Part shown: positions 1-52,575 of the stretch, one piece after another
Position numbering within the stretch: position 1 is the stretch's first letter
Layout of the letters: the number at the start of each line of letters is the position of its first letter
NCBI GenBank assembly: GCA_946186665.1
Contig: CAMHOE010000014.1
Location: forward strand, 1-52,575
Reading direction: 5' to 3'
Length of the DNA stretch: 52,575 bases
Source: an uncultured Clostridia bacterium
GTDB lineage: Bacteria > Bacillota > Clostridia > Oscillospirales > Acutalibacteraceae
Notes under the pieces: model-generated
The model's database searches: none
The model's input: the letters and a program-made list of their open reading frames with translations, nothing else
Told to the model about the DNA's origin: nothing
Translations under genes and position numbers: made by a program

Positions 1-50
1 AATTTTGAAAAATTTTTCAGAAGGGTATTGACTTTTAATAGTTAGTCACC

Positions 51-695
51 TCACAATTCTGCCATAGGATCATGCTCAGACCCCTTAAACATTTCTTCTT
101 TTTTCATGCGGAATCCGTACTCCCTGTGAAGCTGTGAGAAAGAGACCGGCTTATCACGGACAGGTATGCCGCCTTCATCGGAATCATACACTATTCTTGT
201 CGGTTTGCAGTTTTCCGAAACGGGCGGTTCGTTTTTAAGCACATTTAAAAGCTCCTCATCCCGTATTCCCAGAACTACAGGCAGAGTCGGCGGGCAGGAA
301 CGTCTGCCTAAAAACAGCGGATAAACGGGATGATTCAGTGCATATTCCAACTGCTCAAGAAACTCCTTATCATCCGTTTCCAGTGCCGCAACAAAAACAG
401 CATCAGACAGATAAAATCTTTCCGTAACATGAGAAGCCTTTTTTCCGGTAGTCTCATGTGCCATATGGAAATCTCTGAGAAGTTTTCCTTCTCTTTCAAC
501 ACGGACTCCAAAGCGAAGCGCATTAAGCGGTTCCAGCTTTTTGGGATCGTCACTTCGCTGTATGCCCAGAGCTGCCGCTAACATTCCGACAACGCCGCTC
601 TTGGTCGGCTCACGTTCCGTTGAACGTATGTTGAATTTTGAATTGCTGCCCCATGCCTGCAAAGGTGCAGCAATTCTTAGTAACAGTGTTGCCAT
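51..695 (-). CDS. cas5e: Cas5e (CasD), type I-E Cascade subunit
   Basis: The protein has 214 residues, normal for CasD. It begins with the Cas5 signature: a short beta strand of hydrophobic residues followed by the L-Q-A-W-G-S motif at about residues 12-17, then an S-G-V-V-G-M-L-A-A helix at about 33-41. Cas5e caps the 5' handle of the crRNA and contacts Cse1 in the Cascade complex. It starts 2 bp after the cas7e stop codon, so it is translationally coupled in the operon order cas3-cse1-cse2-cas7e-cas5e. The next expected gene, cas6e, would begin to the left of the window; the 50 bases before the edge show only intergenic sequence. The identification rests on family motifs and operon position, both strong. 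Confidence 0.95.
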   Translation of the reverse strand: MATLLLRIAAPLQAWGSNSKFNIRSTEREPTKSGVVGMLAAALGIQRSDDPKKLEPLNALRFGVRVEREGKLLRDFHMAHETTGKKASHVTERFYLSDAVFVAALETDDKEFLEQLEYALNHPVYPLFLGRRSCPPTLPVVLGIRDEELLNVLKNEPPVSENCKPTRIVYDSDEGGIPVRDKPVSFSQLHREYGFRMKKEEMFKGSEHDPMAEL

Positions 696-697
696 GC

Positions 698-1750
698 TTA
701 CACCTCGGTCATTTTATCGTTTACTGCCTTTTCAAGCTGTAAAAGAAGTTCGGGAAGTGAAAGCTCTGATGTAATATCATTCAGCCATTCCTCATCCGGT
801 TTTGCGGCGAATTGAGAGTACACTTTCTGCGCATATTCCATCAGCCTGCTTTCGGAAGCAGCAGCATAGCCTTTGTCACTTTTCTTGATCGGATTTTCAA
901 ACGCACCGCAAAGATTGACCGGCTGATCGCTGCGTACAGTGACGTACACCATATCCGGGAAAGTTCTGTTTGCAAATGTATTTTCTTTACCTGTTGGCAT
1001 AGAAAAGACGAATGCCTGACCAAATTTTTTAACTGCTGAAGCAACATTCTCTTTTCCAAGTGTCTCTGCAAGCTCAGTTGCATTCACAGTCGCATATCTG
1101 TAAAGTGTTGATGAATTGAACTCAATTGTTCCGAGATGTCCCGCGCCTGCGTTATCATCGTCCTGAAGATCGTCAACAGCCGTAAAATAGTCATATTCGT
1201 TTTGTACAGCGTGGGTAGATATTGCGTGTGCAACCTGAGCTGCTGCATCAGCATTGAGTGTTGGATCACTTGCAGCCATTCTTCCGAACAATGCAATGTC
1301 AACAGAAAGATTTTCTTTGAGAGCTTCTTTCATTCTTTTAGGTGTCTCTTTACCTTTGAGATCCAGTGTAACAGCAAGTTCTGCGATGGCTTTTGCCTGC
1401 TTATTGCTCATGAAAAACAATGCTTCGGCTTTTTCGTCCTTAAGCTTAATACCCGCACTTTCCAAAGCTTTAACAGCCTTCTTGTGACATTCATCAGCGC
1501 TGATACTGCTGTCCAGCTTTACGATCTCTCTTTCGACCATTTCAACCATATTTTTGGTACGGCTGCCAAGGTCGTATTCGTCAAAAAGCGTTTTGAATTC
1601 TTCACGCATTGCGTGCTTCCATGCCTGTGAAGAAACTCTTGCTCTTACTGCTCCGCCGTAAACGGCTGTCTTTGGGCTGCCCATATCATCTCTGTTTACA
1701 CAGCTGGGCGGTACGGTCTGAAGTACGTGATAATCAATAAATACACTCAT
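698..1750 (-). CDS. cas7e: Cas7e (CasC/Cse4), Cascade backbone subunit
   Basis: The protein has 350 residues, the usual size for CasC. The N-terminus carries the family pattern (I-D-Y-H-V-L-Q-T-V-P-P-S-C-V-N-R-D-D-M-G-S-P-K) and the R-A-R-V-S-S-Q-A-W-K block at about residues 37-46, which is diagnostic of type I-E Cas7. Six copies of Cas7e polymerise along the crRNA spacer and kink the target strand. A Shine-Dalgarno box (AAGGAG) lies about 10 bp before the ATG. It sits 5 bp downstream of cse2 and 2 bp upstream of cas5e, within one transcript. No frameshift or missing segment is visible. Confidence 0.96.
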   Translation of the reverse strand: MSVFIDYHVLQTVPPSCVNRDDMGSPKTAVYGGAVRARVSSQAWKHAMREEFKTLFDEYDLGSRTKNMVEMVEREIVKLDSSISADECHKKAVKALESAGIKLKDEKAEALFFMSNKQAKAIAELAVTLDLKGKETPKRMKEALKENLSVDIALFGRMAASDPTLNADAAAQVAHAISTHAVQNEYDYFTAVDDLQDDDNAGAGHLGTIEFNSSTLYRYATVNATELAETLGKENVASAVKKFGQAFVFSMPTGKENTFANRTFPDMVYVTVRSDQPVNLCGAFENPIKKSDKGYAAASESRLMEYAQKVYSQFAAKPDEEWLNDITSELSLPELLLQLEKAVNDKMTEV

Positions 1751-1755
1751 GGTTA

Positions 1756-2337
1756 TTATTCTCCTTTTTCAATATAATAAAAATCCTGTCCCCATCGAAG
1801 CTGGACTTTTTTCTTTCCTTCGCTGAACTGGCAGTCATAAATATCCTTTGCAAGCATAACGTAATCAAGCTTTATACCTTTGTTACGCATAAGTTCAATA
1901 AGACATCTCATGTGGTGAGAAAGCTCATACATATCATTTGCTGTAACAGCCGGTCCGAATCTTCTCAAAACACGTTCACGTTCATCGTCTGTTTGGTCGT
2001 TCATAAGCATGGCAGCTGCTCTTCCGAAGCTGATCCCATCTTTATGTATGCTTTCGCTGTTTCCCTGCTGATGAAGTGCAAACATCGTAAGTGCTATGTA
2101 TATTGCCCACTCTTCTTTGGTAGGTTCGCCGTTTCTGCTCAGCATCTCATCGGGGATACCATTAAGGAATACTCCCCATAGTTCCGGAAGCTCCCCCGGA
2201 GTTTTTCCGGCTCCTCTTCTCAGATTTGCAAACATTGCTTTGCCGCCGCTGTATTTCATATTTTCTGTCAGCAAAGCTATCTGTCCATAAACATATTTCC
2301 CTACCTTATCCCTTGTAGATATTGTTTTTTCAGACAT
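1756..2337 (-). CDS. cse2: Cse2 (CasB), Cascade small subunit
   Basis: Cse2 is the small alpha-helical subunit that forms a dimer along the Cascade belly and stabilises the R-loop. An upstream in-frame ATG exists at 2358, but I place the start at the ATG at 2337 because GGAGGG lies just upstream of it. This gives 193 residues and an 8-bp overlap with the cse1 stop. The product is rich in basic and aromatic residues (N-L-R-R-G-A-G-K near residue 40, R-R-F-G-P-A near 125), matching the conserved CasB pattern of an Arg-rich segment followed by helical repeats. Position between cse1 and cas7e agrees with all type I-E operons. Confidence 0.93.
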   Translation of the reverse strand: MSEKTISTRDKVGKYVYGQIALLTENMKYSGGKAMFANLRRGAGKTPGELPELWGVFLNGIPDEMLSRNGEPTKEEWAIYIALTMFALHQQGNSESIHKDGISFGRAAAMLMNDQTDDERERVLRRFGPAVTANDMYELSHHMRCLIELMRNKGIKLDYVMLAKDIYDCQFSEGKKKVQLRWGQDFYYIEKGE

Positions 2338-3967
2338 TTTTATCACCCTCCTCTCCATAGATCTTCTTCATCTGACTTTTGAATATAAGCATTGCCTTTG
2401 GTGACGAATAAATAGCGCCATCTTCCTTATGCCCGATTATTGCAGTGTCGTTTGTTTCGGAAACCAGCTCCCGTGCATACATTTCGGTTATTCTCTGCGC
2501 TGTACTCTGCCATTTTAATTGTTTCTTATATTTTTCTTCTTCATCAAGAATATCAGGATCAATAGACCTCAGCCATTCTCTGAAGGGTAAATCAAAGCGA
2601 TAATATAGCTGTGACTTTACAACATTTGGTATCTCCATGTAATGCTTGTCCTTTTTACTGTTGCTTCCGCCGGACGCAACATATAGGTTTTGCGCTAAAT
2701 ATGCTATTATGTTTGCAAGCTTACCGCATCTGTCGATCTCCGTTTCAATTTTCACACGCCAGTCCGCACCAAGATCTGACAGCAATTCAGCGTGCATGGT
2801 AAGTGAGTCTGAATAGACATTTTTAACAAAAAAATCCTTATCACCATACTCGACAGCAGTAATTGAGGTTTTTAACAAAACTGATCGGGGTATCATATTC
2901 TTCCCTTTAAGATAATTTTTAAACCAACTGAGTACTCCTGCCTGTTTACCTCCTTTTTCGTTGAACATCACAGAGAATTCACGCCACATTTGCTTTGATG
3001 AATCATGTCTCTTAGGCGAAAAAACATCGTTCTCTTTTTTAGACGAGTTCCAGACCGTCATTGGTTCAAAGAAGGCATTTTCCTTTTCAAAAAAATCTCC
3101 TCCCAAAAGCTTATAGCTTACTACTTTGTTACCTTTTCTGATAAGAAGTATCCTTCGTGACTGAAGCGTATATAAAGCTGCAAGGTCAGATGGAAGTGCT
3201 ATTTCGGTTCTTTCAGCGTCGGAAACCTTTTCCTGCTCCCATAGTGGATTTTGACTTTCCTGAACTATATCTTCATTAACCATAATAAGATTAAGCATCA
3301 GAGTTTCAAAGAGGTTATTTCCTGTAATATATATCAATCCTAATTTACCAAGCCAGCCCACACCCGGTGATGGCAGACTTCCACCTGCTTTTGCCTTACC
3401 TTCCTTTGTTGGTTTTGATGAAGTATCATCATAAGCATTCAAATACAAAAGCCATCGCGCTGCCTGCGGATATGTCAGGCTTGATTTCTCATTCCCCGAA
3501 TACATTGAAAAAAAGCGGACTTTATTACTGCTCTCCGATATTTCACCGTTTAGTTTAGGCGCGTCATAATCTGTACCTATATTCAGCCCTGCCACCTGAC
3601 CAAAAGGTCTTTCAGTATGAAACAGCCAGAAACGTTCGTGCCATGTTTCAAAATAATCTCCTATCGCTTTTTCGGAAAAGTGCCCTTTTTTCCATAACGC
3701 TTTCCAACGGTAAATGGCTTCATCCTCGCCATCTTCATCAAGCGGAGAGTCGTTTCCGTTTTCATCTGCTCTTGAATATACAGTGTGCAGCACCGCAAGC
3801 ATCAGGCGCATGACAGCAATATCCTGAGTCGGCAGCTCTCCGCTGAGAGACTTATAGTTATGCGCATTCAGTATCGCATCTTTTAGAGACACCTCACTGA
3901 CATTACAATTACTGTCCATTACCCTTATCCAAGGGCCATCGATCAGGTTGAATTCAATCTCATTCAA
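2330..3967 (-). CDS. cse1: Cse1 (CasA/Cas8e), type I-E large subunit
   Basis: This 545-residue protein opens with the CasA N-terminal pattern F-N-L-I-D-G-P-W-I-R-V, followed by E-V-S-L-K-D-A and G-E-L-P-T-Q-D-I-A. The motif R-P-F-G-Q-V at about residues 120-125 is also typical. Cse1 recognises the PAM and recruits Cas3 once the R-loop has formed. The C-terminal third is helical, as in the four-helix bundle of known Cse1 proteins. It starts 6 bp after the cas3 stop and overlaps cse2 by 8 bp. Length is slightly above the E. coli protein (502 residues). No defect is visible. Confidence 0.95.
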   Translation of the reverse strand: MNEIEFNLIDGPWIRVMDSNCNVSEVSLKDAILNAHNYKSLSGELPTQDIAVMRLMLAVLHTVYSRADENGNDSPLDEDGEDEAIYRWKALWKKGHFSEKAIGDYFETWHERFWLFHTERPFGQVAGLNIGTDYDAPKLNGEISESSNKVRFFSMYSGNEKSSLTYPQAARWLLYLNAYDDTSSKPTKEGKAKAGGSLPSPGVGWLGKLGLIYITGNNLFETLMLNLIMVNEDIVQESQNPLWEQEKVSDAERTEIALPSDLAALYTLQSRRILLIRKGNKVVSYKLLGGDFFEKENAFFEPMTVWNSSKKENDVFSPKRHDSSKQMWREFSVMFNEKGGKQAGVLSWFKNYLKGKNMIPRSVLLKTSITAVEYGDKDFFVKNVYSDSLTMHAELLSDLGADWRVKIETEIDRCGKLANIIAYLAQNLYVASGGSNSKKDKHYMEIPNVVKSQLYYRFDLPFREWLRSIDPDILDEEEKYKKQLKWQSTAQRITEMYARELVSETNDTAIIGHKEDGAIYSSPKAMLIFKSQMKKIYGEEGDKNV

Positions 3968-3973
3968 ATATTA

Positions 3974-6595
3974 TCACTCCTTTTCATATGTCAGTCCGTA
4001 TATGAAATCATATCTGAGCTTATATCCTGCCAATTCAGTTTCATTGTTTTCGCCCAGGAAAAGAACAAGCTTATCCTTAAGCAGATAGTGCTTCTGCCAG
4101 TCAGATATGTACGGTTTACATTTTTTCTCAAGCTCAGCTAATGTTTTGTCAATACACCACTTAGCTGAAAATATGCTCGGCAGGCGCAGTCTTTGACTTG
4201 CAATATGTTTGCATTCTTCGTCTGTTAATTTGCCTGATAGTTTAGAATCATCAAGGAACCCTATTGTACCGTCACTGTACAGTTTCATTACTAATACTTC
4301 TATTGAGGCAGTACCATCACGAACAGAAGCCTCTGCCCGACTGTCATTTACAGTTCTTTCAAGCAGACCGTGAATATTTCTGCAAGTTGGCTTTTTCAGT
4401 AAAAATGAACCCGCTTTGCGAACTGAAATATCTTTTTTATTTTTATAGTTCTTATATTCGTCGCTGTCATCAAAAGAATCATACACTTTCTGAACAAGCG
4501 GAGAAATATCATCAGGTAATGTTACAATATCCGTAATATGCTCAAGTGTTTCTTTCAGCAGCCATGTACCGTAAATACTCTTTGAGCCGCTCTTGTCATC
4601 ATCATACTCATCTGTAAGAACATAGCAAACAGGCTGCTTAAATTCATCGGGGCGTTTCCTTGAATGTCTTTGCAGTCTGCCTATGCGCTGCAAAAGAAGA
4701 TCGACAGGACAAATATCGGTTATCAGAAGATCAAAGTCGATATCAAGTGATTGTTCCAGCACCTGAGTTCCTATGACAACAAATCCCTGTCTTTTTTCAG
4801 GTTTACTGTCACTGCCTATTCTTTCCAAGAGTATTTCTTCCTTTGCCGCACGGTCGGGCATAATGTACTGCGCATGGTAGAGCAAAACATTGTCGGTAAT
4901 TTCATTTTGTATCAGTTTTGCGGCGGACTGTGCGCGGCTGACAGTGTTCATTATTATACCAACACAGCTTCCGGAACTTACAGCACTTCGTACAATTTCA
5001 ATCAGGTCTTTATTATTACACTTTAAAATATGGATAATTTTTTTATTTTCATTGTACGGGAGAGCTTCCTGCATGATTTTTCCACCGTCAGTCCATGTGA
5101 GAAGAGGATATAGGGTATTCTTTTCAAAAACCTCATCTGACGTTTTCTGATTAAGATATGCCCTGACCAGAGACATCCGCCGTTTTGACGGCAGTGTAGC
5201 TGAAAGAAGTATTACTGGCGTATGATATGCACCAAGCCATTGCAGTGCACGTTCAAGGTATTGATTCATATAGGCGTCGTAAGCATGTACCTCGTCTATA
5301 ATTATAACCTTTTCTGATAAGCCCAGGTGCAGCAGCATAACATGTCTGCGTTTGAGCGCAAGCATCAGAAGCTGATCTACCGTAGCTACAACAAAATCAG
5401 CAAGACATGATTTCTTACTGTCACAAAACCACGAATGAACGATAACTCCGCTGTCGCTTTCATTTTCCGGAATACCTCTTTGTATCTCTTGAAATGTTTC
5501 GTTAAGTGCAGCATTACCATGCTGGAGCTGAACACTGTGATAAAATTCTTCAGATTGTTTTTCAGCCCAATTTATCACCCTTGGAAAAATTCCGTTTGCG
5601 GTTGCCTGAGTCGGCATACCAAAAAACAATCCGTTCTTTTTACACTTTGATGCTATTAACTCAGCGCAGGAAAGTGATGCCTCTGTTTTGCCGCATCCCA
5701 TAGGCGCTTCGAGAATAAAGAGTCCGGGATCAGCTGCATTTTTGGCGATCTCAATCATACATTTTTGAACTGCTCTCGGTAAGAAACCAAACGTTTCTTC
5801 AAAATCCTTATCTATGTACGTATTTCTTTCGGCAGCCCATTGTTCGGTAAAATTCAAATTTTCCAACGCATTAAGTGTGCGTTTTTCAAAATCTATCTCA
5901 TTACCATCGTCATCAATACTTATCAGCGGAAAAAGTTCTGTATTGCTTGCGATCCAGTCTGCTGTTATGAGAAGTCCGCTAAGCAGCATCTGTGCCTGTG
6001 CATTTATTTCAGGCAGTTCACTTATGCTTTCAAAATCTGACTTAACAAGCGCCTCTTGAATTATACAAGTCCATGAGTCTTCGAGAGTGGAACGAGTTTT
6101 ATCGGTATCGCCAAAAAAGACACGATAATTGACGATATCTTTTCGATCATTCATCAAGTCGGTCACAGATTCGGCGGGAACTCCATGATGAGAACCGACT
6201 ACCGCTGCAATACTCTCCGGGCAGCCATTGTATATAAGTATGGATTCACCGGCATAAGCGTGTGGGGTCTGTTGAATACTGACCTTATCCATCACACTGG
6301 GAATATCAAGATAACGCTTCAGCAATTGTGCCCGTTGCGGAACATTAAAAGCTATTTTGTACTGAAATCCGACCGTAGCTTTACCTATATCGTGAACGAG
6401 AGATAAGAACAATGCAGTCTTTTTTAAAATGGTACTATCCAATGCACAAGAACGGGCAATTGAATCTGAAACAAATTCACCTAGCAAATACTGCATAACC
6501 TCATATGTATCTATATGGTGTATCCAGAGAGGAAGCCAATAAGACTGAGTGCTTTCGGATTTTGCTATATATAGTTTGTTGTGAATCATCATCAT
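3974..6595 (-). CDS. cas3: Cas3, HD nuclease-helicase of type I-E CRISPR
   Basis: Cas3 degrades target DNA after Cascade binding. Numbering from the preferred start, the HD nuclease domain shows H-D-I-G-K at about 68-72 and S-H-H-G at about 135. The SF2 helicase core shows Walker A (A-P-M-G-C-G-K-T) near 297, the DEVH box near 434, S-A-T near 465 and the Q-R-I-G-R motif VI near 636. All motifs are intact, so the enzyme should be active. Several in-frame ATGs lie between 6628 and 6589. The run at 6595-6589 is favoured because AAGAGG precedes it at good spacing. The gene is the first of the cas operon and is preceded by a good promoter at 6745-6773. Confidence 0.96.
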   Translation of the reverse strand: MMMIHNKLYIAKSESTQSYWLPLWIHHIDTYEVMQYLLGEFVSDSIARSCALDSTILKKTALFLSLVHDIGKATVGFQYKIAFNVPQRAQLLKRYLDIPSVMDKVSIQQTPHAYAGESILIYNGCPESIAAVVGSHHGVPAESVTDLMNDRKDIVNYRVFFGDTDKTRSTLEDSWTCIIQEALVKSDFESISELPEINAQAQMLLSGLLITADWIASNTELFPLISIDDDGNEIDFEKRTLNALENLNFTEQWAAERNTYIDKDFEETFGFLPRAVQKCMIEIAKNAADPGLFILEAPMGCGKTEASLSCAELIASKCKKNGLFFGMPTQATANGIFPRVINWAEKQSEEFYHSVQLQHGNAALNETFQEIQRGIPENESDSGVIVHSWFCDSKKSCLADFVVATVDQLLMLALKRRHVMLLHLGLSEKVIIIDEVHAYDAYMNQYLERALQWLGAYHTPVILLSATLPSKRRMSLVRAYLNQKTSDEVFEKNTLYPLLTWTDGGKIMQEALPYNENKKIIHILKCNNKDLIEIVRSAVSSGSCVGIIMNTVSRAQSAAKLIQNEITDNVLLYHAQYIMPDRAAKEEILLERIGSDSKPEKRQGFVVIGTQVLEQSLDIDFDLLITDICPVDLLLQRIGRLQRHSRKRPDEFKQPVCYVLTDEYDDDKSGSKSIYGTWLLKETLEHITDIVTLPDDISPLVQKVYDSFDDSDEYKNYKNKKDISVRKAGSFLLKKPTCRNIHGLLERTVNDSRAEASVRDGTASIEVLVMKLYSDGTIGFLDDSKLSGKLTDEECKHIASQRLRLPSIFSAKWCIDKTLAELEKKCKPYISDWQKHYLLKDKLVLFLGENNETELAGYKLRYDFIYGLTYEKE

Positions 6596-6744
6596 TTTCA
6601 TCCTCTTCATCTTTTTTGTCAGTGTCATATTTTATCATCTTATTATTTTCACGTTTGTTTCAAATCTGTATTATAATCTGTTCCAAACTCTTTGTTGGTA
6701 TTGAATATATTGTATTATCTTTGCATTATTTTTTTATCTATTTC

Positions 6745-6773
6745 ATTATACATCTTCAAATAATGAAAATCAA
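6745..6773 (-). promoter_or_regulatory. Predicted sigma-A promoter of the cas operon
   Basis: On the minus strand a TTGATT -35 box and a perfect TATAAT -10 box are separated by 17 bp. The box lies about 150 bp upstream of the chosen cas3 start, leaving an AT-rich leader. This is the only strong promoter seen before the operon. Confidence 0.55.
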
Positions 6774-6784
6774 TATGAAAATTC

Positions 6785-7289
6785 AATAACAAAAACTGAT
6801 GTGCATTTTATTGTACACTGTACGCTGCTTTTTTATAATATGTTCCCAAGAAGGTTATTTTCAAATCGGTTGAAGGACCAGAGTCATATTCATAAGAAAG
6901 TGCTTTGCCCACATGTATTGATGAGAACTTTGTTGAAAATGACATTTCCTCATAATCCGACCAATAAAACGCACTCATATGACCGCAGCATTCCAGCCAT
7001 ATATCCCCAGGAAATTATCAAGCGTTTGCAGCGTTGAAGTCATGGAAATATCAGCATAAAGCCAATATTCCTTCTCGTATGGTGCTTCAATTTTAAGCAG
7101 CATACATTCCTGCTTATCCGAAGCTATTCTTTTGTGCAGCTTTTTGTTTTCATATACGCCCTGGTATTATAAATATAAAATACAAATATTATAAACACGA
7201 ACAATATCATTTTCAGTAACAAGCAAGTGATCCCTTACAATACACTTATCTGCGATCTTGATATTGTTGACTATATCTTGTTTTGTCAT
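6785..7289 (-). pseudogene. Chimeric gene remnant of conserved unknown families
   Basis: Reading on the minus strand from 7289, a start M-T-K-Q-D-I-V-N-N-I gives about 40 residues similar to the N-terminus of the gene at 13961-14464, then stops. From about 7168 a second open stretch (with E-Y-W-L-Y-A-D-I-S and L-D-N-F-L) continues in another frame after a one-base deletion near 7005. It then reads D-I-W-L-E-C-C-G-H-M-S-A-F and, further on, L-S-Y-E-Y-D. These last motifs belong to a widespread bacterial and archaeal protein family of unknown function. I recall it as related to pRiA4b ORF-3-like or SEC-C-linked proteins, but that name is uncertain. The reading ends near 6790. At least one frameshift and one stop break the gene, so no full product is expected. 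Confidence 0.6.
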
Positions 7290-7312
7290 AATTACCATTT
7301 GCTATAAAAATC

Positions 7313-7342
7313 AAGCCACTCACCGTCTCTGATGAATGGCTT
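7313..7342 (-). terminator. Rho-independent terminator of the DUF4097 operon
   Basis: A 12-bp stem (AAGCCATTCATC paired with GGTGAGTGGCTT, two G-U pairs) with a six-base loop is followed on the minus strand by GATTTTTAT. It lies 58 bp after the DUF4097 stop. Closely related hairpins occur at 14488-14517 and 26187-26215. Confidence 0.7.
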
Positions 7343-7399
7343 ATTATCTTGGATATATATAGTTTTATTCTCAATACGTTTCAGTTAAATACAATCACC

Positions 7400-8374
7400 T
7401 TATTGTGTATCCGTTATTCTAATCCTGATATCACCCGTGCTTGTTGTGATCTCACATTTACCGCCCCTCACAGTTTTCGGCACATTGATATCACCAGTTG
7501 AAGTGTCTGTAATAAACACTTTTTCACTCAATAAGGAACCTGTTACATCACCTGTACTTGTTTTGACAAAGATCTCACCGGCATCACATCCGTCAAATAC
7601 TACATCGCCCGTACTGGTCTTTATATGAAGCAATTCGGATGAAAATACATCCTTGAGACTGATATCGCCCGTGCTGCTCTTGTGCTCAAGACTTTTGCAG
7701 GAAACATCGGTCAGGATCGTTCTGCCTGTGCTTACTCCTATCGTAATACTTCCCTCAGAGGATACCGATTCCATAAAGATCTTTCCTGTTGAAGTGGTGA
7801 GATCCATTTCGCCCGATGATACACAGCTTACCTTGATATCCCCTGTGCTCAGTCTGATCTTTGTCAAGCCTTCAGACGAAGCATCGCACCTTACGCTGCC
7901 GGTAGAGCCTGAAATATCGATCGAATTAAAGGTAAGATCCTTCGGAATAACAATATTACCTGTAGCGGAGTCTATCAAAAGAGAAGCATATCTCTCCTTT
8001 GGCAGATAAATGGTTGTCTTGGGAGAGTCAAACATAAAGATTCCTATATGCTCATACCATTCTCTTGTATCATTTACACTGATCTCAAGAGTGTTATCTT
8101 TTACTTTGACTGTATGCTTCATATTCTCCTGCTCATAACAAACAACTGTACAGCTTTTGTCATCGGACAGAATAAATGATATGTCATCTGTTTTTGCATT
8201 GATCAAAAGATCATCAAAGCTTTGAGTGACATCATATGTATTTGTTTCAAACCTTACATTGCTCAGCTCACTGAGATCCCAATGTATCATGGTCATTGCT
8301 GCGGCAAATAATGCAAGTCCGGAAAAAACACACGCGATAGAAACGATCAACAAGATCTTCGTAGATTTTTTCAT
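7400..8374 (-). CDS. DUF4097 family beta-helix membrane-anchored protein
   Basis: The protein has 324 residues with one N-terminal membrane segment (about 7-29) and no lipobox. The rest is a series of about ten short beta-strand repeats, most containing S-T-G-D, S-T-G-K or S-T-G-R (for example near 180, 195, 215, 235, 255, 275, 295 and 315). This is the DUF4097 putative-adhesin beta-solenoid. The start overlaps the stop of the HAAS gene by 4 bp (ATGA), so the two are coupled. In Firmicutes this trio with PadR is a conserved unit thought to respond to envelope conditions; the molecular role is not established. A terminator follows at 7313-7342. Confidence 0.9.
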   Translation of the reverse strand: MKKSTKILLIVSIACVFSGLALFAAAMTMIHWDLSELSNVRFETNTYDVTQSFDDLLINAKTDDISFILSDDKSCTVVCYEQENMKHTVKVKDNTLEISVNDTREWYEHIGIFMFDSPKTTIYLPKERYASLLIDSATGNIVIPKDLTFNSIDISGSTGSVRCDASSEGLTKIRLSTGDIKVSCVSSGEMDLTTSTGKIFMESVSSEGSITIGVSTGRTILTDVSCKSLEHKSSTGDISLKDVFSSELLHIKTSTGDVVFDGCDAGEIFVKTSTGDVTGSLLSEKVFITDTSTGDINVPKTVRGGKCEITTSTGDIRIRITDTQ

Positions 8375-8979
8375 TGGTCACACTCCTTTCCGATGAGCAA
8401 AGTCTTGATCCGGAAAAAACTCTTTTTCATCAACACCACCAAGCCTTTATCAGCTGCTTTACAGCCGAAGAACAAAAGACAGGAGGAACCTATACCGAAA
8501 AGGCCCAATCCAAGAGAAGCCAATCCTGTAGGGATGTTTGCCGCACTAAAATATACTACAGACACCACCATTTCGTACAGAGCACAAACCGCAAATGATG
8601 CTGTAGCTGCCCACAAAGCAATAACTACAGACCACAATGTGATATAAAGAGAAAATACAACAGCAAGAGCAGCGATCAGAAGCGACGCCCATACAGGTGA
8701 ACCGAGAATTATCAGTATGATCTCCCATGTTTTAAACTTACGTTTCGGCTTTACCTTTTCCTTGACGATTTTTGTAAGAGGATAATCAGAAAGTATTTGT
8801 GACACCACCTCGTCTACGCTTCCGATCTCATCAACGGCTGCTTCTTCGGTATATCCCTCTTCTATACGGTCATCTATCATTTCACTGTAAAAATGGAGTC
8901 GTTCTTCCAGATCCTGCTGCGGCAAGCCTGATAGTCTTGTCCGAAGCTCATAAAGAAATTGTTCTTTAGTCATTTTCAT
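8371..8979 (-). CDS. HAAS/DUF1700 domain membrane protein
   Basis: The protein has 202 residues. The first 70 form the HAAS helical domain: it starts M-T-K-E-Q-F-L-Y-E-L and contains F-Y-S-E-M-I-D-D-R-I-E-E-G and E-E-A-A-V-D-E-I-G-S. Several hydrophobic segments follow between about residues 88 and 180. HAAS proteins are usually encoded directly after a PadR regulator and are believed to be anti-regulators or signal-sensing partners. Here the gene overlaps the PadR gene by 14 bp and the DUF4097 gene by 4 bp. The start could be either Met1 or Met3. Confidence 0.9.
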   Translation of the reverse strand: MKMTKEQFLYELRTRLSGLPQQDLEERLHFYSEMIDDRIEEGYTEEAAVDEIGSVDEVVSQILSDYPLTKIVKEKVKPKRKFKTWEIILIILGSPVWASLLIAALAVVFSLYITLWSVVIALWAATASFAVCALYEMVVSVVYFSAANIPTGLASLGLGLFGIGSSCLLFFGCKAADKGLVVLMKKSFFRIKTLLIGKECDQ

Positions 8980-9283
8980 CCTCCTTAGTCACAAATCGGT
9001 AAATCGATAAGATCTCCTGCCAATCTGTTTTAAAATCTTCAATGCGTTTTAAACCTGCGTCGGTGATGTGATAGTATTTGCGAAGTCTGCCGTTGTGTTC
9101 CGCTGTTTTGACCGTCAGCATACTCGCTGACTCCAATCTCTTCAGAATGGTATAAAGAGTAGATTCGGACAATTCAATATACGGCTTCATATCCTTAATG
9201 ATCTTATAACCATATGAATCCTCACTTTTAATTGCAGCTAATACGCACACATCTAAAAGACCTCGTTTTAACTGAATATCCAT
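8966..9283 (-). CDS. PadR family transcriptional regulator
   Basis: The 105-residue protein is a PadR winged helix of subfamily-1 size. It starts M-D-I-Q-L-K-R-G-L-L-D-V-C-V-L and contains D-S-Y-G-Y-K-I and the recognition-helix pattern S-E-S-T-L-Y-T-I-L-K-R-L-E. These repressors bind AT-rich dyads and often control their own operon. A strong ribosome site (GAGGAGGT) precedes the ATG. The consensus promoter at 9308-9336 has a TATATATA-rich spacer that could be the operator; this last point is inference. Confidence 0.93.
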   Translation of the reverse strand: MDIQLKRGLLDVCVLAAIKSEDSYGYKIIKDMKPYIELSESTLYTILKRLESASMLTVKTAEHNGRLRKYYHITDAGLKRIEDFKTDWQEILSIYRFVTKEDEND

Positions 9284-9307
9284 ATCATACCTCCTCTTGT
9301 GTAATAC

Positions 9308-9336
9308 ATCATATCACGAAGTATATATATTGTCAA
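9308..9336 (-). promoter_or_regulatory. Promoter of the PadR-HAAS-DUF4097 operon
   Basis: On the minus strand TTGACA and TATGAT are separated by 17 bp. The spacer contains alternating TA sequence of the kind PadR proteins bind. It lies 25 bp upstream of the padR-like start. Confidence 0.75.
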
Positions 9337-9367
9337 GTACTGTTATGTTTTATCAGGCATAAAAATA

Positions 9368-9399
9368 GCCGCCATGCAGAAATTCACCCACTTGGCGGC
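9368..9399 (-). terminator. Terminator after the LytTR-DUF3021 unit
   Basis: GCCGCCA and TGGCGGC form a GC-rich stem, followed on the minus strand by TATTTTTATG. It lies 5 bp beyond the stop of the DUF3021 gene and separates that unit from the PadR operon promoter. Confidence 0.65.
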
Positions 9400-9404
9400 G
9401 TTAT

Positions 9405-9869
9405 TTATTTGGCATTGAAATTGACCTTGACTTTGTCATTAAATGCCTGAATTTTCTTTTTCATAGCAAAATACTGACTTAACCAGATGAATAAATATAT
9501 TGCAAAAAAGATGAAGATATAGCCCGCAATACCCCAAAAATTATGCGGCATCCAATACATACAATAAGCTATCGGAAATGACGCTAAAGAGACGACAATG
9601 CAGTGCAGAACAGTCTGCTTCAAAAGACTCCATCGCTCTATTTCCCAGATGACAGATGCACCGGCAAACGCCGCTCCATATAGAAGAGAACATATTGTCT
9701 GAACTGCCACTGCGTTCAGTTCATTTCCACAAAGCTGAGTAAGCTGCGGATTTACCGGATAAAATTCGCCTTTGTTGATCATCGCCGAAATGATCAATGT
9801 GATGAAATAGCTGATACTCAGACCAATGGGCGCGCCGATCAGGCAGCGCAGGATCACTTTCTTTTTCAT
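9405..9869 (-). CDS. DUF3021 family membrane protein
   Basis: The 154-residue protein has about four hydrophobic segments (about 10-32, 52-72, 84-108 and 113-134) and a basic C-terminus. Its N-terminal pattern (R-C-L-I-G-A-P-I-G-L-S-I) matches DUF3021. Members are almost always encoded next to a LytTR regulator and are believed to hold it at the membrane or modulate it. Here the LytTR gene ends 12 bp upstream. Function is known only by association. Confidence 0.85.
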   Translation of the reverse strand: MKKKVILRCLIGAPIGLSISYFITLIISAMINKGEFYPVNPQLTQLCGNELNAVAVQTICSLLYGAAFAGASVIWEIERWSLLKQTVLHCIVVSLASFPIAYCMYWMPHNFWGIAGYIFIFFAIYLFIWLSQYFAMKKKIQAFNDKVKVNFNAK

Positions 9870-9881
9870 AATAACTTCCTC

Positions 9882-10322
9882 CTATACTCCTAATACTTTT
9901 TTTATCTTGCTGACATATCGTCTTGAAACATATGTAACTGTTCCATCCGACATCTTAACACAAATTGTACCCGACAAGCTCAGATCAAAGTTTAAGACCT
10001 TTTTCAGGTTTACGATCTCTGAGTTAGAAATGCGAACAAAGCTGTATCTGGCAAGCTGTTCTTCCAGTTCATATAACCTCTGCCTTAGTACATATTCCTT
10101 CTTACCTGCCGCAGCAAAGGTCTTGCCGTTTGAGGCATAAATACGAATAATATCCGACAGCGATAATATCTCAGCCAGATCATTATTAAACCCAGTGATA
10201 AATTCAAGCGGTGTTGATGAAAGGGTCTTGATGATGCCGTTGACCTCATCTGTGACCTTGTCTGTTATAATAATGATTTTAGGTTCAATACAGCTATCGT
10301 CAATTTTGATTTCTACCTGCAT
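9882..10322 (-). CDS. LytTR domain DNA-binding regulator
   Basis: The protein has 146 residues and lacks a receiver domain. The N-terminal part is alpha/beta. The C-terminal half (about 50-146) is a LytTR domain, with I-R-I-Y-A-S-N-G-K-T, R-L-Y-E-L-E-E-Q-L, F-V-R-I-S-N-S-E-I-V-N and the closing Y-V-S-R-R-Y-V. Such compact LytTR proteins form two-gene units with DUF3021 membrane proteins, as here. An AAAGGAGG ribosome site precedes the ATG. The target is probably its own promoter, by analogy. Confidence 0.92.
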   Translation of the reverse strand: MQVEIKIDDSCIEPKIIIITDKVTDEVNGIIKTLSSTPLEFITGFNNDLAEILSLSDIIRIYASNGKTFAAAGKKEYVLRQRLYELEEQLARYSFVRISNSEIVNLKKVLNFDLSLSGTICVKMSDGTVTYVSRRYVSKIKKVLGV

Positions 10323-10451
10323 ATTCGTTTACCTCCTTTGTTGACAACAGTATAGCAGGTTACAATTATAAAATCCAGCGATTTTCAATAAGTGGTTCAT
10401 TTTGGGCTATACATGGCAGAGCACATTATACAGGAGCTTTTAATAAAAAAA

Positions 10452-10478
10452 CAAGACTTCCGCTAAACAGAAGCCTTG
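10452..10478 (-). terminator. Strong terminator on the minus strand
   Basis: CAAGGCTTC and GGAAGTCTTG form a 9-bp stem with one G-U pair, followed on the minus strand by TTTTTTTATT. It lies more than 500 bp beyond the esterase stop, so it ends either a long esterase 3' untranslated region or a separate RNA from 10480-11014. Confidence 0.7.
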
Positions 10479-10534
10479 CTTTGATCGCTATCACGAATGA
10501 TGTAAGTATTGATTTTAATCTGCACGTCATACAG

Positions 10535-11014
10535 GTGCAGTATGTTGAGCAGGCAAAAAGCTTTTGCTCAGAGTGTATAGCAGAAACGTCATCCCCAAAG
10601 AGCTGCGGGTGCGTGACCGCACTGGACGACTTAACAACGCAGCTGCTTTTGATAGAACCGACCGCGTCGTGCGAAAAAAGTGAATAGTTGTGGAATTAGG
10701 AGTGAGGAGTTAATTTTGGTACATTTTTGCTAAAACAAAAACGAATCATAGTAAGTGTAAAAAACTGCAACTTCAAACTGTACAGGCGCGTAAAGTTGAG
10801 TTGGCAAAAAAACTTTCTGTTCGGAGAGTGTAGCCGAAACAGCAGCCCTAAGGCTGCGCCGGCGGATGGAGATGGTGGTCTGTTGGGTCTGCGCCGTTAA
10901 TCGCGGTCAGGAAAAGTTTCGGTCACATTATCAGAGTGAGCGTTAGCGCCCGTAGGAAGTGCCCTTGGGGTACGAACGCCGCCGCGAATCGACAGCGGAG
11001 GCACTCCGCCGCCG
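10535..11014. repeat. Imperfect duplicated intergenic repeat plus GC-rich unit
   Basis: A segment near 10540-10605 (GTTGAGCAGGCAAAAAG, then CAGAGTGTATAGCAGAAAC) is repeated imperfectly near 10795-10860 (GTTGAGTTGGCAAAAAA, then GGAGAGTGTAGCCGAAAC). Both copies are followed by AGCTGCG- or GGCTGCG-type hairpin-prone sequence. From about 10850 to 11020 the DNA becomes clearly GC-rich, with GCCGCCG-type runs facing each other near 10978 and 11008. This is unlike the AT-rich flanks. I see no convincing gene. The pattern looks like a dispersed intergenic repeat family; that is inference. Confidence 0.45.
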
Positions 11015-12808
11015 TTATTCTGTGTAATCGTACCATGAACCGGCAGGATACTTGAACTTCGTCTTTTCAAGTCCTCTCTGCGCTTTTGCTTCCTGAGTCG
11101 TATCAATTCTGAATATCTGTCCTGCATTTTTCTGATCATCATAGGGCATATCCGCTGTCTGATATGCTGTTACTCCGTTTCTTACCTCTTCATCAGTTAT
11201 ACCGGAACTGAATACTATCATAGTAGGTCCCATCGGCATAACAAGACGATATATATCAGTACCTTCTATCTGTTCCATCTCCACTCCAGGCCATTCGCCT
11301 CCGTAAAGTCCGCCGCTGATCTTGTTTGTGGGGATAGCATCCCACCAATAAGCATAAACGTTTTCCCACTGTGTTTCGCTGTTATCAAAGTATATGTAAT
11401 TGTCTTTTTCGTTTAGTCTTGGATCGTCCGGATCTATGCTGACTTCCGTCGGGATATCAGCCATGCTCATCCTGTCAATATACTCAACCGGAACACCGCT
11501 CTCCAGTGCTTCTACTTTCTGCATGAACATAGCCTGCAAAAATTCCGGATAGATGTTTCTCCAGTAAAGAGGCATATGCTGTCCGGGTTCATATTTGTTA
11601 AAAACAAACTTATCTTTTGGATAGCCTTTTTCGACAAGCATATTATAGACCGGCTCTACACAATCACCGTTATCTGTAGCATAGCCTCCTGCATATATAT
11701 ACAGGAAAGGAGCATTTTCCATATTCACCTTATCATCAAGGAATTTTCCCCATGTATCGTTATCATATGCCCAGAAGGACGCAGACAATACACCGCCTGT
11801 TCCGAATTTGTCCGGATGACTCAGCACCGCATAGAAGGTTTCAAGTCCGCCGAGAGAGCTGCCTGCAAGAGAGGTGTGCGCAGCATCTGTGTATACATTG
11901 TAATTTTCCTGAACATACGGCATTATCGTATCGCAGATAAAATCCGCAAAATCATTTCCTCGCTTTTCGCTTTTTATCGGTTCGGGCCCTCTGTTATTCA
12001 GCTCGCCTATGTCGGGGATCAACTCGTTATCTCTGTTCTGATCTCCTGTTACGATACAAACAATAATGGCTTTATTATCTGTCACAGACATCATACCGGT
12101 CACACTCTCGGATACATTCCAGCTATCTGTATCGCTGTCCATTCCTCTTTCCATACCGGTAGCCAGTACTGTCTGACCGTCAAGCATATATATAGTTGAA
12201 TACTGCTCGTCTGATGTTTCATCATAATCTGACGGAGTCCAGATATATACAGTCTTTTCATATCCGTCAAACGTGAAGCTCGTTGTATCAAACGGGGGAT
12301 CATATTTCAGATCCATACCTTCGGCATATGGCAGAAGTTTTTCGTCTTTTAAATACCAGCCTGCAACATAACTATTAAACGCAACATCTTTGCTCACGAT
12401 ATCATCGCCGTATGTAAGATTGACCATATTATACAGGCTTGTGTCTGCATCACATGAGTAAGTGTAGTAATCGTCGCCTTCAGCAGTTTTTGTCATGGCA
12501 ACTTCGGCAGTCTCATCATTCATAGTATTGAAAAAGTGGGCTGTCATTTTGTCGTTTTTGCCTGCATCCAAGATATAGATAGTGTGGAGCTTGTCATCCT
12601 CCTTATCGCCGCTCTCTGTCTGGCTTTCTTCCTTGCTGCTTTCTTCTGCCTGGCTTTCTTCTTTGGTTATGCTGCTCTCGCTCTGACTGTTTTCCTCAGC
12701 TTTTGCTGAAGCGTCATCTTCGGTTGTATTGCTGCCGCTGCACGCTGTCAGCATGGATAAACATAAAGCACCTGTTAGTATTCCTGTTATGATCTTTTTG
12801 GTTCTCAT
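11015..12808 (-). CDS. Secreted lipoprotein esterase with starch-binding-like module
   Basis: I start at the ATG at 12808, preceded by GGGGGA, giving 597 residues. A lipoprotein signal (L-T-A-C, Cys23) is followed by a Ser/Glu-rich linker (about 25-72). A carbohydrate-binding-like domain spans about 75-165. A putative-esterase domain (PF00756, EsteraseD type) spans about 175-430, with nucleophile Ser318 in G-S-S-L-G-G and His411 in G-Q-H-M-P. The C-terminal part (about 468-570; Y-I-Y-F-D-N and Y-A-Y-W-W-D) resembles a CBM26-type starch-binding module. The enzyme likely removes acyl groups from, or acts near, starch-like polysaccharides outside the cell; the substrate is inferred. It appears monocistronic. 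Confidence 0.88.
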   Translation of the reverse strand: MRTKKIITGILTGALCLSMLTACSGSNTTEDDASAKAEENSQSESSITKEESQAEESSKEESQTESGDKEDDKLHTIYILDAGKNDKMTAHFFNTMNDETAEVAMTKTAEGDDYYTYSCDADTSLYNMVNLTYGDDIVSKDVAFNSYVAGWYLKDEKLLPYAEGMDLKYDPPFDTTSFTFDGYEKTVYIWTPSDYDETSDEQYSTIYMLDGQTVLATGMERGMDSDTDSWNVSESVTGMMSVTDNKAIIVCIVTGDQNRDNELIPDIGELNNRGPEPIKSEKRGNDFADFICDTIMPYVQENYNVYTDAAHTSLAGSSLGGLETFYAVLSHPDKFGTGGVLSASFWAYDNDTWGKFLDDKVNMENAPFLYIYAGGYATDNGDCVEPVYNMLVEKGYPKDKFVFNKYEPGQHMPLYWRNIYPEFLQAMFMQKVEALESGVPVEYIDRMSMADIPTEVSIDPDDPRLNEKDNYIYFDNSETQWENVYAYWWDAIPTNKISGGLYGGEWPGVEMEQIEGTDIYRLVMPMGPTMIVFSSGITDEEVRNGVTAYQTADMPYDDQKNAGQIFRIDTTQEAKAQRGLEKTKFKYPAGSWYDYTE

Positions 12809-12922
12809 GACTATTCCCCCTCGTATGAATCGTATGGTTTTTATCCTTAATACAATTGTATATAAATACACGGAAATAATCAAACAACACGTTAACGATA
12901 AAAGCAACTATCTATTGACAGA

Positions 12923-13750
12923 TTAAAACAGTGGTTTATCTCTGTCGAACCACACGCCCCAGTTTATCACTTTCTCATCTCTCATTTCTTTTGCAAAAAA
13001 CAGCAATGGAATCACAATTGTTTCGTTGAAAAAAGTGTATGACTTCAGATTGCCGTTTTCCGTTTCGATAAGACTGCATTTGACCAGATTTACTTTACAC
13101 ATTTTATCCATAAGCTTTTCAACATTATTGATCGGGATTTTGGTTTTGGAGGCTATCAATGAAAGTGATAACGGTGTGTTTTTTCGGGTGTAAAGATAGA
13201 ACAGTATCCTCATAACATCCTTATCTCCGAAAACACGGAGCGTTTCCGCTATTTCATCCGGATCACCAAGATTTTTTGCAAAGCCTTCTTCAGGTTCGGG
13301 CATCAGAAAAAAATACCTGCAAGCAGAGCTGAGTCTTGTATCCATGATTCCTTCATTAAGGCTGAACCTTGAATAATAATTTAAACCGTCCTGCGTATTC
13401 AATTTGTCAAGAACTTCTATTCCAAGGCTATCCTTTACACTTTTTATATTAAGGAGCGCCACCGATGCAGCCCAGAAATACTGGAATGCTTTATTAAATC
13501 CTTCTTTTCTATCAGCTGATATTATTTCATTCATAATAGAGTCAACTATCGTTTTAGTTACTTCTCTGCCAAAAAGTATATCCGTGCTAACATCAAGTGC
13601 ATCTGCAATAAGCGGCACTATCTCAGCATCAGGAACACCGCCCCTCTCCCATTTTGAAACTGCCTGTGTTGTAACGCCCACCATATTTCCCAGTTCTTCC
13701 TGTGTAAGGCCTTTTTGAGTACGATATTTTTTTATTTGTTCTCCGATCAT
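12923..13750 (-). CDS. XRE-type transcriptional regulator with large C-terminal domain
   Basis: The start at 13750 is chosen because GGAGG lies 6 bp upstream and the HTH begins there (M-I-G-E-Q-I-K-K-Y-R-T-Q-K-G-L-T-Q-E-E-L). This gives 275 residues. Residues 1-65 form a Cro/C1-type HTH (T-T-Q-A-V-S-K-W-E-R-G). The rest is helical and includes a possible winged-helix stretch near 195-250 (S-L-I-A-S-K-T-K-I-P-I-N-N-V-E-K-L-M). The ligand is unknown. It lies upstream of the secreted esterase with its own ribosome site and could regulate it; that is only suggested by neighbourhood. Confidence 0.88.
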   Translation of the reverse strand: MIGEQIKKYRTQKGLTQEELGNMVGVTTQAVSKWERGGVPDAEIVPLIADALDVSTDILFGREVTKTIVDSIMNEIISADRKEGFNKAFQYFWAASVALLNIKSVKDSLGIEVLDKLNTQDGLNYYSRFSLNEGIMDTRLSSACRYFFLMPEPEEGFAKNLGDPDEIAETLRVFGDKDVMRILFYLYTRKNTPLSLSLIASKTKIPINNVEKLMDKMCKVNLVKCSLIETENGNLKSYTFFNETIVIPLLFFAKEMRDEKVINWGVWFDRDKPLF

Positions 13751-13960
13751 TTGTATCCTCCAATCTGTTTTTTCAACAGTGGTTTTATCTGATAACACGC
13801 ATATATCCATATTCGTGTTATAGCTATAGTTTAATTATATCAGTAATACCCTCCGGACTTCAATAGATCAATCATGGAAATATTATTTCTTATGCAAAAA
13901 AATAAATTTGACATTTCGTTTTCATTCTTCTACAAATTTCTTACATAGAAATCAGCAATT

Positions 13961-14464
13961 TTATAATTTTTCGGAAACGGAGACAAGTGCATTAAGTAAC
14001 TCCGAAGGTATTTCAGGATCGTTCAAACAAAAATCACCGATAATATTACCTTTATCATACAATCTTACACTTGCTGAAATGCCATCAATAATCGTCATCT
14101 CTCGCGTTTTGACAACTATATCTTCTTTTACACTGCGAATAATCTCCTCTATAATTTGAGTGTCAGTTTTCATACACTTACAAATAACATCGCCTCTATA
14201 TGCAGTTTGTTGATCAGCAATTTCAACAGTAGTAAAGTACTGAGAATAACTTGTGTTTCCTAAAAAATCGGTATAACGCGTATATGCACAGTGAGCATAG
14301 TAACCGCTTTGTTTCATAAATACCTGAATGAAATAAGTGTTAAGGCGGAATGGCGGCAAAAAAAGACACTCTATAATGAGATCATCTTCCGGAATAAGCA
14401 GATGATATTTTGAAAGATATTTTTTTGCAATTTCTATGTTATTCAGCATTTCTTGTTTTGTCAT
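13961..14464 (-). CDS. Hypothetical protein, 167 residues
   Basis: I do not recognise the family. The product is soluble and has no signal peptide. It contains Cys at C-A-Y-T and C-K-C-M and a basic middle, and is predicted alpha/beta. Its first 36 residues (starting M-T-K-Q-E-M-L-N-N-I) resemble the start of the broken gene at 6785-7289, and the hairpin upstream of both genes is also shared. It abuts the att-like segment at 14524-14647, so it may be the first gene of an older element inserted at rpsI. A weak Shine-Dalgarno (AAGAGG) precedes the ATG. Confidence 0.6.
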   Translation of the reverse strand: MTKQEMLNNIEIAKKYLSKYHLLIPEDDLIIECLFLPPFRLNTYFIQVFMKQSGYYAHCAYTRYTDFLGNTSYSQYFTTVEIADQQTAYRGDVICKCMKTDTQIIEEIIRSVKEDIVVKTREMTIIDGISASVRLYDKGNIIGDFCLNDPEIPSELLNALVSVSEKL

Positions 14465-14487
14465 ACTTACCTCTTTTTATGCAAATC

Positions 14488-14517
14488 AAGCCACTCATCG
14501 TCTCCGATGAATGGCTT
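14488..14517. terminator. Hairpin related to the element-end terminator
   Basis: AAGCCACTCATCG and CGATGAATGGCTT form a 13-bp stem with one mismatch on the plus strand (G-U on the minus strand). The T run on the minus strand is short (GATTTG). The same arrangement, hairpin then TGTTAGTTAC-like repeats then rpsI-end sequence, occurs at 26187-26355. Confidence 0.5.
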
Positions 14518-14523
14518 GAAATT

Positions 14524-14544
14524 TGTTAGTTATGTGATAATTAC
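14524..14544. repeat. Degenerate TGTTAGTTAC pair left of the left att copy
   Basis: TGTTAGTTAT and TGATAATTAC start exactly 11 bp apart, as do the perfect copies at 26221-26252. This looks like the arm-site array of an older, decayed element end. Confidence 0.45.
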
Positions 14545-14579
14545 CGTCTGAGATTCACCGTATTTCAAGCAAACCCCAA

Positions 14580-14647
14580 ACGATAAGAACCGCATAAACA
14601 CTGTATTTTTGATAACCGCCGAAAGGCTCTGATTATCTCTTTGAGAA
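14580..14647. repeat. Left att copy (rpsI 3'-end duplication)
   Basis: This 68-bp stretch matches 26288-26355 with about five mismatches and includes 32 identical bases (14590-14621 and 26298-26329). On the minus strand its end still reads F-S-K-R-stop, the last codons of rpsI, with one synonymous change (TCA for TCG). It is the distal attachment site produced by integration at rpsI. Confidence 0.82.
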
Positions 14648-14695
14648 TTTTTAGATATGTAAAAGCCGCTATTTTACTGTACTTTTCTTCTGACT

Positions 14696-14716
14696 TGTTA
14701 GTTACTTGTTAGTTAC
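14696..14716. repeat. Left-end TGTTAGTTAC direct repeats
   Basis: Two perfect copies of TGTTAGTTAC lie at 14696-14705 and 14707-14716, one helical turn (11 bp) apart. The same 10-mer occurs three times at the right end in the same orientation. They are candidate integrase arm-binding sites. Confidence 0.65.
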
Positions 14717-14764
14717 TGTGAGCATTTCAGAATTACTGACAATAATGAATGATAAAAATTATTA

Positions 14765-15304
14765 TTATACTTTTAACCAATACTGTACCAACAGGAAAAG
14801 GAATGTCCCGATATTCGTCATACAGCCAAGCCAGAACAGAAAACCTTTCAGCTTCGTAAAGGTAAACATTTTCTTTCTGTCTTGTTCCAGATCGTATTCA
14901 AGTTTATTCAGCTCCATTATGTATGAGGTCGATTTACTTGCCAATTCTTCTGTAAGTCCTGTGGCTGTTTTATTGAATGATTCTAATTCTTGTGTAACGG
15001 CAGTAGAATATCTTTGACGAAATTCTTGTATTAACTTATCGCCTTCTCTTTGGAGGGCTTTGCTTAACTGTTCGTTCAGGCTCTGTTGGTGTTGGATTAT
15101 TGCTTGCAGCCGTTCTATTTCCTCCGTCTGATGTTGGATAAAGTCCGTTTGTTCCCGCTGCTGAATGTTCCATTTCTCCGTATAGTCTGCCAACGCCTCT
15201 TTGAGCAGGCTGTTTTCCAATTCCTGTCGGCTCATCTGGTTCAACTGCTTGAGCTGCTGCCTTGCCGGAGCTTGCTGTCCGGTTTCCATGTTGACTAAGC
15301 TCAA
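14765..15304 (-). CDS. Coiled-coil membrane protein overlapping the relaxase gene
   Basis: The protein has 179 residues. It is Gln/Glu-rich, with long predicted coiled coil (about 15-145) and one membrane segment at the C-terminus (about 155-175; F-L-F-W-L-G-C-M-T-N). The start is a TTG at 15304, preceded by a perfect AAAGGAGG box 8 bp upstream that lies inside the relaxase gene. The two genes share 269 bp in different frames. Such overlapping accessory genes downstream of MOBP relaxases (MobB-like) are known to stabilise relaxosomes or link them to the membrane. That role is inferred from position and topology, since I do not recognise the family by sequence. Confidence 0.75.
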   Translation of the reverse strand: MSLVNMETGQQAPARQQLKQLNQMSRQELENSLLKEALADYTEKWNIQQREQTDFIQHQTEEIERLQAIIQHQQSLNEQLSKALQREGDKLIQEFRQRYSTAVTQELESFNKTATGLTEELASKSTSYIMELNKLEYDLEQDRKKMFTFTKLKGFLFWLGCMTNIGTFLFLLVQYWLKV

Positions 15305-16031
15305 ATACTATCGCCTCCTTTGTGTAGCTTGCTCCAAGCTTATCTCCTCTTATAGCCTTTTGCTTTGCCGGATGCTTGAAGCTGATCGTTTTTGCTGTAT
15401 TTCTTGCCAAAGTAACACCATACTTATTCAGGTGTTTTTCAAATTCTTCCATTGTACTGCATCTCGTCAGGGCTTCTGCAATAACTTCTCGCAACTCCTC
15501 TTTCCATGATGTACCGCCGTTCAGAGTGATACGCTTTTCCTCTGTGCTTATTTTATCTTCTGCCGGTTTTCTGAAATCAAGCGTGGAATATCCGTATTTT
15601 TCGGCTATTTCATTTGACAGGTCTTTCAAAGCTCCGTACTCGCTGTTATTCAGGTGCAGCATTTTTCCTGTGACGAACGATACACTATTTACAATGATAT
15701 GACAATGGATATGTGTTCTGTCCGTGTGCGTTGCTATTATATATTCGTGATCTCCAAAGGCTTTCTGTGCCAATTCTTCTGTGAGCCTTGTTGCTTCTTC
15801 GGGTGTTATATTATCTTTTGGATCAAAGCTATGCTTGAAATGATAATACTTTCGGCTGCTGAACGACTTTCCTTTATGGAACAGCGAACAGGTTTCTTTG
15901 AATTGTGTGGCATAATCCCTTGTATCGTCAAGGGCGTGAGAAACGATAATAGCAGCTTTTTTCGGATCGGTGACATACTTGATAGCCTTTGCAGGCTTGG
16001 CTTTACAGCCCTGTCCTTTGAATAGTGGCAT
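15036..16031 (-). CDS. mobA: MOBP-type relaxase (MobA/MobL-like mobilization nuclease)
   Basis: The 331-residue protein nicks oriT and leads the strand into the recipient cell. Motif I is A-I-K-Y-V-T-D-P-K-K, with Tyr19 the likely nucleophile. Motif III is the three-His metal site H-I-H-C-H at about 107-111, followed by I-I-V-N-S. The relaxase domain fills about 1-235. The last 90 residues are Pro/Thr/Arg-rich, appear disordered and overlap the next gene in another frame. An AGGAG box precedes the ATG, and the gene begins one base after the mobC stop. It is shorter than many MobA proteins because it lacks any primase or helicase extension. Confidence 0.92.
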   Translation of the reverse strand: MPLFKGQGCKAKPAKAIKYVTDPKKAAIIVSHALDDTRDYATQFKETCSLFHKGKSFSSRKYYHFKHSFDPKDNITPEEATRLTEELAQKAFGDHEYIIATHTDRTHIHCHIIVNSVSFVTGKMLHLNNSEYGALKDLSNEIAEKYGYSTLDFRKPAEDKISTEEKRITLNGGTSWKEELREVIAEALTRCSTMEEFEKHLNKYGVTLARNTAKTISFKHPAKQKAIRGDKLGASYTKEAIVFELSQHGNRTASSGKAAAQAVEPDEPTGIGKQPAQRGVGRLYGEMEHSAAGTNGLYPTSDGGNRTAASNNPTPTEPERTVKQSPPKRRR

Positions 16032-16032
16032 T

Positions 16033-16368
16033 TCAATCTCCTGAGATCAAATCTGTTATTTTATCTGTCATACTATATACCCTTTGATAACACGCTCTGC
16101 AATCTTGCAGGGCATTATTTATTTCCTGCTGTGTTACAGACGAATATTCGTTGATACGGTGAGTAAGCTGATTAAGATTTGTACCCTGTCGTTTCAGTTC
16201 AGCAAGCAAGGGAATATATGCTTTTATTATTCTTATCTGCTGTCCGTTGATAGCTTTAATGAGGAATTCTGTAAGTGTCAGATCACTGTGTGAAAGCTTG
16301 TATTGCAATCTTTCATATTCCTCATCTGAGAGTCTGACGGACACATTGTGTGAGCGTTTACGCTTCAT
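16033..16368 (-). CDS. mobC: MobC-family relaxosome accessory protein
   Basis: I place the start at the ATG at 16368 because AAAGGAG lies 7 bp upstream. This removes a low-complexity upstream extension and gives 111 residues. The N-terminal part is a ribbon-helix-helix-like DNA-binding region (N-V-S-V-R-L-S-D-E-E-Y-E-R-L). It is followed by the MobC signature (L-L-A-E-L-K-R-Q-G-T-N-L-N-Q-L-T) at about 54-69. MobC binds oriT and helps the relaxase open the strands. It is followed immediately by the relaxase gene and preceded by an inverted-repeat-rich region likely to be oriT. Confidence 0.92.
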   Translation of the reverse strand: MKRKRSHNVSVRLSDEEYERLQYKLSHSDLTLTEFLIKAINGQQIRIIKAYIPLLAELKRQGTNLNQLTHRINEYSSVTQQEINNALQDCRACYQRVYSMTDKITDLISGD

Positions 16369-16410
16369 AGTCGGACTCCTTTCAAGGGGGCTTGGGGGTG
16401 AAACCACCAA

Positions 16411-16537
16411 CGAGGTAGTAAATGGCTTGCCATTTGCGTACCTCGCTATAACCAAAAGTCAGACCTTTCCTGTGGCAAGCCATTTTTATCTTACCGTCAG
16501 AAAAGAATGAATATTGTATTGTTTGTCTGACTTTTGG
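16411..16537. other. Candidate oriT: nested inverted repeats upstream of mobC
   Basis: CGAGGTA (16411-16417) pairs with TACCTCG (16439-16445), with an inner pair AAATGG/CCATTT (16420-16425 and 16430-16435). Next to it a perfect 13-bp inverted repeat, CCAAAAGTCAGAC (16452-16464) and GTCTGACTTTTGG (16525-16537), encloses a 60-bp AT-rich segment. Position directly upstream of mobC-mobA and this architecture fit an origin of transfer. The repeats could also serve mobC autoregulation. No nic site is proven. Confidence 0.55.
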
Positions 16538-16649
16538 AAAGCGAAGCTTTTTTCTCTGTTGGTAGTCAAGGTTGCAACATTGTATGTATAATGATTTTCT
16601 GCAATATTGCAAGATTGCACATTTTTCTATTACAGACAATGTTGCAATG

Positions 16650-17618
16650 TTACTCTTTGGACAATTTCCAATACCATTCATTATTACTTCTGAACGATTT
16701 CACCCCTACATTTTTCTTTGCTTCATTAAGAGTTCGTTCGGAGATGTTCCGTATCTTTGCTTGCTGCTGCAACTGTTTTTGCTTTATTGCACTACCGTCT
16801 GACAACATATCTCGGAGAAGTTTTTCAGCCTGTTCAAGTTTTGAGGTTGTGGCTACTCCGTTGAGCAGGTCATCAATAGAAATATCATACTTACCGATGA
16901 AACGAAAACCCGTTTCCTTATTGAGTTCAAATGCAATCGGCTCTCCCTCTGGTGCCAGACTGCTCTTTATCTGTGCCATTACTCTTATAGTAGGATTGTC
17001 CTTTATCCTGCCTACAAGCAATACACTTCTTGCCGATGCAGGAATATCGATAGAGCCTAATCCCCTGTAAGAAGATTTCATTCCGATTGCTTTATTCAGA
17101 TGTCCTATCAAAACTACTGCACACTGCTGTCTCTGTGCAACTTCAGCTAAATGTTTCATAACCGGTCTTATTTCATTGGCTCTGTGCATATCAACATTTG
17201 CACCGATATATGCCTGCAAGGGATCAAGTATGACCAACTTGGCTTTGGTTTCAATGATCGCCTGCTCCAATCTTTCATCTGTCAAGGAAAGCTCTATCTT
17301 ACTCTCATCTATTACTGTGATCTTATCATCATCAGCATTTGCTGCTATTAGTCGTGGTTTAACCGTATCAGAAAGACCATCTTCGGCAGTCTGGTAGATA
17401 ATGTTGATAGGTTCGGATTTTTCATTGCTTTCAGGTAGCTTTTCTCCCTTTGAAAGCAGAGCAGCAAGATTGAGTATCAAAGTAGTCTTTCCTTCGCCCG
17501 GATCACCCTGAATAATGGTCACCTTACCATACGGTATGTAAGGGTACCAAAGCCACTCAACTTTTGTTGGTTCAACATCCGACATTTTGATAAGTCGTAA
17601 CTCTGTATTCTTATCCAT
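16650..17618 (-). CDS. RepA-like AAA ATPase/helicase
   Basis: The start at 17618 is chosen because AGGTGA lies 6 bp upstream, giving 322 residues. It is a RecA-fold hexameric ATPase of the RepA/DnaB-like group: Walker A G-D-P-G-E-G-K-T-T at about 38-46, Walker B L-V-I-L-D-P-L near 135, and an L-I-G-H-L-N-K motif near 175. The C-terminal 70 residues look like a winged-helix tail (N-I-S-E-R-T-L-N-E-A-K-K). Such ATPases are common in Firmicutes mobile elements and probably support replication of the excised circle. It overlaps the small HTH gene by 8 bp. Confidence 0.88.
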   Translation of the reverse strand: MDKNTELRLIKMSDVEPTKVEWLWYPYIPYGKVTIIQGDPGEGKTTLILNLAALLSKGEKLPESNEKSEPINIIYQTAEDGLSDTVKPRLIAANADDDKITVIDESKIELSLTDERLEQAIIETKAKLVILDPLQAYIGANVDMHRANEIRPVMKHLAEVAQRQQCAVVLIGHLNKAIGMKSSYRGLGSIDIPASARSVLLVGRIKDNPTIRVMAQIKSSLAPEGEPIAFELNKETGFRFIGKYDISIDDLLNGVATTSKLEQAEKLLRDMLSDGSAIKQKQLQQQAKIRNISERTLNEAKKNVGVKSFRSNNEWYWKLSKE

Positions 17619-17850
17619 TTTCATCACCTGCCTCATCTTTGAAGTAACCTAACTGTTCCCAAACCTGTTTATCGGGGCAGTAGTAGTTGTACTCGTGAGA
17701 ATTGTCCTTGCGGAACGCATAGCCGAATTTCAGAATACCCTTCTGAAGTCCTATTCTGATAAACTGCGGATCTTTGCCTGATGCCTTTGCTATCTCACCG
17801 ATAGTGACATTTCTGCCTGTAAAGTGGGGTATGTGGTTTTTTAAGCTCAT
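17611..17850 (-). CDS. Small helix-turn-helix protein, excisionase-like
   Basis: The 79-residue protein contains a MerR/Xis-like HTH: V-T-I-G-E-I-A-K-A-S-G-K-D-P-Q-F-I-R-I-G-L at about 15-35. A Tyr-rich wing (H-E-Y-N-Y-Y-C-P) follows. Proteins of this kind in mobile elements act as excisionases or as DNA-binding partners of the adjacent RepA-like ATPase, with which it is translationally coupled. An AAGGAGG box precedes the ATG. It is the first gene of a leftward operon (HTH, ATPase) diverging from the integrase operon. Confidence 0.75.
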   Translation of the reverse strand: MSLKNHIPHFTGRNVTIGEIAKASGKDPQFIRIGLQKGILKFGYAFRKDNSHEYNYYCPDKQVWEQLGYFKDEAGDENG

Positions 17851-17961
17851 ATTATTACCTCCTTCGTTTTTAAGAGCTGACTATATTTTACATTCATCCC
17901 TTGCATAACAGAACAGATAATCGTTGTAACAAAAAAATTAACAGAAATGATCTGAAATCGC

Positions 17962-17990
17962 TTGACAGCAACTCAACGGCATGATATAAT
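17962..17990 (+). promoter_or_regulatory. Perfect consensus sigma-A promoter of the integrase operon
   Basis: TTGACA and TATAAT are separated by exactly 17 bp. The -35 box supplies an in-frame TTG that could be mistaken for a start codon; transcription should begin near 17997, downstream of it. Confidence 0.85.
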
Positions 17991-17994
17991 TCAA

Positions 17995-18034
17995 TATAAC
18001 GATAGTATAAGATATCGTTACGAATATCGTTATA
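17995..18034. promoter_or_regulatory. Operator-like TATCGTTA repeats at the transcription start
   Basis: TATAACGATA (17995-18004) and TATCGTTATA (18025-18034) form a perfect 10-bp inverted repeat. A third half-site, TATCGTTA (18013-18020), lies between them. Placement over the predicted +1 suggests repression of the integrase operon by an unidentified binder. Confidence 0.6.
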
Positions 18035-18048
18035 GAAAGAGTGATGTT

Positions 18049-19074
18049 ATGAGTGACCTGTTTTTTACGGTCGATGTTTTCAAAAAGGAGATCAGCATTT
18101 TTAGGTTTTCTTCACTGACTGTTCATCATGAGAAAACTCTTGCCTCTAAGTTTACATTTGATGACATGATCTATATGTCAGAAGACTATGTTAAAGGCGA
18201 ATATCAGCAAAAAATGCAGGAAATATGTAATCTGATGCTTAAGTATGTAGGTATAGAGAAATCAAAAAATGAAAAGATCATGGATATGAAAGCTCGGCTT
18301 GAATCGGAGTTTGGCGGAAATGTTTTGGCGATCATCTGTCTTTCTATCCTGTTCAGAACATATCAGGCTCAAAGGGATCATTTAGTACATCTTGACATTT
18401 TCAAATCTTTCAAGGATGGTCTTACTAATAAGATCACTTTGGAATCTAAAAGTAAAATTGAAAACAAATTCAAAGAGCTTACTAAAGCAATGGAAACGCT
18501 TATAAAATGTTCTGAAAATACTTTTCAGCAGATCCCCGAAAGTACATTTATATCAGACAATGGATATATCTTTGAATGTAACAAGCGTCAGGTCAGTCTG
18601 CTGTATTCACTTAATGAATCTATTGATCCTCTTATCCACATTTTTATAGCAAATCTATTTATCGGCAATCTTAAAGTATTTACTTGTAAAAGTTGCCGTA
18701 AGAGATATTTCAGTAATGCGGATGTCGGATATTGTCCCGCTATAAAGTGTCAGGAAGTCAAGGACAAGGAGTTACGCAAAAAGAATCGCATGAACAGAAA
18801 AAAGAATGAATATACGAATTTGTCGGATACCTTCAGCAACTATACTCGTCAGCTTAAATACAAACTGACACTAATAGGTGTTCCGGAAGATGTCATAGCT
18901 GTGTACGATGCTGAAAAAAGCTCTTGCTTATACAATGTCAAAATGCAGATCTCCACTTATCAGGACTGCGAAAGACCAATTGACGATGATTTGATCAGAT
19001 ATATAGAAGAGCAGAAAGGACATATTAAAGCACTTTACGATAGCCTGTCAAAGCAGAAAGGAACAGAGCAATGA
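18049..19074 (+). CDS. DUF6076-like Zn-finger protein of the element
   Basis: The ATG at 18049 is taken as the start because the longer frame begins inside the promoter. The product has 341 residues. It is mostly helical, with a four-Cys zinc finger near residues 215-235 (F-T-C-K-S-C-R-K-R-Y-F, then Y-C-P-A-I-K-C) and a very basic stretch after it. The layout resembles DUF6076 proteins, which are common next to integrases in Firmicutes elements. The function is not known. It overlaps the integrase start by 4 bp, so the two are coupled. A second, decayed copy of this family lies at 50843-51280. Confidence 0.75.
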   Translation: MSDLFFTVDVFKKEISIFRFSSLTVHHEKTLASKFTFDDMIYMSEDYVKGEYQQKMQEICNLMLKYVGIEKSKNEKIMDMKARLESEFGGNVLAIICLSILFRTYQAQRDHLVHLDIFKSFKDGLTNKITLESKSKIENKFKELTKAMETLIKCSENTFQQIPESTFISDNGYIFECNKRQVSLLYSLNESIDPLIHIFIANLFIGNLKVFTCKSCRKRYFSNADVGYCPAIKCQEVKDKELRKKNRMNRKKNEYTNLSDTFSNYTRQLKYKLTLIGVPEDVIAVYDAEKSSCLYNVKMQISTYQDCERPIDDDLIRYIEEQKGHIKALYDSLSKQKGTEQ

Positions 19075-20120
19075 AAAAAGCTAACGGCATGGGCAGCTAT
19101 TATAAGCTGTACGGAAACCGTAGAAAACCTTTTATCGTTCGTAAAACGATAGGCTGGGATATTGATCCTGTTACCGGCAGAAGAAAACAGCTATTTCTGA
19201 CTATTGGCTATGCAGCAACACAGAAGGAAGCACAGAAAATGCTTGATTCATATAATGAAAATCCTTATAATATCGAGGCTTCAAAAATAACCTTTGCTGA
19301 GGTTTATGAGAAATGGTCCAAAGATAAATACCCAACCATATCAGATTCAAATATCAAGGCTTATAATGCTTCATACAAATGCTGTGAGCCTTTGTATGAC
19401 AGGATATTCAAGGATATAAAGCTGATGGATCTGCAAAGAGTAGTCGATACCTGCGGCAAAAACTATCCGACGCTTCGCAAGCTCAAAGTACTTTTTAATC
19501 AGCTTTACGAATATGCAATGAAGTATGAGCTTTGCAACAAGGATTATTCTCAGTATGTGGATATTGCCAAGCATAAGGACAAAAATCCGAACAAGACAGA
19601 CCGCTCACCATTCAGCAAGGAAGAAATTTCTTCTCTGTGGGTACAGAAAAACAACCGATATGTGCAAGTCGTTCTGATGCTGATATACAGTGGTGTGAGG
19701 ATTTCTGAACTGCTTGAACTGAAATGCGAAAATGTCAATTTAGAGGAGCATTGCTTTGATGTCATCAAAAGCAAGACCGAAAACGGCATACGCAAAGTAC
19801 CGATTGCGGATAAGGTATATGATTTCTGGGTAAAATGGTATAACGAAAAAAGTGAATTCCTTGTCCATGCTGATGATGGAAAGAAATTCACTTATAACAA
19901 TTATTGCGATTCCTATTGGGATCCTGTAATGGAGCTGATAGATGCGGCACACAAACCGCACGACACCCGACACACCTGTATTTCAATGATGACAGAGAAA
20001 GGTGTGTCTCCGACGCTGATAAAGAAGATCGTTGGTCATTCCGGTGCAATGTCGCTGACGGAGAGAGTATATACTCATGTGAATGTGCAGGAGCTGCTTG
20101 ATGCCATAAACAAAATATAG
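19071..20120 (+). CDS. int: Tyrosine-type site-specific integrase
   Basis: The 349-residue recombinase has an N-terminal arm-binding domain (about 5-50), a core-binding SAM-like domain (about 70-170) and a catalytic domain. The catalytic residues are all visible: Arg210 (G-V-R-I-S-E-L), Lys235, His297 and Arg300 (H-D-T-R-H-T), His323 (V-G-H-S-G) and the nucleophile Tyr334 (R-V-Y-T-H-V). It should integrate and excise the element at the rpsI end. It is coupled to the DUF6076-like gene. The TGTTAGTTAC repeats at both element ends are likely its arm sites. Confidence 0.95.
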   Translation: MKKANGMGSYYKLYGNRRKPFIVRKTIGWDIDPVTGRRKQLFLTIGYAATQKEAQKMLDSYNENPYNIEASKITFAEVYEKWSKDKYPTISDSNIKAYNASYKCCEPLYDRIFKDIKLMDLQRVVDTCGKNYPTLRKLKVLFNQLYEYAMKYELCNKDYSQYVDIAKHKDKNPNKTDRSPFSKEEISSLWVQKNNRYVQVVLMLIYSGVRISELLELKCENVNLEEHCFDVIKSKTENGIRKVPIADKVYDFWVKWYNEKSEFLVHADDGKKFTYNNYCDSYWDPVMELIDAAHKPHDTRHTCISMMTEKGVSPTLIKKIVGHSGAMSLTERVYTHVNVQELLDAINKI

Positions 20121-20153
20121 ACGGTTAATCGGCTGTGCCTTCGGGTGCAGCCG

Positions 20154-20708
20154 TTACTTTTTTAATTCATACTTACTTGATAGTCCACGGTTATATGAAG
20201 GAAGTTTCTTTTTGTAAACAGCTTGATAAAGGTTATTTACAGTATCAAGTACTGAATTAAGCGCATTTTCAACTTGTTTTTCCGTAACAATTATTGGCTC
20301 CTTAGGATGAACTAATTTATTTCGTATATCTATACTTTGCTTTAGAGTAATAAACCATGTATCTGATTGTGAGATTTCTTGTTTTTGGATGATATAATAA
20401 AGCAACTCAATTCGATCTGTTAGGCGAGACATTTTTAATTTGTTTGACAAATAAAACTGACCTTTTTCAAACTTTATTTCTTTTTCTAATAAAATTGATC
20501 GCTCCATTATTCCATACTTATTATTGTAGGGCTCAACAAGTATTTCAGATATTATTGAATTTACACATGATTCCAAATAGCTTAATGATAGTAAGAGACT
20601 TGCATGAAGATATGTGTTCTTAGTAAACAAATCATCACTGCCCTTAGCTTTTTCAAAAAGAGCTTTTGATTCTTCCATTAAAGAATCTACAAATTCATCA
20701 AAATCCAT
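20154..20708 (-). CDS. HEPN-domain protein, putative RNase
   Basis: The 184-residue all-helical protein has the HEPN ribonuclease signature R-N-K-L-V-H at about 129-134 (R-x4-H), followed by P-K-E-P. The N-terminal helices (about 30-60) contain Y-L-E-S-C-V-N, typical of the HEPN dimer interface. HEPN proteins often act as abortive-infection or toxin RNases. It starts one base after the stop of the GGQHR gene, so the two form a tight pair at the end of the restriction-modification operon. The specific family is not recognised; RNase activity is inferred from the motif. Confidence 0.72.
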   Translation of the reverse strand: MDFDEFVDSLMEESKALFEKAKGSDDLFTKNTYLHASLLLSLSYLESCVNSIISEILVEPYNNKYGIMERSILLEKEIKFEKGQFYLSNKLKMSRLTDRIELLYYIIQKQEISQSDTWFITLKQSIDIRNKLVHPKEPIIVTEKQVENALNSVLDTVNNLYQAVYKKKLPSYNRGLSSKYELKK

Positions 20709-20709
20709 T

Positions 20710-21951
20710 TTATACCTTATTTGCTGCCTCCTCAGCTTCTAAAACTGCTTGTTTAGCATAATACTTTGCTATTGCTGCGTTTACTAGTTCCTTAGTGATT
20801 CCAGATCCTTTTTCAGCCTGAAAATAAAACAGTTCTGCTAAACGACCTCTCTCTTTAACATCTGTCCTTGTACCCAATCCTCTGTAGTTATCAGGATCTG
20901 TTTTGTGGCGAGCTTTAGCAAGAACTTTAGCATTTAAGGGATCTGTTTTTTGAATATTGCTTAGTTCAAAATGTTTTTCTAAACGCACTTTATTGCTTTG
21001 TAAGCAACCAGATACATAAGACCAGGCTGCAAGAACAGCAAGACTCATAGCCTTATCCGCAAAATCACTGTTTCGACTTTTCTCTCCAGAAGAATAAAAT
21101 AATCGTTGTTGTTTGACTAATTTTGCAAATTCCATTCCTGCTGTAATAAGTGGTTTATCTTCCCACATTTCGGAATGTGCGATTTTTAGTTGTTCCCATT
21201 CTTCGTCTACTCCGCCAGTCTTTGCCAAAACCGGCATTGTTCTTTCTTTTGAAAAAGAGTCACAATTTATCTTGATACCTTGATAGTAATTCATAATGAA
21301 TGTACGAGCTGCACGAACCGTTATTTTGCCATTACGTTGCTTCCGATCTGCAAAATCTTCATGATCGTTTAATAAGCCTACTTTCTGACACCATTCTCTT
21401 AACTGAGGACCTTTTACCGTTTCTAACATTCTGTCCAATAAATCAGAAGAAACAGCAATGTTGGTGTTTGAAATCAATTGAACATCCAATCTTTGCTCAA
21501 TATTCAAACCAAAATACACCTTTAATCCGTGATATTGATTAACACCAATTTCTATTGCTTCTGATATCGCCACATACCGATGCTGACCTCCTATGATTTT
21601 TAACGGATGCTCTTCATCAAAGGAAGTGTTGTATTCTGCGACAATGTTGCTGAACGATCGATTTTGTTTAGCATCTTCTTTCATTTGTAAAAAAGCAACA
21701 CTATCCTCAACAACATCTCTATTTGCCCGATAATCAGCTTGGTTTTCTGCATCAAGAGGACTATCAATAGTTCCGTTTTTAATTATCTTATCAGCATATA
21801 TATGGCATTCACAATAAATAGACGATGTTTTATTGTCTTTAAAAATATAAAGCGTATCTTCTATTGGCTGAAACAGTTTACAGAAATCTAAAATCATCTC
21901 ATTTAATTGAACTGAAAGTTTTTCCTCGGGATTAATATTTTTTATTTCCAT
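20710..21951 (-). CDS. GGQHR-motif protein (DndB/ParB-like fold)
   Basis: The 413-residue protein has I-I-G-G-Q-H-R-Y-V-A-I at about 119-129. This is the variant of the DGQHR motif of DndB-like proteins, which share the ParB/Srx fold. A following S-N-T-N-I-A-V-S-S-D segment fits the same fold. The C-terminal half is helical and ends in an Ala/Glu-rich helix. DndB regulates phosphorothioate modification operons, but no dndACDE genes are present here. It is therefore likely a regulator or effector paired with the HEPN protein. It lies 72 bp downstream of vsr. Confidence 0.7.
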   Translation of the reverse strand: MEIKNINPEEKLSVQLNEMILDFCKLFQPIEDTLYIFKDNKTSSIYCECHIYADKIIKNGTIDSPLDAENQADYRANRDVVEDSVAFLQMKEDAKQNRSFSNIVAEYNTSFDEEHPLKIIGGQHRYVAISEAIEIGVNQYHGLKVYFGLNIEQRLDVQLISNTNIAVSSDLLDRMLETVKGPQLREWCQKVGLLNDHEDFADRKQRNGKITVRAARTFIMNYYQGIKINCDSFSKERTMPVLAKTGGVDEEWEQLKIAHSEMWEDKPLITAGMEFAKLVKQQRLFYSSGEKSRNSDFADKAMSLAVLAAWSYVSGCLQSNKVRLEKHFELSNIQKTDPLNAKVLAKARHKTDPDNYRGLGTRTDVKERGRLAELFYFQAEKGSGITKELVNAAIAKYYAKQAVLEAEEAANKV

Positions 21952-22023
21952 GATTTTCCCCCCTTGTTTTGTTTACTACAATTAAGAGCAAAAACTGCGT
22001 ATTTCACCTTCAAGTGCTTCCAA

Positions 22024-22404
22024 TCATTCAGATATTGTTTTATTTCTTAACTGACATTCCCATACAGCAATAACATTCCAACCTTCCATCTTAAGCTGAT
22101 TTATCTGTTTTTGATCTCTTTCGATGTTATGATTGATTTTGTTAATCCAGAATTTGGTGTTGGTTTTGGGAACAACAAAATACTTACAACCACCATGTCC
22201 GTGCCAAAAACATCCATTTACAAAAATAATAGTTCTATATTTAGGTAATACAATATCAGGTTTTCCAGGATACCTTTTATCATTTTTTCGATAGCGAAAC
22301 CCTTTTGAGAATAAGTATTTGCGTACTATCTCCTCGGGCCTTGTATCATTGCTCCTGATTCGGGACATATTGTAGCTTCTGATTTCTTTTGAATGAACAT
22401 CCAT
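22024..22404 (-). CDS. vsr: Very short patch repair endonuclease Vsr
   Basis: The 126-residue protein contains the Vsr signature N-M-S-R-I-R-S-N-D-T-R-P-E (about 12-24), the G-K-P-D-I-V-L-P active-site segment with the metal-binding Asp near 49, and F-V-N-G-C-F-W-H-G-H (about 61-70). It nicks at T:G mismatches that arise when 5-methylcytosine deaminates, protecting the methylated sites. Genes for Vsr are usual next to cytosine-5 methyltransferases. Length is normal. Confidence 0.95.
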   Translation of the reverse strand: MDVHSKEIRSYNMSRIRSNDTRPEEIVRKYLFSKGFRYRKNDKRYPGKPDIVLPKYRTIIFVNGCFWHGHGGCKYFVVPKTNTKFWINKINHNIERDQKQINQLKMEGWNVIAVWECQLRNKTISE

Positions 22405-22430
22405 TTTTATATGTTAGCAGACAGTATTTA

Positions 22431-22847
22431 TTAACTAAAGTCAAAATAATAAATACCATTATTATGACTTACATCTATATAGTTTCGTCCATAATTAGAA
22501 AGATCTTGCATATCAATCTGTTTGTTGGGTGATACACCTATACGCTGACGTATATAATGGCCAATTATTGATTTATCATTATATGAAGAAAGCTGTTTAG
22601 GATATACGATTCCTCCAATTTTCTGAGTTCCTTCCAATAAACATTGCATTTGAGTCCCATCATCCCAAATTACATTAATAATTGAACCTTGAGTTGGGAA
22701 AAAATTGGGGTTATTCCTAAAAAATGAAGTAGTTAATGCTATATATGCATCTTCACAATTTACATGTGCATCAGCCAATCCCCAGTTTAAACCGGCTTGT
22801 GCCTGAACACTGCCATCCCTGACACTATATAATTCTAACTTAGGCAT
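22431..22847 (-). CDS. Standalone NgoFVII-type DNA-recognition domain
   Basis: The 138-residue protein matches the C-terminal part of NgoFVII-type restriction endonucleases as I recall it: G-L-N-W-G near 19-23, E-D-A-Y-I-A near 32, F-F-P near 48, W-D-D-G-T, then S-I-I-G-H-Y-I-R-Q-R-I-G near 92-104 and D-L-S-N-Y-G-R near 115, closing with F-D-F-S. In those enzymes this B3-like domain follows a phospholipase-D nuclease domain, which is absent here. It may supply DNA recognition for the HNH nuclease encoded three genes upstream. The upstream methyltransferase stop is only 12 bp away. Confidence 0.62.
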   Translation of the reverse strand: MPKLELYSVRDGSVQAQAGLNWGLADAHVNCEDAYIALTTSFFRNNPNFFPTQGSIINVIWDDGTQMQCLLEGTQKIGGIVYPKQLSSYNDKSIIGHYIRQRIGVSPNKQIDMQDLSNYGRNYIDVSHNNGIYYFDFS

Positions 22848-22859
22848 ATATTCTTCTCC

Positions 22860-24086
22860 TTACATAAAAATATAATCATAAATACTATCTGCCAATAACT
22901 TGGCAAATAATGGTGGAACAGCGTTACCTATCATTTTATAGTCAAGAGCTGTACCTGTGATAAATTCATAGTCATCAGGAAATGTCTGCAAACGGGCAGC
23001 TTCTCTGACGGTTATAGTTCTGAGCTGCTTTGAATCAGGGTGAATATGTCTTAAACCATCTTTATAAAGATGTGCAGGAATTGTATTACTGGGTTCGTCC
23101 CATCTTATTACATGGTATTTATGTATATTAGATGTTTTCCCCGTGATTTTAGTGTATAACTGCTTCAAAGCATCCGTAGAGACATATTCATTTCTGCCTG
23201 ATTCTATATCCTCAGTAAGTAGCTTGAAGATATCAATGTCTCTTTTACTGCTAAAACGTGGTAAATGATTAAGGATAGTAAAACTATCATCAGGGAAAGA
23301 ATGGGAATAAGTTTTACTGCCAATTTTTTTTGGATTATCAAGAGGATACAGAGCCGGAAGATCTGAAATAGCTTCCCTGACGGTACGTGGCTTCTCTACT
23401 TTCTTGGAAGGTAATACTTCTTTATAAAATTTGTCCAATAACTGCTCAGGGTTTTCAAAACATTCTTTTCTGAGAGCGAGAATTATTATTCTGCTTCTGT
23501 TCTGAGGAACCCCATATTCTGTAAAATCAATGATAGCCCGTGAAAGATCATCAAGGACTACATAACCTGTTTTACGAAACTTTTCTTTGATAATATCAAT
23601 TATTAATCGTTCTCCATCACCAGGTCTTGCACTCAGAATACCAGGAACATTTTCAAAAACGAAAGCTTTTGGTTTATAGTGATTAACGATTTCTAAATAA
23701 TTTTCAAAAAGGTAGTTACGATAATCATTTTTCATTCCGTCTTTATCTCTTATTCTACCAGCAACAGAGTATGCCTGACATGGCGGACCACCAATTATCA
23801 GATCAACGGTTCCGCCATATTCTTTTACAAGTACATCAAGTCCTTCAGATATGCCATAAACCGGATCGTTCCACCCATTTATAAGTTCTTGAGTTCGCTG
23901 AATGTCAAACTGTACTACACGTTTATCTGCATCTGCATATTCCCATTTTTTCTTTAGATTATGCCTGAGAGTATCGCAAGGTGCCTTATCCCATTCAATA
24001 CATGCGATGGTATTATAGTGTCCTGACTGCTTGAATCCTTCGGTAAGACCGCCACACCCTGCAAAAAGATCAATCGTATTAACCAT
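22860..24086 (-). CDS. DNA cytosine-5 methyltransferase (second of pair)
   Basis: I start at the ATG at 24086 (AGGAGG six bases upstream), giving 408 residues that begin with motif I (I-D-L-F-A-G-C-G-G at about 5-13). Motif IV is G-G-P-P-C-Q with catalytic Cys103, motif VI is E-N-V-P, motif VIII is Q-N-R-S-R, and motifs IX-X end with M-I-G-N-A-V-P-P. All are intact. The target-recognition region (about 225-330) differs from that of the neighbouring methyltransferase, so the two probably modify different strands of an asymmetric site, or different sites. It overlaps the first methyltransferase gene by 8 bp. Confidence 0.95.
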   Translation of the reverse strand: MVNTIDLFAGCGGLTEGFKQSGHYNTIACIEWDKAPCDTLRHNLKKKWEYADADKRVVQFDIQRTQELINGWNDPVYGISEGLDVLVKEYGGTVDLIIGGPPCQAYSVAGRIRDKDGMKNDYRNYLFENYLEIVNHYKPKAFVFENVPGILSARPGDGERLIIDIIKEKFRKTGYVVLDDLSRAIIDFTEYGVPQNRSRIIILALRKECFENPEQLLDKFYKEVLPSKKVEKPRTVREAISDLPALYPLDNPKKIGSKTYSHSFPDDSFTILNHLPRFSSKRDIDIFKLLTEDIESGRNEYVSTDALKQLYTKITGKTSNIHKYHVIRWDEPSNTIPAHLYKDGLRHIHPDSKQLRTITVREAARLQTFPDDYEFITGTALDYKMIGNAVPPLFAKLLADSIYDYIFM

Positions 24087-25152
24087 CGCCATCCTCCTTT
24101 GTGATAATAGATTTAACAGCACATCCTAAATGATAACCTAACAATGGAGGTACCGCATTGCCAACCTGACGGTATTGTTGTGTCCTTGTTCCTGTAAAAA
24201 CAAAATCATCAGGGAATGACTGTAAACGAGCATTTTCCCTTACAGTCGGTACTCTGTTATATTCATAATGAAAATGATTTCTGTGACCAGTATCAATAGT
24301 TCTTGAAGGCTTATTGCCATCATATCTTGTCCACGCTTCGTGAAATTTGCGACTTTCACCTACACCCTGTGGCAAATCCTTATAATTTCCACCTTCAGGA
24401 ACAAGTGCGATAGTATCTTTAACCATTTGGGTATGATTTGTTGCTGTATGATTATAAAGAACCTCACATTTACCACGCATTAGCCGCTGATATTCTGTTT
24501 TGGGCTCACAAGAATACACGCTTTCTTCCTTTCCTAATGTATCAATTAATCCAGGCAAATCACTTAGCGCGTCCCTGCAGGTTCGATAGTTTTCAGGAGT
24601 AAATTCAGGTTGAGGAAAACAAGGTTCTCCCAGATCATTACGAATACCCATAAATATTAGCCTTTTTCTCATTTGAGGAACACCATAATCCGCTGCTATC
24701 AAAATTTTGCATTCCACATTATATCCAAGAGCTTTGAATCGTCTTAATATTTCATTTTTAATTTCACCATTATAAAGTGTAGCCATTCCCGGAACATTTT
24801 CAATAATAAACGCTTTTGGATTATATTGCTTTACAACCTCAAATACTGCCAAATACAATTTGTTTCTCGCATCATCAAAATTTCTTGGTCCAGTAAGAGA
24901 GAAACCCTGACAAGGTGGTCCTGCAATGATAACATCTATCTGACGATCTCCTGCAATTTTTTTTATTGTGTCAAATGTTTCCTGCTTTGACAGGTCTGCA
25001 TTAAGTGCAACAGCTCCATTATGATTAAGCTTAAATGTATTAAGAGCAGCAGCATCGTTATCTACTCCTACAATAACATCAAATCCTGCATCCATAAAGC
25101 CCTTAGACAAGCCTCCACAGCCCGCAAACAAATCAATAGCATACATTTGCAA
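24079..25152 (-). CDS. DNA cytosine-5 methyltransferase (first of pair)
   Basis: The 357-residue enzyme shows motif I (I-D-L-F-A-G-C-G-G-L at about 6-15), motif IV G-P-P-C-Q-G-F-S with Cys81, motif VI E-N-V-P-G near 119, motif VIII Q-M-R-K-R near 160 and motif X Q-V-G-N-A-V-P-P near 335. It methylates cytosine C5 to protect the element's sequence from its own nuclease. Its target-recognition region is about residues 190-290. It starts 7 bp after the HNH gene stop and overlaps the second methyltransferase, in a single leftward operon. Confidence 0.96.
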   Translation of the reverse strand: MQMYAIDLFAGCGGLSKGFMDAGFDVIVGVDNDAAALNTFKLNHNGAVALNADLSKQETFDTIKKIAGDRQIDVIIAGPPCQGFSLTGPRNFDDARNKLYLAVFEVVKQYNPKAFIIENVPGMATLYNGEIKNEILRRFKALGYNVECKILIAADYGVPQMRKRLIFMGIRNDLGEPCFPQPEFTPENYRTCRDALSDLPGLIDTLGKEESVYSCEPKTEYQRLMRGKCEVLYNHTATNHTQMVKDTIALVPEGGNYKDLPQGVGESRKFHEAWTRYDGNKPSRTIDTGHRNHFHYEYNRVPTVRENARLQSFPDDFVFTGTRTQQYRQVGNAVPPLLGYHLGCAVKSIITKEDGDG

Positions 25153-25159
25153 TAACTCC

Positions 25160-26140
25160 TTATAATCTTCCTGTTGTCAAAAACAATCCATAAACATTTT
25201 CTCTATGATACTTTACATTTTCAATATCAGGTGCAAAAAATGCATTGTTTGGAATTCTTATTCTCTTACCGTTAAATAAATTCAGATATTCACTTGTTAT
25301 TCGAGGGTGAACAACAACCTTTAAGTCATCATCAAGAGTAAAAAATCCTTTATCAAAAGCCCAGTGAAGATCTCTGCACAAAGCTAATCCGTTATTTGGC
25401 ATAAACAATCCACCATGACTTTTGGGTTTAATATGTGCTGCTTCCAGATTCATATATGATTCAAACCTTATTACTGTACCGGTAACAGCACACAGATTAT
25501 CATATCCGACCATAATAAAATCTCTGAATGATACAGCATTGAAAAGCGCAGCAATATTCTCTGTTGATGTTGCAATTTTGCTGGTAACTGTTTCATCAAT
25601 AGCAACTTCACAATCATCTGGCTTTGCAATCCGTCTGACTTTCTCTTCAAATTCAGGAATAATCCCTTCAAAAATGCCATAACCACCATTTATCGGATAG
25701 TCATTAATAAAAGAATTCCACTTGTCATAAAAATCCGAACCGTTGTTTATTATGTGATCCAAATAATAAACGGTTTGAATTTCGCCATCTTCTGTAATAT
25801 CTTCAGTTCTAATTATTATAATATCATTCTCAGAAAACAATAATATCTGTTCTTCCAACTCTTTGTTAAGATAAAGACGATATTCATTTCTTGGATGAGC
25901 AGCAGTAGAACCATGGAATTTATCATTATGATATACAAAGTTACAGTAAACTTTTTTACCTGAGTACAATGGAATGACAGGCAATATAGCAGAGTCATTC
26001 AACTGGGTTTCTGACAAAGGAGGAAACATTGCCAATACTTCTTTATTCATAGAAGTAAGAAGATACCTTCCTCTCTGTGGTTTACCGTCTCTTACACTTC
26101 CCAACTCCTGAAATCCACATTTTTTAAGATAGTACTTCAT
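25160..26140 (-). CDS. HNH restriction endonuclease
   Basis: The start at 26140 follows GGGAG with an 8-bp spacing; the longer frame has no ribosome site. The 326-residue protein carries an HNH nuclease domain at about 225-275: C-A-V-T-G, then L-E-A-A-H-I-K-P near 241, P-N-N-G-L-A-L-C near 256, and H-W-A-F-D-K-G-F-F near 267. These match HNH restriction enzymes paired with cytosine-5 methyltransferases. The N-terminal 200 residues have no domain I can name. As the first gene of the cargo operon it is the most likely restriction subunit. Confidence 0.88.
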   Translation of the reverse strand: MKYYLKKCGFQELGSVRDGKPQRGRYLLTSMNKEVLAMFPPLSETQLNDSAILPVIPLYSGKKVYCNFVYHNDKFHGSTAAHPRNEYRLYLNKELEEQILLFSENDIIIIRTEDITEDGEIQTVYYLDHIINNGSDFYDKWNSFINDYPINGGYGIFEGIIPEFEEKVRRIAKPDDCEVAIDETVTSKIATSTENIAALFNAVSFRDFIMVGYDNLCAVTGTVIRFESYMNLEAAHIKPKSHGGLFMPNNGLALCRDLHWAFDKGFFTLDDDLKVVVHPRITSEYLNLFNGKRIRIPNNAFFAPDIENVKYHRENVYGLFLTTGRL

Positions 26141-26186
26141 ATAATCAGCTCCCTTCAAATAATATTACAATTAAATCTTGAAAAAT

Positions 26187-26215
26187 AAGGCATCCATCAA
26201 ACTGATGAATGCCTT
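26187..26215 (-). terminator. Terminator at the right end of the element, after rpsI
   Basis: AAGGCATTCATCA and TGATGGATGCCTT form a 13-bp stem, followed on the minus strand by ATTTTTC. It should stop rplM-rpsI transcripts before the cargo operon, although it belongs to the element side of the junction. Related hairpins lie at 14488-14517 and 7313-7342. Confidence 0.7.
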
Positions 26216-26220
26216 AAATT

Positions 26221-26252
26221 TGTTAGTTACCTGTTAGTTACGTGTTAGTTAC
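26221..26252. repeat. Right-end TGTTAGTTAC direct repeats
   Basis: Three perfect copies of TGTTAGTTAC start at 26221, 26232 and 26243, exactly 11 bp apart and in the same orientation as the left-end pair. They are candidate integrase arm-binding sites. Confidence 0.7.
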
Positions 26253-26287
26253 CGTCCTGAAACCACCGCATTCCAGTGAAATCCAGA

Positions 26288-26355
26288 ACGATAAAACCCG
26301 CATAAACACTGTATTTTTGATAACCGCCGTAAGGCTGTGATTATCTCTTCGAGAA
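26288..26355. repeat. Right att copy overlapping the rpsI 3' end
   Basis: This is the partner of 14580-14647. The part from 26341 on is coding (the last codons of rpsI, Q-F-S-K-R-stop) and the rest is non-coding element sequence. The identical core spans 26298-26329, and the match ends within the gene at about 26355. Confidence 0.82.
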
Positions 26356-26742
26356 CTGCGGAGCACGGCGAGCTGCCTTGAGTCCGTACTTCTTTCTTTC
26401 CTTCATACGAGGATCACGAGTGAGGAAGCCAGCTTTCTTAAGGCGAGGACGAAGGTTCTCGCTGTCATACTGAAGAAGCGCACGGGAAATACCGTGACGG
26501 ATAGCACCTGCCTGACCGGTAACACCGCCGCCTGCAACTCTGCAAACAACGTCAAACTGAGCTTCGGTGCCTGTAAGAGCAAGAGGCTGACGAACGATGA
26601 GCTTGAGAGTTTCAAGACCAAAGTAATCATCGATATCTCTGTCGTTGATCGTAACCTTGCCTGTTCCCTTGTAGAGTCTTACTCTTGCAACAGAGCTTTT
26701 TCTTCTGCCTGTGCCGTAAAAATATGGTGTCTTATCGTACAT
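26341..26742 (-). CDS. rpsI: 30S ribosomal protein S9
   Basis: The 133-residue protein has the full S9 pattern: [13 protein letters not shown], then [26 protein letters not shown] and the C-terminal tail S-K-R that reaches the decoding centre. It is cotranscribed with rplM 18 bp upstream. Its last codons form the attachment site of the mobile element; integration leaves the reading frame and tail intact. Ribosome site GGAGG is visible. Confidence 0.99.
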
Positions 26743-26760
26743 AATTTATTGCCTCCTCCC

Positions 26761-27189
26761 TTATTTCTCTAAAACGATAGGCTGCTGAGCCTGATGCTTA
26801 TGCTCGCTGCCCTGATATACATGAAGTCTTGTAAGCGCCTTGCGTCCGATAGTGTTATCGGGGATCATGCCCTTAACAGCAAGCTTCAGAGCAAGCTCCG
26901 GCTTGTTAGCCATAAGCTCGTCGTATCTTACGGACTTCATATGACCGATATAACCTGTGTGGTGATAGTAGAACTTCTGCTCTGCCTTTTTGCCTGTAAG
27001 AACTGCCTTCTCAATGTTTGTTACGATAACGAAGTCACCGCAGTCAATATGAGGTGTAAATGTGGGCTTGTTTTTACCGCGAAGAATATCTGCGACCTGT
27101 ACAGCAAGACGACCAAGCGGCTTGCCGGCAGCATCTACAACGTACCATTTACGTTCAACTTCGCCTGCTTTTGCCATATAAGTTGACAT
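26761..27189 (-). CDS. rplM: 50S ribosomal protein L13
   Basis: The start is the ATG at 27189, with GGAGG 7 bp upstream; the in-frame sequence beyond it is leader. The 142-residue protein shows [26 protein letters not shown] and [11 protein letters not shown], all L13 signatures. L13 and S9 genes are adjacent in nearly all bacteria. A consensus promoter lies at 27265-27293. Confidence 0.98.
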
Positions 27190-27264
27190 AGTTAATCCTC
27201 CCTGATTTCCAATTTGTCTATTCATAAAGTATATCTTTCCGACATACTCCAAGTCACAAGATAG

Positions 27265-27293
27265 ATAATAACACAGTTTTCAACAAGAGTCAA
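27265..27293 (-). promoter_or_regulatory. Promoter of rplM-rpsI
   Basis: On the minus strand TTGACT and TATTAT are separated by 17 bp, about 75 bp upstream of the rplM start. The resulting leader of about 70 bases may hold autoregulatory structure, which I did not resolve. Confidence 0.7.
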
Positions 27294-27419
27294 GGGTTTT
27301 TTGAAAAAAATTAATTTAGCTTTAATCAATCTCTCGAAATCGCCAAAATTCATACTTATACTCTATTATGCTGACTTTTGATTTTTAAATTTTTACGTGC
27401 AACAAGATAATATACAAAA

Positions 27420-27461
27420 GCTTCACCGCATGGATATATCAGATATACCATACGGCGAAGC
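27420..27461 (-). terminator. Terminator of the ABC transporter operon
   Basis: A 14-bp stem (GCTTCGCCGTATGG with CCATGCGGTGAAGC, two G-U pairs) is followed on the minus strand by TTTTGTATAT. It begins 11 bp beyond the permease stop. Confidence 0.8.
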
Positions 27462-27471
27462 TCAGGCGCTA

Positions 27472-28560
27472 TCAGAATTCGCATATATCAGCCTTTAACA
27501 TCTGTCTGCATCTTGTGATTATCAGAGGAACCATTATTGTCAGGTTACATACTAACAAACCAATAAGAGACAGGGGATGATAATAGCATAAGTATAAGCC
27601 AACGGGATAAAGAACGAGTTCATTGAAAAGAAACAGAAAAAGAAAGAATACTGCACCTCCTGCCACAAGTGCGATAAGATCCATGATCAGAAGCTCTTTT
27701 ACAAGCTTTCCTATAATGCGCTTCTTTGATATGCCTATCGCGCGATATACGGCAAATTCAAAGGTCCTGCGCTGATATGTTCCGACAAACGCTGCATTTA
27801 CAGTGACAGCCATTATAACTGCAAGAAGAATAATTATAAACATATATATCGTGTCAAAAATTTCATACTGTGCAGAGATCTGCGTCTCTGTATCCTGTAG
27901 TATCATCGCTCTGCCGTCACTATTGAGCCTGTGTACAGTGTCATAAAGCTCTGCATTGTCGATACCATCCGCCATAAGCATAGCAAAACCGTTGTACTGT
28001 TCCTCAGACTTGACCGAATATGAAAAATATCCGTCCTCATCTGTCATGCCCACAATTTCAAATTCCAGACCCGGCTGTATACCATTTTCTTTTTCATTGT
28101 CAAGCTTATCTCCTACAGAATAACCTCTGTTTGCAGCAAGCTTTCTGCTTATGAGCATTGTTCCGCTCTTCAGCTTTGAGCTGTCACAATCATAAGTAAT
28201 ACCCATACGGCCCAAGTATTTTTCAAGGTCCTTTGTGTTCCTGAAGGTCAAGCCGCAGTAGCCGCTTTCAAAACCCATTATGGTATTCCAGTTCATGCCG
28301 TTTGTTGCTGCCGGATAAATTATATATATCTTGCCTGTATCGCTTATCTCTTTCAGAAAATCAGCATATCCTTTGTTCCCGTTATCTGCGGTCAGAATAT
28401 AATTTTTCTCATAAGAAAATGCAGTCCTCCAGTTGTCCATTGGGTTTGAAACGTACAGACCGCCGAAATATGCAGCATAACCGAGAAAAAGCATGAATAT
28501 CAGCAATATACATTTACTCTTGTTCTCTCTTATAAAGTATAAGGGTGAAAACGGTTTCAT
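27472..28560 (-). CDS. FtsX-like ABC transporter permease (second permease)
   Basis: The 362-residue protein has an N-terminal membrane segment (about 18-36), a large extracellular domain (about 40-235) and three C-terminal membrane segments (about 240-262, 285-310 and 325-350). This is the MacB/FtsX topology. The motif F-A-V-Y-R-A-I-G-I-S-K-K-R-I near 268 is typical of FtsX permease cytoplasmic loops. The start overlaps the ATPase stop by 4 bp. It pairs with the permease at 29271-30446 as a heterodimer. The substrate is unknown; such transporters often export peptides or act in envelope stress. Confidence 0.88.
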   Translation of the reverse strand: MKPFSPLYFIRENKSKCILLIFMLFLGYAAYFGGLYVSNPMDNWRTAFSYEKNYILTADNGNKGYADFLKEISDTGKIYIIYPAATNGMNWNTIMGFESGYCGLTFRNTKDLEKYLGRMGITYDCDSSKLKSGTMLISRKLAANRGYSVGDKLDNEKENGIQPGLEFEIVGMTDEDGYFSYSVKSEEQYNGFAMLMADGIDNAELYDTVHRLNSDGRAMILQDTETQISAQYEIFDTIYMFIIILLAVIMAVTVNAAFVGTYQRRTFEFAVYRAIGISKKRIIGKLVKELLIMDLIALVAGGAVFFLFLFLFNELVLYPVGLYLCYYHPLSLIGLLVCNLTIMVPLIITRCRQMLKADICEF

Positions 28561-29234
28561 ACGGCTTCACCGTTCCTTTCGCTGCTGAGATTGCCGTCCC
28601 ACATCTCTATCACTCTGTCAGCGTGTTTGAGGATAGAACGGTCGTGGGTAATAACGAGAACAAGTCCCGTCTTTGAATACTCCTTAAGAACATCCATAAC
28701 AGCAAAAGCGTTTTCATGATCAAGAGCAGCCGTTGGTTCATCCGCAAACAAAACCTTCGGATCATTTATCATTGCTCTTGCTATGGCAGCTCTCTGACGC
28801 TGACCGCCTGAAAGCTGTGCCGGACGCTTCTTATATTCCCTTTCACCAAGCCCGAAGCCTTCAAGAAGCCGTTTGGCTTTTTCCACCGCTTCTCCGGAAT
28901 TATCCGCTGCTGCTACCGTAACATTATCAAGAGCAGACATATACGGTACAAGGAAATGCCGCTGGAACACAAAGCCGAATTCATTCCTCCTTAAAACCTC
29001 GCGTTCACTGTCACGAAGGGTGGTTATCTCTCTGCCGTTGTATATGATATTTCCATCTGTTGGCTTTTTCAGCGTAGAAAGGCAGTACATAAGAGTAGAC
29101 TTTCCTGAGCCTGACGGACCGATAATTCCTATCAGTCCGCTGTCAGGCAGAGTAAGATCAAATCCCCCAAGCGCATAGACCTTTTCCGTTTTTTCCATAT
29201 TGTATATCATTGTGATGTTCTTTATCTCAAACAT
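28557..29234 (-). CDS. ABC transporter ATP-binding protein (LolD/MacB type)
   Basis: The start at 29234 has GGAGTG upstream. The 225-residue ATPase shows Walker A G-P-S-G-S-G-K-S at about 39-46, Q-loop F-Q-R-H-F-L, signature L-S-G-G-Q-R-Q-R-A near 139, Walker B V-L-F-A-D-E-P and H-loop T-H-D. It is the size of a single-domain MacB/FtsE-class ATPase. It is flanked by two FtsX-like permease genes in the same operon. Confidence 0.96.
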   Translation of the reverse strand: MFEIKNITMIYNMEKTEKVYALGGFDLTLPDSGLIGIIGPSGSGKSTLMYCLSTLKKPTDGNIIYNGREITTLRDSEREVLRRNEFGFVFQRHFLVPYMSALDNVTVAAADNSGEAVEKAKRLLEGFGLGEREYKKRPAQLSGGQRQRAAIARAMINDPKVLFADEPTAALDHENAFAVMDVLKEYSKTGLVLVITHDRSILKHADRVIEMWDGNLSSERNGEAV

Positions 29235-29270
29235 GATCAACACTCCTTCTCTGTACCATAACTATACCGT

Positions 29271-30446
29271 TCAATACAAATCGTCCTCCATAGCATCTAC
29301 CGTGCGTATCTTTACAAGCGCATAACGTATGGGTATCTGCAATATTCCGACAAGGAACACAAACGCACTCAATATCTTAATAACAGAACCTATATCAAAG
29401 AAACTGCATTTCAGTCCGTCAGGCTCGATCATAACAAGGTCAAGAGCATATATCAAGGCACCTGCTATGACAACACCTGATATCAGAGCTGCAACAAATG
29501 TAAAAAGCAATTCCCTCATAATTGAAAGATAAATGCTCGTTCTTGAAAAGCCGATCGAGCAATACAGACACCACTCATTGTGACGTTCTCTCAGATACAT
29601 TGTATAAACCACCGTCAACAAAATCGTAAGAATAACGAGTACGCCGCCGTACACATATGCAGTAGAATTGTTTATCGCATCAGCGATCTCCGTTCTTATC
29701 ATTTTATCACCGTAGACATAATCATAAACATTATCTTCGGAGCCGACAGTAATATTTTCCTTTTTAAGTTCCGCAGTCATATCTTTGATATCCGAGAACA
29801 CAATCATGGACTTAATGCCCGAATCACCCTCCGCAGGTATGCCGCAGCCAAAGTACAGATCACTGTCGATTATGCCGACTATTTTATATCTTTCCTTGTA
29901 GTCGGAATAATCATAATATCCGCCAAGCTCCGACCCGTCATTCCTAATAGTCGAACGGTCAATAACTATCTCGCCGGGGTTTTCCGGAAGTCTGCCCTCT
30001 TCAACTACTGTACCAAAATCATTCAGAACATCTTCAACCTCGTCCTTTTCTACCAACGGAATAATGAAGCTTCCGGTACCTATGGCAGGTGACACGTACG
30101 CATACAGATCAGCTGCCAGATAGACACTTTTTACGCCCTCATGTTCTTCAAGCTTTCTGCCAAGCTCTGAAACCTTTTCATTTCGATTTTTAATAACCTC
30201 ATCCATACTTTCGCCCATTATAAATCTGAGATCGGTGTCTACTCCAAGAGTTTCATCCGACAGAGAAACGAACTGGATCTTTTCGGCATTGTCGATATAG
30301 ATAGAAGAAAAAGTCTCTTCTGTAGTTGAAAGCAAAAAGCCGGTGATATACGTAAGCACAAAGCAAAGACACAAGCTCAAAGCAGGCACGGCTACCCTGC
30401 GCTTATTATTCTTTATGTATTTCATAGTCGATAATTTCTGAGACAT
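29271..30446 (-). CDS. FtsX-like ABC transporter permease (first permease)
   Basis: The 391-residue protein has one N-terminal membrane segment (about 18-38), an extracellular domain rich in Asp/Glu (about 45-265), and three C-terminal segments (about 268-290, 310-340 and 355-378). The loop motif W-C-L-Y-C-S-I-G-F-S-R-T-S-I is FtsX-like. It is the first gene of the ABC operon (permease, ATPase, permease). The adjacent upstream two-component genes suggest signal-responsive expression, a common pairing in Firmicutes. Confidence 0.87.
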   Translation of the reverse strand: MSQKLSTMKYIKNNKRRVAVPALSLCLCFVLTYITGFLLSTTEETFSSIYIDNAEKIQFVSLSDETLGVDTDLRFIMGESMDEVIKNRNEKVSELGRKLEEHEGVKSVYLAADLYAYVSPAIGTGSFIIPLVEKDEVEDVLNDFGTVVEEGRLPENPGEIVIDRSTIRNDGSELGGYYDYSDYKERYKIVGIIDSDLYFGCGIPAEGDSGIKSMIVFSDIKDMTAELKKENITVGSEDNVYDYVYGDKMIRTEIADAINNSTAYVYGGVLVILTILLTVVYTMYLRERHNEWCLYCSIGFSRTSIYLSIMRELLFTFVAALISGVVIAGALIYALDLVMIEPDGLKCSFFDIGSVIKILSAFVFLVGILQIPIRYALVKIRTVDAMEDDLY

Positions 30447-30510
30447 AATATTACCTCCTCATAACCTTGTGTATTGATTATAAAATATTTCAAGGCAAAA
30501 CAAAAGTTAC

Positions 30511-30537
30511 CGCAGTCATTAAATCAATATGACTGCG
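30511..30537 (-). terminator. Terminator after the response regulator gene
   Basis: CGCAGTCAT and ATGACTGCG form a perfect 9-bp stem with a 9-base loop. The following minus-strand sequence is GTAACTTTTGTTTTG. It lies 28 bp past the response regulator stop and before the ABC operon. Confidence 0.65.
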
Positions 30538-30564
30538 ATAATTTTCTTCGGTATTTAATTATTG

Positions 30565-31188
30565 TCAGGATTTCAAAGTGACGATCAGCTTTGCACGATC
30601 GTGTATCCCTGTTTTGTCATAGATAGAGGAAATGTAGTTTTTTACTGTTCCCTCAGAAATATAAAGTGCGCCTGCGATTTGCTTGTTTGTAAGTCCTTCC
30701 GCCATGAGAGAACATATCTCTTTTTCACGAGAAGTCATATCCTCAGTAATAGAGGGGGAAGATGATCTCCTGCTCATGATAGCAGAAAGCCTTTGCATAA
30801 CTTTATTGTCTATCACGTTCTGTCCATTCATTATCTGCCTGACAGCTCCCAGTATAGCATCCTTTCCGCTGTCCTTGAGAAGATATCCGTCAGCACCGTT
30901 TGTTATCGCCTGAGTAATGCTTTTATCGTCATAAAAAGTAGTAAGCACAAGTATCTTTACAGAGCTGTGCTGTTCTTTGAGCTTTTCTATAAGTTCAAGT
31001 CCGCCCATACCCTTCATGTTCAGGTCTATGAGCGCAAGATCGCAATGCTTTTCCTTTAGTATGTCAAGAGCCTCATAACCATCATGCGCTGTAGCAATAA
31101 CTTCCATCTGATTGTATGTAAGTATTATTTCCAGACTTTCAAGCAGCAGCGGTTCATCATCTACCAGAATAATTTTCACTCCACTCAT
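30565..31188 (-). CDS. NarL/FixJ-family response regulator
   Basis: The 207-residue protein has a receiver domain (about 4-120) with the acidic pair D10-D11, phospho-acceptor Asp55 (A-L-I-D-L-N-M) and K-x-x near 105. A LuxR-type HTH follows at about 140-205 (M-T-S-R-E-K-E-I-C-S-L-M-A-E-G-L-T-N-K-Q-I). It overlaps the sensor kinase gene by one base (TAATG). The probable target is the adjacent ABC transporter operon, by analogy with similar loci. Confidence 0.95.
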   Translation of the reverse strand: MSGVKIILVDDEPLLLESLEIILTYNQMEVIATAHDGYEALDILKEKHCDLALIDLNMKGMGGLELIEKLKEQHSSVKILVLTTFYDDKSITQAITNGADGYLLKDSGKDAILGAVRQIMNGQNVIDNKVMQRLSAIMSRRSSSPSITEDMTSREKEICSLMAEGLTNKQIAGALYISEGTVKNYISSIYDKTGIHDRAKLIVTLKS

Positions 31189-32348
31189 TATTGTTTATCC
31201 TCCTCATATATCGGCAGCTTGATAACGGAATTGAAACCATGGTCGTTCACGAACCTTGCCGAGCCGCCGCATTTTTCCGAATATAATATAATTTTTTTCA
31301 AACCAAATCCATTCTTTATCAAGAACTCACTGTTATCAGGGGAATAGTCACTTTTTCCGTTGTCTGTGACCCTCAGACATATATTTCCACTGTAGGCGGA
31401 AATGGAAACAGTAAAGTGATCCGCACCACCATGACGCACACCGTTTGAAAGAAATTCCTGAAGCGCACCGCAAAGAAATTCGTTATGCTCATGAGGGATA
31501 CGCAGATAGGGGGGAGCGTCTGAATAATCGCTTATTATATCAATAGTAGTATCCATAGAGAAGCTGTCGATTATATTGTCAAGCTCCCTTATAAGATCCT
31601 CAACATAAACATATTGTGTTTCACTGTCAAGCACACGTACAGCATGGCGTATAGCTCCAAGACTTTCACGTATCCTGTCATTTGCCGTGTTCATTTTTTC
31701 TCTTGCACGTTCCGGAGCTGCATCAAAAAGCATATCGGCAGCATCGAGCGTCATTACCGCCGCTGTAATGGTATGTCCCACACTGTTGTGAATGTTCCTG
31801 CTGATGTTTTCACGTTCTTCAAGACGCGCAGCTTTATCAGAAATATAGTTCCTGACTGTCAGCTCGTGATTGAGCTTTTTCTGGTACAGCTCATTTACAG
31901 CAGTAACGCTTACCGCCTGAGATATCCTGTTTACAGCGGAAAAATACGACAGTATGAGTTTCTCAGCAAAATGAAGCACAAGGCTGCACAAAGCGATCAC
32001 TAAAAAAAAGAACACCGCTTCTGCTATACTTTTCTTTTCAAATGCAAAAACATAGATCATACAAAACAAAGAGGGCAGTATGATCTCCGAAAATCTGAAC
32101 AATCTACAGCTGCAAAGCAGCAAAAAACCAAACGGCCACCCCGAAACAACTGCAAGAGATGATGTAAGAAAAAGCATAATGATCTCCGCAGGTTTTTCAT
32201 TATCAGCAAGACTGCGCAAAGTCAGGATCACCATTATCGCTCCGCAAAGCAAAAGACAAATATATGGTAGAGATGATGTGAACAATGACAGTATAGTAAC
32301 GACCAGAATAAGCAGACCGTCCTGCATATAGTTTTCCGTTTTTTTCAT
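31188..32348 (-). CDS. Sensor histidine kinase (HisKA_3 type)
   Basis: I prefer the ATG at 32348, which has GGTGG a few bases upstream. The 386-residue protein has about five membrane segments in residues 10-135 and no sizeable extracellular sensor. The HisKA_3 dimerisation domain carries the phospho-acceptor His near residue 187 (I-S-R-N-I-H-N-S-V-G-H). A HATPase_c domain follows with the N-box near 285-295 and D-N-G-K near 350. Intramembrane-sensing kinases of this type often sense envelope stress or antimicrobial peptides together with an ABC transporter. Confidence 0.94.
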   Translation of the reverse strand: MKKTENYMQDGLLILVVTILSLFTSSLPYICLLLCGAIMVILTLRSLADNEKPAEIIMLFLTSSLAVVSGWPFGFLLLCSCRLFRFSEIILPSLFCMIYVFAFEKKSIAEAVFFFLVIALCSLVLHFAEKLILSYFSAVNRISQAVSVTAVNELYQKKLNHELTVRNYISDKAARLEERENISRNIHNSVGHTITAAVMTLDAADMLFDAAPERAREKMNTANDRIRESLGAIRHAVRVLDSETQYVYVEDLIRELDNIIDSFSMDTTIDIISDYSDAPPYLRIPHEHNEFLCGALQEFLSNGVRHGGADHFTVSISAYSGNICLRVTDNGKSDYSPDNSEFLIKNGFGLKKIILYSEKCGGSARFVNDHGFNSVIKLPIYEEDKQ

Positions 32349-32405
32349 AGGCACCACCCAATCTATTATAGCATACTATTTCTCATTTACTCAACAACAA
32401 AAAAC

Positions 32406-32448
32406 CCGGCTTTCAATATCGTCACTTATCATAACGAATGAAAGCCGG
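32406..32448 (-). terminator. Terminator of the ECF S-component gene
   Basis: CCGGCTTTCA and TGAAAGCCGG form a perfect 10-bp stem, followed on the minus strand by GTTTTTTG. It lies 33 bp past the stop of the gene at 32481 and before the kinase gene. Confidence 0.8.
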
Positions 32449-32480
32449 TATTTGTCCGGATCTTATTTGATTTGTTTTTC

Positions 32481-33017
32481 TCAGGCAGTCTTGTGTTTCT
32501 TTGTCAGCGCAAGAAATCTTTTCTTGAAATCCATTTTGTCAAGAGCAACGCCAAGAAACAGGAAGAGAGCTGCACTTGCTGCACTCTGTATGCAGTTTGT
32601 CGGGATATCCGTAAGAGCTGCGCCCCAGTCTCCATACAGCAAAGCACCTGCAAGATAATATCCGCCAACACAAATAATAGTACCCGGCACTACCGCCGCG
32701 ATGTTTCGCTTGTTAACTATAGTGGTCTTGCCGCTTGTGAAAGCTATTACAGATATTGCTTTTATTATCATTGTAGGCAGCACCCAGATGGGATAGCCGG
32801 AAAGGTAATCCGAAAGTCCTGCGCCGATAGCACCTGCTGCCATAGCATAGGGCATAGGCAAAAGCGCAGCTGCAAGATATATCATTCCGTCACCCACGTG
32901 TATATATCCCTGATGAGTCGGTATTTTTACAAAAGCTGTCAGAACATAAACCATTGCACCGAAAATAGCAGTAAGTACAAGATATTTAAGATGTTCCTGT
33001 CTTTTCCTTCTTTCCAT
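32481..33017 (-). CDS. ECF transporter S component
   Basis: The start at 33017 follows GGAGGG. The 178-residue protein has about five to six membrane helices with a conserved N-terminal segment (Y-L-V-L-T-A-I-F-G-A-M-V-Y-V-L-T-A). The substrate-site pattern Y-I-H-V-G-D-G-M-I-Y-L-A-A-A-L-L-P spans about 37-53. This is the S-component fold used with a shared EcfAAT energy module encoded elsewhere. I recall the family as TIGR04002-like; the substrate is not defined. A vitamin-type ligand is likely, and the pyridoxamine kinase gene 3.4 kb away is suggestive at most. Confidence 0.85.
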   Translation of the reverse strand: MERRKRQEHLKYLVLTAIFGAMVYVLTAFVKIPTHQGYIHVGDGMIYLAAALLPMPYAMAAGAIGAGLSDYLSGYPIWVLPTMIIKAISVIAFTSGKTTIVNKRNIAAVVPGTIICVGGYYLAGALLYGDWGAALTDIPTNCIQSAASAALFLFLGVALDKMDFKKRFLALTKKHKTA

Positions 33018-33193
33018 ACATATCCCTCCGAAAAGCTTTATTTTTTTACTTCCGCCAAAGCTTATCATATTAATAGGTTTTGACATGGTCATATTATATT
33101 ACAAAAAACTTGATTTGTCAACGCTGTAGTTTATAGAAATATGTTATACCATTAAATAGATAAAAACTATCAGCAGACGAGCTGAAATAAAAC

Positions 33194-33228
33194 AGGTGCA
33201 TCACCTGCCTGTGGAAGATGACGCACCT
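33194..33228 (-). terminator. Terminator of the transketolase operon
   Basis: AGGTGCGTCA and TGATGCACCT (one G-U pair) form a 10-bp stem, followed on the minus strand by GTTTTATTT. It starts 48 bp past the transketolase stop. Confidence 0.7.
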
Positions 33229-33276
33229 TATATTTTCCATCCTCAGCTGCGGACGGATACACGGCACCCAGCCGTA

Positions 33277-34218
33277 TTATTTTACTATGGACGATATGCG
33301 CTTTTCAAGTCCCTGTGCATCAAGTCCGAACTCAGCAAGAAGTCCGAGAGCAGGACCGCTGTGACCATAGGTATCTTCAACACCTATCCTTGTCACCTTT
33401 ACAGGACAATTCTCACTTGTAACGGCACATACAGCCTCGCCAAGACCGCCGATAATGCTGTGCTCCTCAACAGTAATGATACTGCCTGTCTCTTTCGCAG
33501 CCTTTATGATAATATCCTTATCTATGGGCTTTATGGTATGAATATTTATAAGGCGTGCATTTATACCCTTGCTTTCAAGTGCATTGACAGCTTTAAGAGC
33601 TTCATTTACAACAAGTCCTGTTGCAATTACTGTGACATCGCTGCCCTCTTTGAGAGTAATACCCTTGCCAAGCTCAAACTTATAGGTATCGGGATCGTTG
33701 AAGCTCTCTATTGCAAGACGTCCGAGACGGATATATACAGGACCATTGTATTCATAAGCTGCCTTTACAGCCTCTGTCATTTCATAGTGATCGGCAGGAT
33801 TCAGAACTACCATACCGGGGATAGTCCTCATAAGTGCCAGATCCTCGCAGCACTGATGTGTTGCACCGTCCTCACCAACGGATATACCTGCATGGGAGCC
33901 TGCTATCTTAACATTAAGATGGGGGTATCCAACTGAGTTTCTTACCTGCTCATACGCACGGCCGGTTGCAAACATTGCAAACGAAGCTGCAAAGGGAACC
34001 TTTCCGCAGGAAGCAAGACCGGCAGCAACGCCGATCATATTGCCTTCGGATATACCGCAGTCAAAGAAACGGTCGGGATAAGCCTTCTTGAAGATCTCTG
34101 TCTTGGTAGCAGCAGCAAGGTCTGCATCAAGAACTACTATTTCGGGGTGCTCCTTTGCCAGCTCGCAAAGTGCAAGTCCGAAGCTTTCTCTTGTAGCGAT
34201 TTTTTTTGTCTCTGCCAT
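33277..34218 (-). CDS. tktB: Transketolase, C-terminal subunit
   Basis: The 313-residue protein contains the transketolase pyrimidine-binding domain (about 5-170; E-V-V-V-L-D-A-D-L-A near 20, D-C-G-I-S-E-G-N-M near 55 and H-A-G-I-S-V-G-E-D-G near 114) and the C-terminal domain (about 185-305). It forms the active TPP enzyme with the N-terminal subunit encoded 2 bp upstream. Split transketolases are common in Clostridia and serve the non-oxidative pentose phosphate pathway. The subunit starts M-A-E-T-K-K-I-A-T-R-E-S-F. No defect is seen. Confidence 0.95.
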   Translation of the reverse strand: MAETKKIATRESFGLALCELAKEHPEIVVLDADLAAATKTEIFKKAYPDRFFDCGISEGNMIGVAAGLASCGKVPFAASFAMFATGRAYEQVRNSVGYPHLNVKIAGSHAGISVGEDGATHQCCEDLALMRTIPGMVVLNPADHYEMTEAVKAAYEYNGPVYIRLGRLAIESFNDPDTYKFELGKGITLKEGSDVTVIATGLVVNEALKAVNALESKGINARLINIHTIKPIDKDIIIKAAKETGSIITVEEHSIIGGLGEAVCAVTSENCPVKVTRIGVEDTYGHSGPALGLLAEFGLDAQGLEKRISSIVK

Positions 34219-34220
34219 GA

Positions 34221-35063
34221 TTATGCCTCCAATGCTTTAAGCTGTGCGCTGAGTTCTTCTACAGCTATTTTGTATTCGTCTGCGTTCGGAGCTTTTCCGT
34301 GCCAGCCGACCTGATTTTCCATATATGATACGCCCTTGCCCTTTACTGTTTTGGCAATAATTGCGGTGGGCTTGCCTTTTACTGTACGCGCCTTATTCAG
34401 TGCAGTCTCTATCTGTGCAAAGTCGTGACCATCAATGTTGATAACCTCAAAGCCGAAGCTTTCAAACTTCTTGTCCAGATCATCAAGACCTGCCACGTCG
34501 CTTACGCTGCCGTCTATCTGCAAGCCGTTGAAATCAACTATAACACAAAGGTTATCAAGCTTATAGTGAGAAGCAAACATAGCAGCCTCCCATACCTGAC
34601 CTTCTTCACACTCGCCGTCGCCGAGCATTGCATACACTCTGTAATCAGCATTGTCATACTTTGCCGCAAGAGCCATACCGCAGGCAGCGGATATGCCCTG
34701 ACCCAAAGAACCTGAGCTCATATCAACACCGGGGGTACCCTTCATATCGGGATGACCCTGAAGCATAGCTCCTATGTGTCTGAGCGACTTTATCTCCTCC
34801 TCAGGGAAATAACCCTTAAGAGCAAGCGCGCCATACAGTGCAGGACAGCAGTGACCCTTTGACAGTACAAAGCGGTCTCTGTCAGCCGCCTTAGGCTGAG
34901 AAGGATCCACATTCATCTCCTTGAAATAGAGGTATGTTATAATATCGGCTGCTGAAAGCGAACCACCCGGATGTCCGGACTTGGCATTAAACACTCCCTC
35001 AATAGCGTGCATCCTTACCTTGCAGGCGTTTTTTTGCATTTCCAAAAGTTCCTGATTTTCCAT
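34221..35063 (-). CDS. tktA: Transketolase, N-terminal subunit
   Basis: The 280-residue protein binds the TPP diphosphate. It shows S-G-H-P-G-G-S-L-S near residue 29, L-S-K-G-H-C near 68, and the TPP motif G-D-G-E-C-E-E-G-Q-V-W-E-A with the following N-G-L-Q-I-D-G. It transfers two-carbon units between sugar phosphates together with the subunit downstream. It is first in the two-gene operon. An AGGAAAG-like ribosome site precedes the ATG. Confidence 0.95.
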   Translation of the reverse strand: MENQELLEMQKNACKVRMHAIEGVFNAKSGHPGGSLSAADIITYLYFKEMNVDPSQPKAADRDRFVLSKGHCCPALYGALALKGYFPEEEIKSLRHIGAMLQGHPDMKGTPGVDMSSGSLGQGISAACGMALAAKYDNADYRVYAMLGDGECEEGQVWEAAMFASHYKLDNLCVIVDFNGLQIDGSVSDVAGLDDLDKKFESFGFEVINIDGHDFAQIETALNKARTVKGKPTAIIAKTVKGKGVSYMENQVGWHGKAPNADEYKIAVEELSAQLKALEA

Positions 35064-35135
35064 TAGATACTTTCCTCCGTTTCAAGATCTGCAATATATT
35101 TTTCACCATTTTTTCAAATGGATCCTTTACCAATA

Positions 35136-36203
35136 TCAGCGTTTTTTTCCGGGCTTTTCCGAAGCTTTTCCAAGGTCTATTTCTGAAGTGTCAGTTTTAC
35201 TGTTCACTATCTTGTTTTTTTGTTTTTTCTTTGAGGTCTTGCTCTTTACCGGAGCGCCATACTTTGGTTCCGGTTTTCTCTTCTGAGTTCCCTGAGCAAA
35301 TGCAGCCTGCTTCAGCCTTTTCTTGGACACGACCGTTGTTATGATAATAACCGTCACCGTAACCGCCGCAAGAGAAACAAGAGCTATGCCCAGCGCAAGA
35401 TATATCCAGTCATCATTTCCCTGAGTACTCTCTTCTTTTAGTTTGGAGATCGCTTCAACCTCCTTGCCGCCTGCCTGGGCAACATTCAGCTCAAAGCTTG
35501 ACGCCTGAGACGTTTCAGAAGGATCACCGGTTTCGTTTCTCAGCTTTTCCCAGTCCTCTGCTGTCAGCACATCGCCGTCGGAATATTCCGCATCAGAATT
35601 ATCAAGCGCGGACGTGTCCGTCTCCGGAGTGACTGCTTCATATGCGGCATCATAGTCGTAATAATATCCGTCATCATCATCTTCGGTGGTGTAATACTCC
35701 CAGGGCTGATCCTCTTCATACCAATAGTCGTAATCGGACTCTTCATATTCTTCGCTGTAATCGTCCTCAGAATAGTCATCATCATAATCATAATCATAAT
35801 CATTATCATAACTGTCACTATCTGAAACATCATCCCCGGTATCGTCGTCACTGTCGTAATCCGTATTATCTCCGTCGGTGTCATCTGTTGTTCCGTCATC
35901 GTTTCCGTCATCATATCCGGTGTCATCGTCCGTGTCTCCCACATCAGGATCTTCGGTATAATCGCCGGTGTCATCATCTGTGTCATCGTCGCCTGTGCCG
36001 TCGCCCGTATCGTTGCCCGTGCCGTCATCCGTATAATCATCCGTGTTATCAGTGCCGGGATCTTCGTAGGTCTCCTGATCGGTGTAGGTATAATCGCCGG
36101 TTTCCTCATCAGGTTCTGCACTTACGGACACGGCGCCCAAGCCTAACACAGCTGTCAGTACAACTGATGTCAGTATTCTGATAAAGCTTTTGTCAATGCT
36201 CAT
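35136..36203 (-). CDS. Acidic Asp/Thr/Tyr-rich surface protein, single membrane anchor
   Basis: The 355-residue protein begins with a signal peptide (about 1-29, cleavage near V-S-A). About 180 residues of low-complexity sequence dominated by Asp, Thr, Gly, Tyr and Glu follow (repeating D-D-T, T-G-D, Y-D-Y and D-D-D). After a short Ser/Glu/Ala-rich region there is one membrane helix (about 267-290), then a basic cytoplasmic tail of about 65 residues rich in Lys, Ser and Thr. This is a type I topology. The acidic part may bind cations such as Ca2+ or act as a wall spacer; no family is recognised. The repetitive codons also create long open frames on the other strand, which I treat as artefacts. 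Confidence 0.8.
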   Translation of the reverse strand: MSIDKSFIRILTSVVLTAVLGLGAVSVSAEPDEETGDYTYTDQETYEDPGTDNTDDYTDDGTGNDTGDGTGDDDTDDDTGDYTEDPDVGDTDDDTGYDDGNDDGTTDDTDGDNTDYDSDDDTGDDVSDSDSYDNDYDYDYDDDYSEDDYSEEYEESDYDYWYEEDQPWEYYTTEDDDDGYYYDYDAAYEAVTPETDTSALDNSDAEYSDGDVLTAEDWEKLRNETGDPSETSQASSFELNVAQAGGKEVEAISKLKEESTQGNDDWIYLALGIALVSLAAVTVTVIIITTVVSKKRLKQAAFAQGTQKRKPEPKYGAPVKSKTSKKKQKNKIVNSKTDTSEIDLGKASEKPGKKR

Positions 36204-36353
36204 AACTGTTTATGTTCCTTTCGGACAGAGATCATTTCTGATCATTCAAAACTTTATTTCAACTTATAATAGCACAATCCGACCATGATTTACAATGTTT
36301 TTTTTATTTTTCTGCAATTTTAAGGTTTATAGATAATTTTTCAACGATTAAAT

Positions 36354-36365
36354 GTTAATATTAAC
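36354..36365. promoter_or_regulatory. GTTAATATTAAC palindrome, possible operator
   Basis: A perfect 12-bp palindrome lies 18 bp past the stop of the kinase gene and about 150 bp upstream of the acidic protein gene. It could be an operator; it is too AT-rich to act as a terminator. Confidence 0.25.
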
Positions 36366-36382
36366 CATAATATTTCAACCTG

Positions 36383-37213
36383 TTATTCTATAAGGGTACC
36401 GAGTATTTCTTCAAAGCATACACCGTCCTGAACAGGGACAGACATTTCGTCAGACAGCTCAATAGCTTTACCCACAAAGCCGGCTGCCTTTTCTACAGAC
36501 TTTACGAAGGGTACACCATTTACAGCGTCCGCTGCGATGACAGAAGCGAATACATCACCGGTACCTGCATGAGGTGTTCCGGTGCAGGGCTGTTCTGAGA
36601 AGAAGAAGCTGCCGTCGGACTGATAAATGAAATTGCAGATATTCTCTTTTCTTTCAATGCCCGTGATAACTATATTCTCGGCACCGAGCTTCCGTAGTTT
36701 TTCTGCGATGATGATAAGCTCATTTTCATCAAAGCTGTGCCGGATGTAAGCAGTGCCGGACAAAATACAAGCCTCAGTAATATTAGGAGTTATAATCGTA
36801 GAAAGGGGCAGAAGCTTGCGCAGCTCTTTGCAGAGAGCGTCATCAACAGTGGCATAGCACTTGCCGTTGTCACCCATAACGGGATCAACGATAACCGCTG
36901 TATCAGTTCCTTTAAAACGTGCGATAAAGTCCTCTACTATTGCCACCTGTCTTACAGACCCTAAAAATCCTGTGTAGATCCCGTCAAAACCCAGTCCGAG
37001 CTTTTCCCATTTAGAATAGTATTCCTTCATTTTATCTGTATAATCATCGAAGAAATATTCATCATAGCCTGTGTGATTTGAAAATATCGCCGTAGGAAGC
37101 GCGCAGCATTGTATCTTCATAGCCGATATTATCGGCAGCGACACCGTAAGTGAACATCTGCCAAACCCTGAAAAATCATTTATTACTGCCATTCTCTTTT
37201 GTTTTCTATGCAT
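36383..37213 (-). CDS. pdxY: Pyridoxamine/pyridoxal kinase (PdxY/PdxK family)
   Basis: The 276-residue protein is a ribokinase-fold B6 vitamer kinase. It shows N-D-F-S-G-F-G-R-C-S-L near 12-22, the substrate loop S-N-H-T-G-Y near 46, D-P-V-M-G-D-N-G-K near 115, T-P-N-I-T-E-A near 142 and the catalytic G-T-G-D-V-F-A near 222. These support phosphorylation of pyridoxal or pyridoxamine in B6 salvage. Two starts are possible (Met1, with GGGAG upstream, or Met8). It is transcribed alone. A divergent, gene-free region of 250 bp precedes it, in which I see nothing specific. Confidence 0.92.
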   Translation of the reverse strand: MHRKQKRMAVINDFSGFGRCSLTVSLPIISAMKIQCCALPTAIFSNHTGYDEYFFDDYTDKMKEYYSKWEKLGLGFDGIYTGFLGSVRQVAIVEDFIARFKGTDTAVIVDPVMGDNGKCYATVDDALCKELRKLLPLSTIITPNITEACILSGTAYIRHSFDENELIIIAEKLRKLGAENIVITGIERKENICNFIYQSDGSFFFSEQPCTGTPHAGTGDVFASVIAADAVNGVPFVKSVEKAAGFVGKAIELSDEMSVPVQDGVCFEEILGTLIE

Positions 37214-37462
37214 ACCCTTTTTCTCCCTGCACCTTATATAACGCTTGTTTCATTTTTTGCTTACAGCGGACTTTACCTGTCTGTAAAGGATGCCGCTCTG
37301 TACGTTAACAGCATATTGCATAAATTAGTTGTTTAAAATTTGTCATATTAGTCAAAGTTCAAATTTTTAAATGTAATTGACTTTAAGCTCCTGAAGTTTT
37401 ATAATAAATAAGTGATTTGTCTAATAATTATATAGTTCGACTAATAATTTGGTAGATAATGA

Positions 37463-38293
37463 CTATGAGATTAACCTTGCGGCGTTTTCAAATAATATCA
37501 GATCCTTTTCCTTATCTGAAAGGGCTTTGAGGGCCTTGAAATGCTCCACATAAGCTTTCTGATCATTCCACGGACTGTCGGTTGCAAAGAGTATCCTTTC
37601 CGCTCCGTGGTTTTTTATTATTCTTACCACATCTTCGTCATTGGTATCGGAATAGCGTTTCACTGAGGAAAAGGAACAGCTTATGTCAATATAGCAGCTG
37701 CGTCCCACAAGATGCTTTTCCACTTCCTTGTGCATACAAAGTCCGCCCAGGTGCGCAAACACCATGAACGGTTCGTCTATGCCGGTGCTTTGTCTTACTC
37801 TGTCCAGTACGGCACGGCCCTTTTCCGGCGGACAATGAGCAAGCTCAAAGGCAGGATCCTCTCCGGAATGAGTAATGACCTTAAGCCCTGCCGCAGCGCA
37901 AAGCGATATTATTCTTATGTATCTTTCATCGTCAATGAATACTCCCGTGTAATCAGGATGAAGCTTGACACCCTTGAAGCCGCTGCGCTTCAGAGAGAAG
38001 ATCTTCTCTTCAATATCATCGTCATCTGGATGTATCGCCGCAAAGGATACAAGCTCACTGTATTTCTTGTTTATCTCCAAAGCAAAACGGTTTACTGTTT
38101 CAAACTGTCCCTTGCGTGTGACAACAGGCAGAATTACAGATTTGTCTACTCCTGCACGCTTCATGCTGCTCAGCAGTCCTGAAAGAGTTCCGTCTGTATA
38201 TGCAGTGACATTATCAACAGACTCACAAAGGACAGACAGCGCACGGGCAGCTATAGCATCCGGATAGATATGTGTATGAAAATCAATTACCAC
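37463..38293 (-). CDS. Amidohydrolase-family metal-dependent hydrolase
   Basis: The 276-residue TIM-barrel protein starts with the metal motif D-F-H-T-H (His6, His8). It continues with G-V-K-L-H-P-D near 110, V-I-T-H-S-G-E near 140, F-A-H-L-G-G near 180 and the terminal metal Asp in F-A-T-D-S-P-W near 240. This fits Amidohydro_2, the group of small decarboxylases and hydrolases. The substrate cannot be read from sequence. It is divergently transcribed from the symporter-PaaK-Ior operon with 164 bp between, so a role in aromatic acid metabolism is possible but only by proximity. Confidence 0.88.
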   Translation of the reverse strand: MVIDFHTHIYPDAIAARALSVLCESVDNVTAYTDGTLSGLLSSMKRAGVDKSVILPVVTRKGQFETVNRFALEINKKYSELVSFAAIHPDDDDIEEKIFSLKRSGFKGVKLHPDYTGVFIDDERYIRIISLCAAAGLKVITHSGEDPAFELAHCPPEKGRAVLDRVRQSTGIDEPFMVFAHLGGLCMHKEVEKHLVGRSCYIDISCSFSSVKRYSDTNDEDVVRIIKNHGAERILFATDSPWNDQKAYVEHFKALKALSDKEKDLILFENAARLIS

Positions 38294-38414
38294 TTTTTAT
38301 ATACCTCTTTTATTTGTAAGCAGGAGCTGTCCTGCCATGAAAATTCATAGGAACTGAGATATTCTGATATGCCGCTCAAAACCACCTATGAATATATCAT
38401 AACTTACGTTAATA

Positions 38415-38435
38415 ATATTTCTTTTAAAGAAATAT
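38415..38435. promoter_or_regulatory. Perfect dyad before the symporter operon
   Basis: ATATTTCTTT and AAAGAAATAT form a 10-bp inverted repeat around a single base, directly upstream of the AAAGGAG ribosome site of the symporter gene. A second inverted pair, TTCATAGG (38344-38351) and CCTATGAA (38385-38392), and a small GCAGGA/TCCTGC hairpin (38320-38335) lie further upstream. They mark a regulated divergent promoter region. Confidence 0.45.
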
Positions 38436-38457
38436 AAAATAAAGGAGAAAAAACACT

Positions 38458-40125
38458 ATGGATATGTTCATCAAAATCCTGTTCCTGGTCGTTTTCTTTG
38501 CGATAATGATCGGAGTGGGTGTCTACTGCCGAAAGCAGGCCACAGATGTAAACGGCTTCGTTCTCGGCAACCGCTCAGTAGGTCCATGGCTTACAGCATT
38601 CGCCTTCGGTACATCCTACTTTTCAGCAGTTATCTTTGTAGGATACGCAGGACAGTTCGGCTGGCGCTTCGGACTTGCATCAACGTGGATAGGTCTTGGC
38701 AACGCCTTTATAGGTTCGCTGCTGGCATGGAACGTCCTCGGACGCCGCACCCGTGTCATGACGCAGCATCTTGATTCAGCTACAATGCCGGACTTCTTCG
38801 CAAAAAGATATGACTCAAAGGCACTGAAAATAGCTGCTGCGATCATTATCTTCATCTTCCTGATACCATATACCGCTTCTCTCTACAATGGTCTTTCCAG
38901 ATTGTTCGAGATGGCATTCGGTATCCCTTACACCTACTGCGTTATAGCAATGGCACTTCTTACGGCTGTCTATGTTGTGCTTGGCGGCTATATGGCAACA
39001 GCCATAAACGACTTCATACAGGGCATCATAATGATCTTCGGTATAATCGCAGTCATTGCCGCAGTTATGAATGTCAACGGAGGATTGACAGAAACTATTG
39101 CACTGCTTTCAAAGGATAGCATAAAAACTGCCGGCGGAAATAATTTCAACGGCGCATTCACCTCTTTCTTCGGACCGGATATCTTCGGACTTATTGGCGT
39201 TGTCATACTTACTTCTCTCGGTACATGGGGACTCCCTCAGATGGTCCAGAAATTCTATGCCATCAAATCCGAGAAGTCTATCAGCACAGGTACAATAGTT
39301 TCCACCATATTCGCAATAATAGTTGCTGGCGGCTGTTACTTCCTCGGCGGCTTCGGCAGACTCTTCGAAGATGCCGGCAAAGACGGAAAGCCCATTGACG
39401 GCTATGATTCCGTTATCCCCACCATGCTTGAAAATCTCTCTCCGATACTTATAGGTATCGTTGTTATCCTTGTACTTTCAGCATCTATGAGTACGCTTTC
39501 AAGCCTTGTGCTTACATCAAGCTCTGTACTTACCATTGACTTCATCGACCCTGTGTTCTGCTCAAAGAAGGGGTTGGACGACAAGAAAAAGGTATTGTGG
39601 ATGAGAGTCTTTATAGTATTCTTCATTACTATATCCGCTGTCATCGCAATAATACAGGCAAGCTCTCCTGTAATGTTCATTTCCCAGATGATGGGTGTAT
39701 CGTGGGGCGCTCTTGCCGGTGCATTCCTTGCGCCGTTTATGTACGGCTTGTATATGAAGCGTGTGCCGAAGATCGCAGTATGGATAAACTTTGTACTGGG
39801 TATAGGCATATCTCTTGCTTCGTTCATCTGCAACATGAGCGGAATAAGCTTTGACAATCCCGTGCTTGAATACTTCAAGTCGCCTATAAACGCAGGTATG
39901 CTCGCAATGCTTGTTGGTATCGTATTGACTCCGATAATAACCTTCATCGCTCCTGCAAAGGACAAGGACAGGGTGGATAAAATATTTGAATGCTACAGCA
40001 AAAAGGTCACAGTTTCCTCAAAGCTCGCTATAGAAGAGGGCGAGGAGCCTGAAAGCCCCAAGCCGCAAAAATCAAAAACAAGCCCCAAAGCAAAAAATAA
40101 ATCAAAATCCAAAAAAAGGAAATGA
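38458..40125 (+). CDS. Sodium:solute symporter (SSS family)
   Basis: The 555-residue protein has about 13 membrane segments and the SSS fold. The first helix is followed by V-N-G-F-V-L-G-N-R-S-V-G-P-W-L near 30-44. The family signature region (G-G-Y-M-A-T-A-I-N-D-F-I-Q-G) lies near 178-191. The C-terminal 40 residues are a Lys/Ser/Pro-rich tail. It probably takes up an organic acid with Na+. As first gene of the operon with PaaK, IorA/B and an ACT protein, its substrate is likely an aryl carboxylate such as phenylacetate or indoleacetate. That is inferred from context. Confidence 0.92.
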   Translation: MDMFIKILFLVVFFAIMIGVGVYCRKQATDVNGFVLGNRSVGPWLTAFAFGTSYFSAVIFVGYAGQFGWRFGLASTWIGLGNAFIGSLLAWNVLGRRTRVMTQHLDSATMPDFFAKRYDSKALKIAAAIIIFIFLIPYTASLYNGLSRLFEMAFGIPYTYCVIAMALLTAVYVVLGGYMATAINDFIQGIIMIFGIIAVIAAVMNVNGGLTETIALLSKDSIKTAGGNNFNGAFTSFFGPDIFGLIGVVILTSLGTWGLPQMVQKFYAIKSEKSISTGTIVSTIFAIIVAGGCYFLGGFGRLFEDAGKDGKPIDGYDSVIPTMLENLSPILIGIVVILVLSASMSTLSSLVLTSSSVLTIDFIDPVFCSKKGLDDKKKVLWMRVFIVFFITISAVIAIIQASSPVMFISQMMGVSWGALAGAFLAPFMYGLYMKRVPKIAVWINFVLGIGISLASFICNMSGISFDNPVLEYFKSPINAGMLAMLVGIVLTPIITFIAPAKDKDRVDKIFECYSKKVTVSSKLAIEEGEEPESPKPQKSKTSPKAKNKSKSKKRK

Positions 40126-40131
40126 TAAGTC

Positions 40132-41433
40132 ATGATGTTTCAGAAGGAAATAGAAACACTCAAAAGAAGTGAGATAGAGGCGCTTCAGCTAAGCCGCCTC
40201 AAAGAGACAGTCAAATACTGCTACGACAATGTTCCGCTGTACAACAAGCGTCTGAGTGAAGCGGGTGTATATGACGGTGAGAAGATAAAAACTCTCTCAG
40301 ATATTGAGTATATCCCTTTCACCACAAAAGACGATTTCCGTGACAATTATCCCTTCGGACTGAAAGCCGTACCTATGAAAGACGTTGTCAGAATTCACGC
40401 ATCTTCAGGAACGACAGGCAAGCCAACTGTAGGTCTGTACACCAAAGAGGATATAAAGATCTGGGCTGACTGTGTATCCCGTGTTGCAGTGGCAGGCGGC
40501 GTCACCTCAGACGATATCATACAGGTAAGCTTTGGCTATGGTCTGTTCACAGGCGCTCTTGGACTGCATTACGGACTTGAAAACATCGGCGCAACTGTTA
40601 TCCCTGCATCCTCAGGCAATACCGAAAAGCAGCTTATGATGATGCGCGACTACGGAGTTACAGGTCTTGTGGCTACACCGTCATATGCGCTGTATCTTTC
40701 CGAAGCCGCTAAAGAAGCAGGCTATCCGCTGTCTGACTATTCTCTCAGACTGGGAATACTGGGTTCAGAGCCATGTACGCCTGCAATGCGCTCCCAGATA
40801 GAGTCAAACTTCAACATCCGTGTATCCGACAACTATGGCATGACAGAGCTGGGAGGTCCCGGTGTTTCCGGAGACTGCGAAGCAAGAGACGGTATGCACT
40901 TTGCAGAGGACCACTTCCTGCCGGAGATAATCGACCCAGATACCGGAAAGCGTCTGGGTGAAAACGAAGTCGGAGAGCTTGTTGTAACGACCCTCACAAG
41001 AAAGGGTATGCCTGTTCTGCGCTACAGAACAAAGGATATTACAAAGCTGAATTATGAGCCCTGCTCCTGCGGCAGAACTCATGCAAGAATGGCAAAAACT
41101 ATGGGAAGAACAGACGATATGCTTATAATAAAGGGCGTAAATGTTTTCCCGACACAGATAGAAAATATACTTATCCAGATAAAGGATATTGCCCCTCATT
41201 ATATGCTGATAATCACAAGAGAGAACTACAGAGACAGCCTTGAGATAAAGGTAGAGCTTGAAAACGCTGCACTGCTTGAAAACTATCAGCTGCTTACAGA
41301 TCTGAAAAAGAAGATCGAAGCTAAAATGCAGTCTATCTTAGGACTGCGCACTAAAGTTACTCTTGTAGCACCCAAGACGATTGAAAGGTTCCAGGGCAAG
41401 GCAAAGAGGATAGTTGATCTGAGAAACCAATGA
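40132..41433 (+). CDS. paaK: Phenylacetate-CoA ligase family enzyme 1
   Basis: The 433-residue AMP-forming ligase shows the PaaK N-terminus (K-E-T-V-K-Y-C-Y-D-N-V-P-L-Y), the P-loop S-S-G-T-T-G-K-P-T at about 91-99, D-N-Y-G-M-T-E-L-G-G-P-G near 233, R-Y-R-T-K-D near 300 and the Lys-containing C-terminal domain. It makes aryl-acetyl-CoA from the acid, ATP and CoA. It starts 6 bp after the symporter. A second, diverged PaaK in the operon suggests two substrates or opposite directions. Confidence 0.94.
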   Translation: MMFQKEIETLKRSEIEALQLSRLKETVKYCYDNVPLYNKRLSEAGVYDGEKIKTLSDIEYIPFTTKDDFRDNYPFGLKAVPMKDVVRIHASSGTTGKPTVGLYTKEDIKIWADCVSRVAVAGGVTSDDIIQVSFGYGLFTGALGLHYGLENIGATVIPASSGNTEKQLMMMRDYGVTGLVATPSYALYLSEAAKEAGYPLSDYSLRLGILGSEPCTPAMRSQIESNFNIRVSDNYGMTELGGPGVSGDCEARDGMHFAEDHFLPEIIDPDTGKRLGENEVGELVVTTLTRKGMPVLRYRTKDITKLNYEPCSCGRTHARMAKTMGRTDDMLIIKGVNVFPTQIENILIQIKDIAPHYMLIITRENYRDSLEIKVELENAALLENYQLLTDLKKKIEAKMQSILGLRTKVTLVAPKTIERFQGKAKRIVDLRNQ

Positions 41434-41481
41434 TACTGTGCTGAGACACTTAAAAATATAAAAATAAGGTGGTAATAGACC

Positions 41482-43221
41482 ATGAAAGAACTGATGATAG
41501 GAAATGCAGCTATCGCAAGGGGTCTTTATGAAGCAGGCTGCGCTGTTATCTCCAGCTACCCCGGCACACCCAGTACGGAGATAACCGAAGAATTCGCAAA
41601 ATATAACGACACCTACTGCGAGTGGGCGCCCAACGAAAAAGTAGCTATGGAAGCGGCATTTGGTGCTTCTCTGAAAGGAAAGCGTTCTGCCTGCTGCATG
41701 AAGCACGTAGGACTCAATGTCGCTGCCGACCCGCTTTTTACGATGTCATATACAGGCGTGAATGCAGGTATGGTCATCTGTGTAGCCGATGACCCAGGTA
41801 TGCACTCTTCACAGAACGAACAGGATTCAAGACATTATGCCGTCGCTGCCAAGGTTCCTATGCTGGAGCCGTCAGACTCTCAGGAAGCGCTGGATTTTGC
41901 AAAGTTAGCATATGAGATATCCGAGCAGTTCGATACACCTGTATTCCTGAAAATGTGTACAAGAGTCGCTCATTCCCAGAGCATCGTGGAAAAAGGCGAG
42001 AGAGAAGAGCATACAAAGCCTTATGTAAAGGAACCCCAGAAGTACATCATGGCTCCTGCAAACGCTATACGCAAGCATCCCATCGTAGAAGAAAGAACAA
42101 AGAAGCTCACAGAATATGCTGAGACTTCCCCCATCAACAGGATAGAAGAGGGAGACGGCAGCTATGACTTCGGAATAATCACCTCTTCCACATCCTACCA
42201 GTATGTAAAAGAGGTATTCGGAGATAAAGTCTCTGTTCTGAAGCTCGGTATGGTAAATCCTCTGCCGGTAAAGCTTATAAAGGATTTTGCTTCAAAAGTC
42301 GGCAAGGTATATGTTATCGAGGAGCTTGATCCGATAATCGAAACACATTGCAAGACTATTGGTATCGACGCCATAGGAAAGGACAAATTCTCCATTCTTG
42401 GCGAGTTTTCACAGAGAACTATTGCAGAAGCTTTTGGTCTTGAGGATAAGCAGAGTGTCTGTCTCGACACAAAGATTCCCGTAAGACCTCCTATGATGTG
42501 TGCAGGCTGTCCTCACAGAGGTATGTACTATGTTCTTGCAAAGAACAAGATCACTGTTTTAGGAGATATCGGCTGTTACACTCTCGGCTCCATGCCGCCC
42601 CTCAACGCCCTTGATATGACACTCTGTATGGGTGCCTCCGTATCAGGTCTTCATGGCTTCAACAAAGCCGGCGAGGGTGAGACTGAAAACAAAACCGTGT
42701 GTGTTATAGGTGACTCTACCTTTATGCACTCAGGCGTTACCGGCCTTATAAATATAGCTTACAACCAGTCAAATTCCACTGTTATCATTCTTGATAACTC
42801 CATCACCGGCATGACCGGACATCAGCAGAACCCCACAACAGGCAAAAACATAAAGGGCGACCCTGCCGGAAAAGTAGACCTTGAAAGCCTTTGCCGTTCT
42901 GTCGGAATAAACTCTGTAAGGGTTGTTGACCCGTACGATCTTGAGCAGTGTGAAACTGTACTCAAAGAAGAGCTTGCAAAGGACGAACCGTCTGTTATTA
43001 TCTCACGCCGTCCATGCGTTCTTCTCAAATACGTAAAACCCAAAAAGCCCCTCTCTGTAAACAAGGACAAGTGCCGCGGATGCAAACGCTGCATGAAGTT
43101 CGGCTGTCCTGCAATATCCTTCAGAGACGGTCACGCCGTTGTGGACAACACTCTGTGCATCGGCTGCGGCGTATGTGCAAGCCTTTGTCCCTTTGAAGCA
43201 TTTGAAAGCGAGGTAGAGTAA
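41482..43221 (+). CDS. iorA: Indolepyruvate:ferredoxin oxidoreductase alpha subunit
   Basis: The 579-residue protein has the alpha-beta fusion of IorA. An N-terminal pyruvate-ferredoxin-type domain carries S-S-Y-P-G-T-P-S-T-E-I near 24-34. The TPP domain carries G-D-S-T-F-M-H-S-G at about 410-418 and L-D-N. Two 4Fe-4S clusters follow at Cys531/534/537/542 and Cys559/562/565/569. It oxidatively decarboxylates aryl pyruvates to aryl-acetyl-CoA with ferredoxin, or runs in reverse. Together with IorB it is the core of the operon. All cofactor residues are present. Confidence 0.97.
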   Translation: MKELMIGNAAIARGLYEAGCAVISSYPGTPSTEITEEFAKYNDTYCEWAPNEKVAMEAAFGASLKGKRSACCMKHVGLNVAADPLFTMSYTGVNAGMVICVADDPGMHSSQNEQDSRHYAVAAKVPMLEPSDSQEALDFAKLAYEISEQFDTPVFLKMCTRVAHSQSIVEKGEREEHTKPYVKEPQKYIMAPANAIRKHPIVEERTKKLTEYAETSPINRIEEGDGSYDFGIITSSTSYQYVKEVFGDKVSVLKLGMVNPLPVKLIKDFASKVGKVYVIEELDPIIETHCKTIGIDAIGKDKFSILGEFSQRTIAEAFGLEDKQSVCLDTKIPVRPPMMCAGCPHRGMYYVLAKNKITVLGDIGCYTLGSMPPLNALDMTLCMGASVSGLHGFNKAGEGETENKTVCVIGDSTFMHSGVTGLINIAYNQSNSTVIILDNSITGMTGHQQNPTTGKNIKGDPAGKVDLESLCRSVGINSVRVVDPYDLEQCETVLKEELAKDEPSVIISRRPCVLLKYVKPKKPLSVNKDKCRGCKRCMKFGCPAISFRDGHAVVDNTLCIGCGVCASLCPFEAFESEVE

Positions 43222-43222
43222 A

Positions 43223-43795
43223 ATGGCAACTAAAAATATTATGATCGTAGGAGTAGGCGGTCAGGGTTCTCTGCTTGCTTCAAAGCTCCTTGGCAGGCTT
43301 CTTGTAGATGAAGGCTATGACGTAAAGGTAAGCGAAGTACACGGCATGAGCCAGCGCGGCGGTTCCGTAGTAACTTATGTCAAATTCGGTGACAGAGTTT
43401 ATTCTCCTGTCATAGAAAAAGGCGAAGCAGACTTCATTGTCAGCTTTGAAAAAATAGAAGCAGCAAGATACATCGGAAATCTCAGAAGCGGCGGCACTGT
43501 CATAGTAAACACGCAGCAGATAGATCCTATGCCCGTTATTATCGGCGCAGAGACATATCCCGAAGCCGTGCTTGATGAAATGAAAGAAAAGGGTGCAGAT
43601 GTAGACGCTATCGACGCTCTGTCCCTTGCATCTGAGGCAGGATCAGCAAAGGCATGCAATATCGTACTTATGGGCAGACTTGCAAAGTACTTTGATATTC
43701 CCTATGAGAAATGGGAAGCAGCTATTGAAAAGTGTGTAAAGCCCAATTTTGTAGAGATAAACAAAAAGGCGTTCAGCCTTGGTTATAAAGCATAA
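43223..43795 (+). CDS. iorB: Indolepyruvate:ferredoxin oxidoreductase beta subunit
   Basis: The 190-residue protein has the gamma-domain fold of 2-oxoacid oxidoreductases: I-V-G-V-G-G-Q-G-S-L-L-A at about 7-18, E-V-H-G-M-S-Q-R-G-G-S-V near 40, and D-A-I-D-A-L-S-L near 128. It partners IorA, whose stop is 1 bp upstream, and binds CoA or the partner interface. Size matches known IorB. Confidence 0.96.
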   Translation: MATKNIMIVGVGGQGSLLASKLLGRLLVDEGYDVKVSEVHGMSQRGGSVVTYVKFGDRVYSPVIEKGEADFIVSFEKIEAARYIGNLRSGGTVIVNTQQIDPMPVIIGAETYPEAVLDEMKEKGADVDAIDALSLASEAGSAKACNIVLMGRLAKYFDIPYEKWEAAIEKCVKPNFVEINKKAFSLGYKA

Positions 43796-43818
43796 ATCAA
43801 CAGAAAGAGTGACCCGAA

Positions 43819-45138
43819 ATGCAGAACAATTATTATCAGCCCTATTATGAAACAATGCCATACGAGGAGATAAAAAAGCTCCAGAGCGAAAAACTCGTAA
43901 AGCAGGTAAAGCACGTTTACGATAACGTAAAATACTATCGTGACCTTATGGACGAGAAAGGCGTTAAGCCGGAGGATATCAAAGGTATTGAGGATCTTCA
44001 TAAGCTTCCGTTCCTTAAAAAGGACGACCTTCGCGAAGCTTATCCTTACGGTATGCTTGCCACTGACCTTAAAGACTGTGTGCGCATACAATCCACATCA
44101 GGAACAACAGGCAAGCGTGTTGTAGCCTTCTACACACAGAATGACGTTGATATGTGGGAGGAATGCTGCGCACGTGCTATTACCGCTGTCGGCGGCACCA
44201 ACGAGGATGTGTGTCAGGTATGCTACGGCTACGGACTGTTCACAGGCGGTCCCGGACTTAACGGCGGTTCTCACAAGGTAGGCTGTCTTACTCTGCCCAT
44301 GTCCAGCGGCAACACAGAAAGACAGATACAGTTTATGATGGATCTTAACGCAACTATCCTTTGCTGTACTCCATCATACGCTGCATATATCGGTGAAAGT
44401 CTCAAGGAAAGAGGTTATAAGCCGGAGGACAACAAGCTCAAGGCAGGCATATTTGGCGCAGAGCCATGGACTGAGGAAATGCGCAGAGATATAGAAAAGT
44501 CTCTGGGTATCAAGGCATATGATATCTACGGTCTTACAGAGACAAGCGGTCCCGGTGTTGCATTTGAGTGTCAGGAACAGACAGGTATGCACATAAACGA
44601 GGATCACTTCCTTGCAGAGATCATCGATCCCGAAACAGGAGAGGTTCTCCCGATCGGTTCAAAAGGCGAGCTTGTTTTCACATCTCTTGACAAAGAAGCT
44701 TTTCCGCTTATTCGTTACCGCACAAGGGATATATGCGTTCTCTCCCGTGAAAAATGCTCCTGCGGCAGAACATTTGTAAAAATGACAAAGCCTATGGGAC
44801 GTTCCGACGACATGATGATAATCCGCGGCGTCAACGTATTCCCGAGCCAGATAGAGGCAGTGCTTCTTAACAGCGGATACGCTCCGAACTACCAGATAGT
44901 TGTTGACAGAGTTAACAATACGGACACTCTTGACATCAACGTAGAAATGATGCCTGAGGATTTCTCGGATACTCCTAAGGACATCATGAACAAAGAAAAA
45001 AGCCTTGCAGGTTCTATTAAAACCATGCTTGGCATAAGCCCGAAGGTACATCTTGTAGCGCCAAAGAGCATAACACGTTCCGAAGGCAAGGCTGTCAGAG
45101 TTATCGACAACCGCAAGAGACTCGGCATAAATGTATAA
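43819..45138 (+). CDS. paaK: Phenylacetate-CoA ligase family enzyme 2
   Basis: The 439-residue enzyme is a second PaaK with S-T-S-G-T-T-G-K-R at about 92-100, D-I-Y-G-L-T-E-T-S-G near 234, R-Y-R-T-R-D and a conserved C-terminal region (I-R-G-V-N-V-F-P-S-Q near 335). It is related to but clearly distinct from the first PaaK, including a different substrate-pocket segment (G-L-F-T-G-G-P-G-L). Both sit in the iorAB operon, a frequent arrangement in anaerobes. The different residues imply another aryl or branched acid. Confidence 0.94.
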   Translation: MQNNYYQPYYETMPYEEIKKLQSEKLVKQVKHVYDNVKYYRDLMDEKGVKPEDIKGIEDLHKLPFLKKDDLREAYPYGMLATDLKDCVRIQSTSGTTGKRVVAFYTQNDVDMWEECCARAITAVGGTNEDVCQVCYGYGLFTGGPGLNGGSHKVGCLTLPMSSGNTERQIQFMMDLNATILCCTPSYAAYIGESLKERGYKPEDNKLKAGIFGAEPWTEEMRRDIEKSLGIKAYDIYGLTETSGPGVAFECQEQTGMHINEDHFLAEIIDPETGEVLPIGSKGELVFTSLDKEAFPLIRYRTRDICVLSREKCSCGRTFVKMTKPMGRSDDMMIIRGVNVFPSQIEAVLLNSGYAPNYQIVVDRVNNTDTLDINVEMMPEDFSDTPKDIMNKEKSLAGSIKTMLGISPKVHLVAPKSITRSEGKAVRVIDNRKRLGINV

Positions 45139-45156
45139 TACAAGGAGGAACAAACC

Positions 45157-45588
45157 ATGGCTATCAAGCAGTTATCCATCTTCGTAGAGAACAAGGAAGG
45201 CAAGCTTGTCACGATCACTGACACCATTGCCAAAGCGAACATCGACATCCGTGCACTGAGCGTTGCTGATACTCAGGAGTTCGGCATATTCAGACTCATC
45301 GTGACCGACCCTGAAAAAGCAAAGGCTGCTCTTGAATCCTCAGGCTGCTTTGTTTCAATAACAAACATTGTAGGTGTTGCCATCGCTGACGAACCCGGTT
45401 CACTTTCCAAGGTCGTCAACATTCTGGCACGACACAACATCAACATCGAGTATATGTACGCATTCATAACTGTTTCCAAAAAATTCGCTTACGTGGTACT
45501 CCGTGTAGCTGACAACGCAGCTGCTGAAAAGATCCTTACCGAAAACGGCATCAAGCTTATTGAGGAAAAGGACATAACATCTATCTGA
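45157..45588 (+). CDS. Tandem ACT-domain protein
   Basis: The 143-residue protein consists of two ACT domains, about residues 5-70 (L-S-I-F-V-E-N-K-E-G-K-L and I-R-A-L-S-V-A-D) and 72-142 (G-V-A-I-A-D-E-P-G-S-L-S-K-V and I-E-Y-M-Y-A-F). ACT domains bind amino acids. Stand-alone tandem ACT proteins are typical partners of iorAB-paaK operons and probably sense an aromatic amino acid. It is last in the operon; AAGGAGG precedes the ATG and a terminator follows at 45625-45659. Confidence 0.93.
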   Translation: MAIKQLSIFVENKEGKLVTITDTIAKANIDIRALSVADTQEFGIFRLIVTDPEKAKAALESSGCFVSITNIVGVAIADEPGSLSKVVNILARHNINIEYMYAFITVSKKFAYVVLRVADNAAAEKILTENGIKLIEEKDITSI

Positions 45589-45624
45589 TAAGCTTTTCTA
45601 TCGGTTTACAGGAAAAATGAAATG

Positions 45625-45659
45625 AAGCCCCACCGCATTTTATTATTGCGGTGGGGCTT
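45625..45659 (+). terminator. Terminator of the symporter-PaaK-Ior operon
   Basis: AAGCCCCACCGCA and TGCGGTGGGGCTT form a perfect 13-bp stem with a 9-base loop, followed by TTGAATG. It begins 37 bp past the ACT gene stop. Confidence 0.88.
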
Positions 45660-45933
45660 TTGAATGTTTATAGTTTGAGTTCATATACTATATCATACGC
45701 CATATATTTTTGCCCTTTGGAGTAAGTTTGGCGCAACAGTCTGATACTCGTTATGGATAGTCAAGGATATATATTCTGAAACCTGCAAATTCAAATATAC
45801 TGCTTTTGATTGTCTGACCGTTTTCATTCGTGAATTCTTTTAATGTTCTTTTGCTGACGGCAGCCACTACCGGTATATGGTTTTTTATCAGCATAAAAAC
45901 AATAAGTGCTGCAAAGACACTTTCTCCAAAAAT

Positions 45934-45967
45934 CCGTGTCTCCCAAACATCAGAACGGGAAACACGG
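45934..45967 (-). terminator. Terminator of the lipoprotein hydrolase, related to 51868-51905
   Basis: CCGTGTTTCCC and GGGAGACACGG (with one G-U pair) form an 11-bp stem followed on the minus strand by ATTTTTGG. It is nearly identical to the hairpin at 51868-51905. It lies about 180 bp past the hydrolase stop; the space between holds no other supported gene. The 270 bases to the left (45660-45933) show no gene I can support. Confidence 0.7.
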
Positions 45968-46148
45968 CTGAAATTATACGGATATCCGCTGCAATGAATC
46001 CTTTCGCTTGAAAAACGCTTTATAAAGACCATGATCGCTAAAATGATGTGAAGTATGCAATACTAATACAGTTTTTCCCAAAATCGTATGCAGCTTTTCA
46101 TCCATTGGAGAACAGACCGTATACGTACTACTGCTTTACAATATTTCG

Positions 46149-47198
46149 TCAGTCATTAAGGAACCTCAAAATTTGGGGAATATCCTCGGAGTCTGCGCTG
46201 GGATTGATACCGTGGTAATCATCATCGTGAGAAATAAATGTACAGTCTGTTGAGTCCTTAAGTTTTTCATATAAAGCTTCTGCATTCGTTTCATACTTTA
46301 CTTTTGGATCGCCTTTGCTATGAATAATCAGAACAGGAATTTCTATCTCATCAGCCCAGTACACAGCAGACCTCTTTTCATACTCCTCCGGTTTTTCTTC
46401 TGGGGTACCTCCAATACAGCCGCGGAGCATTTCCTGCATATCCTCCCTTTCGTTATATAGAGAGATCAGATCGCTGGCTCCGCCGGCTACAATGATCTTC
46501 TTTACCCTTTTGTCCTCACGTGCTGTCATATATGTCTCAATGCCGCCTCTGGATACTCCAAGAACGCAGAAGTCATCCATATCAACAAAAGAGAACTTAT
46601 TTTCGCACAGATCTATCAGCCTGAACACATCGTTCAACTCATCGCCGCCAAATTGATCGATACCCCCGGAATCATTGCCTCCTCTGATCTCACAGGCAAC
46701 AACAACACGACCGGTAACAGCACACATATATGCCAGCATATCTGCACTCAAAGAACCATAATTCCAGTGTCCGCCTCTATTGTAAAGCAAACACTTACAA
46801 GGCTCCTGAGATTCAATAACAGCAGTCGGAATGGAAATATATGCCTTTATCTGATAATCATCAGAGTTGAAATAGAATTCATATGTTTCACATTTACTTT
46901 CCAGCTCGCTTTGGTAACTTGCGTCTCCGTCTGAGTAATCAACCTTTTCAATATAAAACACATCATCGCTTTCGTAAGAGGTAAAGTCAAGTCTGCCATC
47001 TGATTCTGAATTTCCCAAAGAGCTTTGGAGAGAGCTTTCACCGGCTTCATCTGTCGTGCTATTATCCGAGCTTGCAGCAACAGATGTATTACTTACTTCT
47101 GAGGACTCAGAACTATTATTATCAGAACTGCTATTCTGACATCCGACAAATGATAATGCCATCACAGCTAAAAGGCTGATTGCTAACAATTTTTTCAT
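46149..47198 (-). CDS. Lipoprotein alpha/beta hydrolase (prolyl-oligopeptidase/acetyl-xylan-esterase-like)
   Basis: The 349-residue protein has a lipoprotein signal with Cys20 (S-F-V-G-C), then a Ser/Asn/Glu-rich linker (about 21-66). The alpha/beta-hydrolase domain spans about 105-347. The triad is Ser217 (G-V-S-R-G-G), Asp297 (H-S-K-G-D-P-K) and His329 (D-Y-H-G). This layout fits S9-like or dienelactone-hydrolase-like esterases. The substrate is unknown; an extracellular peptide or ester is possible. AAGGAG precedes the ATG. It is transcribed alone. Confidence 0.88.
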   Translation of the reverse strand: MKKLLAISLLAVMALSFVGCQNSSSDNNSSESSEVSNTSVAASSDNSTTDEAGESSLQSSLGNSESDGRLDFTSYESDDVFYIEKVDYSDGDASYQSELESKCETYEFYFNSDDYQIKAYISIPTAVIESQEPCKCLLYNRGGHWNYGSLSADMLAYMCAVTGRVVVACEIRGGNDSGGIDQFGGDELNDVFRLIDLCENKFSFVDMDDFCVLGVSRGGIETYMTAREDKRVKKIIVAGGASDLISLYNEREDMQEMLRGCIGGTPEEKPEEYEKRSAVYWADEIEIPVLIIHSKGDPKVKYETNAEALYEKLKDSTDCTFISHDDDYHGINPSADSEDIPQILRFLND

Positions 47199-47288
47199 AT
47201 TATGTACACTCCTTATAGTTTTTTCTCAAGCAATTAGTGTTTCTCTGCACCGCACAATCCTGTCAGTTTATATGTCCGACTCATGCTT

Positions 47289-48185
47289 TTACTCGCTTTG
47301 AGAATCACCACCTCCGCCAATACCGCTTTTGGCAAGCCGTCTTTTGCGGTATAACGTTGCCGCCATGTAGATAATGAGGACAGGTATCAGCGAAAGTGCG
47401 AATAAGCGAAGTGAAGAGGTTATAAGATATTTTGTTAGTCTGGGTGTTCCGAATACTGAAATCAAACTGCTGATGTAAGCCCCGAAGATCCTGATAATTA
47501 CCAGACCTGCACAGAAATACACTGCAATCGGTCTGTATGTTTTTTTTCTGATAAAAAACAACAAGACCGAGATGATAAACGCCGGATATACCACTATATT
47601 GAGTACTGTACTCCATATAGAAACCGGGTCGTTATTCCGCCAATTCAGATATTGGTCAACGTAAGCATAGAGCCCCTCCACTCCTATGAGCATTATCGCA
47701 ATTTCAGCTGCTGCACGAGAGTTGATCGTGTCCTTTATCGACTTTACTGTACCAAAAAGCAGAACGGCTGAGGTCAGACCTGAGCTGATTGCGGCAGCGA
47801 TCTGTATAGCAGTCTCATAGTTTGTCTGGAGGGCACGGTTTTCAGAAAGATTGAAAAAAATGTACCATAACAGCTGTACCAGATTTGTAACGAACGCAGC
47901 GGCAAACATAGCTGTTTGTACTCTTTTGTATAAGGGATATTCGATTATCGGGTTGACCTCTGGATAGTTTTGCAAATCGTCATCATTTAACAGCTTATCT
48001 AAAGTGGTATCGAGCGCCGCGGCGAGTGACTTCGCCGTCAGCAGGTCAGGGTAACGGGAGCCGTTTTCCCAGCGGGAGACTGCCTGACGTGACACATACA
48101 ATTTATCCGCAAGCGTCTGTTGAGTGAAGCCCTTTTCTTCCCTTGCTTTTTTTATGTTTTCTCCGAATTCAGCCAAGTTTATCAT
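47289..48185 (-). CDS. XRE regulator fused to a membrane domain
   Basis: The protein starts at ATG 48185, or at the TTG at 48179, which has the better GGGAGA spacing. It has about 298 residues. The N-terminal HTH (about 5-62; T-Q-Q-T-L-A-D-K-L-Y-V-S-R-Q-A-V-S-R-W-E-N-G) is Cro/C1 type. After it come about five to six membrane segments (about 90-290) and a short Gly-rich tail. Membrane-bound XRE regulators of this kind are frequent in Firmicutes, and the signals are mostly unknown. No partner gene overlaps it. Confidence 0.88.
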   Translation of the reverse strand: MINLAEFGENIKKAREEKGFTQQTLADKLYVSRQAVSRWENGSRYPDLLTAKSLAAALDTTLDKLLNDDDLQNYPEVNPIIEYPLYKRVQTAMFAAAFVTNLVQLLWYIFFNLSENRALQTNYETAIQIAAAISSGLTSAVLLFGTVKSIKDTINSRAAAEIAIMLIGVEGLYAYVDQYLNWRNNDPVSIWSTVLNIVVYPAFIISVLLFFIRKKTYRPIAVYFCAGLVIIRIFGAYISSLISVFGTPRLTKYLITSSLRLFALSLIPVLIIYMAATLYRKRRLAKSGIGGGGDSQSE

Positions 48186-48765
48186 TCTCCCTTTCATTTT
48201 TTATTTTACTTCATTATATATTATAACCACGAAAAAAGATAGCACCACCTGCCAAAAACAATGTTGACAGAATGGTGCGTCCGGTATTTAAACTGTTATT
48301 TTGAATATGCTGCACATAAATCTCACCATACTCAATTCGTTTTTAAGCTTATGGTGCTTGCATTGTCCATGCAAATAAAAAGACATTACAGGATAGAAAA
48401 ACAAAACACTGACAAACATTCTTGCAGAGCAGAACTTACAATTTATCAACTCCTATTTTGAAAGCGTTAACCTCAAAAGCATTTCCCGGCATTTCTTTCT
48501 CCTACCACCCCAACTACATATCGTTACTTATGCCTAAGGAGCTTGACGGAATATTTTCTGGAATAAACCGAGGGAGTTTACAGAAATATAGAAAAAGGTT
48601 TTATCTTTTATTTCCTGCCTTTTTTTTGATGTTATTACAATAAAAACATACTTGAAATATTAAGACATGATAATCTTCATGTCAATTTGCATCCGGAATA
48701 AAATTACAACGATCATCTTTATTCCAGATTAGAACGAAATATCATATAATCTAAATGTTGTCCCA
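48186..48765. other. Gene-free region
   Basis: About 580 bp without a supported gene. Short open frames here lack ribosome sites and family motifs, and the sequence is AT-rich. Confidence 0.4.
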
Positions 48766-48805
48766 AAAATCAGAACTTCCATTTCATTTTGGAAGTCCTG
48801 ATTTT
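48766..48805. terminator. Bidirectional-looking terminator hairpin
   Basis: AAAATCAGAACTTCCA and TGGAAGTCCTGATTTT form a 16-bp stem with one mismatch, flanked by AT-rich runs on both sides. It could end transcription from either strand, including the mobC relic. Confidence 0.6.
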
Positions 48806-48886
48806 GTTTGCTTGTTCTCTTTATTTGGTCTCAATCTGGTCGCAAATTCTATGCTTAATAGCCTGAGACCCGCATGAATACTGAGT

Positions 48887-49262
48887 TTATTTCTCTAAAC
48901 TTTTCATTGTCGGGAGCTTATTTCTGCATATATGTAACGCTTTACAAGCCGATTTATTCCTATAAAACGGAGTTCTCGTATTGACTGCGATACTATTAAC
49001 TTTTACTTTTCTTTGCAGCTCCTCAATCTCCTGCATATACTTCATTACATCGTTGAGTTATGCTTTGTACACAAACCTCTGAGTGTTTCCGACATGGGCA
49101 ATCTGATTGATATTATTTCCTATCCTTGAAATCTCTAAAGTCAGTTCTGCAATATCGTCTTTCAGCAAAACTCTTTTGCTTTGGGACAAATACAGAATGT
49201 ATTTTGAAACTGTCATGTGTGCTTCGGTAGTTCTTTTTGTTGCATTGACTACAGGCGTTAAA
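48887..49262 (-). pseudogene. mobC relic (mobilization protein)
   Basis: The minus-strand frame from about 49262 reads a MobC core: D-D-I-A-E-L-T-L-E-I-S-R-I-G-N-N-I-N-Q-I-A, then N-T-Q-R-F-V-Y-K-A, a TAA stop near 49055, and in the same frame L-N-D-V-M-K-Y-M-Q-E-I-E-E-L. In intact MobC proteins these parts are joined, so the TAA is a nonsense mutation. The N-terminal DNA-binding part is missing. It shows an older mobilizable element once occupied this place; no relaxase remains nearby. Confidence 0.7.
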
Positions 49263-49296
49263 ATATATTTTTATTGTAATACGATAAAAATATATT
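49262..49296. promoter_or_regulatory. 13-bp inverted repeat overlapping the -35 of the next operon
   Basis: AATATATTTTTAT (49262-49274) and ATAAAAATATATT (49284-49296) are perfect inverted copies 9 bp apart. The right arm enters the -35 box of the promoter at 49295-49323. A binding site for the small XRE protein encoded at 49849 is a reasonable guess. Confidence 0.45.
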
Positions 49297-49323
49297 GACT
49301 TCTATGTATTTGCGGTGTATAAT
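49295..49323 (+). promoter_or_regulatory. Promoter of the DUF2975 operon
   Basis: TTGACT and TATAAT are separated by 17 bp, 34 bp before the DUF2975 start, with GGAGGT in between. Confidence 0.75.
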
Positions 49324-49356
49324 CAATAGCAGTTTAAATAAATCGGAGGTAGTTTT

Positions 49357-49836
49357 ATGAAACAGAAAAGCTTATCCAGGTGGCTTAAGATCATCACAAT
49401 CGGAATGGCTATTATCGGTGCCGTTCTGTATTTTGCTGTATTTCCTGTTATAGGAAATGAAATGGCAGAACGGTACCCTGAGTATGCACATTGCTTTTAT
49501 CCGTGGCTGATTTTCCTCTGGCTGACGGCAGTACCCTGTTATATCGTATTGATATTTGTGTGGAAAACAGCCGGAAATATCGGCAGGGATAATTCATTCT
49601 GCAAGGATAATGCTGTTATGATGAAAAACATATTCTTACTTGCAGCAATTGACAGTGCGTTTTTCTTCGTTGGCAACATTGTGTACTGGCTTATTGGTTT
49701 CAACCATCCGTCAATTCTGCTTGCTTCATTTGTTATTGTATTTCTTGGCGTTTCATTTTCCGTTGCGGCTGCAGCTATATCGCATCTTATTTTCAAAGCA
49801 GCCGACATGAAGGAAGAGAACGACCTGACTATATAA
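49357..49836 (+). CDS. DUF2975 family membrane protein
   Basis: The 159-residue protein has four membrane segments (about 10-30, 48-68, 90-113 and 118-145), a common DUF2975 layout. Conserved pieces include F-C-K-D-N-A near 88. Such genes are nearly always followed by a small XRE regulator gene, as here (12 bp apart), and are thought to form a regulator-membrane pair. The role is not established. Confidence 0.85.
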   Translation: MKQKSLSRWLKIITIGMAIIGAVLYFAVFPVIGNEMAERYPEYAHCFYPWLIFLWLTAVPCYIVLIFVWKTAGNIGRDNSFCKDNAVMMKNIFLLAAIDSAFFFVGNIVYWLIGFNHPSILLASFVIVFLGVSFSVAAAAISHLIFKAADMKEENDLTI

Positions 49837-49848
49837 TGAGGTGCAGAT

Positions 49849-50067
49849 ATGGAAGACGAAATTATAATAAATATAGATGTTATGCTTGCTAAAAGAAAAA
49901 TGAGTGTCACAGAACTTTCGGAAAAGGTGGGTATTACAATGTCGAATATTTCTGTACTAAAAAACGGCAAGGCAAAGGCTATAAAAATATCCACTCTCAC
50001 AAAGCTCTGTGCAGCACTCGACTGTCAGCCGGGTGATATCCTTGAATTCCGCAAGGGTGACGAATGA
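49849..50067 (+). CDS. YozG-like small XRE regulator
   Basis: The 72-residue protein is almost entirely a Cro/C1 HTH: L-A-K-R-K-M-S-V-T-E-L-S-E-K-V-G-I-T at about 12-29, then N-I-S-V-L-K-N-G-K-A-K-A and the C-terminal L-D-C-Q-P-G-D-I-L-E. It is the common partner of DUF2975 and probably represses its own operon through the inverted repeat at 49262-49296. It overlaps the next gene by 4 bp. Confidence 0.92.
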   Translation: MEDEIIINIDVMLAKRKMSVTELSEKVGITMSNISVLKNGKAKAIKISTLTKLCAALDCQPGDILEFRKGDE

Positions 50068-50846
50068 TGGAGTGGTTAATACTGTTTGGTTTTCTGCTTT
50101 TGATTACGCTCTTATATGTATATCTACAAAAGCTTGTAATGAAGCTGCCGCATAAGACATGGCATTTTGTGCCGTTGCTGTTTTTCGGCGTGTTGACAAT
50201 ATACGGATACTTGCGGAGCAGTCGTATTATCGTGTATTACAGTGATTATAATAACGATTGGACAAATGGAGTGATTGAGTTCATTGCAGGTATATACGGT
50301 TTTCTGACTTCGCTGATAACAATGATTGTTATTTATCTTTACAGAAGAAAAAGACCGGCGATACCTTCGGGAAAAATAAGAAAGGTCTTTACTGTTTTTA
50401 TATCAGTATTTATGATAGCTTTTACTGTATTTAATGTATATAGCATAGTATCATATGACTATTCTCAGAATACTGTGGATTTCAGAAGCCAAAAGCTGAC
50501 GACGATCGGTGAATATATGTTCGACAGGCTACACGAAGGAAATTTTGATAATAATACTTCATTCAGAAAAAAGGAACTTTCAGAATATATTGATCGAAAT
50601 AAAGATTCCGATGTTTATATCGCTGTATTATTTTCAGACTTCAGCAGTATCAGATTTTTGGATGACCATACAGTAATGATAAGCAATGGGGCAATATTTC
50701 AAAGCGTATCCGGATATCTTATCACAGACGGACAAAGAAGTTATCCGAATGGTTTTCTTAAACTACCCGGAAGCGAATATGACGGCGAGGGCATAGATGT
50801 ACGTGGAGGATCGGATAATATATATAGATGGAGTGCTGGGTTATGA
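50064..50846 (+). CDS. Hypothetical membrane protein, 260 residues
   Basis: I do not recognise the family. It has about four membrane segments in its first half (about 4-24, 35-52, 75-95 and 108-128). The soluble C-terminal domain (about 135-260) contains Tyr/Asp-rich strands and a Gly-rich end (D-V-R-G-G-S-D). The start overlaps the XRE stop by 4 bp, so it is the third gene of the DUF2975 operon. It could be an envelope protein whose level the XRE protein controls. Confidence 0.72.
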   Translation: MMEWLILFGFLLLITLLYVYLQKLVMKLPHKTWHFVPLLFFGVLTIYGYLRSSRIIVYYSDYNNDWTNGVIEFIAGIYGFLTSLITMIVIYLYRRKRPAIPSGKIRKVFTVFISVFMIAFTVFNVYSIVSYDYSQNTVDFRSQKLTTIGEYMFDRLHEGNFDNNTSFRKKELSEYIDRNKDSDVYIAVLFSDFSSIRFLDDHTVMISNGAIFQSVSGYLITDGQRSYPNGFLKLPGSEYDGEGIDVRGGSDNIYRWSAGL

Positions 50847-51280
50847 TGAAAGGTATGAAGAAAGTACTTTATTCCAAAAGCATATATGATATTTTTTATT
50901 TCTTCTTGTTTGAGATAGTTGACAAGGATATTGTATTTAAGATCTCCAAACGCTGTGACAAGTACTTTCCGTGTCTTATAATAAGAATATTCAGTTCTGT
51001 GACAGAGTTGATGCTGCATTGGACAAAACCTGCCGTGAGATAAAACTTGAAACGCTTCCGGAATACGGATAATGTCAAGCATAAAGCAGATGTTATGGAG
51101 TTGTTCAAGCGTACTTATGAGCGTGTCCGTCATAGAGTAAGAAGAACAAAGGAACAGCAGAAGAAAAATAAAGAATGGTCTAAGGAAGCTCGTCCTTTAA
51201 AGGACAGATGTATCAGCGGAGAGATAACGCTTGATTATTTTGAAGAATGGCTGTCAAAGACCGAACAGGAAGTGATGTAA
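50843..51280 (+). pseudogene. DUF6076-like gene remnant with two frameshifts
   Basis: The first frame reads I-Y-D-I-F-Y-F-F-L-F-E-I-V-D-K-D-I and then K-R-C-D-K-Y-F. After an indel near 50970 another frame continues V-S-Y-N-K-N-I-Q-F-C-D-R-V and D-K-T-C-R-E-I. A third frame from about 51047 gives F-K-R-T-Y-E-R-V-R-H-R-V-R-R, ending D-Y-F-E-E-W-L-S. Together they recreate the C-terminal zinc-finger and tail of a DUF6076-like protein, with one expected Cys replaced by Ser. The first half of the family is missing. It is not expected to make a working product. Confidence 0.6.
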
Positions 51281-51286
51281 AATATT

Positions 51287-51835
51287 ATGAGCATAGGAAT
51301 GAAGCGAGGAACGGTGTATCTTGAACCGCATCAGGCAGAGTGGGAAAGAGCTGCCGAAGAAACGATACAGACACTCAAAAGAATACTTGGCAGCGTTGCA
51401 GTAGATATTCAGCACATCGGCAGCACTTCTATCAGAACGATAAGTGCAAAGCCGATTATTGACATTGCTGTTGCCGTAAACGATTATGAGCTTATTCTGA
51501 GTAAATGTGATGAACTTGAAAAAGCAGATATTGTTTTCCGATTTGATGAAAGACCGGAACAGCTTTTGTTTATCATGGGAGATTTTGAAAAAGACACACG
51601 CTCACACCATATCCATGTGGTGATTTATGGCTCTGATGAATGGAATAATTACATTAACTTCCGTGACTATCTGAACTCTCATATTGCAGCAGCAAAAGAT
51701 TATGAGCAAGTCAAGCTCAGGCTTGCAGAGCAGTATCCCGATGACAGGATAGCCTACACAGACGGCAAGCAGGAAGTTATAGACAAGCTGCTTGCAGAAG
51801 CTCGTGTGTGGAAAAACAAACAGTCATCCAAGTAA
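51287..51835 (+). CDS. GrpB/UPF0157 family protein
   Basis: The 182-residue protein shows the GrpB-like nucleotidyltransferase-fold pattern: V-Y-L-E-P-H-Q-A-E-W near 10-19, Q-H-I-G-S-T-S-I near 42-49, A-K-P-I-I-D-I-A-V near 54-62 and H-H-I-H-V-V near 107. The catalytic-type acidic and His residues are kept. Members are thought to transfer nucleotides or modify small molecules, but the function is unproven. The start could be Met1 or Met5; neither has a strong ribosome site. A bidirectional terminator follows. Confidence 0.88.
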   Translation: MSIGMKRGTVYLEPHQAEWERAAEETIQTLKRILGSVAVDIQHIGSTSIRTISAKPIIDIAVAVNDYELILSKCDELEKADIVFRFDERPEQLLFIMGDFEKDTRSHHIHVVIYGSDEWNNYINFRDYLNSHIAAAKDYEQVKLRLAEQYPDDRIAYTDGKQEVIDKLLAEARVWKNKQSSK

Positions 51836-51867
51836 TTGGGACTTCAAGTCCCACATAAGCACAAAAA

Positions 51868-51905
51868 AGCCGTGTCTCCCGAACATCAAAACGGGAAACA
51901 CGGCT
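51868..51905. terminator. Bidirectional terminator between grpB-like and HD-GYP genes
   Basis: AGCCGTGTCTCCCG and CGGGAAACACGGCT form a 14-bp stem with one mismatch on the plus strand (G-U on the minus strand). TTTTTT follows on the minus strand and AATTATTATT on the plus strand. A near-identical copy is at 45934-45967. Confidence 0.8.
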
Positions 51906-51947
51906 GAATTATTATTCACTTTCGTCAAAGATAGCTATTTTATGTTT

Positions 51948-52575
51948 TTACTGATTTGAATATGTTTTGCCATCATTTACGATTGAAAGCATAATATCAG
52001 TGAAAACCGGATCAAACTGACTTCCTTTTCCGGCTATCAATTCGTTAGTGATATACTTCTGCGTAAAATTCTCGTTGTAGCACCTGCACGATGACATTGC
52101 ATCATACGCATCCGCCACAGATATTATCCTCACTTCCTCCGGAATATCAGTTCCGCTCAGTCCGTCCGGATAACCATTTCCGTCATATCTTTCATGGTGC
52201 CACCTTGCACCTATACCTAGACGAGGCATATCAGTGATATTGTTAGTATCTCATATCCCACTACAGGATGTGTCTTTATCAGATCATATTCTTTATCGGT
52301 TAATTGTGACTTTTTTCTGAGGACCTTATCCGGTATGCCAATTTTTCCGATATCATGAAAAGTGCCATCATATAAATTTCTATCTGTGCTTTTTCCGAAT
52401 AACCGTATCGTCTTGCAATTTCCAACGAATATAATGCAACACGGCTGGAATGACCCTTGGTATAGCTATCTTTGGCATCCAATGCGCTGGCAAGTGTCTG
52501 AACGATCTGAATGGATAGTCTTTCATTTTTATGACCATTCCTTTCCGCTGCGCGGCAAGGCACAAAACGGCATCA
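51948..52575 (-). pseudogene. HD-GYP domain gene, frameshifted, partial at window edge
   Basis: The minus-strand frame entering from the right edge reads [16 protein letters not shown] and G-H-S-S-R-V-A, then runs out after M-M-A-L-F. A one-base deletion near 52358 shifts the rest ([10 protein letters not shown] and K-T-H-P-V-V-G-Y). A second indel near 52245 leads to [21 protein letters not shown] and D-A-Y-D-A-M-S-S. HD-GYP enzymes degrade cyclic di-GMP. Both frameshifts break the gene unless the assembly has errors. N-terminal sensor domains would lie outside the window. Confidence 0.78.

Follow-up and report, generated by a model that had tools for sequence, protein, structure and literature searches.

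A likely mobilizable element at the 3' end of rpsI, beside a probable relic of an earlier element and with an exchangeable, mostly defence-type cargo slot

Introduction

The DNA analysed here (the window, 52,575 nucleotides from an uncultured Clostridia bacterium) carries two imperfect 68-bp copies of one sequence, one running into the end of the ribosomal protein gene rpsI and the other more than 11 kb away. What lies between them, and are the copies the recombination repeat of a single insertion? We consider it likely that an 11.7-kb mobilizable element (IME) recombined at a short core in rpsI, that it adjoins the relic of an earlier element, and that it carries an exchangeable slot for mostly defence-type cargo.

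Genes and class of the element

The backbone genes occupy the side of the element far from rpsI:

14765..15304, minus strand: 179-aa ORF lying in another frame across the 3' end of the relaxase gene; the related locus L153 has a homologue at 29%
15036..16031, minus strand: relaxase (PF03432, E 5e-33; 69% in L153)
16033..16455, minus strand: NikA/MobC-like accessory protein (NikA-like and MobC profile matches)
16650..17636, minus strand: AAA_25 ATPase (AAA_25 match; RepA-like is a name given, not a family match)
17611..17850, minus strand: 79-aa protein with a homologue near the integrase in 69 of the best 80 of 510 integrase relatives
17962..19074, plus strand: 370-aa protein ahead of the integrase, no function assigned (ORF list, profile scan, comparison with relatives)
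19071..20120, plus strand: full-length tyrosine integrase (phage integrase match, E 2.5e-19)

Profile scans agree with the earlier note, which had listed an integrase, relaxase, MobC and RepA-like ATPase with no secretion genes: no coupling-protein or secretion family was found among the element ORFs scanned, which were those of about 79 aa and longer. The match to the relaxase nuclease domain covers 131 of 132 positions, and from its family name we take PF03432 to be MOBP-type. The mobilization module of L153 matches that of the window at 46-69%. Integrase residues R210, K235, H297, R300, H323 and Y334, which presumably are catalytic, are invariant in five aligned sequences including the window. 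The locus thus has the features of an IME, namely its own apparently intact integrase, a relaxase with mobilization genes, no conjugation machinery found, and defined ends with empty sites in other species. The relaxase and MobC-like protein would nick the circular form and transfer it by way of a co-resident conjugative element.

The att core and the ends

The ends and their surroundings are as follows:

14381..14517, minus strand: start of a 167-aa gene (13961-14464) and a terminator-like hairpin, by homology probable relic cargo of an earlier element
14524..14647, plus strand: by homology, probably what is left of an earlier element's right end (degenerate arm repeats, 68-bp copy, core)
14633..14647, plus strand: distal att core TTATCTCTTTGAGAA, after which the element interior starts (comparison of cores)
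14695..14716, plus strand: pair of arm-like TTGTTAGTTAC repeats within the left end (motif search)
26187..26355, plus strand: right end of the element, made up of a terminator-like hairpin, three arm repeats (26220-26252), the 68 bp and the core (26341-26355)
26341..26742, minus strand: rpsI (S9), the target gene (profile match)

The 68-bp copies lie at 14580-14647 and 26288-26355, the latter extending into the stop of rpsI. A count by eye gives 5 differences over the 68 positions, in line with the earlier note. An 18-mer within them has two matches in the window at up to 3 mismatches, both in these copies; two matches occurred in none of 100 shuffles. The note had also found the S9 end, F-S-K-R-stop, in the far copy with a synonymous change. 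On the minus strand both copies do encode this end, but the unusual serine codon (TTCGAG) belongs to the rpsI-proximal copy. Among 32 rpsI ends compared, the end codons read TTTGAG in 22, TTCGAG in 3 (window, G030, G036), TTGGAG in 2 and TTGCTG in 5.

The further idea that these copies are the att repeat of this insertion found no support. Because other rpsI elements have at most about 15-16 bp (TTATCTCTTYGAGAA) in common, the 68 bp are probably not its recombination repeat. Relatives with two ends visible (L175, L182) have TTATCTCTTTGAGAA and a few more bases at both ends, and 16 bp are common to both ends of other inserts in the genus (G030, G044). In the window the core occurs only at 14633 and at 26341, where it overlaps the rpsI stop, with one further 1-mismatch match at 28344 within a coding gene. 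At the core end TTGCTG replaces TTTGAG in G041, G060, L151 and L159, so the right half of the core is not strictly needed. Comparison places the crossover in this short core, no longer than about 15 bp; we infer the reaction, in which the integrase would recombine the circular form with the last rpsI codons and preserve the C-terminus of S9. The earlier reading of a mobilizable-type element with its ends at the 3' end of rpsI is supported.

A probable relic of an earlier insertion

The homology between the copies extends to 124 bp (14524-14647 against 26232-26355, 82%) and runs on into the arm-like repeats TTGTTAGTTAC, which have 6 matches at up to 1 mismatch where 0.76 are expected, a number attained in 0 of 100 shuffles. 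Since the left 124 bp resemble the right end of the rpsI-element family, arms included, the left copy is best read as the relic of an earlier insertion. The present element would have inserted next to what remained of the right end of a previous family member and displaced that relic to the far side, which would account for the long imperfect repeat.

This reading draws on homology and on similar relics in other species. The 167-aa gene also adjoins the site in G012, G041 and G033 (79-82%), and arm-like repeats stand 98-121 bp before the stop in 11 of the 32 rpsI ends compared (G002, G008, G023, G058, G059 and G061 have only one weak arm match, placed elsewhere or narrowly beyond that interval, and are not counted as armed). 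Arms are missing from one of 15 right ends (L171). The left end of the element occurs alone in G010 (L137), at 91.5% over 106 bp. No second core was found within 2 mismatches to the left of the relic in the window; we therefore ruled out that the left flank is a CIME, that is, an attL and attR around an integrase-free stretch. An attempt to recognize the left copy as native and the right as the element's by sequence similarity gave no clear-cut result: the sites of other species are not consistently more similar to the left copy, and over 180 bp several are nearer the right one (G009, 0.89 to the right against 0.77 to the left).

A long att repeat would be an alternative, in which attB comprises the native end of rpsI and the region 3' of it, the whole 68 bp is mimicked by attP, and there was no earlier element. 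That ambiguous similarity would suit it, as would the streptococcal rpsI integrases Tyr_4 and Tyr_5, described with long repeats in available excerpts of PMC5357655, and the 68 bp with arms that follow rpsI with no intact family element in view at 7 of the 11 armed ends (flanks of 0.2 to 12.8 kb). We nevertheless hold it to be improbable. The repeat continues into arm motifs that are also found beside related integrases (L108, L117) for which rpsI is not within reach, the rpsI ends of G034 and G010 are without the 68 bp, integrase scraps adjoin the armed, 68-bp-bearing site in G041 and G046, and two-ended relatives have only the short core in common. Insertion beside a relic remains our preferred reading, and it carries a caution: a long imperfect repeat at an island may be a stacked relic rather than a recombination core.

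Empty sites and the target gene

The earlier note had proposed comparing rpsI with and without the insert in related genomes, and this comparison yielded empty sites in other species. Each species was represented by a single, usually fragmented genome, and rpsI was located in 41 of the 64 genomes from the genus. When the window flanks were joined (412 bases, junction at base 267/268), they aligned to G012 over bases 1-412 (87%), to G041 over bases 1-385 (82%) and to G033 over bases 1-296 (87%), that is, 29 bases beyond the junction, where the contig ends. These empty sites all come from related species and none from the same one.

That the integrase family targets rpsI is borne out for most relatives. 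Among the best 80 of 510, the integrase is followed by rpsI in convergent orientation in 66; five (L156, L158, L162, L191, L194) end within 1.2 kb of the integrase, but nine more have 4.9-8 kb of flank without rpsI, and several integrases below 50% identity, from other genera, have no rpsI in the stretch examined. The genus yielded no further complete close relative with an integrase above 80%, the viral contigs searched no relative of the integrase, and the plasmid collection no match.

An exchangeable cargo slot

The earlier note had held that the cargo could be read directly, and left it unnamed. By profile and sequence comparison it appears to consist of restriction-modification (R-M)-type genes and a HEPN/GGQHR pair:

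20153..26186, no strand: cargo slot (homology to G024 (L162) ends at 20152 and restarts at 26187)
20154..20708, minus strand: HEPN protein with R-x4-H (profile match and comparison)
20710..21951, minus strand: 413-aa protein with the GGQHR motif, paired with the HEPN gene (sequence comparison)
22024..22404, minus strand: Vsr-type endonuclease (profile match)
22431..22847, minus strand: NgoFVII-type C-terminal DNA-binding domain only (profile match)
22860..24122, minus strand: m5C methyltransferase 1 (MT1; profile match)
24079..25152, minus strand: m5C methyltransferase 2 (MT2; profile match)
25160..26158, minus strand: HNH endonuclease, C-terminal part like TagI (E 2.7e-6)

With the HNH gene, the two m5C methyltransferases are candidate parts of a type II R-M system, and of the NgoFVII-like gene only the C-terminal domain is present. 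We rejected the idea that the HEPN/GGQHR pair is part of the R-M cluster: the pair occurs at other places in G309 and in a viral contig, and in G055 MT1, MT2 and the HNH gene directly follow an integrase scrap with the pair absent. A PDB sequence search with the GGQHR protein gave nothing usable (best E 0.057), an AlphaFold model from a two-row alignment was discarded (mean pLDDT 37), and no paper listed in a literature search had both DGQHR and HEPN, although any such paper would have ranked first.

The slot breaks at 20152 and 26187 against G024 and at 20120 and 26208 against L144, its left border (20152) falling just past the hairpin behind the integrase. The window and L144 have integrases 93% identical (residues 38-349) and unrelated cargo, and elements with integrase identities of 71-73% carry ThsB-like proteins at 88-91% identity. 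From these breakpoints and this mismatch between cargo and integrase relatedness, comparison of the loci shows the space from the integrase to the right end to be an exchangeable cargo slot in the closest integrase clade. Among the best 80 of 510 relatives with rpsI in reach, the gap between integrase and rpsI exceeds 600 bp in 12 of 14 at integrase identity of at least 70%, and in 1 of 52 at 60-64%.

Defence-type matches were found in 13 of 17 filled slots drawn from the best 80 of 510 integrase relatives, not at random (11 strong, 2 weak through common ATPase domains only, and 4 with none). Several strong matches are methyltransferases, which can also protect the element itself. The slots of relatives hold ThsB with PDC-M50A, AbiL, dCTP deaminase, PDC-S14 or methyltransferases. 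A slot was counted as filled when an ORF of at least 90 aa follows the integrase (window, L144-L153, L155, L156, L159, L162, L171, G036); L154 and L157 (empty slots) and L158 (cut) were left out. The G036 contig ends inside its slot, the L155 slot is bounded only by a 2-mismatch core, and that of L156 extends for about 540 bp before the arms. For L150 and L156 the scan used Pfam alone, and the L146 methyltransferase and the G036 gene were scanned without PADLOC. Carrying defence would presumably benefit both host and element.

Two other accounts of this cargo were weighed. It could be a set of chance insertions beside rpsI, outside the element; other insertions at rpsI do exist (G030, G044), and the G055 cargo adjoins mere scraps of an element. 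We find this very hard to credit: of 15 loci that show both an integrase and the right end of the family, 14 have the cargo between the two, and breakpoints match across different genomes. Alternatively, the island could be dead, formerly mobile, now fixed and retained for its R-M-type genes. Decay is seen in close relatives in the genus (in G042 the integrase is split across two frames and the stretch from the RepA-like gene onward is lost; partial integrase matches lack the first 115 residues in G024 and the first 166 in G036), and in G055 mobC and integrase scraps stand beside MT1 (86%), MT2 (90%) and the HNH gene end. Against this, the window retains a full-length integrase with the expected residues, the nearly complete relaxase domain and both cores, and we regard a dead island as unlikely.

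Discussion

Streptococci are already known to have the rpsI target, tandem insertion and cargo of this kind; the newer parts are the cargo slot and the probable fossil target. Among the papers listed in literature searches, none was recognized from its listing as a description of Ruminococcus rpsI elements with a defence slot. Tentatively, and with rather less confidence than in the element itself, we suggest that Ruminococcus-type rpsI IMEs may act as an interspecies defence shuttle, with a single swappable end slot for whole anti-phage systems, that HEPN/GGQHR may be an undescribed mobile two-gene system, and that the rpsI 3' end may have been repeatedly rewritten, many targets being fossils of earlier insertions. 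A fixed slot by a recognizable integrase end offers a simple place to search for new anti-phage genes, to be read between the integrase and the TTGTTAGTTAC arms ahead of rpsI. Candidates are the slots without a match (L147, L155, L156) and the HEPN/GGQHR pair.

Phage satellites such as P2/P4 have defence hotspots, in which exchangeable defence genes occupy a fixed position. The window likewise has a fixed position with swappable defence-type genes, but in another type of element, a mobilizable one, where the slot separates the integrase from the att end. S. salivarius CIMEs and microCIMEs adjoin elements at rpsI and other genes, with R-M genes as frequent cargo (available text of PMC7563491); they resemble the window in their leftover att-bearing stretches in tandem and R-M cargo, but on the left of the relic here no further core turned up at up to 2 mismatches. 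Streptococcal rpsI IMEs, with integrase families Tyr_4/5/7, tandem accretion and decayed elements (PMC5357655, in excerpts), are like the window in target gene, tyrosine integrase and stacking on resident att sites. They differ in host group, and we attribute the long repeat of the window to a relic; the words "cargo" and "restriction" are absent from the main text of that paper as available. IMESag-rpsI of Streptococcus agalactiae, as described in part of PMC5090054, is a mobilizable element in rpsI that was shown to form circles; by description the element in the window is alike in type and target, but its relaxase is PF03432 and not MOBV1 as in IMESag-rpsI. ICE_RhoA2-183_rpsI of Roseburia hominis, a putative ICE in rpsI in excerpts of PMC12904643, is by description, like the window, a gut Firmicute element in rpsI.

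Ends of the element

Features of the window used here are listed below; G numbers denote the genomes compared and L numbers individual loci cut from genomes or viral contigs.
13961-14464, gene for a 167-aa protein, left of the element
14580-14647, left (far) 68-bp copy
20153-26186, slot between the integrase and the right end
20154-20708, HEPN gene
20710-21951, gene for the GGQHR protein
22860-24122, m5C methyltransferase MT1
24079-25152, m5C methyltransferase MT2
26288-26355, right (rpsI-proximal) 68-bp copy

The earlier note had described two 68-bp copies, the far one still encoding F-S-K-R-stop, and both observations hold: the copies lie at these positions with five differences, a likeness beyond chance, and the right copy extends into the rpsI stop. 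Their homology is longer than 68 bp, reaching 124 bp at 82%. The integrase, relaxase, MobC and RepA-like ATPase placed between them are present as a tyrosine integrase, a PF03432 relaxase, a NikA/MobC-like protein and an AAA_25 ATPase, and 6 kb of cargo comes after the integrase, still between the two copies.

The check for related genomes without the insert, suggested in the same note, was run on joined flanks, and empty sites were found. The genus group comprised 64 genomes, the window's own (G000) included, and the query was the left flank joined via the far core to rpsI, 412 bases in all. It matched across the junction in G012 (87%, bases 1-412), in G041 (82%, bases 1-385) and in G033 (87%, bases 1-296), the last extending only 29 bases beyond the junction in an assembly with another rpsI junction and 8% contamination. 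The 167-aa gene of the window adjoins the empty site in all three (79-82%). A degraded second copy of the start of this gene, with a hairpin, lies at 7206-7342 (74% to 14381-14517).

A short core and a probable relic beside it

Sequence comparison places the crossover within 14633-14647 and 26341-26355, a predicted core that is short. In named relatives with both ends visible, Pseudobutyrivibrio ruminis CF1b (L175) and Butyrivibrio proteoclasticus P6B7 (L182), TTATCTCTTTGAGAA plus a few bases is common to both ends; different inserts at rpsI in G030 and G044 share 16 bp; and the left end of the element, from TTGAGAATTTTTAG onward, stands alone in G010 (91.5% over 106 bp). This solo end lies at about 12065 of L137, flipped, 3.6 kb from an rpsI whose last-codon sequence differs. 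The right half of the core reads TTTGAG at most sites and TTGCTG in G041, G060, L151 and L159; since it is not kept at every site, the actual overlap perhaps lies closer to the TTATCTCTT part. In L154, a tandem pair of att cores (4366-4401, the second with one mismatch) precedes rpsI, and the slot is empty.

What remains of the left copy is most plausibly a relic, the leftover right end of a supposed earlier element. Among 15 right-end loci examined together with rpsI from the clade with integrase identity of at least 70% (window, L144-L154, L157, L159, L171), 14 have arm repeats of the TTGTTAGTTAC kind before rpsI, in variant copies in L151 and L157; L171 is the right end without arms. By eye, a terminator-like hairpin precedes the arms in most right ends of this clade. 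A hairpin and degenerate arms also accompany the shared 68 bp in the window's left copy, which is located outside the element. One or more arm-like repeats, with up to 2 mismatches allowed (G020 was counted on one repeat, with a mismatch), lie 98-121 bp before the stop at 11 of 32 rpsI ends, the window included. A family integrase is found at two of these (window, G042) and integrase scraps at two (G041, G046), and seven have no integrase in the available flank, which runs from 176 bp (G051) to 12.8 kb (G009). It is possible that the long repeat is instead native to the rpsI site, and over 180 bp the sites of other species are indeed not consistently nearer the left copy: the G012 site is equally near both (0.85 and 0.86), those of G009 and G006 are nearer the right copy and that of G029 nearer the left. 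Among the 32 ends, rpsI in G034 and G010 is followed, by eye, by apparently ordinary terminators, without the 68 bp.

Integrase family and target

The named-genome scan gave 560 pattern matches and 510 integrase relatives, of which the best 80 were analysed. That relatives of this integrase target rpsI holds for most of these: in 66 of the 80, rpsI lies downstream and convergent, 159-3981 bp from the integrase. It is not seen in nine with 4.9-8 kb of flank without rpsI, nor in 14 of the 20 family and genus loci, where the stretch examined holds no rpsI; in a further 5 of the 80 the sequence ends less than 1.2 kb from the integrase. All nine genomes possess rpsI elsewhere, and in six (L169, L179, L201, L204, L205, L219) a second tyrosine recombinase gene adjoins the integrase by eye, perhaps belonging to a stacked element. 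In the family sample, 21 of 398 genomes had integrase matches at 1e-40. Among the 20 loci, rpsI adjoins integrases of about 60% identity (G398, G307, G211) and of below 50% (G371, G177, G060), and exact TTAGTTAC stands behind the integrase at two of the 14 others (L108, L117).

An exchangeable slot for mostly defence-type genes

Among the best 80 of 510 relatives, 14 loci have integrase identity of at least 70% and rpsI in reach, and in 12 of them more than 600 bp separates integrase from rpsI (exceptions L154, L157); at 60-64% identity this holds for 1 of 52 loci (L223). Homology between the window and G024 (L162) stops at 20152, just past the hairpin behind the integrase, and restarts at 26187; with L144 it stops at 20120 and restarts at 26208. 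Defence matches in the 17 filled slots were strong in 11, weak in two and absent in four.

Contents of filled slots and strength of the defence match
Window: R-M-type genes; HEPN and GGQHR genes without PADLOC match; strong
L144, L149, L153: ThsB and PDC-M50A; strong
L145: D12 methyltransferase and HNH; strong
L146: m5C methyltransferase; strong
L151: D12 and N6/N4 methyltransferases with an ICEA-family gene; strong
L152: RloB/AbiLii and AbiLi; strong
L159: dCTPase (E 7.8e-124); strong
L162: PDC-S14 (E 3e-107); strong
G036: Eco57I/TaqI_C methylase; strong
L148, L171 (the latter without the usual right end): AAA ATPases matching HEC-02A; weak
L147, L150, L155, L156: no defence match

A lone methyltransferase need not be a defence gene. 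As a control, 4 of 10 backbone or flanking proteins had PADLOC matches (best E 2.5e-11), all via HTH or ATPase regions. The slot-content scans gave no match for the 291-aa gene of L146 or the 427-aa gene of L151, and a 360-aa slot protein of L147 (9102-10184) has none in Pfam, PADLOC or NCBIfam. In L149, the far side of the integrase (751-3981) holds an AlwI-type endonuclease gene and, by eye, two more TIR-like ORFs and a 135-aa PDC-M50A-like ORF.

Cargo and integrase do not keep step. The window and L144 have unrelated cargo although their integrases are 93% identical (residues 38-349). In L144, L149 and L153, where the integrases share 71-73% identity, identity is 88-91% among the ThsB-like proteins and 77-88% among their PDC-M50A partners; L148 and L171 have the opposite pattern (cargo 50-62%, integrases 87%), and thus the age of the association between cargo and integrase varies. 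In G055, mobC and integrase scraps adjoin MT1 (86%) and MT2 (90%), and the HNH gene is cut to 17 residues by the end of the contig.

The R-M-type cargo of the window comprises both m5C methyltransferases, a Vsr-type enzyme, a C-terminal domain of NgoFVII type standing alone, and an HNH protein that is similar to TagI in its C-terminal part (E 2.7e-6). The HEPN gene and that of the 413-aa GGQHR protein, which has no match in Pfam or PADLOC, look like a separate unit: the pair (20154-21951) is adjacent and in the same order in G309 (L235; 61% and 75%), by eye close to another tyrosine integrase, and occurs in a viral contig (L238; 34% and 54%). By eye, all three HEPN proteins retain the R-x4-H motif. 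The pair is rare: for the GGQHR protein, matches came from 2 of 398 genomes of the family (at 1e-15) and from 1 of 394 of the order (at 1e-8), both counts including the window's own genome. Type I-E CRISPR-Cas genes (cas3, cse1, cse2, cas7, cas5) lie at the contig end (51-6628).

Comparison with known systems

Our literature search on Ruminococcus rpsI elements with a defence slot found neither an exchangeable defence slot nor a fossil target for the Ruminococcus-type group. Elements at rpsI are known elsewhere. PMC5357655 describes those of streptococci, where they fall under three integrase families, accrete in tandem and include decayed elements, and PMC5090054 reports circle formation and a MOBV1 relaxase for IMESag-rpsI. 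CIMEs, microCIMEs and R-M cargo are described for S. salivarius (PMC7563491), and an rpsI element of Roseburia hominis is named as a putative ICE (PMC12904643). The rpsI IMEs of S. suis carry orphan methylases (PMC12479173).
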